This document shows positions 1-64,000 of a stretch of 64,000 bases of DNA, piece after piece. The stretch comes from Muribaculaceae bacterium (GTDB lineage Bacteria > Bacteroidota > Bacteroidia > Bacteroidales > Muribaculaceae), in contig JAFLUA010000002.1 of NCBI GenBank assembly GCA_022508985.1, forward strand, positions 1-64,000. The letters are read 5' to 3'. Below the pieces are notes generated by a model. The model did no database searches. It was not told where the DNA came from and was given only the letters and a program-made list of their open reading frames with translations. Position numbers and translations under genes: made by a program. Within the stretch, counting starts at the first letter, position 1. Each line of letters begins with the position of its first letter.

Positions 1-56
1 TTCAATGTTCTCTTTTTTCGTGCTCCCCGGCGCGATTTTTTGCCCGAAAGCGAGTG

Positions 57-88
57 CAAAGTTACACCACTATTTTTTTATCACCAAA
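57..88 (-). promoter_or_regulatory. Leftward promoter for a gene beyond the left edge
   Basis: On the minus strand a TTTG (-33 type) at 85-88 is followed after 20 bases by TAACTTTG (-7 type) at 57-64, the Bacteroidota primary-sigma consensus. No gene starts to its left inside the window, so it probably drives a gene that lies outside. The rest of 1-145 shows nothing else. Confidence 0.55.
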
Positions 89-145
89 TTTTTAACACAA
101 ATTTAACTACCATTAACATATGCGCCGCCAGAACCGTTTTCAGTA

Positions 146-1819
146 TTACCTCACAACTGCCTTAACAGGAGCGGGATGGGCATCTGTTGTGATAAAATAG
201 ACACCGTATGGTAACTCGATATCTAAGTTCTGTTCCACGCGATCGATAAATCGGAACAAGCGCCCGGCCGCATCGTATATGCGGCAATTATCTTGTGGCT
301 GCGAGCAGATGAAGCGTATAAAGCCGTTGAACGACTTCACCACAAGCGGCTGTTGAGTTTCCACTCCGGAAATGCCTGAATGCTCGACAAATACGACGTT
401 CGACATAGGCGAGCGATAGCCCAGTCGCACCGACTGCACCGAATAAGCCTCGCTGTCGGAGCCGTCGAAATCATCGATTAGAGCATAATTTTCCTCTGCA
501 ACGATTTCTTCTGTAACGACATTTGCCCCGGTATATCGCGTTCTTGTAACGATAAAATAGTCGATATCTTCTCCATCGGGGGCTGTCCAATTGGCCGTAT
601 AACTATCCGATTCTATGTCGGTTGGTTCTGTCGCTGTACAAGCCGACAATATCGGCACCGGGAAGCACTCGCCTTTCAGTGCTACGCCGCACGAGCCGAA
701 ATCGCCCGAAAGGAGCACGCGAGCAGTATGTGAGCCTATCGTCGTAGGGTCGTAAACTATATTTAGCCAATATCCGTTTTCGGAGCAAACTTGGTCGGCC
801 GGTATTTTAGTTTCCGAGGCGGTAAACATAGCCGCATCGGCAGTATATACCTGCGCTTTGATAGTTCCTTGCAAGAACTGACCCGACACAAAAAGTTGTG
901 TTGTAGCGGAGTTCCCTATTGCTACTTGTCCGAAATCCAGCTCCATATCTTTTACCGGGGAAAGGAGCACGGGGTCGCCAGTAGGTGGCACGATAACCTC
1001 GCCTGGAGAGAATGGCTCACCTTTCTTCGTACCCCAGATGTACTCAGCTAATTCCGGCAGGTCGATAAAAGGGTTTCTATTGTTCTGGATTTTATACACA
1101 GCCTCATTGCGGTCGATTTCTTTTTGGTCGACGGGGTCTTGACGATGCCATTTAAGGAGCAGGTCGACAGCCCATTGCGAGAGCGTAGGATATGTATTTT
1201 GCTCAAGCATATATGCATACTTTGTCGCCCATGAATAATCTTGATAGCACGTTACCATGTAGAAATATGTTCGAGCGAAGTCGCCTTTATAATCATCGTC
1301 AGGTTCAAATACTTTTGGGGCGAGGCCGCCTTGACCATTGACAGGGTATCCTACCAAGGCAACCCCATTATCGAAAGTTATGGTCGAGTTGCGGTCGACA
1401 GTGCCGAGCGGATAATTACTTTTTGCAGTATTAGCCGATTGATCGGATGGATAAAGGTGATTAAGGTCGATATAAGCGTTTACCGATGTGCTACCGCCCC
1501 ACCAGCTTTTAGGGAAGGAGTGCTCTCTATTGAGGCCGCTGAACGAACCGGCGTTACGCAATCGCGATGAATACATATCCCACCAGTAGTTAGTACCGGG
1601 TCTAATGTCGGTCTTGCGAAAATAATCGGGCAAGCCGGAGTATATAGCATCGTTAGATGACGACTTTGTAAAATTGCGTATTACGCTATGTGCAGCAGTC
1701 TTTAAGTCGGCGTCTTTTTTGCCATTCAAAGCCGAATAATATCCCAATGGAGCAGCAGCAAATACCAATACCGGTATCAGCAATAAAAAAGGTACGACTA
1801 TAGAGCGAAAAAGTTTCAT
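146..1819 (-). CDS. Exported endonuclease I family protein with T9SS-like C-terminal tail
   Basis: A secreted non-specific nuclease of the endonuclease I (EndA/NucM) family, 557 residues. The start was placed at the ATG at 1819, because it gives a clean signal peptide (MKLFRSIV... to about residue 22) while the longer frame adds an implausible Cys-rich leader. The nuclease domain covers roughly residues 25-260 and shows the family motifs REHSFPKSWW and DLNHLYPSDQ, where the His residues are the expected metal or catalytic residues. After it come an Ig-like segment (about 290-390), a fibronectin III-like segment (about 395-480) and a C-terminal part of about 75 residues that resembles T9SS sorting domains (GRLFRFIDRVEQ, then YGVYFI). 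That tail suggests cell-surface or extracellular action, perhaps DNA scavenging (inference). It is a single gene with a TAACTTTG box just upstream. Confidence 0.85.
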   Translation of the reverse strand: MKLFRSIVVPFLLLIPVLVFAAAPLGYYSALNGKKDADLKTAAHSVIRNFTKSSSNDAIYSGLPDYFRKTDIRPGTNYWWDMYSSRLRNAGSFSGLNREHSFPKSWWGGSTSVNAYIDLNHLYPSDQSANTAKSNYPLGTVDRNSTITFDNGVALVGYPVNGQGGLAPKVFEPDDDYKGDFARTYFYMVTCYQDYSWATKYAYMLEQNTYPTLSQWAVDLLLKWHRQDPVDQKEIDRNEAVYKIQNNRNPFIDLPELAEYIWGTKKGEPFSPGEVIVPPTGDPVLLSPVKDMELDFGQVAIGNSATTQLFVSGQFLQGTIKAQVYTADAAMFTASETKIPADQVCSENGYWLNIVYDPTTIGSHTARVLLSGDFGSCGVALKGECFPVPILSACTATEPTDIESDSYTANWTAPDGEDIDYFIVTRTRYTGANVVTEEIVAEENYALIDDFDGSDSEAYSVQSVRLGYRSPMSNVVFVEHSGISGVETQQPLVVKSFNGFIRFICSQPQDNCRIYDAAGRLFRFIDRVEQNLDIELPYGVYFITTDAHPAPVKAVVR

Positions 1820-1846
1820 TTCAATCAGATTTAGGTAAGTGAGTTG

Positions 1847-1854
1847 CAAAGTTA
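1847..1854 (-). promoter_or_regulatory. -7 box for the endonuclease gene
   Basis: TAACTTTG on the minus strand, 27 bases before the ATG at 1819. No good TTTG lies 20 bases further upstream, so this rests on the -7 element only. Confidence 0.4.
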
Positions 1855-2005
1855 CGATTTTTTTTGACTCACACCACCTTTTGCAAAAAGAGAGTGCGCT
1901 TTTTTTGCAATTATGCGTATTTTGTGCGATTAGGCACAATGGCCGTTAGCGGTAAATGCCCTCCTGTCCTCCAGCCTCCTGTTTTCCTGATCGTAGATCC
2001 GGCAT

Positions 2006-2037
2006 TTTGCTTATTTGTTCGAAATGTAGTAATTTTG
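2006..2037 (+). promoter_or_regulatory. lepA promoter
   Basis: TTTG at 2006-2009, 20 bases, then TAATTTTG at 2030-2037, matching the Bacteroidota consensus. The ATG of lepA is at 2057, which leaves a leader of about 13 bases. Confidence 0.6.
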
Positions 2038-2056
2038 CAGAAAATCTACACTGTAA

Positions 2057-3844
2057 ATGAAGAATATCCGCAATTTCTGCATCATAGCGCATATCGACCA
2101 TGGCAAATCGACTTTGGCCGATCGCCTTCTCGAATACACCAATACCATATCGGCAAAAGATATGGAGGCTCAAGTTCTCGACGACATGGAGCTCGAAAAA
2201 GAACGCGGTATCACTATAAAAAGTCATGCCATTCAGATGGATTATGAGCTCGATGGCGAAAAATACACTCTCAACCTGATTGACACTCCGGGACACGTTG
2301 ACTTCTCCTACGAGGTGTCGCGCTCGATAGCGGCCTGCGAAGGTGCGCTACTCATTGTCGACGGTTCGCAAGGTATTCAAGCTCAGACGATATCGAACCT
2401 CTACATGGCCATCGACAACGACCTTGAGATAATACCGGTCATTAACAAGGTAGACCTTGACTCGGCCAAGCCCGAAGAAGTTGAGGACCAAATCATTGAC
2501 TTGATAGGGTGCAAGCGCGAAGAGATTTTGCGAGCATCAGGGAAAACAGGCCTCGGCGTGCCCGAGATATTACGAGCCATCATAGAGCGTATACCGGCGC
2601 CCAAAGGCGATGCGTCGGCGCCACTACAGGCCCTTATTTTCGACTCGGTGTTTAATCCTTTCCGCGGCATTATTGCTTATTTCAAAATAGAGAACGGCAC
2701 TATCCGCAAAAACGATTTCGTGAAATTTGTGGCCACGGGCAAAGAATATCATGCCGACGAAATAGGCATCTTAAAACTTGATATGTCGCCACGCGGCGAG
2801 TTGTCGGCCGGCAATGTAGGGTATATCATATCCGGTATAAAATCGAGTAAGGAAGTAAAGGTTGGCGATACAATAACGCACGTTGAACGCCCATGTGAAG
2901 ATGCTATCGATGGTTTCGAAGAGGTTAAGCCCATGGTGTTTGCCGGAGTCTATCCTATTGAGACCGAAGACTTCGAAAACCTGCGATCGTCGTTAGAGAA
3001 GCTGCAGCTCAACGACGCGTCACTCACTTTCGTACCCGAGTCGTCGGTAGCCCTTGGCTTTGGCTTCCGTTGCGGTTTCTTGGGATTGCTCCACATGGAA
3101 ATTATCCAAGAGCGTCTCGGGCGAGAATTCGATATGGACGTCATCACAACAGTACCCAACGTTAGCTATCGTGTCTACGACAAGCGTGGCACCATGACAG
3201 AAGTCCATAACCCGTCGGGGCTACCCGATCTTACACTCATCGACCATATAGAGGAGCCATACATCCGCGCCACTATCATAACGACAAGCGATTTTATCGG
3301 TCCGATAATGACTTTGTGTCTGGGCAAACGCGGTGAACTCATCAAGCAGGAATACATCTCGGGCAATCGCATGGAACTGACATTCGATATGCCTTTGGGC
3401 GAAATAGTTATCGACTTCTACGACAAGCTGAAAAGCATATCGAAGGGCTATGCATCGTTTGACTACCATATCCACGACTACCGTGAGAGTAAGTTAGTAA
3501 AGCTCGACATACTGCTCAATGGTGAAAGTGTTGACGCTTTATCAACACTAACACATGCCGACAATGCCGTATCGTTCGGACGTCGTATGTGCGAAAAACT
3601 CAAGGAACTAATACCCCGTCAGCAATTCGACATTGCAATCCAAGCCGCCATCGGAGCTAAAATCATAGCTCGCGAAACAATTAAGGCAGTGCGAAAGGAT
3701 GTTACGGCAAAGTGCTATGGCGGTGATATTTCGCGTAAACGCAAGCTGCTCGAAAAGCAGAAGAAGGGTAAAAAGCGCATGAAGCAGATAGGCTCGGTGG
3801 AGGTGCCGCAAAAAGCTTTCTTGGCAGTGCTTAAGCTCGACTAA
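2057..3844 (+). CDS. lepA: Elongation factor 4 (LepA) GTPase
   Basis: Ribosomal translation GTPase that acts on stalled or mistranslocated ribosomes and in 30S assembly. At 595 residues it is full family length. The G1 motif AHIDHGKS lies at residues 11-18, followed by the switch region [20 protein letters not shown] (G3) and NKVDL (G4). Domain II, the EF-G-like III and V folds and the LepA-specific C-terminal domain follow, ending in the family-typical [20 protein letters not shown]. It starts directly after its own promoter and stands alone. A WYL-regulator operon converges on it from the right, and a short hairpin separates the two. Nothing in it looks abnormal. Confidence 0.98.
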
Positions 3845-3892
3845 AGATTATCTACTCCCTCACTTTTGAGGTGGGAAAACATCGTTTTCAGT

Positions 3893-3922
3893 GCGGTAAC
3901 TCTGTTTTTTCGGGGTTACCGC
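3893..3922. terminator. Hairpin between convergent lepA and WYL gene
   Basis: Perfect 8-bp stem GCGGTAAC / GTTACCGC with a 14-base loop that holds a T run. It sits between two convergent stop codons and could stop transcription from both sides, but neither flank has a strong U tract, so it is only a weak intrinsic terminator. Confidence 0.35.
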
Positions 3923-3948
3923 TCTACTATCAGGCAACACACTGTATA

Positions 3949-4842
3949 TCAATAGTTTTTAAGAGTCCTTTTCAGCTCGGAAACAACTATTGCACGCAAC
4001 TCGGGAGGCTCAAGCACGGTGATGCGAGAGCCATGCGACAGTAATTCATCGACAAAATCTTGAGAGATACGCAACTTGTAGCTAAAAATCGAATAAGTAT
4101 CGTGAACATACTCTTGCTGCGTATGATGTAGCGGCAACGTCCTTAAATATTTAGCTTGGCGAGGCTCTACCCGCAATACTACGTCTTTAACCTCACCTTC
4201 GGTGAAAATTATACCGTAAGAATATCTGAAATACTCCTCAGCATCAAATGTGGGGTCGACAACGAATTCATCTTGCATTATACGAAGATTCGACATACGG
4301 TCGAGCGCATAGGTTTTAATTCTATTTTCGGCGATGTTACGTCCGGTCACATACCACCGCTGTCTGAAAATCTTCAGGAAGTATGGTTCTAAAGCGACAT
4401 CGGGAGTAGGTTTAGAACGCGTATAGGGCTGATAGTCAAACTTTATCTGCCTATGTTCTCTCAATGCTTCGATCATGGGCGCAAGGAATTCACGAGCCGA
4501 CGGCACATCTTCAACAAAAATCCGAGAGGCAAGGTCGCGACTATTTGTAAGCAGTTCATTTGTGGCAACCGAGTTGAGCAGCCAATTGGTCACTCGCTCT
4601 TTTTGAGTGTCGCCACCGCCCTCGATATAATATTCAAAAGTAGCAGGATCGCACTTTATTTCGATTTCAAACATCTGTTGTGCGGCCTCGCGATAGTTAT
4701 AAAATGTGCGTCGCGGCAGCCCCGTTCCATCAGAGAACGACGACCGCCGCCAGCACTCGTCGATTTCGCTGCGTGTTATACGTCCATAACGCCTGATAGT
4801 GTCTACCAGCCAGACGTATCGGTTGAATAAATCGCGCGACAT
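3949..4842 (-). CDS. WYL-domain transcriptional regulator
   Basis: A cytoplasmic DNA-binding regulator of 297 residues. The N-terminal 75 residues (from MSRDLFNRYVWLVDTIRR) look like the helix-turn-helix unit of this family. The region about 115-215 carries the WYL fold, with LEPYFLKIFRQRWYVTGRN matching the conserved core and TYALDRMSNL the following strand. The C-terminal part is the usual WCX extension. The ATG at 4842 follows the symporter stop by 17 bases, so it is the last gene of the namZ-symporter-WYL operon. WYL domains are known to sense small ligands or nucleic acid. Here the position suggests control of amino-sugar scavenging or autoregulation (inference). Its ligand cannot be read from the sequence. 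Confidence 0.85.
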   Translation of the reverse strand: MSRDLFNRYVWLVDTIRRYGRITRSEIDECWRRSSFSDGTGLPRRTFYNYREAAQQMFEIEIKCDPATFEYYIEGGGDTQKERVTNWLLNSVATNELLTNSRDLASRIFVEDVPSAREFLAPMIEALREHRQIKFDYQPYTRSKPTPDVALEPYFLKIFRQRWYVTGRNIAENRIKTYALDRMSNLRIMQDEFVVDPTFDAEEYFRYSYGIIFTEGEVKDVVLRVEPRQAKYLRTLPLHHTQQEYVHDTYSIFSYKLRISQDFVDELLSHGSRITVLEPPELRAIVVSELKRTLKNY

Positions 4843-4859
4843 CGACTATCGGGGATATA

Positions 4860-6326
4860 TTACTTCGCTTCGCATTTGTCGCGCCCCATCGACAGCAAGG
4901 CCAAGCCAGCCACGGTGATAAGGGCATTCATAATGAGGAGTTCAAAGCTTGTCTCGTAGCCACAGTATTCTTTAAGAGCATATTGCAGCACCCACGAGAG
5001 GCATGGTGCAGCAATACACACAGCCGGAACCCACTTGTCGCGCACAGGTTTGCGGCAGAACATACCATATACAAACAGGCCGAGTATCGGGCCATAGGTA
5101 TAGGAAGCCAGCGTGTAGACAGCCGAGATAGCATCTTGATTATTAAGATAGTAGAACACTATGATAACAATACCCATACAAACCGACATGGCCACATGCA
5201 CCATTTTGCGCGTTTTGGTGAGTTGCTCATCGCTTTGTTTTTTATGTGCACCAAGAATATCTACTGTGAACGATGTGGTTAGCGAGGTCAAGGCCGACCC
5301 TGCAGCCGAATAAGCGGCAGAGATAAGGCCAAGCACAAACAGGATGCCTACAACGACAGGCACATCGGGGTGTGTGGCAACCATGCCGAAGAGTTCGTCG
5401 CTCTTGGCAGGTAATGCAAGGCCTTTGCTGTCGACGAAGATTACGAGCAAGGTGCCAAGCAAGAGGAATAAAGCAATCACGAAAAATTGCGTTATGCTGC
5501 TCACCATCATATTTTTCTGGCTCTGGCGATAGTCTTTGCAAGCGAGGTTGCGCTGCATCATATCTTGGTCGAGGCCATTGGTTGCGATAGCCATAAACAC
5601 ACCGGCGAGGAATTGCTTCCAGAAGAAAGTTCCCTCCTTGGGATTATCGAAGAAGAACATGCGCGACGACGGGTGGTCGACGATAGCCGATGTCATCTCA
5701 CCGAAGGAGAAGCCGAGGTTGCGTGCCACAAAATAAATACAGAGGATAACCGACATTATGAGGCAGAAGCTCTTCAGTGTATCGGTCCAAATGAGCGACT
5801 TAACACCACCCTGCACCGTATATAGCCATATCAATGCTATCGTAACGATAACGTTAAACACGATGTGTATATGTAGTGGCGAGAAGACCAGCATCTGCAA
5901 CACCACGCACACTACAAAGAAGCGCACAGCCGCGCCGAGCATCTTCGACACGAAGAAAAACCAGGCCCCGGTGCGGTAGGTTGAACGGCCGAATCGGTCT
6001 TCGAGATAGCCATATATAGAGATGAGGTTTTTACGATAAAATAGTGGTATAAGCACGAAGGCTATAACAAAGTATCCTACGATGAAGCCGAGCACCATCT
6101 GCAGGTAGGAGTAGCCTTTTGCCACCACCATACCGGGCACCGAGATAAAAGTAACGCCAGAAATGGCAGCCCCAATCATGGCAAATGCCACGACAGGCCA
6201 CGGGGCACGGCGATTGCCAGTAAAGAAGGTTGAATTATCGCTTCCGCGGGAGGCAAAATACGACACGAGCATAAGCAGCGCAAAATACGCCACTATAGTT
6301 ATAATAACAATTACCGGTAGACTCAT
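4860..6326 (-). CDS. Sodium:solute symporter (SSS family), possible amino-sugar transporter
   Basis: An inner-membrane sodium-driven transporter of 488 residues with about 13 hydrophobic segments. Features of the SSS family include the N-terminal GNRRAPWPVVAFAMIGAAIS (helix 1 Na-site region) and GMVVAKGYSYLQMVLGFIVG, then the GLDQDMMQRNLACKD loop in the middle, which is typical of this subfamily. It lies 18 bases after namZ and 17 before the WYL gene, all on one strand, so the three are probably co-transcribed. The next-door exo-muramidase suggests MurNAc or a related sugar as substrate (inference). Related operons in Tannerella pair muramic-acid uptake with NamZ, but substrate specificity is not visible here. 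Confidence 0.88.
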   Translation of the reverse strand: MSLPVIVIITIVAYFALLMLVSYFASRGSDNSTFFTGNRRAPWPVVAFAMIGAAISGVTFISVPGMVVAKGYSYLQMVLGFIVGYFVIAFVLIPLFYRKNLISIYGYLEDRFGRSTYRTGAWFFFVSKMLGAAVRFFVVCVVLQMLVFSPLHIHIVFNVIVTIALIWLYTVQGGVKSLIWTDTLKSFCLIMSVILCIYFVARNLGFSFGEMTSAIVDHPSSRMFFFDNPKEGTFFWKQFLAGVFMAIATNGLDQDMMQRNLACKDYRQSQKNMMVSSITQFFVIALFLLLGTLLVIFVDSKGLALPAKSDELFGMVATHPDVPVVVGILFVLGLISAAYSAAGSALTSLTTSFTVDILGAHKKQSDEQLTKTRKMVHVAMSVCMGIVIIVFYYLNNQDAISAVYTLASYTYGPILGLFVYGMFCRKPVRDKWVPAVCIAAPCLSWVLQYALKEYCGYETSFELLIMNALITVAGLALLSMGRDKCEAK

Positions 6327-6344
6327 AATATACTAATCATTTAT

Positions 6345-7529
6345 TCATTCGGCATAAAGGAGATAGGGCTTGCGCTGCTCACGGAAACGAGCCACGTCGT
6401 CGGTCCAAGTAGCCTTGATTTCGGCGGCACTCTTACCGTCTTCTATCATCTGGCGAATTTCACTGCGGCCTATAAGCTTTTCAAAGAACGAGTTGAAAAA
6501 TTTATCGCCAATATTGAGGTCGCGATAAGCGTCGATAACATATTCGAGGTTAATGCCTTGCGCAATAACATCTTCATTGGGGATATCGCGAAGGTCGACC
6601 CCATGACATAAGTTATTGAGTTGTGGAGGATTCTTAGCTCCTGCAATGCTACGCGGCGTAAACTCAAAGGTGCGGTTGGTCATATCGGGGTGTCCGTATA
6701 CCTCGAATGGCATCTCGGTGCCACGACCAAGGCTCACGGGCGTTGCTTCGAAATAGCATGTCGACGGATATAGGTAGATAGCATGCATCGAGCGTAGGTT
6801 GGGCGACGGTGCTATAGGCAGCTCATAGCGTGTCTGATGCGTATAATTTTCGCACGGCACCACCGTGAGGGCCACTTTTGCGCCATCTCTGAGCCATCCT
6901 TCGCCGTTGACCATCAGACCGAGTTCACCCAGAGTGAGGCCATGCACCACGGGGATGGGCAAGCGGCCAACGCCCGACTCATGTTTCATATCGAGGATAG
7001 GACCATCGACAGTCATTCCGTTGGGATTGGGTCGGTCGAGAATAAAGAACTCCTTGCCGTTGACGGCAGCAGCGTTCATGAGGTCGACCATAGTACAATA
7101 ATAGGTGTAATATCTAAGGCCGACATCCTGGATATCGCATACGATAACATCGAGGCCATCCATTATTTCTTGAGCCGGCATACGCTGATTTTTACCGCCA
7201 TATAGCGATGCAATGGGTATTCCCGTAGGCTCGTCTATGCTGTTGCCCACATGTTCGCCGGCATCAGCCGTGCCACGGAACCCATGCTCGGGAGAAAAAA
7301 GAGTTACCACATTTATGCCCTCACCGAGCATGATATCGAGCGTGTGCTTATCGCCAACCATACCTGTGTGATTGGAGAAGAGGGCCACGCGCTTGCCTTT
7401 AAGTTGCGGTACATACTCCGATGTGCGAGCAGCACCAACGACAACCGATGTTTCTGAGGCGCAAGCGCTTATACTCAGCGCCGCCGATATTAAAAGCATT
7501 AAACCAGAAGATTTCAACAGTTTTATCAT
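6345..7529 (-). CDS. namZ: NamZ-type exo-beta-N-acetylmuramidase lipoprotein (DUF1343)
   Basis: Family DUF1343, whose characterised members (B. subtilis YbbC/NamZ) release MurNAc from the non-reducing end of peptidoglycan fragments. The protein has 394 residues. The N-terminus carries a lipoprotein signal ending in ISAC with Cys at residue 23, so it is probably anchored in the cell envelope. Typical motifs are VALFSNHTGMV, LFSPEHGFRGTADAGE, CDIQDVGLRYYTYYCTM and DRPNPNG, all in the N-terminal Rossmann-like half. The SLGRGTEMPFE motif is in the second half. Length is normal for the family. It is first in the operon with the symporter and WYL regulator. A TACCTTTA box at 7551-7558 (minus) is a possible imperfect -7 element. 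Another DUF1343 specificity is possible. Confidence 0.87.
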   Translation of the reverse strand: MIKLLKSSGLMLLISAALSISACASETSVVVGAARTSEYVPQLKGKRVALFSNHTGMVGDKHTLDIMLGEGINVVTLFSPEHGFRGTADAGEHVGNSIDEPTGIPIASLYGGKNQRMPAQEIMDGLDVIVCDIQDVGLRYYTYYCTMVDLMNAAAVNGKEFFILDRPNPNGMTVDGPILDMKHESGVGRLPIPVVHGLTLGELGLMVNGEGWLRDGAKVALTVVPCENYTHQTRYELPIAPSPNLRSMHAIYLYPSTCYFEATPVSLGRGTEMPFEVYGHPDMTNRTFEFTPRSIAGAKNPPQLNNLCHGVDLRDIPNEDVIAQGINLEYVIDAYRDLNIGDKFFNSFFEKLIGRSEIRQMIEDGKSAAEIKATWTDDVARFREQRKPYLLYAE

Positions 7530-7627
7530 AGTACTAAATTTTAGTTTGCGTAAAGGTAGTGCAAAAAATCGAAACAGCTTTATAAATTGCGTGTAAAAAC
7601 GCTAAGATATATTAATTTTTACAAATC

Positions 7628-7659
7628 CTTGCCTGATTCAAAAATTATGCATAACTTTG
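7628..7659 (+). promoter_or_regulatory. tRNA-Ala promoter
   Basis: CTTG at 7628-7631, 20 bases, then TAACTTTG at 7652-7659. The mature tRNA begins 12 bases after the -7 box. Confidence 0.55.
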
Positions 7660-7671
7660 CGATATAGTTAC

Positions 7672-7745
7672 GGGGTATTAGCTCATCCGGCTAGAGCGCG
7701 ACACTGGCAGTGTCGAGGTGAGCGGTTCGAGTCCGCTATACTCCA
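7672..7745 (+). tRNA. tRNA-Ala (anticodon GGC)
   Basis: A 74-base cloverleaf can be drawn in full: acceptor GGGGTAT / ATACTCC, D stem GCTC / GAGC, anticodon stem CGACA / TGTCG with loop CTGGCAG (anticodon GGC at 7706-7708), and T stem AGCGG / CCGCT with loop TTCGAGT. The acceptor has the G3-U70 wobble pair, the identity element of alanine tRNAs, and the discriminator base is A. The 3' CCA is not fully encoded (ACCT follows). An intrinsic terminator lies just downstream, and the 3' end is the left boundary of a genomic island. Confidence 0.95.
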
Positions 7746-7746
7746 C

Positions 7747-7913
7747 CTAAACGGAAACCTTCATTTCAGGTTTCCTTTTTTGTGCCTTCTCGTTTCCTAA
7801 TTCATTGTCCTGCTGCCCCTTTACATCAACCAACATATTAACATGCTTGGTTCGATATGTTTTGCCGTCAAATTCGATTTTTTCAGGAAATATCGAACCA
7901 ATCAGCTTTATTT
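7747..7913 (-). pseudogene. Remnant of a site-specific recombinase C-terminus, copy 1
   Basis: Minus-strand translation from about 7913 to the stop at 7747-7749 gives roughly 50 residues beginning with IKLIGSIFPEKIEFDGKTYR. From memory, this resembles the last part of Bacteroidota serine recombinases of the resolvase type. No N-terminal catalytic domain or start codon is present. It points towards the tRNA gene, as integrase genes often do. The family match needs a search to confirm. Confidence 0.5.
7753..7781 (+). terminator. tRNA-Ala terminator
   Basis: Stem GGAAACCT (7753-7760) / AGGTTTCC (7768-7775), 7-base loop, then six T residues: a canonical intrinsic terminator eight bases after the tRNA. 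A second copy is at 9439-9467 within the duplicated repeat. Confidence 0.8.
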
Positions 7914-7968
7914 GGTATACAATAAAAAAATAGATTAATTTACCTTATTCTATTAAATGTAAGTCAAG

Positions 7969-9090
7969 CTAATTTTCATTCTCCCCAAGAAGAATTTTCC
8001 AAACACCATTATCGTTTGCGTAAGATTTAATTATAAGTTTCTCTATATTTTCAATAGGTTCGTTGAAATCATCAACCTTTGTAGGTTTATATTGAGAACA
8101 ATTGCGAGCAAAGAAAAAATCAGGATTTCGTGGAGTGCCACGTTTTTTGTATAAAACACAGATGGCACTATTGCCAAAACTAAATTCATTTCTTCGATAA
8201 AAATGACATCTACCGCAATTTATATTGCTTATTCCTATTTTCTCAAAAAGATAAAATGCAGACGGCCAGTATATGGGAGATGGGGATATGATTATGTTAT
8301 ATTCGGGTTTAAATATTGTCTCATGGGATTTCGAACATGTCAACTGTTTATAAATAAAATGTCCATCCTTCCTTATACCGAATATAAATTTATCGCGGAG
8401 CATTTCCTCCGAAGGTTCTATAGGATAGCTTTTGGAAAAATTGTAGAAAATAATACTGTCTTCTTTTGAAAAATAATTCTCGGAATTTTTTCCTTCAATG
8501 ATTTCGTTTTGAATTATAGATTCAATATCGTCTTCGCTCTTAATATTAATTTCAATTATTCTTAGTCCAGACTGTATTTTTTCTTGAGTACATTTGTGGG
8601 TAACGGCTATTTCAATAAGAAGTGGCGGACGATTAGGATTTTGAGAAGATTTAAACAAAAGGTCTGCAACAAATCCATTTATTTCAGATTCTTCCTCGCA
8701 GACATCGTACCATTGTCGTAAATCAAATTGTTTCTCTTTATCACAATCGCATTTTTCTTCAAGTTCTAAAGGGCAAGACGTATTACAAATATGTTTAGCA
8801 TTGTAAATGATGAGGAACTTATCTGAATTGAGAAAGGTTTGACGAATTCTGGTTTTTGCAATTTTATGAAGATAAGTTTCATATTTGCATTGCGTGCCTG
8901 CTTTATGCGCAAAATGCCATCTGCGTTTTTGACCTTTACGTTGAATCATCAATTTACCGCAACTTGGGCATTTATAAGAAGTTTCAATATGAGCATTCTG
9001 AATATGAATTAATGACCCATATTCATCGATTGCATAACTGTAATCTTGCTTAATGCCTTTAGCCATATAATTTTGTTTAATCCCACTCAT
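7969..9090 (-). CDS. CoiA-like protein (zinc finger plus PD-(D/E)xK-like domain)
   Basis: A soluble protein of 373 residues resembling the competence protein CoiA-like family. The N-terminus has a two-Cys knuckle CPSCGKLMI (41-49) followed by RRWHFAHKAGTQC (57-68), the family's HFAH motif. A second Cys cluster follows (CNTSCPLELEEKCDCD, about 102-117). The middle part has VADLLF (D143) and LLIEIAVTHKC (E160), which fit a PD-(D/E)xK nuclease-type core. A further Cys set (CGRC, C, C) lies near the C-terminus. The start at 9090 was kept; an alternative ATG is at 9066, and the two begin similarly (GIKQNY, GIKQDY). It is AT-rich, unlike flanking core genes, and sits alone in module A of the tRNA island. 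A role in DNA handling or defence is possible but unproven. Confidence 0.65.
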   Translation of the reverse strand: MSGIKQNYMAKGIKQDYSYAIDEYGSLIHIQNAHIETSYKCPSCGKLMIQRKGQKRRWHFAHKAGTQCKYETYLHKIAKTRIRQTFLNSDKFLIIYNAKHICNTSCPLELEEKCDCDKEKQFDLRQWYDVCEEESEINGFVADLLFKSSQNPNRPPLLIEIAVTHKCTQEKIQSGLRIIEINIKSEDDIESIIQNEIIEGKNSENYFSKEDSIIFYNFSKSYPIEPSEEMLRDKFIFGIRKDGHFIYKQLTCSKSHETIFKPEYNIIISPSPIYWPSAFYLFEKIGISNINCGRCHFYRRNEFSFGNSAICVLYKKRGTPRNPDFFFARNCSQYKPTKVDDFNEPIENIEKLIIKSYANDNGVWKILLGENEN

Positions 9091-9412
9091 CGAGGTTTCC
9101 TACATTGGAGTTGTCTAAAATGTCGACTAATTCTTCAGAATACTGATTCGTGGAAAATTGAAAGTTATAAGATTAATTATGCGAAGTTAGCAATAATTTG
9201 GGGAATTGACTAACAGAGTGATAAGTAATGAGAATAACATCCACAATTGAAGGGAGTGGAACATGTTTCGAGGGAGTGGGTTGGGCATGTAAAACTGAAA
9301 CTTATATCAACCCCTGACTTCTTAACCATTGAATAGATATCGGTTTCCCTGGTTCTGGAATCCAAAATCTCATCTCATATAACCTATCCAAATCTCTTAA
9401 AATTGGTTCTAG

Positions 9413-9433
9413 AACTATACGGTCAGGTCCACC
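9413..9433. repeat. att-like 21-bp repeat, middle copy
   Basis: AACTATACGGTCAG then GTCCACC. It matches 11106-11126 with a single mismatch (G/A at the 15th base). Parts of it, CTATAC and TCCACC, also occur at the tRNA-Ala 3' end. Confidence 0.75.
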
Positions 9434-9600
9434 TAAACGGAAACCTCCATTTTTGGTTTCCTTTTTTTGTGCCTTCTCGTTTCCTAATTCATTGTCCTGC
9501 TGACCCTTTACATCAACCAACATGTTAACATGCTTGGTTCGATATGTTTTGCCGTCAAATTCGATTTTTTCAGGAAATATCGAACCAATCAGCTTTATTT
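9428..9600. repeat. Direct repeat copy 2 (about 173 bp)
   Basis: Near-identical partner of 7742-7913, starting at the same TCCACCTAAACGG and ending at the same CAGCTTTATTT. It includes a second copy of the tRNA terminator (9439-9467). Confidence 0.9.
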
Positions 9601-9703
9601 TGATACACACAGGTGCATATTTAATTTATGCAACCATACTGTATCCCATTATGAATTTCACTTAAATAGATAAACAATAATAGGATCTTTAAAGAATTAT
9701 TTA

Positions 9704-9711
9704 TATATTTG
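9704..9711 (+). promoter_or_regulatory. -7 box for the AAA ATPase gene
   Basis: TATATTTG, 61 bases before the ATG at 9773. No TTTG at the expected -33 distance. A large inverted repeat begins one base downstream. Confidence 0.45.
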
Positions 9712-9712
9712 C

Positions 9713-9751
9713 ATTTTCAAAATAGTCGCCACTTGCGACCGTTTTGAAAAT
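9713..9751 (+). promoter_or_regulatory. 39-base inverted repeat in the leader of the ATPase gene
   Basis: ATTTTCAAAA (9713-9722) pairs with TTTTGAAAAT (9742-9751), and inside it GTCGC (9725-9729) pairs with GCGAC (9735-9739), with a 5-base loop. It lies right at the expected transcription start. It could be an RNA hairpin in the leader or a DNA operator. It is not followed by a T run. Confidence 0.55.
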
Positions 9752-9772
9752 AGAATAACTATTTTTTAAGTT

Positions 9773-11086
9773 ATGATAATAGAAAGACCTTCATATATTG
9801 ATAAGCTTCTTGCCAAACGATGGAATGGCAAAGTGAAGATTATTACTGGATTACGTCGATGCGGTAAATCGTTTCTGCTCTCTACACTTTACAAGAAGAG
9901 ATTATTAGAAGATGGAGTGGTTGAAGACCAATTCATTGAAATAGCTCTTGACAGAAAATCCGGAATACAATATCGTAATCCGAATCTTCTCTTTGACTAT
10001 ATTATCGAAAAGTGTGAAGATATAAGCAGAAAATACTATGTCTTTATAGATGAGATTCAGCTCTCATTCAAAGTAAAGAACAGTGATATTGACGAGTCGA
10101 CTGTTCCGGAAGAAGAAAGAGATGCCCTTTACACCACCTTTTATGACGTGCTTAACGATTTGATTGCTCGTCCTAATTTAGATGTGTATGTAACCGGCTC
10201 TAATTCCAAAATGCTCTCAAAAGATATAGTAACCAATTTCAGAGACAGAGGTTCCGAAATAAAGGTTTATCCATTATCCTTTGCAGAATATTTGTCAGTT
10301 ACTGATCTGGATAAAGTTGATGCTTTCGAGGAATATATCACTTATGGGGGTATGCCACTTGCCGTTCTCGAAAACGACGAAAGCGAAAAGAGAAAATATC
10401 TTGCGGACTTATTTACGACTGTATATTTCAAAGACCTTGTGGAACGATACAAAATAAAAGACGTTGAGGTGTTGGGAGCCCTGACTGATGCACTTTGTTC
10501 CGCTATCGGTTCTCTTACCAACCCAAACAGGCTTGCAAATACTGCATCTTCGTTGATTGATAAAAATGTTACACGTCCTACAATTCAGAAATTTATCGGT
10601 TATCTTGAAGATGCTTATTTGTTTGAAAGTGCAAAACGTTGGGATGTAAAAGGCCGCAAATACTTCGACACCATACAGAAGTATTATCCAACGGACGTGG
10701 GCTTACGGAATGCCCGGCTTAATTTCCGTCAGCAGGAACGCTCACATCTTATGGAAAATATAATCTATAATGAGTTAATCAGACGCGGATATTCTGTGGA
10801 TGTTGGAATAGTCGAAATAACTCAGACTGTAGAAGGCGTAAAGCACCAGTCTCAATATGAAATTGATTTCATTGTCAATATGGGCAACAATAAGGCCTAC
10901 ATCCAATCGGCACTCAATGTCGACACACCAGAAAAGAAAGCGCAGGAAACGATGTCCTTGCGCAATACCGGAGACTTCTATCGCAGAATCGTCATTGTTG
11001 ACGGCAACCGCAAACCGTGGGTCGACGATGGAATAACCTACATCGGAGTCATCCCATTCCTATTAGATGATAAAGTAATAGTTTAA
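9773..11086 (+). CDS. AAA-family ATPase with DUF4143 C-terminal domain
   Basis: A cytoplasmic ATPase of 437 residues in the widespread AAA/DUF4143 family, which is common in bacteria and archaea and of unclear function. Walker A is GLRRCGKS (residues 26-33), and Walker B is YYVFIDEIQ (88-96), followed by YVTGSNSKMLS as the sensor region. The motifs FAEYL and YGGMPLAVLE mark the linker. The C-terminal DUF4143 half, about 205-400, has YPTDVGLRNARLNF and YNELIRRGYSVDVG, with EIDFIV in a nuclease-like strand. The hydrophilic ends show no signal or membrane segment. It is the sole gene of module B in the tRNA island and is AT-rich. A strong inverted repeat lies in its leader, and a second small stem (ATAACT / AGTTAT) overlaps its ATG, so translation or transcription may be controlled there. 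Confidence 0.85.
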   Translation: MIIERPSYIDKLLAKRWNGKVKIITGLRRCGKSFLLSTLYKKRLLEDGVVEDQFIEIALDRKSGIQYRNPNLLFDYIIEKCEDISRKYYVFIDEIQLSFKVKNSDIDESTVPEEERDALYTTFYDVLNDLIARPNLDVYVTGSNSKMLSKDIVTNFRDRGSEIKVYPLSFAEYLSVTDLDKVDAFEEYITYGGMPLAVLENDESEKRKYLADLFTTVYFKDLVERYKIKDVEVLGALTDALCSAIGSLTNPNRLANTASSLIDKNVTRPTIQKFIGYLEDAYLFESAKRWDVKGRKYFDTIQKYYPTDVGLRNARLNFRQQERSHLMENIIYNELIRRGYSVDVGIVEITQTVEGVKHQSQYEIDFIVNMGNNKAYIQSALNVDTPEKKAQETMSLRNTGDFYRRIVIVDGNRKPWVDDGITYIGVIPFLLDDKVIV

Positions 11087-11105
11087 ATAATTAAAATTGG
11101 TATAT

Positions 11106-11126
11106 AACTATACGGTCAGATCCACC
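11106..11126. repeat. att-like 21-bp repeat, right copy
   Basis: AACTATACGGTCAG then ATCCACC, one mismatch from 9413-9433. To its right normal chromosomal composition resumes and tcdA follows, so this is the probable right end of the island. Confidence 0.7.
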
Positions 11127-11213
11127 GATGGCAAATTTGAGGCACTTCTCAAGTTCGCTTTTTATTTGTTTGTTTGGAAATGTATTACAAAAGCCCTGTC
11201 GGCGGCATACAAA

Positions 11214-12011
11214 CTACCCCACGATGTCTTTTATTATGAGGCCTCCTAAAATGATGCCAAACATCGACGTTATATGCATCAACGAGCCGTTAATCTGAGC
11301 CTTTGAGCTGCACCACTCATGGTTGAGAAGGGCAGCATCGCCGGGCCCGTCGACAGCCTTCGGGCACATACAATGGTCGGTGCCGCAGGCCTCGTTACGT
11401 CCTTTGTTTTCAAGTAGTTCGTCGCTATATACACACAGAAATTTCTTAGCAGGGAAACGCTTGGAGCGCTTAAACCTGTTTCGCAAGGCTCGTGCCAAAG
11501 GACAACCCGACACCGACCAAAACTCCCCTACCTTCACACGCGTGGGATCGAGTTTTAGGGCCGCACCCATCGACGAGTAAAATTTAGCCTTGGTGCGCGT
11601 GGCCATCTCTATTAACAAAGCCTTATCTTTTAGCGAGTCGATACAATCAACAATATAATCGTAGTCGCCAATATGGAATTCTTCGGCAGTGTCGGCGCTA
11701 AAAATTTGCTGACGGGCAACAATCTCGGCCTTAGGATTGATGCGCAACAACATCTCCTTCAGCGCCTCGACCTTAACCTTACCCACCGTTGACAAATTAG
11801 CCATCATCTGACGGTTGATGTTGGTGATGCAGACACGATCGCTATCGACGATAGTAAGATACTTTACTCCCGAGCGCACCAACGATTCGGCACACCAAGA
11901 GCCCACACCTCCTACGCCGAAAACTATTATCTTAGCTTCCGACAGACGCGACATTGCCTCTTCGCCCAGCAATAAGCGCGTACGATTAAAAACAGCGCTC
12001 TCTATTCCCAT
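11214..12011 (-). CDS. tcdA: tRNA threonylcarbamoyladenosine dehydratase (ThiF/E1-like)
   Basis: An ATP-dependent enzyme that cyclises t6A37 in tRNA to ct6A (TcdA, formerly CsdL/YgdL). It has 265 residues when started at the ATG at 12011 (MGIESAVFNRTRLLLGEEAM), which matches the family N-terminus. The longer upstream frame is unlike any E1 protein. The nucleotide-binding motif IIVFGVGGVGSWCAESLVRS is at about residues 25-45, with INRQMMANLSTVG and DYDYIVDCIDSLKDK following, all typical of the family. The late region has several Cys residues (CGTDHCMCPK), as in zinc-binding members. It stands alone, just right of the tRNA island. Confidence 0.93.
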   Translation of the reverse strand: MGIESAVFNRTRLLLGEEAMSRLSEAKIIVFGVGGVGSWCAESLVRSGVKYLTIVDSDRVCITNINRQMMANLSTVGKVKVEALKEMLLRINPKAEIVARQQIFSADTAEEFHIGDYDYIVDCIDSLKDKALLIEMATRTKAKFYSSMGAALKLDPTRVKVGEFWSVSGCPLARALRNRFKRSKRFPAKKFLCVYSDELLENKGRNEACGTDHCMCPKAVDGPGDAALLNHEWCSSKAQINGSLMHITSMFGIILGGLIIKDIVG

Positions 12012-12349
12012 GATTGTTAATTGCAGCGCAAAAATACAAAAAACAATGGGCCGCCACAAACTATTTTTTGATTCAAAAAGAGAAACGAGCTCCATTATAG
12101 CACCGAACCCCGACAAAAAATGGCCGTAGCCGTCATTTTGCCATACTTACTCACTAATTTGTTAAACATAGGTTAAAATCCTGCCTTTTAGACACATTAT
12201 TTGATAAAAAATTCTTATATTTGCGAGCAAATTGTCCAACTCAGACAGCGAGAAGACCAACGTATGTTACACAAAAGCGCTTAATCTTCGACATTTTGTC
12301 AACGATTGTCTTGCACTAATTAAAAATATTAACCTATTAACATATTATT
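12012..12349. other. Divergent intergenic region of 338 bases
   Basis: Between tcdA and the first T9SS-type protein gene. The only clear element is a TATATTTG box at 12216-12223 on the plus strand, which implies an untranslated leader of roughly 120 bases. I see no strong hairpin or riboswitch core in the leader. Confidence 0.5.
12216..12223 (+). promoter_or_regulatory. -7 box for the surface-protein operon
   Basis: TATATTTG. A TTTG at 12200-12203 is too close (12 bases) to be its -33 partner, so only the -7 element is supported. Confidence 0.45.
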
Positions 12350-15300
12350 ATGACAAAAGTTTACTTGAAACGCGGATTGTGGTCGGCGATGCTGTTTATT
12401 GCATGCGCAGCCACAGCACAGACCACTCTGCTTCAGGAGAATTTCAACAACGCCTGGCCACCCGAAGGCTGGACTGTTGTAGATTCCGACTTGGCCGGTG
12501 CCGTTAATCACTGGGAACAGTATACCGACACCCGCACCATGGTAACGTCGGCTCACGTTAAGTCAGGCGATTACAGCGCCTCCGAACCGGCAAAAGAAGA
12601 GATTCTTATATCTCCGGAGGTAACTCTCGATGGCTACTACGACCTCAACTTCTCATGGGAAGGCGCCACAGCAGCATCGATTGGCAAATTACCCAACGCC
12701 CAATACGACTTCCAAGTGCGCATACGCGTAGTCGGCAGCGACGATTGGACCACCATCTTCTCGTTCCTCGACGAAGATATGGTGCGCAACGCAGGCCTGG
12801 CCTATCCGTGGTCGTCGTGGGTATATAACCCCTCTTCGATTAACCTCACCGATTGGGAAGGCAAAACAGTGCAATTCGCTTTTGTACATTGCCTCCTCAT
12901 AGGCGGGCCGGGTAACGGCAACGATATATGGCTCGACGACGTGAGCGTCGTTGGCTCAAAACAGATTACGGGCCCCGTTGCCGAAGTAAACCCCGAAAGC
13001 TACGTATTCCCGACAACCTTTATCGGGGGCAAGAAATACTCCGAGACTTTCACCTTGAAGAACACCGGCAAAGACATTCTCACTGTTAGCGGCGTTCAAG
13101 GCCTCGACAACACCGATTTCGGCACTACAATCGACACCGAAGCCGTATCGCTCAAGACAGGCGACACCTACAGCTTCCAATTCTGGTATGCTCCCAGCGT
13201 CGAAGGCGCGGCACGCGCTACCGCCACTATCGTTACTAACGGTGGCGAGGTAAGTGTCGAGCTATCAGGCTCGAAACGACTCGTGCCCGACGACGGCATG
13301 TATGAAGGCTTCGAGAATGAGACCTTCCCGCCCGTTGGCTGGTCGGTAGTAGGCTCCGGATGGTATCGCTACGGCTTTGGCCTCACCGGCGACGGCTCGG
13401 CAGTGTGCGGATTCCCCGAAAACGCATCGCTCATAAGCCCGCGTCTCGATTTCTCCGGCGGTGATGTGCAACCGCTCCAGTTCTCCTATTTTGAGAGCTT
13501 TGAGCCCACCGACGACGACTCCTCGGCTCCGGCCAACTACTTCGTTGTGTCGCTCTCTACCGATGGCGCAAAGACATGGACAGAAGTATTCAACAGCGAA
13601 AACTATGAGGTAAACGCCGAGCACCGCATTGTACTCGAGCTCGACGGCAAGGGTAGCGACAATTGCTATGTGCGCTTCTACAGCTACATACCCAACTTCT
13701 CTATGAGCAACTTCGACGAAGTACCCGACTACTCTCTCGTATTTGTCGACGACGTTATCCTCCCCAACCTCTATGGCCGCGATATGCCGCCGGCAAGCTC
13801 TACGCCTATCAGCCCGGCAAACGGCGCCAAAAACGTTTATCATAAAAACCTTGTACTCGAATGGACTGGCGAACTGTTCGCCACTAACTATAAGCTCTAT
13901 CTTGGCAAGTCGGCTACCGACTTCGAGTTAATCAACGGCCAAGACTTGGGCCTTGCAACGAGCTATACCGTTCCGCGCCTCGAGTACTCAACGACATATT
14001 ATTGGAAAGTTGTGGCATGCAACGGCACTATTGAAAACACCGAAGCGCCCACATGGAGTTTCACCGTGCTCGACGACCAAAGCGTCTCTACCCTGCCCTA
14101 CGGCGAGAACTTCGACGAAGGTTTCTCTCTGGGCTGGAACATAGTGAAAGACGGCTCTACAAAATGGGAGCTCTCCAACGTACAGGCCTACGGTGGCAAG
14201 GGTCATTCTGCTATGGCCAGCGGCTACCAGGAAGGCACTACTGCTATCCTCGAGACACCCGAAATCAACATACCGGCCGGCACAGAAGCCCTCGTATCGT
14301 TCGTTTGGGGTAACAGCGCGCCTGTAGGTCTTATCGTAGACGAGACAGGACAACGTGTCAACAACACCACCGAGCCCGGCAATCAGTGCTGCATCTTCTT
14401 CGACATCGAGGTTGACGGCCAATGGAAAAACCTGGCCATGCTTCACGAAGAAGGCGAAACAAAATATTGGTATCGCGAAAGCTTCTCTCTCAAAGAATAT
14501 GCGGGCAAGGCCGTAGCATTCCGTTGGAGATATGAAGTTTACAACTACATGGCGGCAGCGGCGTCGCTCGACAACTTCCTTGTAGAAGCCGTATCCGACG
14601 ACAAAGCCATGATAGCATTCAGCATGGAAGAGTGGAATGCCGGTTATGTAAACAACGGCAAATCGGTTACATCGCGCAACCCGATACTCCTCTCTAACAT
14701 CGGCCTTGAAACACTCAAAATCAAGACCGTAGAATTCGGCGAAGCCAACTACAGCACCACCCTCACAGCAGGCACCGAGATAGCATCTAACCGCTCTGTT
14801 TCCTTCGCCATAACGTATAGCGCAGGCACAGTGGCAGGCGAAGTTGCCGACGAAATGCTCGTAACATTCGACAACGGTCTCACCGCGGCATTCCCCGTTA
14901 AGGCTACAACCCTGGCTAACGACGTATTCTACTACGACTTCGAAGCCGACGAACACGCTTCTACCGAGCCTAACGAATTCACCACAATCGACCGCGACGG
15001 CTACGCCACCGTGATGCCCGTGCTCATCTACTATCCCAAGCGCGGCGCTCCCTACGCATTTATCGTGCTCAACTGCACGGGCGAATATGCCGATTGGCGC
15101 AACGTATATCCGCATAGCGGCGAACAAGTCTTGGCAGCGATGGCCGAATCGACAGGCACATTTGAAACCGACGATTGGATTATATCGCCACAGCTCACAG
15201 CCACAGCCGAAAGTAACTTCCGCTTCTACGCCAAGTGCTACGGCGATGCCAGCCAAGTGTTCTCGCAGAGCAAGATTGAAGTTCTCGTATCAACCACCGA

Positions 15301-15655
15301 CAAAGCACCTGCAAGCTTCGAGACTGTGCTCAACAGCCAGAAGTTGCCATGGGGCGGCGCCGAAGGTATATGGACGGAATACAACGTCGACCTGAGCAAA
15401 TATGCCGGTCAGAACATATATGTAGCAGTGCATCACACTGCCGACAGAGACGGCTTCGTATCGTTCTTCGACGATTTCTGGTTTGAACACTTCTCGGCAA
15501 AAGAAAGCGGTGTTGAAAACGTATTGGCAGTGCCCGCCAACGGCGACGTTGAATTGTTCAATCTCAACGGCATACGCGTAAACTACGAAAACGCTACACC
15601 GGGCATCTATATCCGTCGTGCCAACGGTAAAACAGAAAAAATAATTATAAAATGA
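12350..15655 (+). CDS. Large T9SS-type surface protein with choice-of-anchor J and Ig-like domains (paralogue 1)
   Basis: An exported protein of 1101 residues. A signal peptide ends near residue 23 (IACAATAQT). The repeated architecture is: a jelly-roll or MAM-like 'choice-of-anchor J' domain (about 24-203); an Ig-like domain (205-305, FPTTFIGGKKYSETFTLKN); a second J domain (310-475, GFENETFPPVGWSV); a fibronectin III-like domain (480-575, ATSYTVPRLEYSTTYYWKVV); a third jelly-roll (580-755); an Ig-like domain (757-860); a fourth J domain (861-1045, DDWIISPQLTATAES); and a C-terminal tail FNLNGIRV...GIYIRRANGKTEKIIIK. The tail fits a T9SS sorting domain, so the protein probably reaches the surface. 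It has no recognisable catalytic domain and may act in adhesion, in binding glycan or protein, or as a scaffold. Its stop overlaps the start of the next paralogue by 4 bases. Confidence 0.82.
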   Translation: MTKVYLKRGLWSAMLFIACAATAQTTLLQENFNNAWPPEGWTVVDSDLAGAVNHWEQYTDTRTMVTSAHVKSGDYSASEPAKEEILISPEVTLDGYYDLNFSWEGATAASIGKLPNAQYDFQVRIRVVGSDDWTTIFSFLDEDMVRNAGLAYPWSSWVYNPSSINLTDWEGKTVQFAFVHCLLIGGPGNGNDIWLDDVSVVGSKQITGPVAEVNPESYVFPTTFIGGKKYSETFTLKNTGKDILTVSGVQGLDNTDFGTTIDTEAVSLKTGDTYSFQFWYAPSVEGAARATATIVTNGGEVSVELSGSKRLVPDDGMYEGFENETFPPVGWSVVGSGWYRYGFGLTGDGSAVCGFPENASLISPRLDFSGGDVQPLQFSYFESFEPTDDDSSAPANYFVVSLSTDGAKTWTEVFNSENYEVNAEHRIVLELDGKGSDNCYVRFYSYIPNFSMSNFDEVPDYSLVFVDDVILPNLYGRDMPPASSTPISPANGAKNVYHKNLVLEWTGELFATNYKLYLGKSATDFELINGQDLGLATSYTVPRLEYSTTYYWKVVACNGTIENTEAPTWSFTVLDDQSVSTLPYGENFDEGFSLGWNIVKDGSTKWELSNVQAYGGKGHSAMASGYQEGTTAILETPEINIPAGTEALVSFVWGNSAPVGLIVDETGQRVNNTTEPGNQCCIFFDIEVDGQWKNLAMLHEEGETKYWYRESFSLKEYAGKAVAFRWRYEVYNYMAAAASLDNFLVEAVSDDKAMIAFSMEEWNAGYVNNGKSVTSRNPILLSNIGLETLKIKTVEFGEANYSTTLTAGTEIASNRSVSFAITYSAGTVAGEVADEMLVTFDNGLTAAFPVKATTLANDVFYYDFEADEHASTEPNEFTTIDRDGYATVMPVLIYYPKRGAPYAFIVLNCTGEYADWRNVYPHSGEQVLAAMAESTGTFETDDWIISPQLTATAESNFRFYAKCYGDASQVFSQSKIEVLVSTTDKAPASFETVLNSQKLPWGGAEGIWTEYNVDLSKYAGQNIYVAVHHTADRDGFVSFFDDFWFEHFSAKESGVENVLAVPANGDVELFNLNGIRVNYENATPGIYIRRANGKTEKIIIK

Positions 15656-18600
15656 AACGGCATATTATAATAGGTCTTTTGACCGGAGCTATAACGATGG
15701 GAGCGGCGACCATGAGCGCCGCCCCGCTCCTATCGGACGACTTTGACAGCTACACCACCAGCGACGATATCGGCGATTGGCGTGTAGAAGATCCCTCAGG
15801 CTCGGGCAAGACATGGAAATCGACTTCGGGCATCTCCGGCAAACGCTCTATGCAGGGCGGCAGCACCGATTTCAACGGCGACAACAGCTACGACGTTACC
15901 TTAGTGTCGCCGGCACTCACCCTCGAAGCCGGCAAGAGCTATAAGGTAGATTTTATATGGCAGCTGTCGAAAACGGCCGTTATCGAAAACCACTGTAACG
16001 ACCTGCTCGTACAAGTGAGAGAGCTTGGCGGAGAATGGAAAACATTCTTTGCAGCCGACGACAAAGACTTGTGCGAAGCCTCAGGCGTAGCTTATCCCTG
16101 GGGTTTGTCGAGCAACTGGGAAATAAACCACTCTATAGTCGATATATCTGATTTTGCGGGCAAGACCGTAGAAGTAGGCTTCACCTGGCGCAAAAATGAA
16201 TTCGACAAGATGTATGCCAACGTAGCCACCATCGACGACGTTGTCATCGACGAGTACTCACCAGCGACAGGTCCTGTGGGCGAATTGTCGCACTCGACAT
16301 ACCGCTTCCCCACAACATGGGTAGGCACTATATCTAACTCCGAGGCTATAACACTTGCCAACACCGGCAAAGGAAACCTCACCATAAGCAGCATCGAAGG
16401 CCTTGAAGGCAGCGACTTCGTATGTATGCTCGACCCGGCGAAAGTCGACATTGCCGCCAACTACTCTGTCGACTTCAACATACGCTATATACCCACCGTC
16501 GACGGCACCGCTTCGGCCACGATGAAAATCAACATCGAGGGCGGCGAGCCCGTTGAAATAACGCTCAACGGCACAAAACGCATGGTGCCCGATGGCTACA
16601 ACGTTGAAAACTTCGAAGACGGCTTCCCGCCTGTCGGCTGGACCAAGACCGGCAACTGGAATGCTCTTAACTCCAGTTTCTCAGGAGACTGGTGCGTATA
16701 CGTCAACCTCACGATGACCCCTGCCGTACACTACCTCACCTCACCGCGCCTCGACCTCAGCGGCGACGACGAGCATTTCGTGGCCTTTACCTACATCAAC
16801 CAGTTGGCATATACTATGGACGACCTCTACGGCCTCGAAAACTATGTCGACCTCGAGCTATCGACCGATGGCGGTAAAACATGGAAAACAGTGTGGAGCC
16901 TCAACGACTATGCCGAAAATCTCACCCAGGCTCAAATAGGCCTTGGCAGCGACTTAGGCAACAACTGCTACGTGCGTTGGGCGTATTATATACCCGACCT
17001 CGACCCCACCATCTATGACTACGAGTATAGCAATTTCTTCCTCGACGCCGTTGTACTGCCACCGTTCTACGGTGCCGGCGACGCCCCCGTGGCCACAACG
17101 GCTATTTCGCCTAAGAATGGTGCTACCGACGTTATCAATAGCGGCCTCATCCTCTCGTGGGAGGCGGCACAGTTTGCCACGGCTTATAAAGTGAGCGTGG
17201 GCACCACCGCCGATGTCTTCGACCTTGTCGACGGCGTCTCTGTAGAAGATACCAGCTACAACGCACCGCGCTTGGAATACGCCACCACATATTACTGGAA
17301 AGTCGTTCCCTACAACGAAGCCGGCGAAGCTGCCGACAACGATGTATGGAGCTTTACAACGATGGCCGACCAGAGCATTAAGGCATTCCCCTACGTTCAA
17401 GACTTTGAGGAGCCCGACAACCAATTGCCTCTCGGCTGGGGCACCACTGCTATGGGCAGCACCAAGTGGGGCATAAGCAAGATCGGGCCTTTCGACGGCA
17501 AGCAGATAGCTTTTGCCTCGGGCACGACAAGCAACACCGTGGCTACTCTCACTACTCCCGAAATCATACTCCCGGCCGACGACGCCATGATGGTATCGTT
17601 CTACTGGGGCAACAATGCACCGGCAGCTCTCTATATCGACGAGACAGGCAGCGCGCGTAACACCTCGACCAAGCACGACGGCAACGACGCTTGCTACCTC
17701 GAGATAGCAGAGTCGAACGGCGGCGAATGGGAGCAACTCGCAATCATATCGGAAGAATCGCAGTATTGGGTACGCGAAGGCATATCCCTCTCTAAATATG
17801 CCGGCAAGATAGTGCAACTACGCTGGCGCTACGACCTGCAGTATGGCAACGGCCGCCGCGGCATTTCGCTCGACAACATCACCATCGAGAGCGAGGCCTC
17901 AGCAGCACCGGCCTACTTCAACGTGACGGATTTCAACTTCGGCGAAGTAAACGCCAACACCGTGGCGTCGTCGAAAGCTTATGTAACGCTGACCAACGGC
18001 GGTTTGCAGGCTATAAAGGTGAGCAGCATCGACTATAGCGACGACCGCTTCGCATCATCGCTACAGAGCGGCACCACGCTCGAGCCCAATACGGCCCTCG
18101 CCGTTGAACTCACATTCAGCGCCGGCAACGTAGCCGATGAAGTCGACGGCACTATCACCGTTAACTTCGAGGGCGGAAAAGCAGTATCGCTACCCGTTTA
18201 TGCCGCCTCGCTACCTGCCACAACACTCTACTTCGACTTCGAAGACGACGAGCACGGCAGCCTACAACCCGAAGGCCTCTCCACCGTCGACGTTGACAAG
18301 TGCGCCGTCGTTATGTCGAGCGTTATCACCAACTATCCCAACCGCGGCCTGCCTACGGCTTTCATCGTGCTAAATGTTACACGCGACTATGCCGACTGGC
18401 GCAACGTATACCCACACTCGGGCGACCAAGTGCTCGCTGCTTTCCGCACCGCTAACGAGTATATCTCGGCCGACGACTGGATTATATCGCCGCGCATGAA
18501 GGCTACCGCCGACTCGCAGTTCCGCTTCTTCGGTAAGAGCTACGCCACCACCGACGAGTTCAACGACTTCACTCATCACAACTTCGAGGTCTACGTAAGC

Positions 18601-18963
18601 ACTACCGACAAAGAGATAGTCGACTTCACCGACAAGGTTAAGAAACAGACCGAGCTCGCCTACAGCATCGAAGGCAAGTTCACCGAATATACAATCGACC
18701 TATCGGCCTATGCCGGCCAGGAGATATATGTAGGTCTGCGACACCTTGCGCCTTACGGCTCTTACGTTGCTTTCTTCGACGATTTCTACTATGAAAACTT
18801 CGAGAGCTTCGACACCAGCGGCATAACCTTTGTTAGAGCAGAAGCCGACAGCAAGGCTGTGTACTACAACCTGCAAGGCATGCGTGTCGACGCCGCCAAC
18901 TTAGCGCCCGGCATATACATTGTGCGCTCAGGCAACGACGTTAAGAAAGTTCTAATCAAATAA
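15652..18963 (+). CDS. Large T9SS-type surface protein (paralogue 2)
   Basis: A 1103-residue protein with the same domain order and spacing as the preceding gene: signal peptide to about 26, J domain (27-203), Ig-like (205-305, FPTTWVGTISNSEAITLAN), J (312-475), fibronectin III-like (478-575, APRLEYATTYYWKVVPYN), jelly-roll (580-755), Ig-like (757-860), J (860-1043, DDWIISPRMKATADS) and the tail YNLQGMRV...PGIYIVRSGNDVKKVLIK. Start and stop overlap as ATGA with the upstream gene, so translation is probably coupled and the pair made in similar amounts. It looks like an old tandem duplication: domain layout is kept, while sequence has diverged throughout. It has no catalytic motif and its binding partner is unknown. 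Confidence 0.82.
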   Translation: MKRHIIIGLLTGAITMGAATMSAAPLLSDDFDSYTTSDDIGDWRVEDPSGSGKTWKSTSGISGKRSMQGGSTDFNGDNSYDVTLVSPALTLEAGKSYKVDFIWQLSKTAVIENHCNDLLVQVRELGGEWKTFFAADDKDLCEASGVAYPWGLSSNWEINHSIVDISDFAGKTVEVGFTWRKNEFDKMYANVATIDDVVIDEYSPATGPVGELSHSTYRFPTTWVGTISNSEAITLANTGKGNLTISSIEGLEGSDFVCMLDPAKVDIAANYSVDFNIRYIPTVDGTASATMKINIEGGEPVEITLNGTKRMVPDGYNVENFEDGFPPVGWTKTGNWNALNSSFSGDWCVYVNLTMTPAVHYLTSPRLDLSGDDEHFVAFTYINQLAYTMDDLYGLENYVDLELSTDGGKTWKTVWSLNDYAENLTQAQIGLGSDLGNNCYVRWAYYIPDLDPTIYDYEYSNFFLDAVVLPPFYGAGDAPVATTAISPKNGATDVINSGLILSWEAAQFATAYKVSVGTTADVFDLVDGVSVEDTSYNAPRLEYATTYYWKVVPYNEAGEAADNDVWSFTTMADQSIKAFPYVQDFEEPDNQLPLGWGTTAMGSTKWGISKIGPFDGKQIAFASGTTSNTVATLTTPEIILPADDAMMVSFYWGNNAPAALYIDETGSARNTSTKHDGNDACYLEIAESNGGEWEQLAIISEESQYWVREGISLSKYAGKIVQLRWRYDLQYGNGRRGISLDNITIESEASAAPAYFNVTDFNFGEVNANTVASSKAYVTLTNGGLQAIKVSSIDYSDDRFASSLQSGTTLEPNTALAVELTFSAGNVADEVDGTITVNFEGGKAVSLPVYAASLPATTLYFDFEDDEHGSLQPEGLSTVDVDKCAVVMSSVITNYPNRGLPTAFIVLNVTRDYADWRNVYPHSGDQVLAAFRTANEYISADDWIISPRMKATADSQFRFFGKSYATTDEFNDFTHHNFEVYVSTTDKEIVDFTDKVKKQTELAYSIEGKFTEYTIDLSAYAGQEIYVGLRHLAPYGSYVAFFDDFYYENFESFDTSGITFVRAEADSKAVYYNLQGMRVDAANLAPGIYIVRSGNDVKKVLIK

Positions 18964-19004
18964 GCCTCGACAGGCATGAGATAAACAACACACCGGCAAG
19001 CCAA

Positions 19005-19030
19005 GACATACCCTCACGCAGGGGTATGTC
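19005..19030 (+). terminator. Hairpin after paralogue 2
   Basis: A 9-bp perfect stem GACATACCC / GGGTATGTC with an 8-base loop, 41 bases after the stop. Only a short T run (TTTT) occurs about 12 bases later, so it is a partial match to an intrinsic terminator, or a processing or attenuation hairpin before the next gene. Confidence 0.45.
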
Positions 19031-19097
19031 GCGGCCTGCAGGTTTTACAACGAAAACAAACAACTCTATTATAAACCTTTAATTACACATAACGCTT

Positions 19098-22000
19098 ATG
19101 AGACATTTTTCCACGAAAAATTTATTCACAGCGCTTTGCTTACTCTGCGGTTTCTCTATCGCAGCGCAAACTCCCGGTGAGTTCTACGAGAAAGAGGATT
19201 ATTCCGTAAACTTCACTACAAGTAATGTTGCAAGCAGCAAATTTGTTGCGCCCGAAGGCTGGGACCACTATGTACAAGGTTCAACTGTCTCCTATGCCAC
19301 CACCTCCATTTCAGCAGGCGGATATGGTGTGGGTACTTCGAATACTCAAACAGAAGGTAATTACGACTTGCTTGTAACCCCACAAGTTAAAGGCACCCTA
19401 TCATTCAAAGTGCGAAGATATGTTTACTCGGCCGCTTTTAAGTTAGACGTTCGCTTCTACAAACTCACAAAAACCGACGACGGCTTTACCTTTGATCCTG
19501 AAACCGACAGAATCGAATACGAAATTCCGGAAGATCTCAAGCCGGAAAACGAAAGCACAAGCACTACTTGGTCGGAAGTACAGACCATTGAGTTAGGTGA
19601 CGAATACACTTATATCGGTGTACGTGTCAGCGAGGGTTATGTGGGAGCATTTGCGGCAACAAGCGCAAAGATCTACGTTCCTATCGTCAAATCTATCTCA
19701 CTTAGCTCGGCAAACTATAAAGAGGGATATACCTACCAGGTAAACGCCACAGAAGATGGTAAATGGAATATTGGTGTAACCGCAACGGTAAAAAACACCT
19801 CTAATGTACCTTTGGTTGCAAGCGAAGAAGAGAACTTCACAATTTCGCTTGTACGTGTAATATCCACTAACAATCCTTACGAATACGAAGTGCTCAAAAC
19901 TGTAGCCATGCCTGATCTTGAACTCGACGGCGAGGCAACGATTACCATCGAGGATGAATTTGAACTTCCCGACATGTCTCTTGACAATAATGGCGTTTAT
20001 CGTTTCCGCCTCGACGTAATTGAAAATTACTCGGGACAAAACAAATCGTTAAATGGCAGCTGGTGTGAAGTCACTCCATATACTTCGATATTAGAGATTC
20101 GTTACGACAAGAAAAGTACGTCTAACGGCAGCATAACAGAAACGACCGTAGAACCGGCTAAAGCTATTAACTATGGTTCATTTGTAGGCTCTCGCAGTAT
20201 GAACTTTAAGCTACGCAATCGTGGTGCAGCTTCATTGACTATCGAATCTATCGACACACCCGAAGGTGTTACTATCACCGATACTCCAACTTCAATTGCA
20301 GCAGGCGAATCTGCCATTATAGGTGTTGCCGTAGGAGGTGACGCAGGCTTTAAAGAAGGCACTATCACATTTAACACTAATGGAGAAGCTATTGTAAATC
20401 AAATAGCATTTACTGCTGAAGTTATTGGTGAAGATGAGTTCTTCGCAAACTTTGAATCGGACGACGCTCTGAGTGAATGGTATGTGCCGGCAACCAGCAC
20501 CAACTGGAAAGTGGCAGATTATACCACAACAGAAATGAATGCTACTGAAAATTACTACTACGTGGAATATGGCTTTAATGTAAAACGTCTGGAGAACACA
20601 ATGCAGACAGCTCCGCAGGCTATTTACTCACCACTACTTTCATTTGGCGATAACGAAACAATTTCATTCTACGCTGCAAAGAAATCTAATACCGGAGCAG
20701 ATATCAAAATCGAAGTTAAATATTCTACCGACCGCGCCAATTGGATTGAGTTAGGCACTATTACTGTTACCAACGACGACCCTAATCTCCAATTCTCAAG
20801 TGGCACGTCGACAAGTCCTACAAGTGCCGGGCAGAATATTTTGAAACATTTCTCATTCGACATGCCCTCCGGCGAATATTATATCAGCCTCGGTGGTGCA
20901 TACGTGCTCATCGACAATTTCCATGGTGGAAAAGTGGTGCAGGTTGACTATGATATCGTTAGTGAAACTGCAGCTGTTGGTGAAGCCAAGGTTGTAAACA
21001 ATCCTCTAACATTTACCACATCGTTCAAAAACATCAATACCGCCGATGTTGAAGCCGACGGTATGGTAGTGACACTTTATGCTAACGACGAAGAAGTAGC
21101 CACAGCCGACGGTCAGGCTATCGAAGCTGGCCAAGCAGCCGACTTCGAGCTTTCGTACACACCCCACGTAGCCGGCGAAACGACCCTATACGCGGTTCTT
21201 AGCATAGGCGATGAATACTCGGTTTCTTCTCCCGCTGTTACTGTTAAAATTCAGAACGAATCAGCAGTTGTTGAAAACACTATAGGTACTCCAACTACTA
21301 CAGATTCAAACATACCGCTCAATACTAACTACAACAACTCTAAATCGGAATTTGTATATACCGCAGAGGATTTGGCCAATCTTGAAGGTACTACAATTCT
21401 TAAAGTCGGATACTTATATTATAAAACCGGAGATACGCATACTGCTGAAACTGTTACTATCTGGATGCAGAATACTGAAGATACAAGCGTCGGCTCTTCT
21501 TTTACCGATACTAATGAAATGACAAAGGTAATGGAAGTTTCAAACTATGATTTTGTAAAAGCAGGTACTTCACAAAATGATTTGGCTCTTATGGAATTTG
21601 TATTGGATGAACCATTCGAATACGATCAAAGCAAAAATCTCCGCATCGTTATCGAAAGCTTGGGAACAACCTACAAACAAGCTTATTTTGCAGTAGACAA
21701 AACATCTGGTACTTATAGCAATAGAACTACACGATACTACCGTGAAGATGTCCGCTCTACCTATGAAAACAACAGAAATGGAGCAGGCTCAACAACCACC
21801 GGTATGCCCGTGATTAAACTATACACAGAGGCATCGGTACAAGAGGCAAGCGGCACAGTAACTATTAGCACAGAAGACGGCGAACCTATCGAAGGCGCTA
21901 CCGTAAGAGCAACAGCTACCGAAGGCGATGTTTACTACGAAGCTATCACCGATGGCGAGGGCGCTTGGAGCATGATTATCTATCAAGACCAGCTCACCTA

Positions 22001-22247
22001 CACCGTTACGGCATCGGCCGAGGGCTACGTAACATCTGAGCCCCAAGAATTGAGCTTGACAGAACCCAATGTTATCGTTCTCATCGAAGACACCACAACA
22101 GGCGTTGACAATGTAGCTACCGCCAACGGCGGCGAATGGCGCTACTACAACCTCAGTGGTATCGAAGTGAAGGCCGAAAACCTACGCTCGGGTATCTATA
22201 TCCGCACTAACGGCACTGCTACCGAGAAAGTAGCAATCAGCCGCTAA
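19098..22247 (+). CDS. T9SS-type surface protein with CARDB/Ig-like and carboxypeptidase-regulatory-like domains
   Basis: An exported protein of 1049 residues, signal peptide to about 24 (CGFSIAAQT). An N-terminal beta-rich domain (25-200) is followed by a CARDB-like segment (205-335), an Ig-like HYDIN-type domain (350-445, MNFKLRNRGAASLTIESID), a J-like jelly-roll (447-625), a second CARDB-like segment (630-720), a further beta domain (730-910) and a carboxypeptidase-regulatory-like domain (about 915-990, GTVTISTEDGEPIEGATV). The tail is YYNLSGIEVKAENLRSGIYI, as in the other T9SS-type proteins here. Composition and codon use are more AT-rich than in the two genes before it, which suggests a different age or origin. 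It follows a hairpin but may still be expressed with them. No catalytic motif is visible. Confidence 0.78.
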   Translation: MRHFSTKNLFTALCLLCGFSIAAQTPGEFYEKEDYSVNFTTSNVASSKFVAPEGWDHYVQGSTVSYATTSISAGGYGVGTSNTQTEGNYDLLVTPQVKGTLSFKVRRYVYSAAFKLDVRFYKLTKTDDGFTFDPETDRIEYEIPEDLKPENESTSTTWSEVQTIELGDEYTYIGVRVSEGYVGAFAATSAKIYVPIVKSISLSSANYKEGYTYQVNATEDGKWNIGVTATVKNTSNVPLVASEEENFTISLVRVISTNNPYEYEVLKTVAMPDLELDGEATITIEDEFELPDMSLDNNGVYRFRLDVIENYSGQNKSLNGSWCEVTPYTSILEIRYDKKSTSNGSITETTVEPAKAINYGSFVGSRSMNFKLRNRGAASLTIESIDTPEGVTITDTPTSIAAGESAIIGVAVGGDAGFKEGTITFNTNGEAIVNQIAFTAEVIGEDEFFANFESDDALSEWYVPATSTNWKVADYTTTEMNATENYYYVEYGFNVKRLENTMQTAPQAIYSPLLSFGDNETISFYAAKKSNTGADIKIEVKYSTDRANWIELGTITVTNDDPNLQFSSGTSTSPTSAGQNILKHFSFDMPSGEYYISLGGAYVLIDNFHGGKVVQVDYDIVSETAAVGEAKVVNNPLTFTTSFKNINTADVEADGMVVTLYANDEEVATADGQAIEAGQAADFELSYTPHVAGETTLYAVLSIGDEYSVSSPAVTVKIQNESAVVENTIGTPTTTDSNIPLNTNYNNSKSEFVYTAEDLANLEGTTILKVGYLYYKTGDTHTAETVTIWMQNTEDTSVGSSFTDTNEMTKVMEVSNYDFVKAGTSQNDLALMEFVLDEPFEYDQSKNLRIVIESLGTTYKQAYFAVDKTSGTYSNRTTRYYREDVRSTYENNRNGAGSTTTGMPVIKLYTEASVQEASGTVTISTEDGEPIEGATVRATATEGDVYYEAITDGEGAWSMIIYQDQLTYTVTASAEGYVTSEPQELSLTEPNVIVLIEDTTTGVDNVATANGGEWRYYNLSGIEVKAENLRSGIYIRTNGTATEKVAISR

Positions 22248-22269
22248 GCACGACATATCTCTAATAAGA

Positions 22270-22299
22270 GACGGAGACCTCCGTGGTCTCCGTCTTTTT
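22270..22299 (+). terminator. Intrinsic terminator after the third surface protein gene
   Basis: A 10-bp perfect stem (GACGGAGACC / GGTCTCCGTC) with a 5-base loop and five T residues. It is a strong terminator, yet the next surface-protein gene begins only 18 bases later. Confidence 0.85.
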
Positions 22300-22316
22300 A
22301 GCCTAAAATCTTTTTT

Positions 22317-24773
22317 ATGATTAAACGTATAGCAAATATCGCGGTCGGCATCATGGCATCGGCATTTGTCGTCGCTTGTCCGGCGTTGACGGCAGCACAG
22401 ACAACATCGGCCCTCACGGTGGAGGTATCGGCCGTGACCGGCGTATCAACACAAGGCCTCGTTGTTGAGCTCTATGGCGAAGACAGCGGCTGGGTGTTCG
22501 ACCCCGTCAAGGTCAATGCCACCGGCATCGCAAAGTTTTCTTATGTGCCGGCCGGTGTCTTCACCCTCACCGTCGACGGCACACCTCTCGGCCTTGAGAA
22601 GTATGTCGACACCGAGGTGGAGCACAGCCAAGCCGAGACCATAAGCGTGGTCCTCAAAGAGGCCGTGCGTACGCCCTACGCCCTCAATGCCACACTGAGC
22701 CACGACGACTTCACGGGCAGCAATACGGCCACCTTGTCGTGGAACCGCGAGACCGATTATTTCTTCGACGACTTTGAGAGCTACGAGCCCTTTGCCATCG
22801 ACTTTGCGCCGTGGACAGGACACGACCTCGACAAAGAGCCGGCAGCCGAAATAATGGGCGCATATCCCAACCGCGGCCTGCAGCAGTATGCCACAATCTT
22901 CAATGCCCTCACCATCGACCCGCCAGTCTATTACGAGTATGAGGTGTTGCGGCCCTATAGCGGCAAGCAATATGTGGGCTTCGTGCGCACACGCTCGGGC
23001 AATGCCAACAACGACTGGCTCATATCGCCGAAAATAAAGGTGGGTGTAAACAACGTGGTCAGCTTCATGGCTAAGGCCTCGGAGTATCAGCCCGACCGCT
23101 TCACGGTGTGTATATCCACGACGGGCACCGACGTCAAAGACTTCACGCAGCTCACCCCCGGCAACTATCAGACTGTCGACTATCGCAGCTGGCAAGAAAT
23201 CAGCTACAACCTGTCGGCCTACGAAGGCAAGGAAGTATATATCGCCATACACTGCATATCGCAGGGCAGTTTTATGCTCATGGTCGACGACTTCTATGTC
23301 GGGCCGTCGGAGATGCCGCGCAAAGCACGTCGTGTTAGCCGCCACTCGGCAGCCAACCCCAACGAAGTATTCGTTTTGTCGTTAGACGGTGTAGAGATAG
23401 GGCAAACCGAAGAATACGACTATACCATTGCCGACATAGCGCCCGGCGACCACACCGTGGCTATCAAAGCTAAGTATATTAAAGCCGAGAGCGAGGAGGC
23501 CACAATCGATATCTCTGTGCCGTCGGCCGACAGCTTTGCAGCACTCACCCTCACTCTAAAAGCCGATAATGGCGCCGTGGTGGCTAATCAGGCTGTGAGC
23601 CTCCTCAACACCACGACAGCTAAGATAACATCGGTTACAAGCGACGACAAGGGCGTGGCTGTAGTAGGCTCGCTAGCCAAAGGCTCGTATATGGTGAATG
23701 TGGTGTCGGAACTCTACGACGAATACACCGCTACGATAGAACTAAGCGGCGACCTCAGCACCGAAATAACACTCGCAGAGAGCATTACCGACCCTTATAA
23801 CGTTATCTATCAAGCAAGCGCCGGCGACGACGGCAGCTACGACGTCGAGTTCTGGTGGAACCAAGACCTCGGCTTCCGCGACAGCTTCGAGACCTACGAA
23901 GACTTCTCGCAAGAATTCGGCGACTGGACCATCTACGACGACGATATGATGCCAACCTACGCTTTCAGCATAGGCGGCACCTTAGTGGAAAAACCTGAGA
24001 TGCGTGGCGAAGTAGGCGCTATGATTTTCAACCCCTACGCCACAGCTCCCGTCAAGGCATCGGACGACGGACTATTTATTGCACCCGACGGCGACAAATA
24101 TGTGATGTTCAACTCGGCAGAGAGCACCATGAGCGACGACTGGCTCATATCGCCTACACTGAAGATAGGAGCCGACTATGTGTTCCGCTTCACGGCCAAG
24201 AGTTATACCGAGATGTATGCCGGCACCTTTGAGTTCTGCGTTCTCAGAAACAAAGACAGATACAAGCCCGACATTATCGACGCTTTCTACCTTACCGAAG
24301 ATTGGACACGCTATGAGCTCCCGTTGGCCGCCTATGAAGGCGAAAGCGTTGAAGTGGCCTTCCACCACACCACGCCCGATGGCTGGCTCTCATTTGTCGA
24401 CGACGTTTACGTAGGACCTCGCGACGACACTCCCGACGATGGACCCGATATGTCGAACTGCTCATTCGACGTGTATCTCGACGATATTTTCTGCGGCAAT
24501 GTGGCCGAGCCCTACTTCAAGTTTGAAGGTCTCGCGCCGGGCACATACACAGCAGGCATACAAGCCGTGTACCCCTCGGGTAAGAAGTCAAATCTAACAG
24601 AATTGACCTTTACCGTCGAGAGTAGCGGCATTGCAGAAATCGCCCCCGCAACCGATAGCGCCAGCTGGAAGGTGTATAACCTCAGCGGCATAGAAGTGGC
24701 CGGCGACAATCTGCCCGCCGGTGTTTATATCCGCACCAACGGTCGCATCACCGAGAAAGTGATGGTGAAATAA
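22317..24773 (+). CDS. T9SS-type surface protein with two choice-of-anchor J / cleaved-adhesin-like domains
   Basis: An exported protein of 818 residues with a signal peptide to about 27 (CPALTAAQT). The order is: Cna-B or carboxypeptidase-regulatory-like domain (30-115), J domain (about 140-335, NDWLISPKIKVGVNN, then YNLSAYEGKEVYIAIH), a short Ig-like linker, a second regulatory-like domain (400-495), a second J / cleaved-adhesin domain (500-705, DDWLISPTLKIGADY) and the tail YNLSGIEVAGDNLPAGVYIR...KVMVK. Cleaved-adhesin domains are known from gingipain-type proteins, but there is no protease domain here. It is separated from the gene before it by a strong terminator, so it may have its own promoter. 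None matches the consensus in the short gap, so it may also depend on read-through. Confidence 0.78.
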   Translation: MIKRIANIAVGIMASAFVVACPALTAAQTTSALTVEVSAVTGVSTQGLVVELYGEDSGWVFDPVKVNATGIAKFSYVPAGVFTLTVDGTPLGLEKYVDTEVEHSQAETISVVLKEAVRTPYALNATLSHDDFTGSNTATLSWNRETDYFFDDFESYEPFAIDFAPWTGHDLDKEPAAEIMGAYPNRGLQQYATIFNALTIDPPVYYEYEVLRPYSGKQYVGFVRTRSGNANNDWLISPKIKVGVNNVVSFMAKASEYQPDRFTVCISTTGTDVKDFTQLTPGNYQTVDYRSWQEISYNLSAYEGKEVYIAIHCISQGSFMLMVDDFYVGPSEMPRKARRVSRHSAANPNEVFVLSLDGVEIGQTEEYDYTIADIAPGDHTVAIKAKYIKAESEEATIDISVPSADSFAALTLTLKADNGAVVANQAVSLLNTTTAKITSVTSDDKGVAVVGSLAKGSYMVNVVSELYDEYTATIELSGDLSTEITLAESITDPYNVIYQASAGDDGSYDVEFWWNQDLGFRDSFETYEDFSQEFGDWTIYDDDMMPTYAFSIGGTLVEKPEMRGEVGAMIFNPYATAPVKASDDGLFIAPDGDKYVMFNSAESTMSDDWLISPTLKIGADYVFRFTAKSYTEMYAGTFEFCVLRNKDRYKPDIIDAFYLTEDWTRYELPLAAYEGESVEVAFHHTTPDGWLSFVDDVYVGPRDDTPDDGPDMSNCSFDVYLDDIFCGNVAEPYFKFEGLAPGTYTAGIQAVYPSGKKSNLTELTFTVESSGIAEIAPATDSASWKVYNLSGIEVAGDNLPAGVYIRTNGRITEKVMVK

Positions 24774-24792
24774 GACCTATATCAATAAATTA

Positions 24793-24840
24793 ATCGGAGA
24801 AAACAGAGCTTGTTTGCGGCTCTGATTTCTCCGATTTTTT
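24793..24840 (+). terminator. Intrinsic terminator, probably bidirectional
   Basis: A long stem (AATCGGAGAAA plus CAGAGC against GCTCTG plus TTTCTCCGATT) with a 9-base loop and a run of T. It lies between convergent genes and is nearly symmetric, so it may also serve the metallo-hydrolase gene on the minus strand. Confidence 0.85.
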
Positions 24841-24859
24841 CTTTATGACCCCTACCCTA

Positions 24860-25657
24860 TTATTGTAGGTCTCTCACTCTTACGTCGATTTCACTGTCGG
24901 CGAAGCGCTCTACCAGCGGCGTGAGGTCGGTTTCGCCATAGTGATATGGATAGAGATATGTCGGGGCGAGCATCTCGGCAGCGTGGATGACCTGGTCGAC
25001 AGTCATGGTGAAGGGCTGGTTTACAGGGATAAATGCCACATCAATTTTGCCAAACGAAGCCATTTCCTCGATATCTTCGGTATCGCCGCCTATGTAGAGC
25101 GTAAAGCCGTCGATATTAAACAGGAAGCCCAGGTCGCCGCGCTCTTTGGGGTGGAACTGAAGGTGCTCGGCCGTGTTGTTATATGCAGGCACAATGGTGA
25201 GCTCGAAGTTGGCGGCATCGACAACGATAGAATCTCCGGGCAACAAAGCCATAGCCTTCTCACATTGTTCAGCCACCGCTTTGCTCGCAAATATCGACGT
25301 GGCGTCGTTGCCGAGCAGCTCTAAGGCCTTAGGGTCGAAATGGTCGTGGTGCTCATGCGATACGAGAATCATATCGGCCTTGGGCAGCTTGCTGAAATCG
25401 TTGCCAAACATCGTAACGGGGTCGACATATACCAAATATCCGTCAAGGTCGACGATGAGCGAGCCGTGCTTGATAAAGGCCACATTGACAGTGCGACCGG
25501 CAGGCGTTGTGAAGCTGTCGTAGTGATAGCCGGCGGCACTAATAGTGTCGATTATCGCCGATGTAGCACTTTGAGCCTCGTCGCTCGCCTTGCCTGTTTT
25601 AGCACATGATATACTTGCCATAAGCATGATAATGATAAAAAAACGGGTAATTTTCAT
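24860..25657 (-). CDS. Metallo-beta-lactamase-fold hydrolase, lipoprotein
   Basis: A UlaG/YtnP-like metal-dependent hydrolase of 265 residues. The lipoprotein signal ends in ASISC (Cys18). The metal-binding signature is HEHHDHFD, in the first half of the mature domain. IGGDTED supplies the later Asp, and PYHYGETDL the final His, so the two-metal site appears intact. The fold and order of motifs fit the 'MBL fold metallo-hydrolase' family that acts on small molecules, but the substrate is unknown. A 100-residue membrane protein ends upstream with a gap of 12 bases, so the two are probably co-transcribed. The lipid anchor places it in the periplasm or at an outer-membrane leaflet. Confidence 0.85.
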   Translation of the reverse strand: MKITRFFIIIMLMASISCAKTGKASDEAQSATSAIIDTISAAGYHYDSFTTPAGRTVNVAFIKHGSLIVDLDGYLVYVDPVTMFGNDFSKLPKADMILVSHEHHDHFDPKALELLGNDATSIFASKAVAEQCEKAMALLPGDSIVVDAANFELTIVPAYNNTAEHLQFHPKERGDLGFLFNIDGFTLYIGGDTEDIEEMASFGKIDVAFIPVNQPFTMTVDQVIHAAEMLAPTYLYPYHYGETDLTPLVERFADSEIDVRVRDLQ

Positions 25658-25669
25658 AGCTGTTATACA

Positions 25670-25972
25670 TTAGATGACTTTTTTTCTTTTAATGAAAGTT
25701 TTGAGCCTTTTTAAGCCTTCGGCACCGAGGATGAGCAGGCCGCCATACTGTGCCGTCTTGGCCAAGCCGAAAAAGACAACCCAAAGCACACCCTTCGCCG
25801 CCACGCTAATAGGCAGCGCCATTTGTGCAAAAGAGATGATGTAGAATGGTATACACGACAATAGCACAATTACACCGGTGCGGAACGACAGGCGCGACAA
25901 CCACGCTTTTACTGCGTCTAAAATGTGCCTAAACGTATCTTTCAGTGCCATAGAGTAACGGTTGTTAATCAT
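25670..25972 (-). CDS. Small membrane protein, unrecognised
   Basis: 100 residues with two hydrophobic segments (about 32-53 and 58-82), a basic N-terminal amphipathic stretch and a strongly basic C-terminus (KRLKTFIKRKK). The N-terminal and C-terminal charge suggests both ends are in the cytoplasm. An internal ATG at 25951 (MALKDTFRH) is an alternative start. It is first of a two-gene unit with the metallo-hydrolase. It resembles small conserved Bacteroidota proteins, but I do not recognise a named family and give no function. Confidence 0.6.
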   Translation of the reverse strand: MINNRYSMALKDTFRHILDAVKAWLSRLSFRTGVIVLLSCIPFYIISFAQMALPISVAAKGVLWVVFFGLAKTAQYGGLLILGAEGLKRLKTFIKRKKVI

Positions 25973-26051
25973 AGGTTAGAGCCCTACTGCGCAAATTTAC
26001 CGATAAATTTTGAAAATACAAGCAGAATGAAAAGCCGAAGAACAAAAATAA

Positions 26052-26083
26052 TTTGCAGAATAACAAAAAAAAACGTATCTTTG
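26052..26083 (+). promoter_or_regulatory. rpsA promoter
   Basis: TTTG at 26052-26055, 20 bases, then TATCTTTG at 26076-26083, both exact consensus. The ATG is 68 bases downstream. Confidence 0.75.
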
Positions 26084-26098
26084 CCGCGCAAAAGAGTG

Positions 26099-26110
26099 GC
26101 CCTATAGGGC
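26099..26110 (+). promoter_or_regulatory. 12-bp perfect palindrome in the rpsA leader
   Basis: GCCCTATAGGGC, about 9 bases after the expected transcription start and 41 bases before the ATG. It could be a short RNA hairpin for autogenous control by S1, or a protein site. It is too small to be certain. Confidence 0.35.
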
Positions 26111-26151
26111 GTAACTCAGCTTATTAATCAACCTTTTTATTAACTAATTAA

Positions 26152-27945
26152 ATGACAGAATTAAAAAATTCACCGATTGAGGATTTCGATTGGGCCGCTT
26201 ACGAAAAAGGCGAAACGATTGGCGAGAAAACCCGCGAAGAACTCACCACCGCTTATGAAGAATCGCTTAACTCGGTAAAAGACAAAGAAGTAATCGAAGG
26301 TACCATTATCGCCCTCAACAAGCGCGAAGCAGTGGTTAACATCGACTACAAATCCGACGGTATTATTCCTATGAGCGAATTCCGCTACAACCCCGACATC
26401 AAAGTTGGCGACAAAGTAGAGGTATTCATCGAAAACCAGGAAGACCGCAAGGGTCAGCTTATCCTTTCACACAAGAAAGCACGCGCATCACGCTCGTGGG
26501 ATCGCGTTAACGCTGCTCTTGAAAACAACGAAATCATCAAAGGCTTTATCAAATGCCGCACTAAGGGTGGTATGATTGTCGACGTTTTCGGCATCGAAGC
26601 ATTCCTCCCCGGCTCGCAGATCGACGTTAAGCCCATCCGCGACTACGACGTATTTGTAGGCAAGACAATGGAATTCCGCATCGTGAAGATCAACGAAGAG
26701 TTCCGCAATGTTGTCGTTTCGCACAAAGCTCTCATCGAGGCAGAACTCGAGCAGCAAAAACGCGAAATCATCTCTAAACTCGAAAAAGGCCAGGTACTCG
26801 AAGGCACCGTTAAAAACATCACCTCTTATGGCGTATTTATCGACCTGGGCGGTGTTGACGGTCTTATCCATATCACCGACCTGTCGTGGGGCCGCGTAAG
26901 CCACCCCAGCGAAGTTGTTTCGCTCGACGAAAAACTCAACGTCGTTATCCTCGACTTCGACAACGAGAAGAAACGTATCGCCCTCGGTCTCAAGCAGCTC
27001 CATCCGCATCCATGGGATGCACTCGACGCTGAGCTCAAAGTTGGCGACAAAGTTAAAGGTAAAGTTGTCGTTATGGCCGACTATGGCGCATTCCTCGAAG
27101 TTGCTCCCGGCGTAGAAGGTCTTATCCACGTGAGCGAAATGTCGTGGAGCCAGCACCTCCGCAGCGCGCAAGAGTTCCTCAAAATCGGCGACGAAATCGA
27201 AGCCGTTATCCTCACTCTCGACCGCAACGAACGCAAGATGAGCCTCGGTATCAAACAGCTCAAACAAGACCCGTGGGAAAATATCGAAGAGAAATATTCT
27301 ATCGGTAGCCGCCACACTGCTAAAGTGCGCAACTTCACCAACTTCGGCGTGTTCGTTGAAATTGAAGAAGGTGTCGACGGTCTCATCCACATCTCCGACC
27401 TCTCTTGGACTAAGAAAATCAAACACCCCAGCGAGTTTACACAAGTTGGTGCCGATATCGAAGTTGAAGTTCTTCAAATCGACAAAGAAAACCGTCGTCT
27501 CAGCCTCGGTCACAAACAGCTCGAAGAAAATCCTTGGGACGTATTCGAAACAGTATTTACCGTTGGCTCTGTTCACGAAGGCACTATCATCGAAATGCTC
27601 GACAAGGGTGCTGTCGTTGCCCTCCCCTACGGTGTTGAAGGTTTTGCTACACCCAAGCACCTCGCAAAAGAAGATGGCACACAGGCTAAAGTTGACGAAA
27701 AGCTCAGCTTCAAGGTGATTGAATTTAACAAAGAAAGCAAGCGCATTATCCTTTCACACAGCCGCATCTTCGAAGATGAAGCTCGTGCTGAAAAACCCGC
27801 CGCTACAGAACGCAAGCCCAAACGCCAGAGCGCTGCCAAGAAACAGCAACCGCAGCCCGAAGAAAATCCTGCTGCCGCTCTCGAACGCACAACACTCGGC
27901 GATATCGACGCTCTTGCCGCTCTCAAAGAAAAACTTTCGAAGTAA
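26152..27945 (+). CDS. rpsA: 30S ribosomal protein S1
   Basis: 597 residues with six S1 (OB-fold) repeats between about residues 45 and 545. The later repeats carry the family's YGVFIDLGG.VDGLIHI type strand, seen at least four times (for example GVFIDLGGVDGLIHITDLSW and GVFVEIEEGVDGLIHISDL). S1 unwinds and delivers mRNA to the 30S subunit, which is important in Bacteroidota with their weak Shine-Dalgarno sites. The last 50 residues are a low-complexity, Lys/Pro/Gln/Ala-rich tail that is unlike the repeats and typical of Bacteroidota S1 proteins. It has a clear promoter and terminator and forms its own transcription unit. Confidence 0.97.
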   Translation: MTELKNSPIEDFDWAAYEKGETIGEKTREELTTAYEESLNSVKDKEVIEGTIIALNKREAVVNIDYKSDGIIPMSEFRYNPDIKVGDKVEVFIENQEDRKGQLILSHKKARASRSWDRVNAALENNEIIKGFIKCRTKGGMIVDVFGIEAFLPGSQIDVKPIRDYDVFVGKTMEFRIVKINEEFRNVVVSHKALIEAELEQQKREIISKLEKGQVLEGTVKNITSYGVFIDLGGVDGLIHITDLSWGRVSHPSEVVSLDEKLNVVILDFDNEKKRIALGLKQLHPHPWDALDAELKVGDKVKGKVVVMADYGAFLEVAPGVEGLIHVSEMSWSQHLRSAQEFLKIGDEIEAVILTLDRNERKMSLGIKQLKQDPWENIEEKYSIGSRHTAKVRNFTNFGVFVEIEEGVDGLIHISDLSWTKKIKHPSEFTQVGADIEVEVLQIDKENRRLSLGHKQLEENPWDVFETVFTVGSVHEGTIIEMLDKGAVVALPYGVEGFATPKHLAKEDGTQAKVDEKLSFKVIEFNKESKRIILSHSRIFEDEARAEKPAATERKPKRQSAAKKQQPQPEENPAAALERTTLGDIDALAALKEKLSK

Positions 27946-27966
27946 TTCTCCAATCCTTATCATACT

Positions 27967-28000
27967 AAGTTGCATCTCAGCCGAGGTGCAACTTTTTTTT
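27967..28000 (+). terminator. rpsA terminator
   Basis: A 12-bp stem AAGTTGCATCTC / GAGGTGCAACTT (one G-U pair) with a 4-base loop, followed by a run of at least six T. Confidence 0.88.
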
Positions 28001-28096
28001 GCACCTACGCCACAGACAACGACGATAAAAACTTGCCATAGCGTCGTTTTTCCTTTTAATCGACAAAAGCTCACCTTATCCGCCACGGCGGGAGAA

Positions 28097-28104
28097 TAAC
28101 TTTG
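28097..28104 (+). promoter_or_regulatory. -7 box for the amidase gene
   Basis: TAACTTTG, 51 bases before the chosen ATG. No convincing -33 element. Confidence 0.4.
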
Positions 28105-28155
28105 CAGAGTGTTGGCAATAATGTCGGCACTCTGTTTTATTTTAATCCTCATAGT

Positions 28156-28758
28156 ATGAAAGTAATTATCGACAACGGCCACGGGAGCGACACTCCAGGC
28201 AAACGCAGCCCCGACGGCAGGCTCTACGAATGGAAATGGACACGGATATTGGCTAACAGAATAAAAGAATCTCTCACCAGCCACGGGGTTGATAGCGCTA
28301 TCCTCGTACCTGAAGACATCGACATCAGCCTCGCGGACCGATGTAGAAGGGCAAACGCTATCGTCACAACAAGCCGCAACGCCGACGCCACCGGAAAATG
28401 CATCTTAATATCACTTCACAATAACGCTGCCGGGATGGGCGACAAATGGCACGTGGCGTCGGGCTTTGCCGCCTTTGTTTCTCGCAATGCCTCTGCCGAT
28501 TCGATGCGTCTTGCGCATCTGCTCACTCGTCAAGCTATAGCCGCCGACATCTTAGGGAATAGACATACGCCCACTGCAGGATTTCATATCGCCAACTTCG
28601 CCATCTGCCGTGACACCATTTGCCCGGCCGCCCTCACCGAAAATCTTTTTATGGACAACCTCGCCGACATCGATTTTCTTCTTAGCGAAAGGGGATTGGC
28701 TCTCATAACACACGTTCACACCAACGCCATATTGAAATATTTCAACATTAATTTATGA
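28156..28758 (+). CDS. N-acetylmuramoyl-L-alanine amidase (Amidase_3), endolysin-like
   Basis: A zinc amidase of 200 residues that cleaves between MurNAc and the stem peptide. The start was placed at the ATG at 28156 (MKVIIDNGHGSDT) because the domain begins there. Zinc ligands and catalytic residues are visible: His in DNGHGSDT, Glu in RLYEWKW, His in ISLHNNA and Glu in ALTENLFM. The protein is the bare catalytic domain, with no signal peptide and no cell-wall binding domain. Without a signal it would stay in the cytoplasm unless released by a holin-like route, as phage endolysins are. Its last codon overlaps the next gene by 4 bases (ATGA). That gene codes for a membrane-anchored partner, which supports a phage-type lysis origin (inference). 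Confidence 0.85.
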   Translation: MKVIIDNGHGSDTPGKRSPDGRLYEWKWTRILANRIKESLTSHGVDSAILVPEDIDISLADRCRRANAIVTTSRNADATGKCILISLHNNAAGMGDKWHVASGFAAFVSRNASADSMRLAHLLTRQAIAADILGNRHTPTAGFHIANFAICRDTICPAALTENLFMDNLADIDFLLSERGLALITHVHTNAILKYFNINL

Positions 28759-29222
28759 AAAACACTATTATCATTTTACTCTCTTTATCCATTGGCTTTT
28801 TGGGAGGATATTTTCTCAAAAAAGAGCCATTGACCATTGTCAAAGAATCGGAAAAAGTGCTGGTGCGCACCGATACTATCGTTGTGAAAGAGATTACACC
28901 GGGAGCTACTCGTTATATCACTAAAAGAGAAGAAAAGCTACCCAAAGCCAGTAGCGATAGCGATACGGTTGCCGTACAAATCCCTATTACACAAGTAATT
29001 TACGCCACCGACAGCTTCGCGGCATATCTTAGCGGTTTTAAGTCTACCTTAGACAGCATCAAGCTATATCGGCGCAACACCACCATTGAACGCATACAGC
29101 AGGTAGCGCCAAAAAAGTCGCCTCGCTTTTCGGTTGGCCTACAGAGTGGATGCGGACTAACACCTCGTGGTTTTCAGCCCTATATAGGCGTTGGAATTAC
29201 AGTAAATATTGCCTCTTTTTGA
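28755..29222 (+). CDS. Membrane-anchored partner of the amidase, unrecognised
   Basis: 155 residues. One N-terminal membrane segment (about 4-20, IIILLSLSIGFLGGYF) is followed by a polar stretch of about 90 residues with heptad-like charge that may be helical. A C-terminal 35 residues look like outer-membrane-type beta strands with Gly repeats (RFSVGLQSGCGLTPRG, then IGVGITVNIASF). It overlaps the amidase by 4 bases, so translation is coupled. The architecture recalls spanin-like or holin-like lysis helpers of phage, but I cannot name the family. No lipobox is visible. Confidence 0.6.
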   Translation: MKNTIIILLSLSIGFLGGYFLKKEPLTIVKESEKVLVRTDTIVVKEITPGATRYITKREEKLPKASSDSDTVAVQIPITQVIYATDSFAAYLSGFKSTLDSIKLYRRNTTIERIQQVAPKKSPRFSVGLQSGCGLTPRGFQPYIGVGITVNIASF

Positions 29223-29274
29223 GAATGCGCTCGCCAAAAAAAATTGATTAAAATCAATTTTTGTTGCAACTTAT

Positions 29275-29306
29275 CTTGACAACACGTAATTTTAATTGTA
29301 TCTTTG
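29275..29306 (+). promoter_or_regulatory. Promoter for the 135-residue protein gene
   Basis: CTTG at 29275-29278, 20 bases, then TATCTTTG at 29299-29306. The ATG is at 29331. Confidence 0.6.
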
Positions 29307-29330
29307 CATGAAAATTAAAATATACACACT

Positions 29331-29738
29331 ATGAAAACAATGATTGAATGTCGCAATGAAGAATTTTTAAGACGCTGCGCCGCCATTTTCGAGCGCGAAT
29401 ACAAATCGGGCAAGGTTCTACCAATCGATAAGATAATTGACCAAGTACTCGCAATGCAACCGCGCTCTCATTATCTCACGTACGATACGGCAGCACGACG
29501 CCTGCACAAAATCCATCGTTTAGGAATCGAAAATGTTGTCAAAGAAGACATTGCACGCGATATGTGGCGTGAGCTACAGACCCAAATCGACGAATATTTA
29601 GCCCAATATCCTAAACGCTCGTTTCACAAAGCCCTTTCCTTCGTTCTCAACTACCGGAGGCCATCGCGATTTTACATTAGTCGCGACTCGGCGCGCAGAA
29701 TAATAGCGCCAAATATCGTTCAATGTCTATTCATCTAA
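29331..29738 (+). CDS. Small basic protein, unrecognised
   Basis: 135 residues, soluble, rich in Arg and predicted helical. It has no signal peptide or membrane segment. The middle part has a YLTYDTAARRLHKIHRLG stretch that could be a helix-turn-helix-like unit, and the C-terminal third is strongly basic (NYRRPSRFYISRDSARR), so nucleic-acid binding is possible (inference). It has its own promoter and is followed by the next small gene on the same strand with a 26-base gap. It may belong with the lysis-like cassette to its left, but there is no proof. Confidence 0.55.
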   Translation: MKTMIECRNEEFLRRCAAIFEREYKSGKVLPIDKIIDQVLAMQPRSHYLTYDTAARRLHKIHRLGIENVVKEDIARDMWRELQTQIDEYLAQYPKRSFHKALSFVLNYRRPSRFYISRDSARRIIAPNIVQCLFI

Positions 29739-29764
29739 TTATCAACTCTAAAAAACACACAGCA

Positions 29765-30205
29765 ATGACCTACGCTCTATCTATCAATCGAATTCTCGAA
29801 AACATCTACGCCTTCTGTGCCCTCGACTACTTCACATCGAAACAAGCGCGTCCCGAGATTTTAGGGCGCGACCATGCGCCGGCCCTTCGCCGTATTATCT
29901 GCTCCGCTGCCGCCGAGATGATTTTCCGCCTCACGCCTCCTATTACCTCAACCAACCTCACCGAAGAGTCCGACCCCGAGATTATTAGCATAGAATTAGA
30001 CCTCGATGAAAACAATGGGCCTATCGAGTGCCTCAGGCCGGCATTAGAAAGCGCACTGGCGGCATCGGTAATGGCGCTGGCATGGTGCGGCAACAGTGCT
30101 TCTCTCTCCGATACATACGCAACGCTTTTCAACAAAAACATCGAGGCGATAGCACAGACGCTACGCCGATTCAGCAAGCCCGGTTTTATCGAGGCCGCAA
30201 TATAA
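29765..30205 (+). CDS. Small helical protein, unrecognised
   Basis: 146 residues from the ATG at 29765. An earlier start at 29723 would overlap the previous gene by 16 bases and adds an unlikely leader. The protein is acidic in its middle (a stretch of Asp/Glu near residues 70-85), with Ala/Leu-rich helices and a Cys in EFCALDYF-like (YAFCALDYF) context. No domain is recognised. It sits between the 135-residue protein and the iron-sulfur protein gene on the same strand; the latter has its own promoter. Confidence 0.5.
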   Translation: MTYALSINRILENIYAFCALDYFTSKQARPEILGRDHAPALRRIICSAAAEMIFRLTPPITSTNLTEESDPEIISIELDLDENNGPIECLRPALESALAASVMALAWCGNSASLSDTYATLFNKNIEAIAQTLRRFSKPGFIEAAI

Positions 30206-30214
30206 AGTGAAATA

Positions 30215-30247
30215 TTTGTCGCAATTCAACGAAAATTTTTAATTTTG
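30215..30247 (+). promoter_or_regulatory. Promoter directly before the iron-sulfur protein gene
   Basis: TTTG at 30215-30218, 21 bases, then TAATTTTG at 30240-30247. The ATG at 30253 is only 5 bases after the -7 box, so the mRNA would be leaderless or nearly so. Confidence 0.55.
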
Positions 30248-30252
30248 CAGAT

Positions 30253-31119
30253 ATGTATCGCTCTGTACGTTTAGTTCGAATAGCAATATCGCTCATCGCG
30301 CTGGCTGTACCCACCTGGGCACTATTGGTCGGCTACGATAGCTTATTCGCACGCATACAGATATTCCCCTCTCTTTTGGCGGGAACGGCCGTCTACCTGA
30401 TATTCTGGGTGATAGTCACCTTGCTATACGGCCGCATATATTGTTCTACCGTATGCCCCATGGGCACGCTAATCGACTGCATCTCGGCAGGCCGACGACT
30501 GGCACTACGTAAAAAAAGCGATTATCGCTACTGCTCGCCATCGGTGCGTACGCGTTTAGTCTTTCTAATTATAGCATTTGCAGCTGTACTATCCGAAATA
30601 GCCGTTTTGCCAACCATACTCGACCCCTATAGTGCTTACGCTCGTATGGTTAATGAATTTATAGCACGACCGCTGGGCATCGTCAGCGACGGTTCGCGGT
30701 TTACAATATCGGCATTCGCCCTTGCCACACTCACAGCGGTGTCTGTTGCTATATTTTCATGGCGTAGAGGCCGACTGATCTGCAACACAGCATGCCCCAT
30801 CGGCACACTGCTCGGCTACGGCGCGCGACGCGCATATTTCCACATCGAAATCGACCCCGACCGCTGTATTAATTGCGGCGAATGTGAGCGAGTGTGTAAA
30901 GCACAGTGCATCAAACTACCCGAAAAGATTGTTGACAACTCTCGTTGCGTCGTATGCTTCAACTGCACGACAGTATGTCCAAATAGCGCAATAGCATATA
31001 AATCGGGGCGCTACCGGCTCGGGCTTCCGCTTATGCAGTCGGTTGAAGGGCATTCGCAAAACACTCAGACTACAAACCGCCACGGCATTGAGCAAAATAT
31101 TAAAACTCACAATAAATGA
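30253..31119 (+). CDS. 4Fe-4S ferredoxin-type inner-membrane protein (NapH/CcoG-like)
   Basis: A membrane electron-transfer protein of 288 residues. It has hydrophobic segments near 8-28, 38-62, 100-125 and 155-172, and the twin CxxxCP motifs of the NapH family, CSTVCPMG (about 75-82) and CNTACPIG (about 180-187). Two [4Fe-4S] ferredoxin sites follow in the cytoplasmic tail, [15 protein letters not shown] and [14 protein letters not shown]. It would pass electrons to a periplasmic or membrane partner that is not encoded beside it. It starts close after its own promoter and overlaps thyA by 4 bases (ATGA), an unusual functional pairing. Alternative: a truncated polyferredoxin of other function. 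Confidence 0.82.
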
Positions 31120-31910
31120 AACAGTATCTCGACCTACTCAACCATATTCTCGAAAACGGTGTTGAAAAGCACGACCGCACCGGCACTGGGACTCGCTCGG
31201 TATTTGGCTACCAAATGCGTTTCAATCTCGAAGACGGTTTCCCTTTGCTTACCACAAAAAAACTCCACCTAAAATCTATCATCTATGAGCTGCTATGGTT
31301 TCTTAAAGGCGACACTAATGTAAAATACCTGCAGGACAACGGCGTGAGAATATGGAACGAATGGGCCGGCCCCGACGGCGACCTCGGGCACATATATGGC
31401 TATCAGTGGCGCTCGTGGCCCGACTATAACGGCGGACATATCGACCAGATTGCAGAGGTACAAAACACGCTGCGTAATAATCCCGACTCTCGTCGCATTA
31501 TCGTCAGCTCCTGGAATGTTGCCGACATTCCAAATATGAACCTGCCTCCGTGCCACGCTTTCTTCCAGTTCTATGTCGCCGACGGTAGGCTCTCACTGCA
31601 GTTATACCAACGCAGCGCCGACTGCTTCCTGGGCGTTCCGTTCAACATTGCGTCGTATGCCCTACTCTTGCAAATGATGGCTCAAGCGACAGGCCTCAAA
31701 GCCGGCGATTTTGTACACACCCTCGGCGACGCGCATCTATACCTCAACCACATCGACCAAGCTCGCCTGCAACTCGAGCGCGAGCCTCGTAAGCTTCCTC
31801 GCATGGTAATTAACAGCAACGTTACCGATATTTTTGGCTTCGACTACTCCGATTTTTCTCTCGAGGGATACGACCCGCATCCACACATCAAAGCCGACGT
31901 TTCGGTATGA
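31116..31910 (+). CDS. thyA: Thymidylate synthase (ThyA)
   Basis: Converts dUMP and methylene-tetrahydrofolate to dTMP. It has 264 residues, the normal length. Key motifs are the N-terminal [15 protein letters not shown], the active-site Cys in [11 protein letters not shown], the phosphate-binding [17 protein letters not shown] and the C-terminal [10 protein letters not shown]-like [14 protein letters not shown]. Its start overlaps the stop of the iron-sulfur protein gene by 4 bases, so expression is coupled. Dihydrofolate reductase, the common neighbour, is not beside it. A terminator follows, whose stem surrounds the -33 box of the next gene. Confidence 0.97.
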
Positions 31911-31952
31911 CATATCGTTTACAATATCGCTACAAAAAAGATACTATATTCA

Positions 31953-31989
31953 AACCGGTTTTGCCACAATTTGCAGAACCGGTTTTTGT
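31953..31989 (+). terminator. thyA terminator overlapping the next promoter
   Basis: AACCGGTT at 31953-31960 pairs with AACCGGTT at 31977-31984, followed by TTTTT with a G after. The 16-base loop contains the TTTG -33 box of the next promoter (31970-31973). Confidence 0.6.
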
Positions 31990-32001
31990 TGCATAATTTT
32001 G
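31970..32001 (+). promoter_or_regulatory. Promoter of the serine hydrolase gene
   Basis: TTTG at 31970-31973, 20 bases, then TAATTTTG at 31994-32001, eight bases before the ATG. Leader very short. Confidence 0.65.
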
Positions 32002-32008
32002 CATCGCC

Positions 32009-33220
32009 ATGACAAAAGCTACATTCTCTCACATAACCGTTATTTTTATTGGAGCGATATTATTTGCCACATCGTGTACCCGTCAAGGAGTTGCGCCCGA
32101 GCCCGACAGCCTTGCCGCGAGAATCGACTCCATTATAAGCCCCTTGTTTCCCGCAAATGAGCCGGGTGCCGTCGTTGTCATATCGCTCGGCGATTCAATA
32201 TTGTATAACCATTCTTTCGGTCTTGCAAGGCTCGACAGCGTTTGCCCCATTACCGACACGACTATGATGAACATAGCATCGTCGACAAAGACGTTTACCG
32301 CAGCCGCAATCCTCAAATTGGCCGAAGAAGGCAAATTGTCGCTCGACGATAAATTCATAAAATTTTATCCCGAATTAAATGAAAAAGTATTCGGAGAAAT
32401 TACCCTTCGGAACGTGCTCTCTCACACCTCCGGAATACCCGACCTTCGGCCCAAAGACAACGAGCAGTGGGCGAAATATGTTTCCGAGAATACGTCTGTC
32501 TTCGCTTACGGACCCGATTATCGCATCTATGGCAAAGAACGCGAACAAACAAACTACATAAAACACGTCGACTCGCTCGCTTTCAAGCCGGGGTCGCGGT
32601 TTGAGCGTCAAGACCCTCCGTATATGCTCCTTCTCGGTGTGATTGAAGAAGCCTCCGGCGAAAATTTTGAAGTTTGGATGCAACGAAATATTTTCGAACC
32701 GGCGGGAATAGAGTACGCGAGCTATGTAAATCAGACCCGACACATAGCAAGAATGGCTCACGGCTATTGCAAGGCTCAAGGCGATTCCAAATCTAATATT
32801 TTCAGGAGCAAAGACGGCCAGTGGGACGAATTCGATTACGGCGAGGCCGACTTCTTTCTCACTCGTGCCGACCGCGGCTTATATACCAATGCCTTAGATT
32901 TCACACGTTGGCAACACGCTCTTAACAATGGCCTGGTGTTGTCTGATGAATCACTTAATCTATTGCGTACACCTCTGGTTGATAGTGATAAAAACGGAGA
33001 ATATTGCAGCCTCGGCATTAACATTGCATATACCAACGGACACCAAAAACTATACCACCGAAGCCAACGAGGCGGATTCTCCGAGATAGAAGCCACATTC
33101 CCCGATTTAGACCTGTGCTACCTCGTATTCTCCAACCGCAACGATTGGGACGCTATCGCTTTAATCAACGACATCGATGAGGTGCTAATCAAAGAAGGGC
33201 TTATTAATTGCGCCGATTAA
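32009..33220 (+). CDS. Serine hydrolase lipoprotein, beta-lactamase/DD-peptidase family
   Basis: A class C beta-lactamase-like, penicillin-binding-protein-related hydrolase of 403 residues. The lipobox ATSC (Cys23) suggests a lipoprotein. The catalytic SxxK is Ser91-Ser-Thr-Lys94 in the sequence NIASSTKTFTAAAIL. The usual YxN Tyr region is replaced by PPYMLLLGVIEE, which has a Tyr but not the Asn. The third motif region is HRSQRGGFSE, in place of HxG, so the substrate may differ from beta-lactams. Family members include D-aminopeptidases and esterases. The stop overlaps the convergent glycosyltransferase stop by 4 bases. Confidence 0.82.
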   Translation: MTKATFSHITVIFIGAILFATSCTRQGVAPEPDSLAARIDSIISPLFPANEPGAVVVISLGDSILYNHSFGLARLDSVCPITDTTMMNIASSTKTFTAAAILKLAEEGKLSLDDKFIKFYPELNEKVFGEITLRNVLSHTSGIPDLRPKDNEQWAKYVSENTSVFAYGPDYRIYGKEREQTNYIKHVDSLAFKPGSRFERQDPPYMLLLGVIEEASGENFEVWMQRNIFEPAGIEYASYVNQTRHIARMAHGYCKAQGDSKSNIFRSKDGQWDEFDYGEADFFLTRADRGLYTNALDFTRWQHALNNGLVLSDESLNLLRTPLVDSDKNGEYCSLGINIAYTNGHQKLYHRSQRGGFSEIEATFPDLDLCYLVFSNRNDWDAIALINDIDEVLIKEGLINCAD

Positions 33221-34038
33221 CTATTCTTGTATATGCGGTGAACAACAGCATATATCACTCCGCGCAAAGAATGATATAAATACCAAAAGTAAGGCTTCGG
33301 CGACCGATAGGCATAAAGCAACAAGCGTGGCAACCACGTCAAAGGTTTTGAATGTATAATAATCGCGCCCTGCGCCTTCACAAATTCCTTATCTCTGGCA
33401 AGCCGTTCGCCACTTGTCTCGCCATCGTGCGAACAAAGATCGATGGGCACGCACACACCCTTCAAGCCCTTTCGCATCATATCGCAAAACCAAACAGAGT
33501 CTTCGCCGCTTATTAATCGACCCGAACCCGGTCCAAAATTCTCATTAAAGCGCAAGCCTTTACAACTTTCACGCCTAAAAGCCATTTCTATCGTCGCTGC
33601 ATACCATCCTTTAGGCGCTCTGTTTAGAGTGAATACACCTTCACCATAGTTTTTTGTATAGCTACCTCTGCTCAGATAACGACAGCATATAATATCGGCT
33701 TCGGGATATTCATCGAAAGCCCCCATCAGTTCACGCAACGCATCCGCCTCATAATCAACATCATCATCCGACAACAGACACCACGGAGCATCATCGCTCA
33801 CATCTAATGCATGGTTGCGATTTTTAGCAACTCCCCTATCTCTATTTACTATAACATCGAAGTCATCTCTTGCCAGCAACGCTTGAGGCACCGTGCAATC
33901 GCCATCGGGCACTTGCCACGACACAAGCCACTGCACACCGGGCTCTTGCGGATGACTATGCTCAAGCAAGCGCGACATGCCATCGTGCCCATACACAGCT
34001 ATTTGAACCTGAAGTTTTGTCGCGACAACTTCTGCCAT
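33217..34038 (-). CDS. Family 2 (GT-A) glycosyltransferase
   Basis: A soluble glycosyltransferase of 273 residues. The GT2-type features are the N-terminal VQIAVYGHDG strand, the RDRGVAKNRNHALD loop, the metal-binding LLSDDDVDYE (DxD equivalent) and the acceptor-side GSGRLISGEDSVWFCDMM, which contains the ED pair common in the catalytic domain. Only short amphipathic helices follow at the C-terminus (LLLYAYRSPKPYFWYLYH), so it may associate peripherally with the membrane. It probably adds a sugar to a surface polysaccharide or glycoprotein, but no other glycan genes are next to it. It has its own promoter and converges on the serine hydrolase gene. Confidence 0.85.
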   Translation of the reverse strand: MAEVVATKLQVQIAVYGHDGMSRLLEHSHPQEPGVQWLVSWQVPDGDCTVPQALLARDDFDVIVNRDRGVAKNRNHALDVSDDAPWCLLSDDDVDYEADALRELMGAFDEYPEADIICCRYLSRGSYTKNYGEGVFTLNRAPKGWYAATIEMAFRRESCKGLRFNENFGPGSGRLISGEDSVWFCDMMRKGLKGVCVPIDLCSHDGETSGERLARDKEFVKAQGAIIIHSKPLTWLPRLLLYAYRSPKPYFWYLYHSLRGVIYAVVHRIYKNS

Positions 34039-34063
34039 ATAATCGCTATTAATTTCTAATCAG

Positions 34064-34096
34064 CAAAGATAAGCAATAAATCACATTCGTCCCAAA
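34064..34096 (-). promoter_or_regulatory. Glycosyltransferase promoter
   Basis: On the minus strand, TTTG (34093-34096), 21 bases, then TATCTTTG (34064-34071), 25 bases before the ATG. Confidence 0.6.
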
Positions 34097-34141
34097 TCTC
34101 ATTTTACTATCATGTCAAATCTACAAATAATTCACTGGCAG

Positions 34142-34185
34142 AAAAAAATCACAGCGCCACAGATTGAATATCTGCAGCGCCGCGT
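34142..34185 (-). terminator. Probable rpoD terminator
   Basis: Downstream of rpoD on the minus strand, an imperfect stem (CAGAT / ATCTG plus CGCC / GGCG, with a 2x2 internal loop) is followed by TGTGA and a run of T (34142-34148 in plus coordinates). Confidence 0.5.
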
Positions 34186-34208
34186 TAATCATTTTTGCTA
34201 ATGGAGGA

Positions 34209-35069
34209 TTAAGACCCCAAATAAGATTTCAACAAACGGCTCTTCTGGCCCTTGAGACGACGTATAGCCTTTTCTTTAATTTGGCGTACACGCTCGCGCG
34301 TCAGGTCGAACTTAGCGCCTATTTCCTCGAGAGTCATTTCTTGGCAGCCTATGCCGAAAAACATCTTAAGAATCTCGCGTTCACGCTCATTGAGCTGGCG
34401 CAAAGCTCTCTCAACTTCGTTAGAGAGCGACTCTTGGTTGAGTGCTGCATCGGCCATAGGGCTGTCGTCATTTGTCAACACGTCGAGCAAACTATTGTCT
34501 TCGCCCTCTACAAACGGCGCATCTACCGATATATGACGGCCTGAAACCTTGAGCGTGTCGGCAATTTTCTCAACAGGCACATCAAGACGCTCTGCCAACT
34601 CCTCGGGCGAGGGGCGGCGCTCATGTTCCTGCTCAAACTTCGACAAAGCCTTGCCTATCTTGTTGAGAGAACCCACCTGGTTAAGAGGAAGGCGCACTAT
34701 ACGGCTCTGCTCTGCCAATGCCTGCAATATCGATTGTCTAATCCACCATACGGCATAAGAGATAAACTTGAAACCGCGAGTCTCGTCAAATTTACGTGCG
34801 GCCTTAATCAAACCCAGATTGCCTTCATTGATAAGGTCGGGCAACGACAGCCCTTGGTTTTGGTACTGTTTTGCCACCGACACTACGAAGCGCAGATTTG
34901 CACGCGTTAGTTTTTCGAGAGCCGCCTGATCACCTTGGCGAATTCGCTGCGCAAGCTCTACCTCCTCTTCTACAGATATCAGCTCCTCACGCCCTATCTC
35001 CTGAAGATACTTATCAAGAGATGCGCTTTCGCGATTAGTGATTGATTTTGTGATTTTTAGCTGTCTCAT
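34209..35069 (-). CDS. rpoD: Primary RNA polymerase sigma factor (RpoD/SigA type)
   Basis: Housekeeping sigma factor of the Bacteroidota type, 286 residues. It lacks region 1.1, as is normal in this phylum, and starts [20 protein letters not shown] (promoter-recognition region 1.2). Region 2 is intact with the core-binding and -10 helix ([20 protein letters not shown] then AVWWIRQSI). Regions 3 and 4 follow, ending with the helix-turn-helix [19 protein letters not shown]. This factor recognises the TTTG and TAnnTTTG boxes seen across the window. It has such a promoter itself, which would be autoregulatory. Confidence 0.97.
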
Positions 35070-35107
35070 TTCTCTTTTCTTCGAACCGTTTAGTGTCCTT
35101 TAGCCGG

Positions 35108-35138
35108 CAAATTTACAAAAAAAAAACCACATGACAAA
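35108..35138 (-). promoter_or_regulatory. rpoD promoter
   Basis: On the minus strand TTTG (35135-35138), 19 bases, then TAAATTTG (35108-35115), 38 bases before the ATG. The rest of 35116-35317 shows nothing clear. Confidence 0.65.
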
Positions 35139-35317
35139 ATATAAAATAAAACTGCGATATTAAATTTTGCACTTCGATTTGGAAACTACGAACTGCGATA
35201 GAAACGACGAAAACCAACGACGTACACACCCTCAAAAACGGCGCAAAAGGCGACGTATCTAAAAGAAGTACGCGTAAAATTGTTTCAACTATGCTATTGC
35301 AGTTGTATAAGAAGCAA

Positions 35318-36769
35318 TCAACGATAAATATGATCGATCTCGGGAGTTTTCGACTTGAAATTTGGCATACACATTCCCGTTTTTGCGCCTATATAAGTAG
35401 GGTCGGAAATCAAGAATGTCTTTCCATCGTAATTGTATGCATCGCCACGAGTCTTTCCCGGAATTGTAACCGAAGCACTTTCATGCCCGGGATAGGCCAG
35501 AAGATGATTCTCTACGCCGAGGACATTCCAAAGCAGATAGGTATAAAAGACCACACGGTCTTCACAATCGCATTTATCATAAAACAGCATCTCTTCAAAG
35601 AAATATGGCTTCTCAAATCCATGATACTGATGGTCGGTGGCATAATCAAAGCCACTCTGCACAAACTGCAATAAAGCATCGACAGCCTCGGCAGTGGGCT
35701 TATCTGCCAACTGAGCCTTCAACTGAGCCACTACATCGCGACGCAAATCGGGGAGCAGCTCCGACTCTGCATAATCGCTAATGGGCATTTGTGGATATTT
35801 ATATATAATAGGGAAGAGATTCTCGTTTACTTCGCCATGTATTTCAACGCCGTCGTGACTCACCGAATACGTTTTGGCTTTATACGGAATATTTATCGGA
35901 TTAAGTCGTAAATCTATTTTTGATGCATTTGCCGCGGCCTTAGGTAGTTGGCACGTCGAAATACGGGTATCCGACATCGAAAGTTTCTCCTGTGGGTCGA
36001 CAAACACATAATACTTCGCATTATCGAATACGAGGAACATATAACCATAAACGGTTTGCTTACATGGAAGCATTAGCAAGGCCTGACCGCTTCCATTCAC
36101 TCCGATACGGGCATCAAAACCAAGATGCGTCATTATATAATGTACAAGCGACGTACGCGACGACGGACTAATATTAGGATACTTGGCCACCGCATAACGC
36201 GCTGCCAGATCATAGGTCAGATAATCGTTAAAATTATGTCTCTTGGCAAGGTCGGAAATGTTTTTAATTAGCTGCTCTGAAGCAGGATTGGCATCGAGCA
36301 TACGCCACTGCTCAGCAAAATCTTTTGTTTTAGATAATCGCTCCATAAGGCGAATATCAACATCCGGAATCTGCATTTCAATACCATAATAACTAAACGT
36401 AAAATCATTACCACCATTAGAAAGCGCAACGGGAGTTGTATCTTTCACAGGCGATACCGCCGGTTTGTCATCCGACCGTCCCGGCTTCGTCGGAGTTGTA
36501 TCGGGTGTCGAATCTGGATCCACAAGCGGTGGCAACTCCGGCTTGGGCGTATTGTTGCGCTCCTGCCCCTTAAAACCACTATATTCCACCCACACCCCGT
36601 CGAGAAACTTGGCATAATCGGCCAATATATCATTGCGGAAGTTATTAAAATCGTCCAACAGACCTCGACGAAAATCTTCGAAAGAAGACTGCATATCGCC
36701 ACTTTGTTGAGAAACGGCACTTACCGACAACATGGCCGACAGTATTATTGTTGTAAGTTTCTTTGACAT
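35318..36769 (-). CDS. Exported transglutaminase-like cysteine enzyme
   Basis: A secreted or periplasmic protein of 483 residues when started at the ATG at 36769 (MSKKLTTIILSAM, signal peptide to about 20). The upstream frame adds an implausible leader. Residues about 20-60 are helical and acidic, then a Pro-rich linker, then a folded region from about 100. The transglutaminase-type triad is visible near the C-terminus: Cys402 in KCDCEDR, His429 in PGHESASV and Asp456 in ISDPTY. This fold covers protein cross-linkers as well as cysteine proteases. It is last of the seven-gene CHASE2-caspase cluster, 74 bases after the previous gene. It may be the effector end of that system, but this is inference. 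Confidence 0.75.
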   Translation of the reverse strand: MSKKLTTIILSAMLSVSAVSQQSGDMQSSFEDFRRGLLDDFNNFRNDILADYAKFLDGVWVEYSGFKGQERNNTPKPELPPLVDPDSTPDTTPTKPGRSDDKPAVSPVKDTTPVALSNGGNDFTFSYYGIEMQIPDVDIRLMERLSKTKDFAEQWRMLDANPASEQLIKNISDLAKRHNFNDYLTYDLAARYAVAKYPNISPSSRTSLVHYIMTHLGFDARIGVNGSGQALLMLPCKQTVYGYMFLVFDNAKYYVFVDPQEKLSMSDTRISTCQLPKAAANASKIDLRLNPINIPYKAKTYSVSHDGVEIHGEVNENLFPIIYKYPQMPISDYAESELLPDLRRDVVAQLKAQLADKPTAEAVDALLQFVQSGFDYATDHQYHGFEKPYFFEEMLFYDKCDCEDRVVFYTYLLWNVLGVENHLLAYPGHESASVTIPGKTRGDAYNYDGKTFLISDPTYIGAKTGMCMPNFKSKTPEIDHIYR

Positions 36770-36843
36770 AGATGTGGGTAGATTTAATAGTTGGTTAATA
36801 GCTACCGACAACAGTCGGCAACACAAATTTAATAATAGTTGAG

Positions 36844-37476
36844 TTACTTGTCAAATCCGGCACGCACGAAATCGGCAATCTTGTTTGCGTGAGCCTGTGC
36901 CAAAGCACTTTCCTTGAGGGCATCTTCGAGTGCACGTTGGCGAGCCTTTGATGCAGCACTTTCACTTACGATATAGTATGTTTGTAGTTCAAATGTGCCA
37001 TCTTTATTATCACGGATTACAGAAAAGCTCTCTTGCATCTCGTTTCTAATTTCTTTTTCAACGAGACGCTCGTAAGCGCTATAGAAGTGTTCGAATTCGC
37101 CTTCAGCATCTGTTCCGTTAGCCGATATGTCGGATACTACGCGACCTTTGAGCGTGCTTCCTGCAAGTTGTGCATAGTTGGTGCAAGCGCTGTTGGCAGC
37201 CATCTGCTTGCCAACATTTTTTGCTTTGAATCGTGAAGCAATACCAACAACTTCATAGCCATCTTCGCCAAGGCTATTAAGCTTATCATAGTGCGATGCA
37301 AGAGCAACTTCGAGAGTGCGAGTTGTGCCAAAGACTTTCCAGCCGTCTTTGTTGTACTCTTTCATCTTTGTTTTCATCTCTTTTTTAAGAGCCTTTTCAA
37401 GTTGTTTGTTTTTTGCCTCTGAAACAGATGGAATCAATAGACATACTGCCAGAAGAAGAATGATAATCTTTTTCAT
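36844..37476 (-). CDS. Exported hypothetical protein of the caspase cluster
   Basis: 210 residues. The signal peptide is residues 1-21 (LLIPSVSEA). The mature part is charged and helical, with KALKKEMKTKMKEYNKDGW at its start, and later a repeated Ala/Glu/Lys heptad pattern suggestive of coiled coil. It has a C-terminal helix of about 40 residues (SKARQRALEDALKESALAQ). Motif-like YEVVGIASRFKAKNVGKQ is conserved-looking, but I do not recognise a family. It lies 31 bases after the DUF4384 gene. No Cys, His or Asp cluster suggests an enzyme. Confidence 0.65.
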   Translation of the reverse strand: MKKIIILLLAVCLLIPSVSEAKNKQLEKALKKEMKTKMKEYNKDGWKVFGTTRTLEVALASHYDKLNSLGEDGYEVVGIASRFKAKNVGKQMAANSACTNYAQLAGSTLKGRVVSDISANGTDAEGEFEHFYSAYERLVEKEIRNEMQESFSVIRDNKDGTFELQTYYIVSESAASKARQRALEDALKESALAQAHANKIADFVRAGFDK

Positions 37477-37507
37477 AATTGATGTTTATTTTGATTAGTT
37501 GATTAAA

Positions 37508-38389
37508 TTATTTTTCAGAACTGATTGTAATGTCAATGGTCTTTACGCCAAGCGAAGGATCGTTTTTTCGCGTTTTTGCCAGCCACGACGAAAACTCTGC
37601 GAAAGGCAAAGAGCGTGGCAGGTTATCACCTGAAAACGAATCGTTAGCCTTGATAAATGGTTGCGGTGAAAAAAGGATGTAGAAACGATCTCGCTCGAGT
37701 TGTTCGTCGGTAACAAGTTGCATCTCATCTACTTCACCATGCAACGCATCGCCTTTTTTGGCATCAAAAAACACGTACTCGCGGCCATGTTTGATTTTTA
37801 CATAACCATCGGGGCTGGCTGTATATGGCAACATTGTATAGGCCATATTATCTTCTCCTGTAAGATACACCGCCATATATCCATCTACCGGGGCCTTAAA
37901 GTACAAGCGCATATCATCGCCCGAGTTAAAGCGAGTATCAGCATAGCGAAGGTCGGTGCCATTCCTAAGTATCGACACTTGGAAATCAGGGGCTTTGTTA
38001 GATATCTCTCGCGCTCGTCCCTTCACGAAACACGTCATAATAAGATTGCCATCGCCATCAAAAGCGGGAGTAAAGACAGGCTCTCCTATGTCTTCAAGCC
38101 ACTCGCCTTTAACCTCCGTTTCGCTGAGAGAGCGAAAAAAAGTATTTTCACCACGCGCATTCACCACTTCATCCGACACGACCGATTGCGTTATCGTTGT
38201 GCCAAATTCTTTGGCTATAGCAGCCAATCGTGCTCCTTGAAGCGCCTCGCGTCGACAATCGGCAGGTGAATGATTACCATCGCCGTAGAATGTATATTCA
38301 GCCGACACTACACGGACAGCCTGTGAATGCGCCAATAGGCACCCTATCACCATAAAAAATATCGCGATTGTCAATCGTATTTGATTCAT
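37508..38389 (-). CDS. Exported DUF4384-like protein
   Basis: 293 residues. A signal peptide ends near residue 23 (IGCLLAHSQA). Residues 25-125 form a first domain with conserved GEARLLA-like repeats (CRREALQGARLAAIAKEFG) seen in LPP20/FlgP-like outer-membrane-associated proteins. Residues about 130-290 match the DUF4384 type, beginning FQVSILRNGTDLRYADTRF, then DMRLYFKAPVDGYMAVYL and a hydrophobic core. DUF4384 domains are known beside or fused to caspase-like or kinase domains in other phyla. Here the start overlaps the caspase gene's stop by 4 bases, so the two are translationally coupled and probably work together. Confidence 0.72.
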   Translation of the reverse strand: MNQIRLTIAIFFMVIGCLLAHSQAVRVVSAEYTFYGDGNHSPADCRREALQGARLAAIAKEFGTTITQSVVSDEVVNARGENTFFRSLSETEVKGEWLEDIGEPVFTPAFDGDGNLIMTCFVKGRAREISNKAPDFQVSILRNGTDLRYADTRFNSGDDMRLYFKAPVDGYMAVYLTGEDNMAYTMLPYTASPDGYVKIKHGREYVFFDAKKGDALHGEVDEMQLVTDEQLERDRFYILFSPQPFIKANDSFSGDNLPRSLPFAEFSSWLAKTRKNDPSLGVKTIDITISSEK

Positions 38390-40995
38390 GGAACAAGTTT
38401 TTTAGATTTCCACATCTCGGTCATAAGACCAGATGTAACGGCTGTCGGTGTCTGTGGTTTTTTGTTTACAAAATTCGATTGGTGTGAAACCTCCTTCGTT
38501 ACATAATCGGCAAGATCCCTCAACGTTACATTTCCCTTGCTATCCTGAATCTTTTTAAGGAGATAATATGTAAACAGACCATGATTTTTCTCGGTATACG
38601 GCAAGGCCGTTTCATTACCTGAAGCTGCGGTCAATACAAACATATTACCCTTAGGAGCAGCCTCTTTTGGTTTGATTACAGCTCCACGCGCTCCTGTTTG
38701 TGCCATAATAGTAGCTCCTTCACGGTCGCTTCGTTCGGCGCCACTGAAACAAGCATCAAGGAATACCATTACCGACTGAGCATTGAGCTCCGAGAGTGTT
38801 TGGTAGAAATCGCTTAGCTTATACCAGGTGCGCGAATTCGTTGGATTGGAGTCACTCGCCAACAGATAAGCCTCTTTCGAGTTTTCATCGGGCAAACCGT
38901 GGCCGGCATAGTACACGATGATTTCGGCGTTTGAGCCTACGACGCCCGACTTACGCTGGAGGTCAACCATAGCATCATATATCTCGGCCAAAGAAGCATT
39001 GGGATAAAATGATATATTCCTTTCGGGGATACCGAGGGTTTTCCTACAATACTCCGAGAAGGTCAAGCCGTCAGCATAAGCCGAGGGCACCTTCGACACA
39101 TTACGATAATTCTCGTTTGCAATTATAAGAGCCAAGGTATTGTTAGATTTCTTCTTTGTCTCGGGTATGTTTTCATCCACATCAGATTTAGCCGCAATAA
39201 GGACAGCATCGTTCGCGGCTCGATTAGTGCGCTGTTGTTCAGAAGGAGTGCCAAGAATCGAAGCGAAGTCAATAGCAATGTCGGGCACGCTATAGTTAAT
39301 GGCACGAGCGTTATTGAATTCATATTTTTTGCCATTAGCTGCGATAAATGTTATCTCTGCAATACGAACGCTATCATCATCGATAAAGAACTTCGGGTTT
39401 TGGAATCGGATAGCCTTCCACCCATCTTTAAATTGCTCTGCCTCGCCATTTTTGAGCGGCACACGCAAATAGATGGGACCATACGACGACACAATCTTAA
39501 AGACCTCATTACCGGCATCATACGGCTGCAGAGCAAGGTCGTTTATGCGCAGACGGCTCGAGTATTCTGCCAGATACTTGTCGGCCGCTTCCTTTTTTAA
39601 TTTGTTATACTCGGCACGTATCGACGTTTGATTTACACGAGCGTTAAAATCGTCCATTCGCTCGAATTCGCCTTTCTTAGCCCATGCACCAAGACGTGTG
39701 GTGATATATTCACGACCAAAATCGCTATATGAGGGAGCATCTTTTAGCGCTGAGCCTTGTGATGTGGCAAAATTCTCTTTTCCATCACCATTATACGTCA
39801 TACTTGGTGGCATAAAGACCTCTGCAAGAGGGTCTTCACCCAATAGGCGCAAACGCTCGTTTATTTTTTCAAAATTGTATTTATCTTCCAAGCAAAGGTA
39901 ACATACGCCAAGACTGCGAAGATATGGCACTGATGTCGGAGCAGATTCAAGTACGTCGCGGAATTTATCAGAAGCCGATGCAAAATAGTTTTTAGCACGA
40001 CGGCGCAACCGCGAAGCAGCCTTCTCATCCGATTGATTAATGGCAGAATTAAATGCATCGACAGCCTGGTTGTAATAACAAAGGGCTATGTGCTTCGCTG
40101 TAGATAATGAATTAGGACGTATCTCTTCAAGCGTTGTGTATATGCTTAAAGCTTTCTCGTAATCGCCGGCATCCTCGTAGAGCTTCCCTTGGATGTCAAG
40201 GAGCCGTTCATCTACCGGATTAGCCTCCAGTGCCTGAGTGAGGAATTGCTGCAAGTGTTCTCCACGTCCGCCATCTATACACATCTGCATGGCAACAAGT
40301 AAAATGTGTTTATGTCCCGGAAACAGAGTGAGAGCCTCTTGAGCCGTTGCAATACCGAGATCCCATTGTTCAGCTTGCAAACAAGACTGCACCATAAACA
40401 CATACACCTGTTCGCGTTGGCTATTATCGCCTGTTGATAGGTATATCTTAAAATAATCTATAGCGCGAGCATACTCTTTTACATTGTACGCTCCCGATGC
40501 CGATATATACGCTAACATGGCCAATGTGCCCGAATCAAGTTCTATAGCATCATTTTTGAAGGCATCGAGCAACGATACATCAAGGTATGCTTGCGCAAAT
40601 TTGGTCATTTCGGCCTGGTTACTTGCCTTGGAATAGAAGAAAGCGCCTTCCAACAAATCGCGCTGAGTGTCGCGCAACAACTCCTTGGCTTGATGCCATT
40701 CGCGACTCTGCTCTTCTTGAGCCAAAAGGGCTTCACGTCCTTCTTCATAGCATTGATACGACATAGGGCTTACTATCTCGAGTGGTTCTCCTTCGAATTT
40801 AAGGAATTTAAGTTCCTTAAACGTCGTAAGAGCTCGATTAAGCAGTGAATCGGGAGTTATCACCTCCTCTACCTCTTCTATTTCTTCGGTGTTGGAAGCA
40901 TTGTCTTTATCTTCTGCGGGGTTGCCCGAGGCATAAAACCCGGTCCAGAAGACCAGAACGAGGATGCCAATTATGGATATTAACTTTTTAGCCAT
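38386..40995 (-). CDS. TPR protein with C-terminal caspase (peptidase C14) domain
   Basis: A bacterial orthocaspase-type protease of 869 residues. A signal or anchor helix (about 5-23) leads to an acidic segment, then tetratricopeptide-like helices (about 100-395, for example residues 265-345). Residues 442-562 form a beta-rich module shared with the next gene upstream. The caspase domain covers about 618-855. Its catalytic dyad is His699 in IIVYYAGHG and Cys749 in VFLDACFSG; Asp-rich flanks are as in metacaspases. The export signal would put it in the periplasm or outside, unlike typical cytoplasmic caspases. It lies 3 bases after the WD40-like gene, and its stop overlaps the DUF4384 gene. 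Substrates are unknown; it is the likely protease of the cluster. Confidence 0.85.
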   Translation of the reverse strand: MAKKLISIIGILVLVFWTGFYASGNPAEDKDNASNTEEIEEVEEVITPDSLLNRALTTFKELKFLKFEGEPLEIVSPMSYQCYEEGREALLAQEEQSREWHQAKELLRDTQRDLLEGAFFYSKASNQAEMTKFAQAYLDVSLLDAFKNDAIELDSGTLAMLAYISASGAYNVKEYARAIDYFKIYLSTGDNSQREQVYVFMVQSCLQAEQWDLGIATAQEALTLFPGHKHILLVAMQMCIDGGRGEHLQQFLTQALEANPVDERLLDIQGKLYEDAGDYEKALSIYTTLEEIRPNSLSTAKHIALCYYNQAVDAFNSAINQSDEKAASRLRRRAKNYFASASDKFRDVLESAPTSVPYLRSLGVCYLCLEDKYNFEKINERLRLLGEDPLAEVFMPPSMTYNGDGKENFATSQGSALKDAPSYSDFGREYITTRLGAWAKKGEFERMDDFNARVNQTSIRAEYNKLKKEAADKYLAEYSSRLRINDLALQPYDAGNEVFKIVSSYGPIYLRVPLKNGEAEQFKDGWKAIRFQNPKFFIDDDSVRIAEITFIAANGKKYEFNNARAINYSVPDIAIDFASILGTPSEQQRTNRAANDAVLIAAKSDVDENIPETKKKSNNTLALIIANENYRNVSKVPSAYADGLTFSEYCRKTLGIPERNISFYPNASLAEIYDAMVDLQRKSGVVGSNAEIIVYYAGHGLPDENSKEAYLLASDSNPTNSRTWYKLSDFYQTLSELNAQSVMVFLDACFSGAERSDREGATIMAQTGARGAVIKPKEAAPKGNMFVLTAASGNETALPYTEKNHGLFTYYLLKKIQDSKGNVTLRDLADYVTKEVSHQSNFVNKKPQTPTAVTSGLMTEMWKSKKLVP

Positions 40996-40998
40996 TGC

Positions 40999-43095
40999 TT
41001 AGAATGCATCGATAAATGTAAACTCAACAGATATACGGCGGAATTCCGAACCCTTATCCTTAGCCACCTCAATATTATAGCGATACGATGTATTCATCTT
41101 ATCAAGGTCGTTAACATTTGATGAGAGATAGTTGCGCACGCTAAATGCTCTGAGGAATGCCAATTGCTCATTTTCTGTAACGAGCTGCTTCGGCTGTATT
41201 GTCATCGGACGAATCTTGCCATCTTGGTACACCGGAACTTCGAGTATATCTCCATATGTTCCATCGTATGGAATACGGCTAACGATAGGTGTGGCATCGG
41301 CTGTGCCCGATATGGTTATATTAAGTTTCTTGCCTTCTTTTACATACTGCGAGAAGTCGCCTTCAAGAGCCTCTTTCACAATGGCAAGCATAGCGCCTGC
41401 CGCACCTGATTGCTCTGCATGGTATTTGCCGGGGGCGAAATCCTCTGTAGCAGTAAAGCCGGGATCGACCTGATATGTGAAGTTCACGTGATAATTCAAT
41501 ATTTTCTTGCCATTTGCATCATAGTCGGGGTCGATACGTGAATCTACGGCTATATTGGTATGTTGCGATATAACACTACGAGATATGGCCTCGGCTACAA
41601 CTCTTTGACGTATTTCCTCGAGGCGTTGTTCTTCCATTTGTTGTTGGAGTATGAGCTCGAGCGACACCACATTGTCGGTATCGGTCATGAAATTGAGAGC
41701 TGCGCGTTCGATATTATTGTAGACGTATGTCTTACCATTGCTGCTATTATATACCTCGGCATAGATAAGCTCAAAATTATCGTTACTCATAACGCCATAT
41801 TTAGCGTTTTTGAATTCGAGGCTGCCATCGTTATTATAGAAGGCCGAAAGGTCGCTTTCGGGTACGGGGAGGAAAATTGCGGGCATATTAGAGAAATCGA
41901 CCTCAAGCACTCCGTTGATACGGTCGTACTTACCAAGATTCCACGACGACATCGACAACATATCAGGAGCAAGACGCGTAGATATTTCGTCTTCAAAAAG
42001 ACGTCTTTGACGCTCGCGAGATTCATCATTTACACGAGCCCGGTATTCTTCCAACGTTTCACCTTCACGCATTTTCATCCAATCGTTAAGACGATCGTTT
42101 ACCTCATCGTTTATAAGACGTGCATAGTGAGGCGTTAAGTGTCCCATTTTACGGATGTTAACAGCATTTAGGCTGTTGTAAGCCAACATTGTTTTATTTT
42201 GCGAGTCAGGCACAAAACGCAAGGTGCTCATGCCTCCTTCTGTAACATATATGTTCTCTCTGTCAGACAGCTGCAACAAATTTATCACCACGATTTTTTC
42301 GGGCGATTCAGCAACGGCAAGATATTTGCCATCGAAGTTATAGCAGCACGACAATGCGCCATCGAGGTCATCTATACTTTTCTTAATTAGGAAATTACGT
42401 GTGTCAAAGATGCTTATTCCACCATCGTCGGTAGCCACTGCAAGCTCGGTATTAGTATCATTGAAAGCAACATCATTAATTTTCACATCAAAATCCCACT
42501 CTTTTCTAAGTGTCCGCTCTTCAAGGTTATACACTGAAAGTTTCGACCCTTGGGCCACGGCAAGATAGTAGCCGTTCGACGACGGCTCGAGTATCTCTAC
42601 CTGCTTATACTTCAATGGTATACGTTCTACAAGCATACGTGTTGGAGCTTCAAGTATATTCAGACCCGAGTCTGTAGCCAACAAGATGCTGAGAGCATCG
42701 TGAGTGTATGCCACGGCATAGGGCGTACCTAATTTTTTGGAATTTACTTTATATAATACCTCGGCATCGCTCGAGTTCTGTACTATAACACCAAGATTTT
42801 TCTTGCCATCTTCTGCCACAAGGAAGAAGCTATTGCAAAACGGATTAGCGTCGGCATCGATAAGTTGTTTGCCGAGAGTTGCCATTTCACTACCCGACAA
42901 AGAACGCAAGGTGTTTGCCGTACGAGTATAAACACCGGGTCCCGAAATTATCAGGGCGTCGGGTGTCGTTTTGAAACGATTAAAACGCGTAGTTAAATTT
43001 TCTGTTTCCGAGTAAGATTCCTGAGCAACGGCAGGAACAGTGATGCATGCTGCAAGTGCAATCAATGCAAAGCGAAAGTAGTTGATGTTTTTCAT
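40999..43095 (-). CDS. Exported WD40-like propeller protein with shared module and OmpA-like end
   Basis: 698 residues. A signal peptide ends near 24 (ITVPAVAQES). Residues about 45-320 show beta-propeller repeats with WD40-like features (for example VAVAQGSKLSVYN, LAVATDDGGISIFDTRN, YLAVAESPEKIVVINL). Residues 343-461 are the module shared with the caspase protein (EEYRARVNDESRERQ, then GKTYVYNN). A helix follows (480-505). The last 130 residues resemble a degenerate OmpA-like peptidoglycan-binding domain (ITISGTADATPI, LAFLRAFSVRNYL, FRRISVEFTF). The order suggests a wall-tethered propeller scaffold. It is 3 bases upstream of the caspase gene, so they are probably made together (inference). 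Confidence 0.75.
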   Translation of the reverse strand: MKNINYFRFALIALAACITVPAVAQESYSETENLTTRFNRFKTTPDALIISGPGVYTRTANTLRSLSGSEMATLGKQLIDADANPFCNSFFLVAEDGKKNLGVIVQNSSDAEVLYKVNSKKLGTPYAVAYTHDALSILLATDSGLNILEAPTRMLVERIPLKYKQVEILEPSSNGYYLAVAQGSKLSVYNLEERTLRKEWDFDVKINDVAFNDTNTELAVATDDGGISIFDTRNFLIKKSIDDLDGALSCCYNFDGKYLAVAESPEKIVVINLLQLSDRENIYVTEGGMSTLRFVPDSQNKTMLAYNSLNAVNIRKMGHLTPHYARLINDEVNDRLNDWMKMREGETLEEYRARVNDESRERQRRLFEDEISTRLAPDMLSMSSWNLGKYDRINGVLEVDFSNMPAIFLPVPESDLSAFYNNDGSLEFKNAKYGVMSNDNFELIYAEVYNSSNGKTYVYNNIERAALNFMTDTDNVVSLELILQQQMEEQRLEEIRQRVVAEAISRSVISQHTNIAVDSRIDPDYDANGKKILNYHVNFTYQVDPGFTATEDFAPGKYHAEQSGAAGAMLAIVKEALEGDFSQYVKEGKKLNITISGTADATPIVSRIPYDGTYGDILEVPVYQDGKIRPMTIQPKQLVTENEQLAFLRAFSVRNYLSSNVNDLDKMNTSYRYNIEVAKDKGSEFRRISVEFTFIDAF

Positions 43096-43130
43096 TTTTT
43101 ATCTTTTCTTGAATTTTATACTATGTTATG

Positions 43131-44015
43131 TTAGAAAGCTTTAAGATAAATTGGCAACTCAAGTGTCGGACCGTCTTTCTTTTCTTTATCGCCAAGCTCG
43201 GTTGCTATGCTCTCTATCAAATCATCGATAGAAAAATAATAGTGAGCGGCAACAAGGATGTGCGTTTGGTCGGCTTTTGCACCTTTACTTTGTCGACGCA
43301 TTATTGCCTGGTTAGGCAATAGCACATAACAACCTACCGGCTGGCCAAGTTCCGAGATGCGATATTTGCCTTTACCATCGTTCTCCGGCAGTATCTTTAT
43401 TACATTTACATATAGAGGCACATCGCTGGTATTGTCGAGCTCGAAACTAATCAGACCGCTGTCGGTGTGTTCACAACGGAGACCAACAGGAAAGTTTTCG
43501 CCGAGTTTGTCAGGGCTGACAGTATTGAGTTTATTAGCTGCATATGCGGCTAATACCTTTGCGTCAACCATAAAATCATCACTGGTAGGATCGTAATCTT
43601 CCAGTGCAAGCGTAATTTTTCCTTTTTCAACATACATCTTGCCTTCTTCAGGTGATGACGATTTCGTCATGCCGATATTGCGGTGAATATTCGACAGATT
43701 CGACGAAGCGGCTTTCTTCGCATCTATCACCAACGTATTGGGTGATACTTCGCCCGGAATATTGCGAGTATATTCACTTGAGCTTGCTTTGTCGAATATA
43801 ACCACTTCTGCGCCCTGCCCTATCACTATTAGGTCGAAAGCGCCGATAGGCATTCCCTGCGTAGCTGCTACAGCTTGTCCGGCATGTTTTATTTTAACAT
43901 CGCCCTTGAACGAAGACACGCTATATTGACCAAAAGCCATCGCCGCATTTAGCATTATAAGCGCGAATAATACCACAAGTCGCGTCATAAACGACATGTT
44001 GCCAATTGTTTTCAT
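43131..44015 (-). CDS. Exported FecR-like protein
   Basis: 294 residues. The start was placed at the ATG at 44015 (MKTIGNMSFM); an apparent start two codons earlier is TTG. A signal peptide ends near 30 (AAMAFGQ). Residues about 30-85 resemble the FecR beta domain (YSVSSFKGDVKIKHAGQ, GAFDLIVIGQGAEVVIFD), which in envelope signalling systems relays a stress signal. The remainder, about 140-290, has a beta-rich part with SFELDNTSDVPLYVNV and ends in a His/Tyr helix. It lies 12 bases after the CHASE2 gene and 35 before the WD40-like gene, all on one strand. A FecR-type module with no anti-sigma partner is unusual. Confidence 0.65.
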   Translation of the reverse strand: MKTIGNMSFMTRLVVLFALIMLNAAMAFGQYSVSSFKGDVKIKHAGQAVAATQGMPIGAFDLIVIGQGAEVVIFDKASSSEYTRNIPGEVSPNTLVIDAKKAASSNLSNIHRNIGMTKSSSPEEGKMYVEKGKITLALEDYDPTSDDFMVDAKVLAAYAANKLNTVSPDKLGENFPVGLRCEHTDSGLISFELDNTSDVPLYVNVIKILPENDGKGKYRISELGQPVGCYVLLPNQAIMRRQSKGAKADQTHILVAAHYYFSIDDLIESIATELGDKEKKDGPTLELPIYLKAF

Positions 44016-44027
44016 TGTCAATTTCGA

Positions 44028-45200
44028 TTAATATTCTTTTTTCCTAAGTTTCCTTGTCTTGTAATAATCACAAAATCCCTTTATGCCAAAACAAATATCC
44101 GACACAAACAATACGAATGTCAACATTAGTATTGCATAAGAGAAATTTATAACGACGCATTTATCTATGAAATAATGGTAGCCGATTACAATTATCACAT
44201 ATAGTAATAATAGCTGAACGAATCGCAATACAAGAGCTCTAAATCCCGGATAAAGTATCGTATATAGAAATGCGAGAATAAAGCATAATGCAAATGCTAT
44301 TATTGTACTCCAAAAGCTATTTAACGGCTCAAGATAGTTTTCATTCATTATCGTTCCAAGGATATGTGCATGAATCTCTATGCCAGATACTTGGCGCCGA
44401 TGCGGGGTCGCATGCTTATCGCTAAGATTATCAACAGCACCTATTAAAACTACATGATCTCGAATATCTTCTGCATGCAAGCCGAGCTCTTCCCAATATA
44501 CTGTTTTGAAGCGCCTTGACGGATAGTTTATCAGCTCATACTGTCGCTTGTGACTGCGGAGCCTGTTAACAATTGTAGTGTCTACTTGCTCGGCAACAGC
44601 CACTGCAAACGACGGTATTTTCGCCCCCAATGAGTCGGGATAATCGACGCGAAACTCGCGCACGACGCCTCCCGCATACTTTGTAGGCAGGTTAGAAGCC
44701 CCATAGGGGCGATCTTTCATCTGCTCATAAAAGTACGATGTTTCTCCAAGATGAAAAGTCTGTGCATTGCGTGCCTTATCTGCAACGACATCGACTATCA
44801 TCACCATATCGGGCAACGCTTGTATCGAAGATATCAACAGACTATCATTGGCATGCTCCACATCGAACGTTACATCCAGGCCCACAACCTTTGGCTCAAA
44901 GTCAGGCAAGGCCTCGAGTATCACTGCGACATCTTCTCTTGTCGCGCCACTAATATCAAGAATTGTAATGTTGCGGTCGACAGCACGGACAGACCTACTA
45001 TCGGCTACAATATTATAAAAATCGGTTATATCAAAATCGCTTTTATCGTTTGTTGAAACCAAAGTGGCAACCGATACTGAAAATGGTTGCATCAACACAA
45101 ACGAAAGACCCCACGCCAAGGCTGTGATAGCAAGGGCTATTCCAACCTTAGTCAGACAACATATCCAAATGGGGGGGGTATTTTTAATCCTGATACTCAA
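44028..45200 (-). CDS. CHASE2-domain membrane protein without an output domain (TTG start)
   Basis: 390 residues. One N-terminal membrane helix (about 17-38) is followed by an extracytoplasmic CHASE2 domain (about 75-290; RNITILDISGATREDVAVIL, PKVVGLDVTFD, VVREFRVDY, VVLIGAVDN, VSGIEIHAHILGTIM are typical). Three membrane helices follow (301-323, 329-352, 356-378). The cytoplasmic tail is only about 12 residues, basic (KTRKLRKKEY), so it has no kinase, cyclase or phosphodiesterase. CHASE2 is normally the sensor part of such enzymes. The only start codon in frame is TTG at 45200; no ATG or GTG lies between the -7 box (45264-45271) and codon 36. Codons 8-10 carry a run of eight C bases, a possible slipped-strand site. 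First gene of the cluster. Confidence 0.72.
   Translation of the reverse strand: MSIRIKNTPPIWICCLTKVGIALAITALAWGLSFVLMQPFSVSVATLVSTNDKSDFDITDFYNIVADSRSVRAVDRNITILDISGATREDVAVILEALPDFEPKVVGLDVTFDVEHANDSLLISSIQALPDMVMIVDVVADKARNAQTFHLGETSYFYEQMKDRPYGASNLPTKYAGGVVREFRVDYPDSLGAKIPSFAVAVAEQVDTTIVNRLRSHKRQYELINYPSRRFKTVYWEELGLHAEDIRDHVVLIGAVDNLSDKHATPHRRQVSGIEIHAHILGTIMNENYLEPLNSFWSTIIAFALCFILAFLYTILYPGFRALVLRFVQLLLLYVIIVIGYHYFIDKCVVINFSYAILMLTFVLFVSDICFGIKGFCDYYKTRKLRKKEY
45171..45178 (-). repeat. C8 run near the 5' end of the CHASE2 gene
   Basis: Eight C bases on the coding strand (ACC CCC CCC, residues 8-10) within 30 bases of the start. A change by one base would put the reading frame out of register. 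Long G/C runs at this place are the classical form of phase-variable genes, but a run of eight also occurs by chance about once in a window of this size. Confidence 0.5.
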
Positions 45201-45263
45201 CGTGTTATAGGTTGTATTAGGTTTTGTTTTGTAGGTGGAAGCGAGTTAGTTAAATTTTCGGCG

Positions 45264-45271
45264 CAAAGGTA
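45264..45271 (-). promoter_or_regulatory. -7 box of the CHASE2-caspase cluster
   Basis: TACCTTTG on the minus strand, 63 bases before the TTG start. No strict TTTG -33 partner. It is back to back with the box of the plus-strand gene at 45305-45312. Confidence 0.4.
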
Positions 45272-45304
45272 ATAAAAGTTTTAGTTTTTAAGAAATTTTT
45301 TTGC

Positions 45305-45312
45305 TACCTTTG
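45305..45312 (+). promoter_or_regulatory. -7 box of the EEP-family gene
   Basis: TACCTTTG, divergent from the cluster promoter. The ATG is 39 bases downstream. The -33 position holds only a weak TTAG. Confidence 0.4.
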
Positions 45313-45351
45313 CGAGCAAATAATTGTAAAGGCAGTCAGGCCGTTTTAATC

Positions 45352-46407
45352 ATGAAAAGAAACTTTTTGTTAGCTATCGTAGCAATGGTATTGTCGACAG
45401 TTTTGTCGGTAGGTGTAAGCGCACAAAAAACCGAGCGCAAAGTGCAAGTTGCCGGCATCGCATTTTACAACTGGGAAAACCTTTTCGACACGATACCCAA
45501 CAATCCCGAGGGGCGCGATGTCGAATTTACGCCCAATGGGCCTCGCCAATGGGACGGCCGCAAGTATTGGGAGAAGGTTGGCAATCTGGCTTATGCCATA
45601 TCGCAATTTGCTACAAAGACCACACCCATCGGGCCGGCCATTGTAGGAGTGTCGGAAATTGAGAACCGCTCTGTGATGGAAGATGTTGCCAACCACGAGT
45701 ACCTCAAGAAATGGAACCTTCAAGTAATACACCACGATTCGCCCGATGCCCGCGGCGTTGACGTGGGCATGCTTTATAACCCACGCTATTTTAAGCCCGA
45801 AAACGTGACCAACCATCGTCTCACTGCCGTTCCGTTCCGCACGCGCGACCAAATGTGCGTCGTAGGATCGCTTATGGGCCAACGCATTGCTGTGATTGTA
45901 AATCACTGGCCGTCGCGTATCGGTGGACAGGAGCAATCGGAGCCTAATCGTGTCGCCGCTGCCGAATTGTCGAAAAGCATTGCCGACTCGCTGTGGCGCA
46001 TCGACCCGAATATCGGCGTTATCATCATGGGCGACCTTAACGATGACCCGCACGACAAATCGTGCGCCAAGGTAATAGGCGCCAAGAAAAGTCCTAAAGG
46101 CGTCGAAGAGCATGGTTTCTTCAATCCCTTCTGGAGCAAACTCGATAGCGGCGTGGGCACACTCGCTTACAAGAGTGCTTGGAACCTTTTCGACCAGATA
46201 ATACTCTCGGGCAACCTCGTAAACACCGGCACCGACACAAACTGGACTTTCTACGAAGCCAAAGTTCTTAATTTTGATTTCCTTAAAGACACCGAGGGTA
46301 CTCGCGTAGGATACCCCAAGCGCACCTACTCTGCCGGCTCATACCTCGGTGGGTATTCCGACCACTTCCCTACCGAAGTGTTCCTGCGCCGATATGTAGA
46401 AAAATAA
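45352..46407 (+). CDS. Exported endonuclease/exonuclease/phosphatase (EEP) family protein
   Basis: 351 residues from the ATG at 45352 (MKRNFLLAIVAMV, signal peptide to about 25). An earlier non-ATG start would add a leader with no sense. EEP motifs are visible in order: FYNWENLFD (Asn), EIENRSVMEDV (metal Glu), VDVGMLYNP, VNHWPSR (His), IIMGDLNDDP (Asp/Asn) and YSDHFPTEV (Asp-His), so the catalytic site looks intact. Family members hydrolyse phosphodiesters in DNA, RNA or sugars and lipids. An exported form suggests use of nucleic acid or phospho-esters outside the cell. It lies divergent from the CHASE2 cluster and is followed after 37 bases by a T9SS-type protein gene on the same strand. 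Confidence 0.9.
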   Translation: MKRNFLLAIVAMVLSTVLSVGVSAQKTERKVQVAGIAFYNWENLFDTIPNNPEGRDVEFTPNGPRQWDGRKYWEKVGNLAYAISQFATKTTPIGPAIVGVSEIENRSVMEDVANHEYLKKWNLQVIHHDSPDARGVDVGMLYNPRYFKPENVTNHRLTAVPFRTRDQMCVVGSLMGQRIAVIVNHWPSRIGGQEQSEPNRVAAAELSKSIADSLWRIDPNIGVIIMGDLNDDPHDKSCAKVIGAKKSPKGVEEHGFFNPFWSKLDSGVGTLAYKSAWNLFDQIILSGNLVNTGTDTNWTFYEAKVLNFDFLKDTEGTRVGYPKRTYSAGSYLGGYSDHFPTEVFLRRYVEK

Positions 46408-46444
46408 CATTGAGAAATAATTAACCTTAATACCAAATTCTTTT

Positions 46445-48901
46445 ATGAAAAAACTTTTACTTTCTTTTGTTGCCCTTATCGGTTTAAGCAGCCTCGCTTT
46501 TGCCGAAAGCGTAACGTTTGACTTTACCCAAAACGACTATGGATTAGATCGTTGGGACAATGACAAAGGAACCGGCGGTTATCTTGAAGATGGCCAGACT
46601 ATAGAATCGGGCGATGTAACTATCACATTCCATGGCGGATGGCGCCTTTGGACCGATGGTATCCGCGAATATTACAAAAATGGCGCATCGTTTACAGTGA
46701 CAGCCGACGGCGAAAGCGTTACCGGCGTTACTCTCGATGTCGTTTCAGGTGCTACCTTCAAAGTTGAAGGATATAACAACGGTGCCAACATCACATCATG
46801 GACCGGCTCGGAAGCTTCTGTAACTTTTGTTACGACAGCTACCGCTAACAAAGCCGTTAAAACTATCACAGTATATTACGGCGAAGGAACACCCGATATT
46901 CCCGACACTCCCGAAACACCGGCAGCTCCCGAAGGCGTAATTACCGTTACCGAAGCGCTTGCTATCATTGCGTCGAACAATATCCCCACCGATGCAGTGC
47001 AGGTTAAAGGTATAATCTCAACTATTGAAGAAGTTAGTCCTAATTACGGCAACGCCACTTTCGATATCGTTGACAAAGCCGGCGACACTAACGCCTTGAA
47101 AATTTTCCGCACAAAATGGTTTGATGGCCAAAACTTCACATCGGAAAACCAAATTGGCGTTGGCGCCGAAGTTGTGGTTGAAGGCGTGCTCCAAAACTAT
47201 AATGGCACTCCCGAGATTACCACGGGCAAAATTATAAGCTATAACGGTGAAACATCTAGTGAAACTCCCGAGACTCCCGACGATCCTAAAGATCCCGACA
47301 CCCCATCAGAATCGACAGCGCTCAACGTTAACGACGCTGAAGACATCGTCGGTACTTTTAACGAAGAAAAGCTCAAAGATGATGGCTCTGTTCAACAAGC
47401 TGCCAACTATCAGCCGCTACAATCATTTATGCTCGGTGGCTACACCTTCGAATTCTCTACTACAAGCACAACCGCCTCGCAAATGCCGGCATACTATTAT
47501 GCTACGTCGACAAATGCCAATCAACAGAAGACGGTTCGCATCTATAGCGGTACAACAATGAAAATCACAGCTCCCGAAGGCGTTAATATGACCAAGGTTG
47601 AATTCACAGGCTCTAATCTCGGAAACAATGCAGCATTTACCGTTGATAAAGGCTCGTGGACAACACAGAATAACGCCGTATGGACAGGCTCGGCTAACTC
47701 ATTCTCTGTAACAGCCAATGCCACTTGGCGCATGTCGGAACTCGTTGTTTACACCGGCGAAGGCGGTGAAACACCCGAAAACCCCGACGAAACAACCGTT
47801 ATTTTTAGCGAAACATTCGGCACAAGCCTTGGCGACTTCACTATCGAAGACAAAGTGATTCCCGAAGAATTGACCTACGTTTGGTCGTTTGCCGCTAACT
47901 ACGGCGCTAAAGCGTCGGCTTTTTACAACAGCACCAACTACGCAACAGAAAGCTGGCTCATCTCGCCCGTTATCGACTTGAGCACTTTCACCGACCTTAC
48001 CCTTTCGTTTGACCACGCCACCAACTACTTCGAAGACGCCACAACAGCTACCGGCGTTTACGTCCGTGAAGAAAACGGCGAATGGACTGCCCTCACTGCT
48101 ACTTATCCCGAGACACAAAGCTGGACTTTTGTCAACTCTGGTCTTATCGACATCGACAAATACCAAGGCAAGAAAATACAGCTCGGATTCAAATATACAT
48201 CTACCGACACTAAAGCCGGCACATGGGAAATTAAAAACGTGCTTGTGAAAGGCGAAGGTGAAGGCGAAGTCGACGTTCCGGTTCAACCCGCTACCGAACA
48301 ATATGCAAAAGTTACTGAAATAGTAGCCGGCAAATCATACGTATTCGCAGCCGACGGCAAACTCTGCTCTGCTGTAGCTCCGAGCCTCACATACGGACGT
48401 TGGACACTCGTTGACGCTACTTTCACCGACAACGAAGTCGCTTCTGCTCCCGCTAATGCTGTCCTCATCACTGAAGGCGACGACGGCTATCTCCTACAAG
48501 ATGCCGACGGACGTTACATCGCAATGGACTCAGGCCACACCACCACCTTCCAGATTTTCACCGAAATCAACGAAGGTTGCTACTGGCTCATCGACTTTGA
48601 AGAGACGGGCGAAGTTGTTATCTCAAACAACCTCACCGGTGCCGTTGTATGCCAAAGCGTTGGTGCTAATGGCACATTCTACACCAACGTTGCACCTGCA
48701 ATCCTCACTGCCGAATCTGTTTATAACCTCCCCACTATCTACATGAAGAAAGCAGAATCGGGCATCGCCAACATTATAAGCAGCGATGAAAACGCTCCCG
48801 TTGAATACTTCAACCTCCAGGGCGTTCGCGTTGCTAACCCCGAAAACGGCCTGTATATCCGCCGTCAAGGCAACACCGTAACAAAAGTTATCGTGAAATA
48901 A
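46445..48901 (+). CDS. T9SS-type exported protein with OB-fold and choice-of-anchor J domains
   Basis: 818 residues, signal peptide to about 20 (LSSLAFAES). Domains in order: a beta-rich domain (22-135, FTQNDYGLDRWDND); a Pro-linker; an OB-fold DUF5689/DUF6359-like domain (160-270, VQVKGIISTIEEV, IGVGAEVVVEGVLQNYNG); a second Pro-linker; a domain like the first (about 295-435); a choice-of-anchor J domain (450-605, ATESWLISPVIDL, YQGKKIQLGFKYTS); a small beta domain (615-750); and the tail YFNLQGVRV...NGLYIRRQGNTVTKVIVK. OB-folds of this kind accompany exported nucleases, as with the gene 37 bases upstream, so the two may be one unit. It has no catalytic motif. A strong terminator follows. 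Confidence 0.78.
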   Translation: MKKLLLSFVALIGLSSLAFAESVTFDFTQNDYGLDRWDNDKGTGGYLEDGQTIESGDVTITFHGGWRLWTDGIREYYKNGASFTVTADGESVTGVTLDVVSGATFKVEGYNNGANITSWTGSEASVTFVTTATANKAVKTITVYYGEGTPDIPDTPETPAAPEGVITVTEALAIIASNNIPTDAVQVKGIISTIEEVSPNYGNATFDIVDKAGDTNALKIFRTKWFDGQNFTSENQIGVGAEVVVEGVLQNYNGTPEITTGKIISYNGETSSETPETPDDPKDPDTPSESTALNVNDAEDIVGTFNEEKLKDDGSVQQAANYQPLQSFMLGGYTFEFSTTSTTASQMPAYYYATSTNANQQKTVRIYSGTTMKITAPEGVNMTKVEFTGSNLGNNAAFTVDKGSWTTQNNAVWTGSANSFSVTANATWRMSELVVYTGEGGETPENPDETTVIFSETFGTSLGDFTIEDKVIPEELTYVWSFAANYGAKASAFYNSTNYATESWLISPVIDLSTFTDLTLSFDHATNYFEDATTATGVYVREENGEWTALTATYPETQSWTFVNSGLIDIDKYQGKKIQLGFKYTSTDTKAGTWEIKNVLVKGEGEGEVDVPVQPATEQYAKVTEIVAGKSYVFAADGKLCSAVAPSLTYGRWTLVDATFTDNEVASAPANAVLITEGDDGYLLQDADGRYIAMDSGHTTTFQIFTEINEGCYWLIDFEETGEVVISNNLTGAVVCQSVGANGTFYTNVAPAILTAESVYNLPTIYMKKAESGIANIISSDENAPVEYFNLQGVRVANPENGLYIRRQGNTVTKVIVK

Positions 48902-48917
48902 ATAACTATACTTTAGC

Positions 48918-48955
48918 AAAAAACCGCGCCTCATTCCCGAGTGCGCGGTTTTTTT
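48918..48955 (+). terminator. Intrinsic terminator after the T9SS-type protein gene
   Basis: Stem AAAAAACCGCGC / GCGCGGTTTTTT with a 13-base loop, followed by T. It is almost symmetric and may work on both strands. Confidence 0.85.
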
Positions 48956-49074
48956 GCCTGATAATTTCTGGGATAAAAGTAAAACCGAAATTGGCAATAA
49001 TGAATCTCAAAATTTCTGAACTGCTTAGTTGTATACCTTATACATACGTAATTTGGGGCGAATTAATAATGCTC

Positions 49075-49782
49075 TCAAGGTTGAAATTTATTACAACTAT
49101 TGCCCGGTTCTACATATTTGTTTCTATAATAGCAGTAGCCATCTGAATAGGATCGACAACTGTCACAGCGCGATGGTGTTCTCGCCATAAGGAATATTAC
49201 GACAATAAAAAGCAGAATATATTGCATGCATATAAATAATATACCGCATGCCATTACTGCAAATACTATTGTTGATAGGACAGCATATAAAATGTTCCCT
49301 TTATTTTTTATTGCAGAGTATATGCTATATAATAAAATGTATGCCACGCAGATACCATAAACTAAAAGCACGTACTCAACATATTTTTCTTTACATATTT
49401 CTGCAATAATAAACGCTACAATAGCAATAATTGTAACAATCGTAAAAGACCTATACTTATTCGTGAAATTACCATAATCCGACAATTTGTCTACCACCAA
49501 CATAGTATAACCATATTGAAAAAAAACGACACCGAGTAATACCACAAAAACCAACAATCCAAAAAAGAACTGACTCCAGGAGTCTAATATACTTGTTGGG
49601 TCATAATCATTCACCAATTTGCCATATATTTCAGCAGCTCCAACTGCTATTAGCAGCAAGCTAACAACCAGGACGTTCACGCCATTCTTTTCAGCGAAAT
49701 GCGTAATCAACAACAATACTGCTGCGACTATAAACATTACATTTGACTGAGAACTTACAAACGTATTAAAGGCTTCTATCAT
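49075..49782 (-). CDS. Polytopic membrane protein with Cys-rich tail, unrecognised
   Basis: 235 residues with about six to seven hydrophobic segments from residue 12 to 200. The last 30 residues are polar, with the Cys pattern CDSCRSYSDGYCYYRNKYVE then C, that is four Cys spaced like a small zinc-binding knuckle or an iron-sulfur site. The gene is AT-rich and unlike its neighbours, with rare codons such as ATA frequent, so it may be acquired. No promoter box is seen upstream. It is followed on the left by the convergent T9SS gene. I cannot name a family. Confidence 0.6.
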   Translation of the reverse strand: MIEAFNTFVSSQSNVMFIVAAVLLLITHFAEKNGVNVLVVSLLLIAVGAAEIYGKLVNDYDPTSILDSWSQFFFGLLVFVVLLGVVFFQYGYTMLVVDKLSDYGNFTNKYRSFTIVTIIAIVAFIIAEICKEKYVEYVLLVYGICVAYILLYSIYSAIKNKGNILYAVLSTIVFAVMACGILFICMQYILLFIVVIFLMARTPSRCDSCRSYSDGYCYYRNKYVEPGNSCNKFQP

Positions 49783-49977
49783 AATTACTCTTTTAGAGAG
49801 AATGCAATAGCGAGTATACCAATGAATTTAACAGATGTCTTAGTCTTAGTATTTATAGTTATTAAAAAAGTCAAGTCAAAACCGTTATTATACTCTATGT
49901 CTTTATCAATCTACCGACCGACGCTGCAAATGTAACAAGAATATTTGAATTACGCCTTATCCTGGTCATACACAACA

Positions 49978-50008
49978 AGGGCCGACACCTGTTGAAAGAG
50001 TCGGCCCT
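49978..50008 (-). terminator. Terminator-like hairpin after the zinc-ribbon gene
   Basis: A 9-bp stem AGGGCCGAC / GTCGGCCCT with a 13-base loop, 22 bases after the stop on the minus strand. The following bases (TGTTGTGTAT) are only moderately U-rich. Confidence 0.55.
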
Positions 50009-50029
50009 CAAGATGTATTTTATAAACGT

Positions 50030-50791
50030 TTAGTCTACTGTAGCGGCGAGGTCGGGGTCTATCATAATGCGGCCACAGTACTCGCATACAATAATTTTTT
50101 TGCGACTCTTGATTTCAATCTGCTTTTGCGGCGGGATACGATTGAAGCAACCGCCACAAGCGTTACGGTCGAGCATTACGATGCCAAGGCCGTTGCGTGC
50201 TTTATCACGAATACGCTTGAAAGCAGCGAGAGTACGCTCATCAACTTCGGGCTCGAGCTCTTTCGATTTCATGAAGAGAGCTTCTTCTTCGGCGCGAGTC
50301 TCGCTAACGAGATTATCGAGATCGGCCTTCTTTTCTTCGAGAATTTGGCTTTGGTCGTTTATAGTGGCTTGAGTCGACTCTATTTCAGCTTTTTTATTGT
50401 CGATTTGGCGCTCGTAGTCGCGGATATTTTTCTCGCTGAGTTCTATTTCGAGAGTCTCGTATTCAATTTCTTTATTGAGGCTATCGAACTCATGGTTATT
50501 TCTAACATTGTCGAGTTGTTGTTTATAGCGCTCAATGAGGAGCTTTTTGTTCTCGATTTTGTTTTTCTCCATACCAAGCTTGCCGCTTAGCTCGTCGATT
50601 TCACTCTGGAAACGCTCGATGCGTGAGTTAAGACCTGTAATAGTGTCAGAAAGGTCTTTAACCTCCTGAGGTAGCTCGCCACGGATAGCGCGGATACGAC
50701 GGATATCGGTGTGGATGAGCTGAAGCTTATAAAGAGTCTTCAAGCGATCTTCAACCGTACGCGGAGCTTCTGTTTTTACTTTTTTAGCCAT
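50030..50791 (-). CDS. Zinc-ribbon coiled-coil protein (C4-type, DUF164-like)
   Basis: 253 residues. A long helical coiled coil covers about residues 35-180 (heptads rich in Glu, Lys and Leu). The C-terminus holds a C4 zinc ribbon with the two CxxC pairs CGGC and CEYC, about 20 residues apart. The family (zf-RING_7/DUF164; structural example CT398) is thought to act in translation or transcription, possibly with nucleic acid. It follows the Nif3-like gene by 18 bases and is the last gene of the M3 peptidase-aspS-nif3 unit. The linkage of Nif3-like and zinc-ribbon genes is common across bacteria. Confidence 0.88.
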   Translation of the reverse strand: MAKKVKTEAPRTVEDRLKTLYKLQLIHTDIRRIRAIRGELPQEVKDLSDTITGLNSRIERFQSEIDELSGKLGMEKNKIENKKLLIERYKQQLDNVRNNHEFDSLNKEIEYETLEIELSEKNIRDYERQIDNKKAEIESTQATINDQSQILEEKKADLDNLVSETRAEEEALFMKSKELEPEVDERTLAAFKRIRDKARNGLGIVMLDRNACGGCFNRIPPQKQIEIKSRKKIIVCEYCGRIMIDPDLAATVD

Positions 50792-50809
50792 AATATGATG
50801 TCCGGGTAG

Positions 50810-51895
50810 TTACAGATATTGTATCGGAAGTACTTCCTCTTCCGAGAAATAGACTGCAAAGTTAGGAAATTTATTTTTAATTAGGTGATAAAAAATATCT
50901 TTTGCACAAATCTCGCTTTCGAAATGGCCTATATCGAAAATCGCCATCGGAGATGAAGCGTTCTCGGCAAAGTCGTGATAACGGATATCGGCACTTATAT
51001 ATGCTTGAGCACCCGAGGCTGCTGCGAGCTTGATAAACTCGCCACCGGCACCGCCACACAACGCTATTCGGCGCAATTTGGCATCAGGGTCGTAGCCACG
51101 ACTGGCGCGCACCGAAGCACAAGCGAAACGCTCCTTAAGCAATGCCAGGAGTTGCGAGCCGCTTATCGGCTCCTCAAAGACGGCAACAAGGCCAAGGCCA
51201 ACGCAGCGGTCGGTGCCGTCGAGCGGTACGATGTCGACCTTCACTTGCTCGCCACCGGGCATATCGCTTAGCGATGCCGACAAAGCCGCCACCGACGATG
51301 CCTTCACTTTTGCGTCGACACGACATAGCGGCGTGTGCGACAATACGTTTTCGGGAAAATCGGCCGACATGGCAGCATTGGCCGCTTCTGAATCGATATC
51401 GAAATAGTCGCAACGCAAAGCGTCGCTATCAAGGAGTATCAGCCGCACATCTTGCGCCATTTGACGCGGACATGTTACGACCATCGATACAACAGGTACC
51501 TTTACCGGCGATAATACGCGTACGGGGCTCGCGCCAAGCCTACGGGCCATTTCATAAGAAATGCCACCGATAGTGCTATCAAGTGCCGTATGGCTGGAAT
51601 ATACCGCCACACCGGCACGGATGGCTGCCGCCACCGTCGTCTCTGATATATTGCGCCCGGCAACGCTCTTTAGGCCTTTGAAGATAAGTGGATGGTGCGA
51701 CACCACAAGATTGCACCCGCGTCGCACAGCCTCGGCTATAATTGCAGGCGTTACATCGAGGCACAACAAGATGCCGCTACACTCCCCCTCAGCTTCCGGG
51801 GGAAGACCTACTTGTAGCCCTGAATTATCCCATTGTTCTTGTAGCGACAATGGTGCATATTCCTCAAGAGCCGATATGATATAACTCAGTTTCAC
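50810..51895 (-). CDS. Nif3-like dinuclear metal-centre protein (DUF34)
   Basis: 361 residues. The start is GTG at 51895 and overlaps the aspS stop (GTGA). Typical motifs are [25 protein letters not shown] (metal ligands), YSSHTALDS (metal ligands) and FDIGHFESE near the C-terminus. The middle insert of about 110 residues (130-245) is common in longer bacterial members. The family is a toroidal hexamer with a two-metal site. Its role is proposed to be GTP cyclohydrolase-like or metal insertion, but it is not settled. Translation is coupled to aspS. Confidence 0.9.
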
Positions 51896-53655
51896 TTACT
51901 TTCAGGTAGATTTAAAGCCAGATTAAGTTCATCGAGTTGCTTTTGATCAAGTGCTGCGGGAGCATCAAGCATCACATCGCGTCCGCTATTGTTCTTAGGG
52001 AAGGCGATGCAGTCGCGTATACTGTCGAGACCAGCGAAGAGGCTCACCCAGCGGTCGAGGCCATAAGCAAGGCCACCATGAGGAGGTGCGCCATACTTGA
52101 ACGCATTCATCAAGAAGCCAAACTGCTCTTGTGCTTTCTCGGGTGTAAAGCCAAGTATTTCAAACATCTTAGCTTGTAACTCGCTATCGTGAATACGGAT
52201 AGAGCCGCCACCTACTTCCACGCCATTTATAACCATGTCGTAGGCATCTGCACGCACTATAGCCGGGTCGGTGTCGAGCAATGCGATGTCTTCATCTTTA
52301 GGATGAGTAAACGGATGGTGCATAGCCATCAGACGCTGCTCCTCATCGCTCCACTCAAACATCGGGAAATCAACCACCCAGAGGCACACAAATTTGTCTT
52401 TATCGCGCAAGCCCAACTGGCGGCCCATCTCGAGGCGCAATTCACACAACTGCTTGCGTGTGCGCATAGCATCGTCGCCACTGAGAATCAATATAAGGTC
52501 TCCCGGCTCGGCGTTCATAGCCTTGCGTAGCTCTTGCAATACTTCTTGAGTATAAAATTTATCAACACTCGATTTTACGTTTCCGTCTTCTTCTACGCGG
52601 GCATATACCATGCCTTTGGCACCAATCTGAGGACGCTTGACATATTCTGTGAGAGCATCGAGTTGTTTACGGGTATACGTTGCAGCACCTTTAGCGCAGA
52701 TGCCACCGATATATTCCGCATTGTCAAATACGCTGAAGCCATAACCTTTGAGCACGTCCATAAGCTCAACAAAGCGCATATCGAAACGTAGGTCGGGCTT
52801 ATCACTTCCATAGTATTTCATGGCATCGGCCCACGGCATACGCAAGAACGGCTCCTTAAGCTCTATGCCACGTATCTCTTTGAACAAGTGCTTGGCCATG
52901 CCTTCAAAGAGTTCAATCACATCGTCTTGCTCGATGAAACTCATTTCACAGTCGATCTGTGTGAATTCGGGCTGACGGTCGGCACGGAGGTCTTCGTCGC
53001 GGAAGCACTTCACAATCTGGAAGTAGCGATCCATGCCCGACACCATAAGCAACTGCTTCAATGTCTGCGGCGACTGCGGTAGAGCATAGAACTGACCGGG
53101 ATTCATACGCGAAGGCACAACAAAGTCGCGGGCACCTTCGGGCGTAGAGCCAACAAGCATCGGTGTCTCTATTTCAAGGAAGCCTTTGCTATCAAGATAG
53201 CGACGCACTTCCATCGTCATCTTATGGCGCAACTCCAAGTTGCGGCGCACTGGTGTGCGACGTAAATCGAGATAGCGGTAGCGCATACGTATATCGTCGC
53301 CACCATCGCTCTCATCTTCGATGGTAAACGGGGGCACCTCGCTCGGATTGAGTATATTGAGGCGGTCGGCTATAATCTCTATATCACCGGTGGGCAACGA
53401 CGCATTTTTTGCAGTACGCTCTGCCACCTTGCCGGTAACTTGTATCACAAACTCGCGGCCAAGGTGGTTGGCGGCATTTGTGAGCTCGGCATCATGTTCT
53501 ACATTAAATACGACCTGAGTTATACCATAGCGGTCGCGCAAATCAACAAAAGTCATGCCGCCCATTTTGCGGACACGCTGCACCCAGCCCGCAAGTGTTA
53601 CCTCTCGGCCGGCATCGGCGATACGTAGTTCGCCGCATGTATTGCTTCTGAACAT
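51892..53655 (-). CDS. aspS: Aspartate-tRNA ligase (AspS)
   Basis: 587 residues, bacterial-type AspRS. It shows the N-terminal anticodon-binding OB-fold (about 1-110; [20 protein letters not shown]), the class II motif 2 ([20 protein letters not shown]) and motif 3 ([15 protein letters not shown]), with the bacterial GAD insertion between (about 285-420). Motif 1 lies near residue 160 ([21 protein letters not shown]). Length and order match the family. It lies 22 bases after the M3 peptidase stop and shares its stop region with the Nif3-like start, so the genes form one unit. Confidence 0.97.
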
Positions 53656-53677
53656 TTGTTCTAAGGTTTAATGGGTT

Positions 53678-55825
53678 TTATTTTCCTGATTTTGATTTAA
53701 GGTTCACGTTGGCTACCGGTTTGAGGCCACGATTACGTAGAAGCGCATCAACCGACGGCTCATGACCACGGAATTTCACATATAGCTCCATCGGGTCTTC
53801 CGAGCCACCTTTTTCAAGAATGTTTTCTTTGAATTTGCGAGCTGTTTCGGGGTCGAATATACCTTTTTCTTTGAAGAGTTCAAAGCCGTCGGTATCAAGC
53901 ACCTCAGCCCATAAGTATGTGTAGTAGCCCGAAGCATAGCCGTCGCTGCCAAAGATGTGTTTGAAGTAAGGCGAGCGATAGCGGAAGGTCAATTCAGCCG
54001 GCATACCCAACTCTTTGGCCACATTGGCTTCGAAAGCAGCCACATCAACATCGGCCGTAGGATTGAGCTTGCCATATTGGAGGTCGAGGAGTGCGGCGCC
54101 TGCCAATTCAGCCGTAGCAAAACCTTGATTATGGGTTGCTGCAGCCTGCAGTTTCTCAATGAGAGCGTCGGGTATCACCTCGCCTGTCTTCCAATGCTTG
54201 GCATAGACGCGAAGCAATTCGGGCTCCATAGCCCAATGCTCGTGTATCTGCGATGGCAGCTCTACAAAATCGCGGTCGACATTGGTGCCGGCTTGGCTCT
54301 TGAGACGTGCGCGAGACAACATGCCATGCAAGCCATGGCCAAATTCGTGGAACATAGTCTCCACCTCGTCGAGTGTCAACAGAGCGGGAGCATCGGCTGT
54401 CGGGCGTGAGAAGTTGCCGACATTATAGATAACAGGGCGCGACGACGTGCCGTCGGCATTTACCCACGACCCTTTGAATTCGCTCATCCAGGCGCCTTGA
54501 CGCTTCGAGGCGCGCGGGAAATAGTCGGTCATAAACACTGCAACGTGTTCTCCGGTTTCGGCGTCGGTTACTTCATATACCGTAACTTCATCGTAATATT
54601 TGGGAGCGTCTTTTAGTTCGCTGAATTTTACACCGTAGAGACGTTCTGCCATTGTAAAGATACCATTACGAACAGAATCGAGGGCAAAATACTGGCTCAC
54701 TTCCGATTCGTCGAGGTCATATTTTTTCTTGCGTACTTTTTCGGCGTAATAGTAATAATCCCACGGCTCAATCTTAATATTTTGGCCTTCTTCGTCGGCT
54801 ACTGCCTGCATTTCGGCAACTTCTTCTTTAACCTTGTTAACGGCCGGGCGCCATATCTGCATAAGCAGGTTTTCGGCATTTTCGACTGTCTTAGCCATAA
54901 CATTGTCGGTCATATAAGCGCCAAAATTCTCAAAGCCCAAGAGAGCGGCCTTGCGAGCGCGTGCCTGCAGTATCTTATTAATAACGGGCAGATTGTTGTA
55001 TTGCCCTGTTGAAGCAAGTGTTGTATATCCTTCATACATTTGCTTGCGGAGGTCGCGGTCGGCAGCAAATTGCAACAGGGGCAGACGGCTCGGTGCATGG
55101 AGGGTGAATACCCATTTACCTTCGCCGACATTACGTTCTGCCGCAGCATCAACAGCCTGAGCTACTACCGCTGCGGGGAGACCGGCGAGGCGTGCTGAAT
55201 CTTCTACCACGATATAAAATTCGTTGGTAGCATTGAGCAAATTCTTGTTGAACGCGAGGTACAGGTTGGTAAGTTCGGTGTTTACCTCTTTTAATTGCTC
55301 TTTCTTGTAGGCATCGAGCAATGCGCCATTGCGCGTGAAACTTTTATAATATTCCTCTACGGCACGTTTTTGATCGTTATCGAGACCTTCGCGATTGTCG
55401 TAGACATGTTTTACACGGGCAAACAACGCGTCGTTCATCATCATTTCGTCGGCAAACTGCGTATATTTCGGAAAAAATTCCTCGGCAATCTCAGTCATCT
55501 CGGGCGATGAATTCGATTCATCGAGAGCGAAGAACACATAAGCAACCTTATCGAGAATATCACCGCTATTCTCAAGCGCCAAAATAGTATTGGCGAAAGT
55601 AGGTTCTTCTTGATTGTTGATAATAGCTTCGATTTCGGCTTTCTTTTGCACTATACCGCTATCGAGTGCCGGTAGATAATCGGCATATTCGATTTTGTCG
55701 AATGGTGGAATTTCAAATGGCGTGTCATAGGGCGCCAAAAAAGGATTTTGATGCATTTGGGAATTACCCCCGCATGACGCACAGAGAACAGCTCCGGCTG
55801 CTGCGGTAATTAAAAGTTTTTTCAT
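53678..55825 (-). CDS. M3 family metallopeptidase (oligopeptidase A / Dcp-like), lipoprotein
   Basis: 715 residues when started at the ATG at 55825 (MKKLLITAAAGAVLCASC), which gives a lipoprotein signal with Cys18. The track-length frame further upstream begins with an implausible leader. It hydrolyses oligopeptides. The zinc-binding motif HEFGHGLHG is at about residue 490, with the third ligand Glu in the EFVELPSQIHEHWA region (DFVELPSQIHEHWAME). The bulk is helical, as in dipeptidyl carboxypeptidases. A promoter precedes it, and it is first of the unit M3-aspS-nif3-zinc ribbon. A lipid anchor suggests a periplasmic or outer-membrane location, unlike cytoplasmic OpdA. Confidence 0.9.
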   Translation of the reverse strand: MKKLLITAAAGAVLCASCGGNSQMHQNPFLAPYDTPFEIPPFDKIEYADYLPALDSGIVQKKAEIEAIINNQEEPTFANTILALENSGDILDKVAYVFFALDESNSSPEMTEIAEEFFPKYTQFADEMMMNDALFARVKHVYDNREGLDNDQKRAVEEYYKSFTRNGALLDAYKKEQLKEVNTELTNLYLAFNKNLLNATNEFYIVVEDSARLAGLPAAVVAQAVDAAAERNVGEGKWVFTLHAPSRLPLLQFAADRDLRKQMYEGYTTLASTGQYNNLPVINKILQARARKAALLGFENFGAYMTDNVMAKTVENAENLLMQIWRPAVNKVKEEVAEMQAVADEEGQNIKIEPWDYYYYAEKVRKKKYDLDESEVSQYFALDSVRNGIFTMAERLYGVKFSELKDAPKYYDEVTVYEVTDAETGEHVAVFMTDYFPRASKRQGAWMSEFKGSWVNADGTSSRPVIYNVGNFSRPTADAPALLTLDEVETMFHEFGHGLHGMLSRARLKSQAGTNVDRDFVELPSQIHEHWAMEPELLRVYAKHWKTGEVIPDALIEKLQAAATHNQGFATAELAGAALLDLQYGKLNPTADVDVAAFEANVAKELGMPAELTFRYRSPYFKHIFGSDGYASGYYTYLWAEVLDTDGFELFKEKGIFDPETARKFKENILEKGGSEDPMELYVKFRGHEPSVDALLRNRGLKPVANVNLKSKSGK

Positions 55826-55860
55826 ATCTATTGCTATTTTTTGTGCACATTTAGCAAGCA

Positions 55861-55892
55861 CAAAATTACATAGAAATTTCTGAAAATGCAAG
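55861..55892 (-). promoter_or_regulatory. M3 peptidase promoter
   Basis: On the minus strand CTTG (55889-55892), 20 bases, then TAATTTTG (55861-55868), 35 bases before the ATG. Confidence 0.6.
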
Positions 55893-56007
55893 TTTTGCGC
55901 CTTGGCAAAGTGGCAAACAAATCGCATACTCTAATTATCGGTTTGAAGGAATTGTACTTCGCCTTATATAGACTTTACGTTACAATAGAAGGTGTGCTAT
56001 TTTTTAC

Positions 56008-56015
56008 TAACTTTG
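56008..56015 (+). promoter_or_regulatory. -7 box of the lactonase gene
   Basis: TAACTTTG, 31 bases before the ATG. No TTTG at -33. Confidence 0.45.
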
Positions 56016-56046
56016 CCAAAGTTTTAACAGCTTAACCCCCTCTTAT

Positions 56047-57165
56047 ATGAAAAAACTGATTTTAATCGCGGCATCGGCCGTCTTTATGGCATCTTGCTCG
56101 CCGACAACTAATCTCGACAACAATCTCACTATGGTTGTCGGAACATATACCGACACTGGCAGCGAAGGGCTCTACTCTTTCCGATTCAACCAGTCGACAG
56201 GCCAAGCTACACTTCTCGACAGTTGTAAGCTCGACAACCCCTCCTACTTACGATTCTCCCGAAATGGTGATAAAATCTATGCCATTTCTGAATTAGACGA
56301 GAGTTCGTCGTGCGTCACAGCTCTTAATTTCAACAAAGATAATGGCAGTTTTTCCATCCTAAATTCAGAGGCAACACAAGGCTCGCCTTGCTATATTTCC
56401 ACCAACGGCAAAATTGTGGTTACGGCCAATTACGGCGGTGGCACCTTGAGCGTATTACCCCTGGCCGATGACGGCAGCCTCCTACCGCTCGATACTCTCT
56501 TCACCGGTGGCATAGGTGGCCCCGACTCTATCCGACAGAATGTACCCCACATTCATTGCGCTGAATTCTCGCCCGACATGAGGCGCCTTTTCGTGAGCGA
56601 TTTTAGCGCAGAGCGTCTCCTGTGCTTCAACGTCGCCGACGACGGCTCTTCTATAACGCCTATGCGTGACCAAAACAACTCTCAAATAACAATACCCGTA
56701 CGAAGCGACTACGGACCACGCCACATTATTTTCGACCAAGACGGCTCGCATGCCTATGTCTTGGGGGAGCTATCAGGATGCATCACTGTCTTCGATGTTG
56801 CCGACGGGATAATGACTGAAAAACAGATTATAGATGCCGATTTATATGACGGCCGTGCAAGCGCCGACATTCATTTAAGCCCCGACGGCCGATTCCTATA
56901 CTCCAGCAACCGCCGTCAAGGCGATGGCATTGCCATTTTCTCGGTAAACAACGAGTCAGGCGAGTTAAACTACATTGCATACCAACCGACAGCATTGCAC
57001 CCACGCCATTTCAACATCACTCCTAACGGGCAATTCCTCCTTGCAGCGTGCCGCGATAGCAACGTTATCGAAATTTATAGTCGCGACATCGAGAGTGGCC
57101 TTCTCTCTCCCACCGGAAACACCATCACGCTCCCCAAACCTGTGTGCGTGCAATTCTCGCTATAG
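56047..57165 (+). CDS. Lactonase-fold beta-propeller lipoprotein (6-phosphogluconolactonase-like)
   Basis: 372 residues. The signal ends in FMASC (Cys17), so it is probably a lipoprotein. The mature part is a seven-bladed propeller of the YbhE/Pgl family with repeated motifs VVGTYTDTGSEGLYSF, NYGGGTLSVLPL, VPHIHCAEFSPDMRRLFVSD, GPRHIIFDQDGSHAYVLGEL, IHLSPDGRFLYSSNR and HPRHFNITPNGQFLL. The cytoplasmic enzyme hydrolyses 6-phosphogluconolactone, but an exported version probably acts on another lactone or only binds. It stands alone, facing secDF, with a hairpin between them. Confidence 0.85.
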   Translation: MKKLILIAASAVFMASCSPTTNLDNNLTMVVGTYTDTGSEGLYSFRFNQSTGQATLLDSCKLDNPSYLRFSRNGDKIYAISELDESSSCVTALNFNKDNGSFSILNSEATQGSPCYISTNGKIVVTANYGGGTLSVLPLADDGSLLPLDTLFTGGIGGPDSIRQNVPHIHCAEFSPDMRRLFVSDFSAERLLCFNVADDGSSITPMRDQNNSQITIPVRSDYGPRHIIFDQDGSHAYVLGELSGCITVFDVADGIMTEKQIIDADLYDGRASADIHLSPDGRFLYSSNRRQGDGIAIFSVNNESGELNYIAYQPTALHPRHFNITPNGQFLLAACRDSNVIEIYSRDIESGLLSPTGNTITLPKPVCVQFSL

Positions 57166-57379
57166 TAGATACAAAAAGAAAGCGCGTTACTTCACAGCAA
57201 CGCACCTCCCTCATAACCAAAATTCAAGTATTTTAAGTCTAACAAAACGTTATTAAACCATGAAACGAAAGATTTTATTCGCTTGCAAATTTAGTAATTA
57301 TTCTCAATATTTTTCCTAAAAATTCATTAATAAATATTAATATTTCAAAATTAGCTTATTTTCATACCCCTAATACAAG

Positions 57380-57411
57380 CGATGGGCGATCCGGTGTCGG
57401 GTCGCCCATCG
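57380..57411. terminator. Long hairpin between the convergent lactonase and secDF genes
   Basis: A 10-bp stem CGATGGGCGA / TCGCCCATCG extended by CCG / CGG, with a 4-base tip. It has no clear U run on either side but is well placed to end both transcripts. Confidence 0.5.
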
Positions 57412-57433
57412 TTATTATAAAAGGTTCTTTGAA

Positions 57434-60307
57434 TTATTTTTTCGCTGCTTTGCGACGGCGGTCGGTGAGGAAGGCAACCGGACATGCAACATAAATTGTT
57501 GCAAGAGTACCGATAATTACACCGAGGAGCATTGCAAAGATGAAGCTGCGGATTGCATCACCACCGAGGATGAAGATACAGATGAGCACGAGCAAGGTCG
57601 AGCACGACGTCATAATCGTACGGCTCAATGTCGTGTTGATTGAAGTATTCACTGTGGTGAAGAAATCTTGCTTGGGATATAGACCGATGTTTTCACGAAC
57701 ACGGTCGAAAATAACCACCGTATCGTTGATTTGATAACCGATAACGGTCAATATTGCCGCTATAAACGTCTGGTCAACCTCCATTGCGAAAGGTAGCACA
57801 CCATAGAATATCGAGTAAACACCGATAATCGAGAATGCGGTGAATGCTACGGCTGCAAGGGCGCCGAGAGAGAAGGCTACATTGCGGAAGCGGAGCAAGA
57901 TATAGAAGAACATAGCGATAAGAGCTATCGTAACTGCTATATAGGCATCTGTACGCATATCGTCGGCAACTGACGGACCCACTTTCTGCGAACTTACAAT
58001 ACCTTGCGAAGCGTCGGTTGTGCTAAACTCTTCAGCCGTCATACCCTCACGGAGGTAGGGTTTGAGGCTCTCGTAAAGCTTACCGGTGATTAGACGCTCT
58101 GTATCGGCATTTTCATCATTTATCATGTAGTTGGTGGAAACACGCACCTGATTAGAGCTTTCAATGGTGATAACAGATGTTGATGCACCGGGGAATTGCT
58201 CTGATACTACGCTCTGTAGCTCGGTTGTGCTTACCGGTTTTTCAAACTTAACGATGTAGTTGCGACCACCTGAGAAGTCAATGCCCTGGTTGAGACCACG
58301 GAAGCATAGCGAACCAATGGTTATAAGAACAATCGCGAGAACTACAATGAAACCGATGTTGCGTTGGCCGAGGAAGTTAATCTTCGTGTTAAGGAACATC
58401 TTACGAGAGAGGCCTGTCGAGAATGTAAGTTTGTTGTAAGCCTCCGTTTTGCTGAACCATAAGAAGAACAAACGGCTAAGATATACTGCCGTGAAGAACG
58501 AGCAGACAAGGCCGATGATAAGTGTTGTTGCAAAACCTTTGATAGGACCTGTACCGAAGAGCAACAGAATTACGCCTGTTATAATAGAAGTGAGGTTAGA
58601 GTCGAAGATAGCCGAGAATGCGTTGCTGTAACCGTCGGCAAGAGCGTTGCGTACATTCTTACCGGCGCGCAACTCTTCTTTTGTACGTTCGAAGATAAGC
58701 ACGTTAGCGTCGACTGCCATACCAAGAGCCAGCACGATACCGGCAATACCACTCATCGTGAGTACGGCCTGAAACGATGCAAGGATACCTACCGTGAAGA
58801 AGAGGTTGCAGATGAGACAGATATTGGCTACGAGGCCGGGGATAAAGCCGTAGAACGCTATCATGAAAATCATAAGGAGCACGAGGGCTACTATGAACGA
58901 GATGAAACCATCTTGGATAGCTTGTTTACCGAGCGAGGGACCTACTACCATATCGGAGATGATATGCACTTTGGCATCCATCTTACCCGATTTTAGCACG
59001 TTGGCAAGGTCGCGAGCCTCTTCAATCGAGAAATCGCCTGTAATCGACGACGAGCCGCCTTCGATTTTGTCATTAACGTTAGGTGCTGAATATACTTTAT
59101 CGTCAAGCACGATAGCAACTTGCTTGCCAACGTTCTGACCTGTGATTCGTGCCCAGTTGCGAGAGCCTTCAGCGTTCATGCGCATCGACACTTCGTTACC
59201 GCGCAAGGGGTCGTAGTTCGATGAAGCATCGCTAACGGCCTTGCCATCGAGAGCAGCTTTACCGCCGTTGGTGCGAAGTGCATAGAGAGCAAAACCGAAA
59301 TTTGTTTCGGCGCCATTGGCGTCAACTCGCACTGTCGGTTTCACAGCCCAACGCAGACGAAGGTCTGACGGCAAGAGATTTTTTGCGGCCGTTGTTTCGA
59401 GTACGGCATCAACGGCGCTCATTGCTTTGGCATCGGGAGCGTAACCTACTGTTGCACCATAGCCGGCACTCTGGTTGAGTAACATTGCAAAAGGAGCGGC
59501 ATTTACTGTCGTATCATTTGCAAGATTATTAAGAAGGACATTGAACGAACCTACGAGCTCTTCTGCACGGTAAGTTTCGTAAAATTCGAGGTTGGCAGAG
59601 CGTTGCAGCAGGTCGCGTACACGTTCGTGATCCTTAACGCCGGGGAGCTCGAGGAGTATCTGACCATCTTTGCCCTGAAGCACTTGGATGTTGGGAGAAA
59701 CAACACCAAATTGGTCAATACGGTTACGGAGCACATTTGTTGCAGAGTTGTCAACGCGGTCTTTTACTTGGCTCTTCAATGTAGCACGTACGGCGTCATC
59801 GCTTTGTCCGGCTGTTACCACATCTTGGAATACAACCGAGAAGTCGGCTTGCGGTTTCGACTGGCGATAAAGCTGTATGAACGAGCTCACGAAATCGTCG
59901 CTTTCATGGTTAGCTACCATCTTATTAGCGCCGTTGAGTGCGGCTTCAAATACTGAGTCGGTAGCACCCGATTTCATCGAACGGAGCATGTCGGGCATGT
60001 CAACCTGAAGGATAACGTTCATACCGCCCTTAAGGTCGAGGCCGAGGCCTACGCCCCATTTACGTACATCATTGAGTGTGTAACCTAAATACACTTTCTG
60101 CTCTCCGAGAGAGTCCATATAGTGCTTGTAGGCTTGGTTGTAGGCTGCGTCGTCGTTGTCGCCCGATTCTTGTACGGCATATACGGCTGCCTCGCTCTCA
60201 TACTTGTTGGAGATAAAAGTAAACGAGAGGTAGAAAAGGCATACCAATACCAAGAAAACAGCAATAACACCGGCAACGATGCTTCCTAATTTTCCTTTGC
60301 TTTGCAT
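57434..60307 (-). CDS. secDF: Fused protein translocase subunit SecDF
   Basis: A proton-motive-force driven accessory of the Sec translocon, 957 residues: SecD and SecF in one chain, as is usual in Bacteroidota. The N-terminal membrane helix (10-30) precedes the SecD P1 domain (LGLDLKGGMNVILQVD, NRIDQFGVVSPNIQVL, ILLELPGVKD). The first six-helix block follows (about 460-620; GIAGIVLALGMAVDANVLIF is typical). The SecF part then begins at about 630, with GGRNYIVKFE and the second helix block (LTVIGYQINDTVVIFDRVRE). It is preceded by a TATATTTG box. No YajC gene is next to it. Confidence 0.96.
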   Translation of the reverse strand: MQSKGKLGSIVAGVIAVFLVLVCLFYLSFTFISNKYESEAAVYAVQESGDNDDAAYNQAYKHYMDSLGEQKVYLGYTLNDVRKWGVGLGLDLKGGMNVILQVDMPDMLRSMKSGATDSVFEAALNGANKMVANHESDDFVSSFIQLYRQSKPQADFSVVFQDVVTAGQSDDAVRATLKSQVKDRVDNSATNVLRNRIDQFGVVSPNIQVLQGKDGQILLELPGVKDHERVRDLLQRSANLEFYETYRAEELVGSFNVLLNNLANDTTVNAAPFAMLLNQSAGYGATVGYAPDAKAMSAVDAVLETTAAKNLLPSDLRLRWAVKPTVRVDANGAETNFGFALYALRTNGGKAALDGKAVSDASSNYDPLRGNEVSMRMNAEGSRNWARITGQNVGKQVAIVLDDKVYSAPNVNDKIEGGSSSITGDFSIEEARDLANVLKSGKMDAKVHIISDMVVGPSLGKQAIQDGFISFIVALVLLMIFMIAFYGFIPGLVANICLICNLFFTVGILASFQAVLTMSGIAGIVLALGMAVDANVLIFERTKEELRAGKNVRNALADGYSNAFSAIFDSNLTSIITGVILLLFGTGPIKGFATTLIIGLVCSFFTAVYLSRLFFLWFSKTEAYNKLTFSTGLSRKMFLNTKINFLGQRNIGFIVVLAIVLITIGSLCFRGLNQGIDFSGGRNYIVKFEKPVSTTELQSVVSEQFPGASTSVITIESSNQVRVSTNYMINDENADTERLITGKLYESLKPYLREGMTAEEFSTTDASQGIVSSQKVGPSVADDMRTDAYIAVTIALIAMFFYILLRFRNVAFSLGALAAVAFTAFSIIGVYSIFYGVLPFAMEVDQTFIAAILTVIGYQINDTVVIFDRVRENIGLYPKQDFFTTVNTSINTTLSRTIMTSCSTLLVLICIFILGGDAIRSFIFAMLLGVIIGTLATIYVACPVAFLTDRRRKAAKK

Positions 60308-60360
60308 AAAAATATGGTTAAGTTATTAATTAATTTTTTTCAAGGATATAATTTGGCCTG

Positions 60361-60368
60361 CAAATATA
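60361..60368 (-). promoter_or_regulatory. -7 box of secDF
   Basis: TATATTTG on the minus strand, 53 bases before the ATG. A TTTG at 60392-60395 lies 23 bases upstream, slightly long for the consensus. Confidence 0.45.
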
Positions 60369-60486
60369 GTGAAAAATATCCACTCTAAAGCCAAATCGCT
60401 CGCGTTTTTTTCTTACACACGCTGGAATCGCCAAGCGAAATCTATGAATGGCTTTAATATAAGGCTATAAAGTTTCTCGTTTTTAA

Positions 60487-62181
60487 TCAAAATCTATACT
60501 GAGCTCCAAGCAGCCCGTGCAAGCCTTGCTGCTCTATGCCGGGGATTATCAATGAATGGCGATTTAGCAAGTTTTCAAGTTGTAGAAAAACGCTAAGCTG
60601 CTTTGTAATAGCATATTCGCCACCAAAAGTCAGATCTGATATTGCTCTCATGTTTTGAGCTATCGACGGCGCATCTATCATTTTAACATAGTATTGTCGA
60701 TTGGTGCGTAACTTATATCCTGCTGTCACTGTCAGTTTTTCTATCGGACAAACTTTAGCACCGACATTTAATACAAATTTAGCACGATCGAGCGCATCAG
60801 GGCTCCCTAAATTTTCTTTCCCATGAGGATAAAGGCGCGCCGTAGCCCGGAGAGTGGCAAGTCGACGTAAGCTGTAGCTTGCATCCGCACCAACACTCCA
60901 CCCCGATATGCTTTCTTGCGTAAACATCGGAAGCTTGGCATCGACTACCGCCAACATAGGCATGCGACGTGTAGTCGCATAGCCCACAAAGATACCTGCC
61001 GTGAGATTTTTCACAGGTCGAAAATCGATTCCCAAACGTCCGTCGATAGGTGTATAGGAGCGAGCCGACGCCGTTACCGATGGAGCAAAAGCCGATATGT
61101 TATATTGCTCCACAAGGGTGCGGAAACGTTCGCCCCCTCCTAACGATGCATATACCGAAGCCACGCCCGACGGTGCCCATGTGAGGTTTACATCTGGTGC
61201 TATGTGGAATGCACTAACGGGCGAATTGATACCGATATCGACTTTAACACCAAGTTTCAATGCCACCTGACGCGACACGAAACGCAAGGCCGGCGACGCA
61301 CTAACCATACCCGTAAAGCCTCGCGATGACAACGCATAGCCTGTGGGCGATATCCATTCAACGCCTTTTGCATTGAGGAAATCGGCTGAAAGACCCAACT
61401 CAAACGACGAAGCGCGCACTCTGTTGAAGGGCATCGACATACCGGCATCTACCCTGAGGCGATTATCCAATGCCGGAGACGTGGCCACGCCGCTGCCGCC
61501 GTTTTCGAGCACCACACTATTGCCGAGACCAAAGTAAGCGTAAGCCACTGATGCATAGTATGGAATTTTGCCATCGCGTGATACCTTAACGTTAATATCG
61601 GCCGAATTTAAATTCTGCTTAATATCTTCACCACTAAGCGACGGCGATTTAAGTCCGGCAGCGAAATAAGAAGCATCAGCAAGCAACGATAAGCCACGTC
61701 CGAAATTGTGGCTAAAATCGGCTTTCACTCCGAAGGTATTATCCGACAGTCTTCCTTCATATCGCGTATTCTTATTTTTATACGATGTGCCATTAAAACG
61801 AGCTGCCACCCCGAGTGCCGTTTCATCTTTGTCTATCACGCGATAGCCGGCGGCTGCGCCAAGATTGTACACCGGCAAATAACCGGCCCATACATAGCCT
61901 CGATATCCATCAGGAACAGCTATCTTGGAGTAAAGCGGCGCTTGAACATCGCCTGCCGTCGATTGAAAATCGCTTGCATTGTTATATTGCGTTGGTTGCA
62001 AAGTAAATGTATTAACCGGCAACGATGGTATCGCCGGCAATATCGACCTCACCGACGCAGCGACAGGCAAGTCGGCCTCTACCGTCCGTTCTACTGTGAT
62101 TTCCGTACTAAGGTCTTCGGCGTAGCTATTTAAGCTCAACGACGAGGCGAAAATGACAAAAAGGAGAATTTTATGATTCAT
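60487..62181 (-). CDS. Outer-membrane beta-barrel protein (TonB-receptor-like barrel)
   Basis: 564 residues from the ATG at 62181, signal peptide to about 21 (SLNSYAED). Many alternating hydrophobic strands separated by polar turns cover residues about 95-564, typical of a barrel. It ends in an aromatic residue (GAQYRF) as outer-membrane porins do, for BAM recognition. The last strand block (ISDLTFGGEYAITKQLSVFLQ, LENLLN) resembles TonB-dependent receptors, but a plug domain and TonB box are not evident. The gene starts 7 bases after the stop of the TPR gene, so the two are co-transcribed. The pair TPR protein plus barrel looks conserved in this phylum (from memory). Confidence 0.82.
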   Translation of the reverse strand: MNHKILLFVIFASSLSLNSYAEDLSTEITVERTVEADLPVAASVRSILPAIPSLPVNTFTLQPTQYNNASDFQSTAGDVQAPLYSKIAVPDGYRGYVWAGYLPVYNLGAAAGYRVIDKDETALGVAARFNGTSYKNKNTRYEGRLSDNTFGVKADFSHNFGRGLSLLADASYFAAGLKSPSLSGEDIKQNLNSADINVKVSRDGKIPYYASVAYAYFGLGNSVVLENGGSGVATSPALDNRLRVDAGMSMPFNRVRASSFELGLSADFLNAKGVEWISPTGYALSSRGFTGMVSASPALRFVSRQVALKLGVKVDIGINSPVSAFHIAPDVNLTWAPSGVASVYASLGGGERFRTLVEQYNISAFAPSVTASARSYTPIDGRLGIDFRPVKNLTAGIFVGYATTRRMPMLAVVDAKLPMFTQESISGWSVGADASYSLRRLATLRATARLYPHGKENLGSPDALDRAKFVLNVGAKVCPIEKLTVTAGYKLRTNRQYYVKMIDAPSIAQNMRAISDLTFGGEYAITKQLSVFLQLENLLNRHSLIIPGIEQQGLHGLLGAQYRF

Positions 62182-62188
62182 TTGTTTC

Positions 62189-64000
62189 TTATTTATCGTC
62201 TGACAATCGACTTTCAATCATCATAAATATATCGGCTTCGCTACCGGGATAGTTTTCTTTCAGGGCTTCAAGATATTCGCGAGCCTCAAACGTTTTCCCT
62301 TGGGCTGTGTATATATCGCTAATCAGAATAAAACCGCGTGCCACCCAGTAACGGTGAGGTGAGCCCGACTTGACAAACTTTTGCGCCACATCCAGGGCCT
62401 GCTTATTTTTACCTTCATCGTAAAGGGTTTGAGCAGCTCCGTAAGCGCTCTTGGCGCCGAAAAGATCGGATGTATCCGACGACATTTCCAACCATAGCGC
62501 CACGGCGTCGTCGGTTTCGCCGCGGGCATCAAGCGACAATGCTTTGGTATATTTTGCCTCCGACAATGCCGAAGCACTTGCCGACGATGCCATAATGGCA
62601 TCGGCCGCGGTGCCGGCTATTTCATAATTACCCATATCGCGAGCCGTGCGCATAACTCCAAGGCGCGCTATCGTTGCCGTTTCTGTGTCGGAGGCTTTTT
62701 TTTCAAGGTTTTGATACGTCTCCATAGCCGCGGGCAAATCACCGGCAGAATACGATTGCTTTGCCATAACGGCCAAGGCGCCTTCTGCTGCTCGGCTATC
62801 GGGATATCTACTCATAATTTTTTCTGCCAAAGCCGACATTTCATCTTCGTTACCCGCATTTTCCGCATCTTTTAGAAGCAACGACAAGGCCGACGCTGCG
62901 CGCGTCGATTCTGGGTAGTTAACCACAAAAGCCTCTAACTGACTCTTGTCGTTGCGGTTTTGATATGCATTCCGGGCCGATGTAAAGGCAAGCTCTTCAG
63001 CCTCTCCGGGGTCTATTTTTGGCGCATTGTCTACACCCGACATGAACGCGAAGAATTCTTCGGCGCGGCCATTGTCGGCATATAAAGTTTTTAGCAAAGA
63101 CGAGGCCTGCGATGCTTCATCCGAGGTCGGATACAATGCAATGACGGAGCGATAGGCCTCTGCCGCCTGGTCTACTTCTCCCATATCTAACAATGTCATA
63201 GCCATTTGCAAATAGCCACGGCGACCTTGCGACGTCTGAGGGTAATCGGAGATGAGCGTGCGGTAGGTATTTACAGCAGCTGCATTACGACCGAGACTGA
63301 TCTGAGCCTGGGTAGTCTCGAGAAGGGCTTCGGGCATAAGAGCAGACGTGGGGAACTCGCGACGGAAAGTATTCAGCGACCCTAATTTACCTTCATAGTC
63401 GCGCATATAACCTTTCATCCGGGCAACACACAGTGCGGCATAATCGCCTGCCGATGGGTTAGCATCGTATGCTTGCGAATAGCACTTCTCGGCTGCTCCA
63501 AAATCGGCACACGCAAATTTAATGTCGCCCAATCTGTTGAGTATATCCGCCTTAGCCTCAGGGGCCGACATTAGCGGAAGTGCCTGATTAAAATATGTTT
63601 CAGCACGGCCGGCATCTTTCATGTTATAATACGAATACGCAATGCCATATAATGCCACGTCGCGGTTTGCCGATGTCTTTGCCGCGGCCGACTGCAAGAA
63701 TGTCTGATACTTAACCACAGCCTCGGCATTGTTTCCTTTCATCCTCTGCAAATGAGCCTGCGAGAGCGATGTTTCAGCGGCTATTTCGGCGCCGTAGCGA
63801 GAGAGCGATTCTGCTTGGCTAAGATAGCTTTCGGCTTCTGATAGAGCATTTTCCGACAGGCACCTCGTGCCAAGGGCATATAGTACTCGTTGCTTTGCCT
63901 CGAGCATCTTTGGGGAGGGGTTGTTAATGCTATTGAGACGCGCCAACGCACGTTCATAATCGTTGTCGGCCATATAGCCCGTGGCAAGATATGCCGACAC
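62189..64000 (-). CDS. TPR-repeat protein, partial at the right edge
   Basis: At least 603 residues of a tetratricopeptide protein. The reading frame is open to the window edge, so the N-terminus (and any signal peptide) lies outside. The repeats are about 34-37 residues long and occur through the whole segment (for example TYFNQALPLMSAPEAKADIL, then GDIKFACADFGAAEKCYSQA; SYSAGDLPAAMETYQNLEKK near the middle). Such long TPR proteins often form scaffold partners for outer-membrane complexes. It directly precedes the barrel gene (7-base gap), and both are probably translated together and act together at the envelope. Confidence 0.85.
   Translation of the reverse strand: MSAYLATGYMADNDYERALARLNSINNPSPKMLEAKQRVLYALGTRCLSENALSEAESYLSQAESLSRYGAEIAAETSLSQAHLQRMKGNNAEAVVKYQTFLQSAAAKTSANRDVALYGIAYSYYNMKDAGRAETYFNQALPLMSAPEAKADILNRLGDIKFACADFGAAEKCYSQAYDANPSAGDYAALCVARMKGYMRDYEGKLGSLNTFRREFPTSALMPEALLETTQAQISLGRNAAAVNTYRTLISDYPQTSQGRRGYLQMAMTLLDMGEVDQAAEAYRSVIALYPTSDEASQASSLLKTLYADNGRAEEFFAFMSGVDNAPKIDPGEAEELAFTSARNAYQNRNDKSQLEAFVVNYPESTRAASALSLLLKDAENAGNEDEMSALAEKIMSRYPDSRAAEGALAVMAKQSYSAGDLPAAMETYQNLEKKASDTETATIARLGVMRTARDMGNYEIAGTAADAIMASSASASALSEAKYTKALSLDARGETDDAVALWLEMSSDTSDLFGAKSAYGAAQTLYDEGKNKQALDVAQKFVKSGSPHRYWVARGFILISDIYTAQGKTFEAREYLEALKENYPGSEADIFMMIESRLSDDK

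What the first reader, a model, noticed from the sequence alone, without database searches (positions are those of the whole stretch)
35318..45200. Seven-gene cluster joining a CHASE2 sensor, FecR-like, WD40/OmpA-like, TPR-caspase, DUF4384 and transglutaminase-like proteins
All seven genes run leftward with gaps of 3-74 bases or 4-base overlaps. Six of the seven have an export signal or lie in the membrane, so both cysteine enzymes (caspase dyad His699/Cys749; triad Cys402/His429/Asp456) would act in the envelope, not the cytoplasm. The CHASE2 sensor has no output domain in its own chain, so its partner must be another member. Caspase, WD40, CHASE2, FecR and DUF4384 domains are known from other signalling and conflict systems, but I know of no described system with this set and order. 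I infer an envelope-stress or protein-cross-linking/proteolysis pathway.
Basis: partly seen in the sequence, partly recalled or inferred. Interest (0 to 1): 0.85.

Follow-up and report, generated by a model that had tools for sequence, protein, structure and literature searches.

The report
Envelope caspase operon of gut Bacteroidales
Seven neighbouring genes in a gut bacterium, kept together in many relatives, appear to build a caspase-type protein-cutting machine outside the cell's inner compartment, with its own membrane sensor and wall anchor; what it cuts is unknown.

Summary
The cluster is real. Seven same-strand genes (35318-45200) have the stated order, spacing and catalytic residues. 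It recurs: 13 of 149 family genomes hold all seven on one contig. Of 48 named g3-anchored loci with enough flank, 48 keep g3-g4 side by side, 46 keep g5 and 18 keep all seven. Upstream -7 boxes favour first genes over inner genes, as an operon would.

New findings: g3 (WD40) and g4 (caspase) share an unnamed domain X (profile E 2e-46). X sat in caspase or WD40 proteins in 27 of 29 order-wide loci, and one relative fuses WD40-X-caspase. CHASE2+g2 also pairs elsewhere with caspase, CHAT or g7 genes, once as a CHASE2-caspase fusion. Predicted g7 has a transglutaminase-like fold nearest LapG, with an invariant Cys-His-Asp. The WD40 propeller is predicted with confidence; its OmpA-like tail is likely.

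Corrections: FecR is not supported for g2; DUF4384 is below cut-off in the window; g7 looks more like a LapG-type peptidase than a cross-linker; g1-g2 are optional; g7 has an extra promoter-like site here.

Best reading: an all-envelope, scaffolded two-protease signalling or processing system. Substrate, signal and activity are untested. My ten open-access paper searches found no description of this set.

The parts
44028..45200 (-). g1: CHASE2 membrane protein, 390 aa, one N-terminal and about three C-terminal membrane segments, no output domain found
   Evidence: PF05226 77.5 bits at residues 87-309; hydrophobic segments; 14 sequences aligned
   Evidence: no FecR match in 13 of 13; hhalign to FecR 3.8%; in the 80 named loci never seen without g1
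40999..43095 (-). g3: exported WD40 propeller + X domain + OmpA-like tail, 698 aa
41536..42153 (-). X domain of g3 (residues 315-520 as profiled; core about 320-465)
   Evidence: matched by the g4 X profile, iE 3e-18; hhalign g3X-g4X E 2e-46, 180 columns
41002..41559 (-). OmpA-like tail of g3 (residues 513-698), likely peptidoglycan anchor
   Evidence: hhalign to Bacteroidales OmpA domains 27%, E 6.6e-4, GxAD and RA aligned; Asp 91 of 91, Arg 91 of 91; Pfam OmpA itself not matched
38386..40995 (-). g4: exported TPR + X + caspase (peptidase C14), 869 aa
   Evidence: PF00656 59.6 bits, residues 621-854; relatives
39181..39798 (-). X domain of g4 (residues 400-605)
38392..39180 (-). caspase domain of g4; His699 codon 38899-38901, Cys749 codon 38749-38751
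   Evidence: His 104 of 104, Cys 103 of 104 caspase domains
37508..38389 (-). g5: exported protein, 293 aa, DUF4384-related region (residues 154-210)
   Evidence: 20.6 bits, cut-off 27; 13 of 15 members match at E<=0.1, best 2.1e-7
36844..37476 (-). g6: exported protein, 210 aa, no family; weakly like the N-terminal half of g5
   Evidence: hhalign g5-g6 84%, E 7.5e-6, 79 columns
35318..36826 (-). g7: exported LapG/transglutaminase-like cysteine peptidase (ATG start 36769, 483 aa)
35321..35788 (-). catalytic domain of g7 (residues about 328-483); Cys402 35564-35566, His429 35483-35485, Asp456 35402-35404
36824..36855 (-). Bacteroidetes-type promoter-like site before g7
   Evidence: TTTG-N18-21-TAnnTTTG, 9 in window vs 0.97 expected
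45264..45271 (-). -7 box TACCTTTG upstream of g1
   Evidence: -7 boxes precede first genes in relatives

Best explanation
An envelope (periplasmic) two-protease system. SHOWN by sequence: the seven genes are a co-inherited unit. g3 and g4 are built on one shared domain X. The caspase keeps its His/Cys and g7 keeps its Cys/His/Asp. CHASE2+g2 recurs beside exported caspase-fold proteases or beside g7. INFERRED: (1) g3 binds peptidoglycan through its OmpA-like tail and holds up a WD40 propeller as a docking platform. (2) Paired X domains bring the TPR-caspase g4 to g3, so the protease is placed and perhaps switched on at the scaffold. (3) The inner-membrane CHASE2 protein g1 with g2 senses an envelope condition. 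Having no cytoplasmic output domain, it acts by binding or releasing envelope partners (g7, the caspase), in the manner that LapD holds LapG (recalled). (4) The caspase and the LapG-like peptidase cleave a limited set of envelope or surface proteins; g5 and g6 are accessory. In Bacteroides-type variants the fimbrillin-like lipoproteins encoded downstream of g4 are candidate clients.
Confidence: 0.5

Rival explanations
1. A surface-protein maturation or display system: the caspase and the LapG-like peptidase process or release fimbrillin-like lipoproteins or other adhesins, as gingipains process FimA and LapG releases LapA (both analogies recalled).
For: Downstream of g4 (before g5 where g5 is in view) in Bacteroides-type loci lie proteins with Mfa_like_1 (fimbrillin-like) domains: 5 of the 10 proteins scanned from L137-L140, plus CarboxypepD_reg (2) and Lcl_C (4, two above cut-off). 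Family genomes L047 and L050 have a gap of about 2.6 kb between g4 and g5 too; in L047 its genes look carboxypeptidase-regulatory-like (by eye). Beta-barrel-like genes sit next to several lone caspases (by eye). g7 elsewhere neighbours LPP20, DUF6175 and CarboxypepD_reg protein genes.
Against: In the window and in the seven-gene clusters read, g4 and g5 are next to each other with no gene between. It leaves the CHASE2 sensor unexplained. Fimbrillin domains were looked for with Pfam only in ten proteins of L137-L140.
Confidence: 0.25
2. A defence or programmed-death system: an envelope caspase kills the cell or an invader on a trigger.
For: Caspases, WD40, TPR, CHASE2 and CHAT occur in conflict systems (PMC8195603 passages, and recall). 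Patchy distribution: 46 of 149 family genomes in my list of caspase-region matches. NF047832 (EACC1-type caspase) is the best NCBIfam hit of g4.
Against: PADLOC: no match in six of seven proteins and a weak 15.6-bit hit on g3. NF047832 73.8 bits against a cut-off of 140. Exported parts; no nucleotide-binding switch or toxin domain found. No phage match for g3; no plasmid place covering 80% of g4.
Confidence: 0.1
3. Ordinary periplasmic protein quality control or nutrient proteolysis, with no regulated signal.
For: Both enzymes look exported and are conserved; g1-g2 optional; an alpha-2-macroglobulin gene sits next to g1-g2 in L158.
Against: Dedicated scaffold, shared X domain and fused forms argue for a placed, specific protease rather than bulk degradation.
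Confidence: 0.12

Closest known systems
LapD/LapG periplasmic protease switch (LapG, peptidase C93; function recalled)
   Different: no match to PF06035; sensor is CHASE2, no GGDEF/EAL protein among the seven; linked to a caspase and scaffold; no LapA-type adhesin identified
Prokaryotic orthocaspases/metacaspases with WD40, TPR, CHASE2 or OmpA neighbours (PMC3501461, PMC2853523, PMC7475262; passages read)
   Same: caspase domain with His/Cys dyad; WD40 among the commonest fused domains; a CHASE2-caspase chain in Trichodesmium; OmpA domain in 14 metacaspase operons
   Different: here all parts look exported or membrane-bound; WD40 and caspase are separate chains sharing X; a LapG-like partner and g2, g5, g6 are not described in the passages read
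PorE/PG1058 of the type IX secretion system (PMC5053529, passages read)
   Same: TPR, WD40-type propeller, carboxypeptidase-regulatory and OmpA_C-like modules in the periplasm
   Different: PorE has them in one lipoprotein chain and no caspase; here g3 has propeller + X + OmpA-like and g4 has TPR + X + caspase
Burkholderia BiofilmReg operon (PMC5192318, passages read)
   Same: CHASE2 membrane sensor beside an exported FecR-domain protein
   Different: its CHASE2 protein is a histidine kinase with a response regulator; g2 here fails the FecR tests
EACC/TRADD-N caspase conflict systems (PMC8195603, passages read)
   Same: caspase proteins whose variable C-terminus can be CHASE2
   Different: NF047832 below cut-off; no EACC or TRADD-N domain named in our searches

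Membership tests
Peptidase C14 (orthocaspase) | caspase-domain profile | tested here: met
   PF00656 59.6 bits, cut-off 21.4
Peptidase C14 (orthocaspase) | His/Cys dyad | tested here: met
   window His699/Cys749; His 104 of 104, Cys 103 of 104 domains
Peptidase C14 (orthocaspase) | proteolytic activity | not testable with these tools
   needs an assay
CHASE2 sensor proteins | CHASE2 profile between membrane segments | tested here: met
   PF05226 77.5 bits; hydrophobic segments
LapG / peptidase C93 | C93 profile match | tested here: not met
   PF06035 absent from the 8 families matched by any of 15 g7 members; 0 of 61 genomes incl. own
LapG / peptidase C93 | transglutaminase-like fold | tested here: met
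LapG / peptidase C93 | Cys-His-Asp triad | tested here: met
   77 of 77 for each; geometry not measured
LapG / peptidase C93 | LapD partner with GGDEF/EAL | tested here: not met
   no such protein among the seven; genome-wide search not made
Transglutaminase core (PF01841) | profile match | tested here: inconclusive
   1 of 15 members at E 0.072; hhalign 51%, E 1.5e-4, catalytic Cys aligned
FecR (PF04773) | FecR profile in g2 | tested here: not met
   0 of 13 members; hhalign 3.8%; own genome 0 hits
OmpA_C-like domain (PF00691) | profile match in g3 | tested here: not met
   not among the families of g3 at E<=1; 7 own-genome hits do not include g3
OmpA_C-like domain (PF00691) | conserved Asp and Arg of the peptidoglycan site (roles recalled) | tested here: met
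   aligned; 91 of 91 each
DUF4384 (PF14326) | profile above cut-off | tested here: inconclusive
   window 20.6 bits, cut-off 27; 13 of 15 members match at E<=0.1
Known anti-phage systems (PADLOC) | model match | tested here: not met
   one weak 15.6-bit hit, on g3 only
Type IX secretion PorE | TPR-propeller-CRD-OmpA in one chain | tested here: not met
   g3 has propeller, X and OmpA-like tail only
EACC1-associated caspase | NF047832 above cut-off | tested here: not met
   73.8 bits, cut-off 140

The most novel reading that the evidence does not exclude
A periplasmic, apoptosome-like machine: a wall-anchored WD40 scaffold recruits and activates an exported TPR-caspase through matched X domains, under a CHASE2 sensor that works wholly on the outer side of the inner membrane and also controls a LapG-like second protease. 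It would be a caspase signalling cascade outside the cytoplasm, one of a family of such systems across Bacteroidales.
Probability: 0.3. Interest if true: 0.92.

Novelty: new variant of a known kind. Interest (0 to 1): 0.72.

Why it matters
Caspase relatives in bacteria are usually discussed as death or defence enzymes. A conserved set in which every part looks exported or membrane-bound would give gut Bacteroidales a proteolytic system in the envelope. It pairs a caspase with a LapG-like peptidase and links WD40 scaffold and caspase by a shared, unnamed domain, with a natural WD40-X-caspase fusion as support. It makes testable what exported bacterial caspases do, and how a CHASE2 sensor without an output domain of its own can act.

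Tried and rejected
FecR identity of g2: rejected on Pfam and on profile-profile comparison with 24 Bacteroidales FecR domains; the resemblance is by eye only. Peptidase_C93 profile for g7: no match, so I say LapG-like fold, not LapG. Defence reading: PADLOC and NCBIfam did not support it. Mobile-element reading: no phage match for g3; 12 plasmid records match parts of g4, none over 80% of it. Phylum-wide g3 search: own genome only, of 395, at E<=1e-20; strict, and at most 2 candidates per genome were scored in the rows shown. Conserved flanks: of seven neighbouring genes tested, only two found relatives (in five loci); many loci end close to the cluster. X and the OmpA-like tail of g3 were barely tested by structure, because the propeller filled all 50 rows; no claim is made that X is a new fold. 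Foldseek 'pdb' searches never ran (queue).

Limits: L072-L151 are the best 80 of 128 g3-anchored matches, so g3 is present by construction; only 48 of 80 had flanks I called sufficient. Many genomes are metagenome assemblies. Co-occurrence tests (g7-caspase P 1e-18, g1-caspase 2e-9, g1-g7 1e-7) and divergence correlations ignore relatedness. Rows dropped: 21 rows that are second pieces of g7 genes already counted; TPR-only and weak (E above 1.2e-16) rows; one caspase row kept (G008:C24) has E 1.2e-16, weaker than the 1e-20 named in the script, and one of the 34 g7-caspase pairs rests on it; one search did not list all matches. One search used 24 of 30 FecR loci, 24 of 30 Transglut_core loci and 13 of 30 OmpA loci, the last picked by a motif. 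In 'first' genes are those with no listed gene within 400 bases before them; six g5 and one g7 counted as first that way had 0 of 6 and 0 of 1 boxes, one g1 counted as inner had none. The full motif is rarer: first g1 9 of 32, first g3 2 of 37, inner g3 2 of 43, none elsewhere.
Full report
OBSERVATION. Family searches support CHASE2 (g1), a WD40-type propeller (g3), TPR plus caspase C14 (g4) and a weak DUF4384 (g5); g2, g6 and g7 reach no family's cut-off. The window is part of contig 11 of a 2.07 Mb, 18-contig genome. Its nearest named relatives are records labelled Muribaculaceae and Porphyromonadaceae.

A REAL UNIT. With g4 as query, 72 of 149 genomes of the same family have some match, TPR-only matches included. 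I fetched 40 regions and annotated them with the seven proteins and with profiles built from them. Thirteen of the 149, own genome included, hold all seven in order on one contig (in G003 g2 is split in two ORFs, in G012 g7 runs off the contig); G136 has them split over two contig ends. A separate, named set of 80 loci was annotated the same way. Of the 48 with at least 3 kb upstream and 8.5 kb downstream of g3, 48 have g4 beside g3, 46 have g5, 41 have g6, 41 have g7 and 18 have all seven. g1 and g2 were never seen one without the other among the 80. Other orders exist, such as g6-g3-g4-g5-g7. In L051 all seven families occur in two divergent units, though remote (g2 only at iE 1e-3). Pairwise divergences of the seven genes in 23 clusters correlate at r 0.72-0.95 (relatedness not corrected).

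TRANSCRIPTION. The Bacteroidetes promoter pattern occurs 9 times in the window against 0.97 expected, once just before g7. In the 80 loci, -7 boxes lie upstream of first genes (g1 20 of 32, g3 21 of 37, g6 7 of 9) and seldom upstream of inner genes (g2 3 of 34, g3 5 of 43, g4 7 of 75, g5 1 of 63, g6 3 of 55, g7 3 of 63), as an operon would show. The window's g7 site is an exception: 0 of 63 inner g7 in relatives carry the full motif.

A SHARED DOMAIN. The g4 search hit g3 with residues 420-597. Profiles of the two regions find each other (iE 3e-18 and 4e-14) and align over 180 columns at E 2e-46. I call it X; no Pfam family was listed for it in g3 or g4. An X profile (A10) searched in 295 genomes of the order gave 37 matches in 32 genomes, 30 fetched as loci. 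Of 29 loci with a readable X-bearing ORF, 21 carry a caspase C-terminal to X (window's g4 included), 6 carry WD40 N-terminal to X, 1 lies beside WD40 in another frame, and 1 is neither (L284). L286 is WD40-X-caspase in one chain (PF00400 5e-80; X and caspase by my profiles). Over everything read, 213 distinct X ORFs gave 110 caspase, 96 WD40 and 7 others, of which 5 are cut or frameshifted genes by their place (biased to g3 by selection). So g3 and g4 look like two halves of one architecture.

THE CHASE2 MODULE. g1 profile hits: 32 in 29 of 149 genomes, 14 of them in seven-gene clusters. Outside, g1 with a g2-like gene occurs as: a CHASE2-caspase chain (with weak Sel1 repeats) followed by g2 (L161, same genus as the window), g1-caspase-g2 (L165), g1-g2-TPR-CHAT (L156), g1-g2 beside alpha-2-macroglobulin (L158), and g7-g1-g2 runs with no caspase in the fetched stretch (L153, L154, L164; similar runs in L155, L162, L163 lie on contigs that end nearby or carry a caspase further off; in L155 g2 is by eye). 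Of the 18 outside hits, 8 have g7 within 120 bp. g7 hits: 68 placed; 34 within 10 kb of a caspase, 21 within 10 kb of g1, 27 of neither. This ties sensor, caspase and g7 together by several arrangements.

VARIANTS. In Bacteroides-type loci (L116, L128, L132, L137-L140) extra genes follow g4, before g5 where g5 is in view; in L137 no g5 was found. Of ten proteins scanned from L137-L140, five have Mfa_like_1 (fimbrillin-like), two CarboxypepD_reg and four Lcl_C (two above cut-off), some combined in one protein. They are the best lead to a substrate.

HOW IT MAY WORK. See Best explanation. Shown: conservation, linkage, residues, predicted folds, hydrophobic N-termini. Inferred: export, X-X recruitment, peptidoglycan anchoring, LapD-like control by CHASE2, limited proteolysis.

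LITERATURE. Ten searches of the open-access library. No paper holds caspase + CHASE2 + FecR, and none holds peptidase C14 + periplasm + Bacteroides. Caspase + CHASE2 gives 7 and DUF4384 + caspase gives 3. I read passages, not whole papers, of PMC3501461, PMC8195603, PMC5587647, PMC2853523, PMC7475262, PMC5053529, PMC5192318, PMC3355149 and PMC6426788. They hold the parts singly (caspase with WD40 or CHASE2; OmpA in 14 metacaspase operons; CHASE2 beside FecR; the PorE modules) but the passages do not show this set. Gingipain-FimA, LapD-LapG function and the OmpA peptidoglycan residues are recalled. Subscription papers and preprints were not searched.

VERDICT. A genuine and, so far as I searched, undescribed variant of bacterial caspase systems, placed in the envelope. 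The mechanism is plausible but untested.

Noticed in passing
window 12350-24773: Four large adjacent + strand genes for probable surface proteins (HYDIN-type Ig, Cleaved_Adhesin, CarboxypepD_reg domains).
   Followed up: no
window 46445-48901: 818 aa protein near the cluster, no Pfam family at E<=1e-5, whose C-terminal tail looks like a surface-sorting tail by eye.
   Followed up: no
window, 9 sites: Bacteroidetes promoter pattern TTTG-N18-21-TAnnTTTG found 9 times against 0.97 expected; useful for operon calls elsewhere.
   Followed up: partly
L161:5134-9057: Single 1307 aa chain joining CHASE2, weak Sel1 repeats and caspase C14, followed by a g2-like gene; side of the membrane of the caspase unresolved.
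   Followed up: partly
L156:4111-9362: CHASE2 gene, g2-like gene and a TPR-CHAT protein gene with a hydrophobic N-terminus in a row.
   Followed up: partly
L158:1531-10103: Alpha-2-macroglobulin gene directly before CHASE2 and g2-like genes, and a serine beta-lactamase-like gene after them (the last by eye).
   Followed up: no
L154, L168, L171, L172: g7 relatives next to carboxypeptidase-regulatory-like and small lipoprotein-like genes; no caspase in the stretch shown (Pfam for L154 only, the rest by eye).
   Followed up: no
L266, L270: WG-repeat proteins fused to X and caspase, another repeat partner.
   Followed up: no
L123, L130, L131, L134: Two g7 copies in tandem at the end of the cluster.
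   Followed up: no
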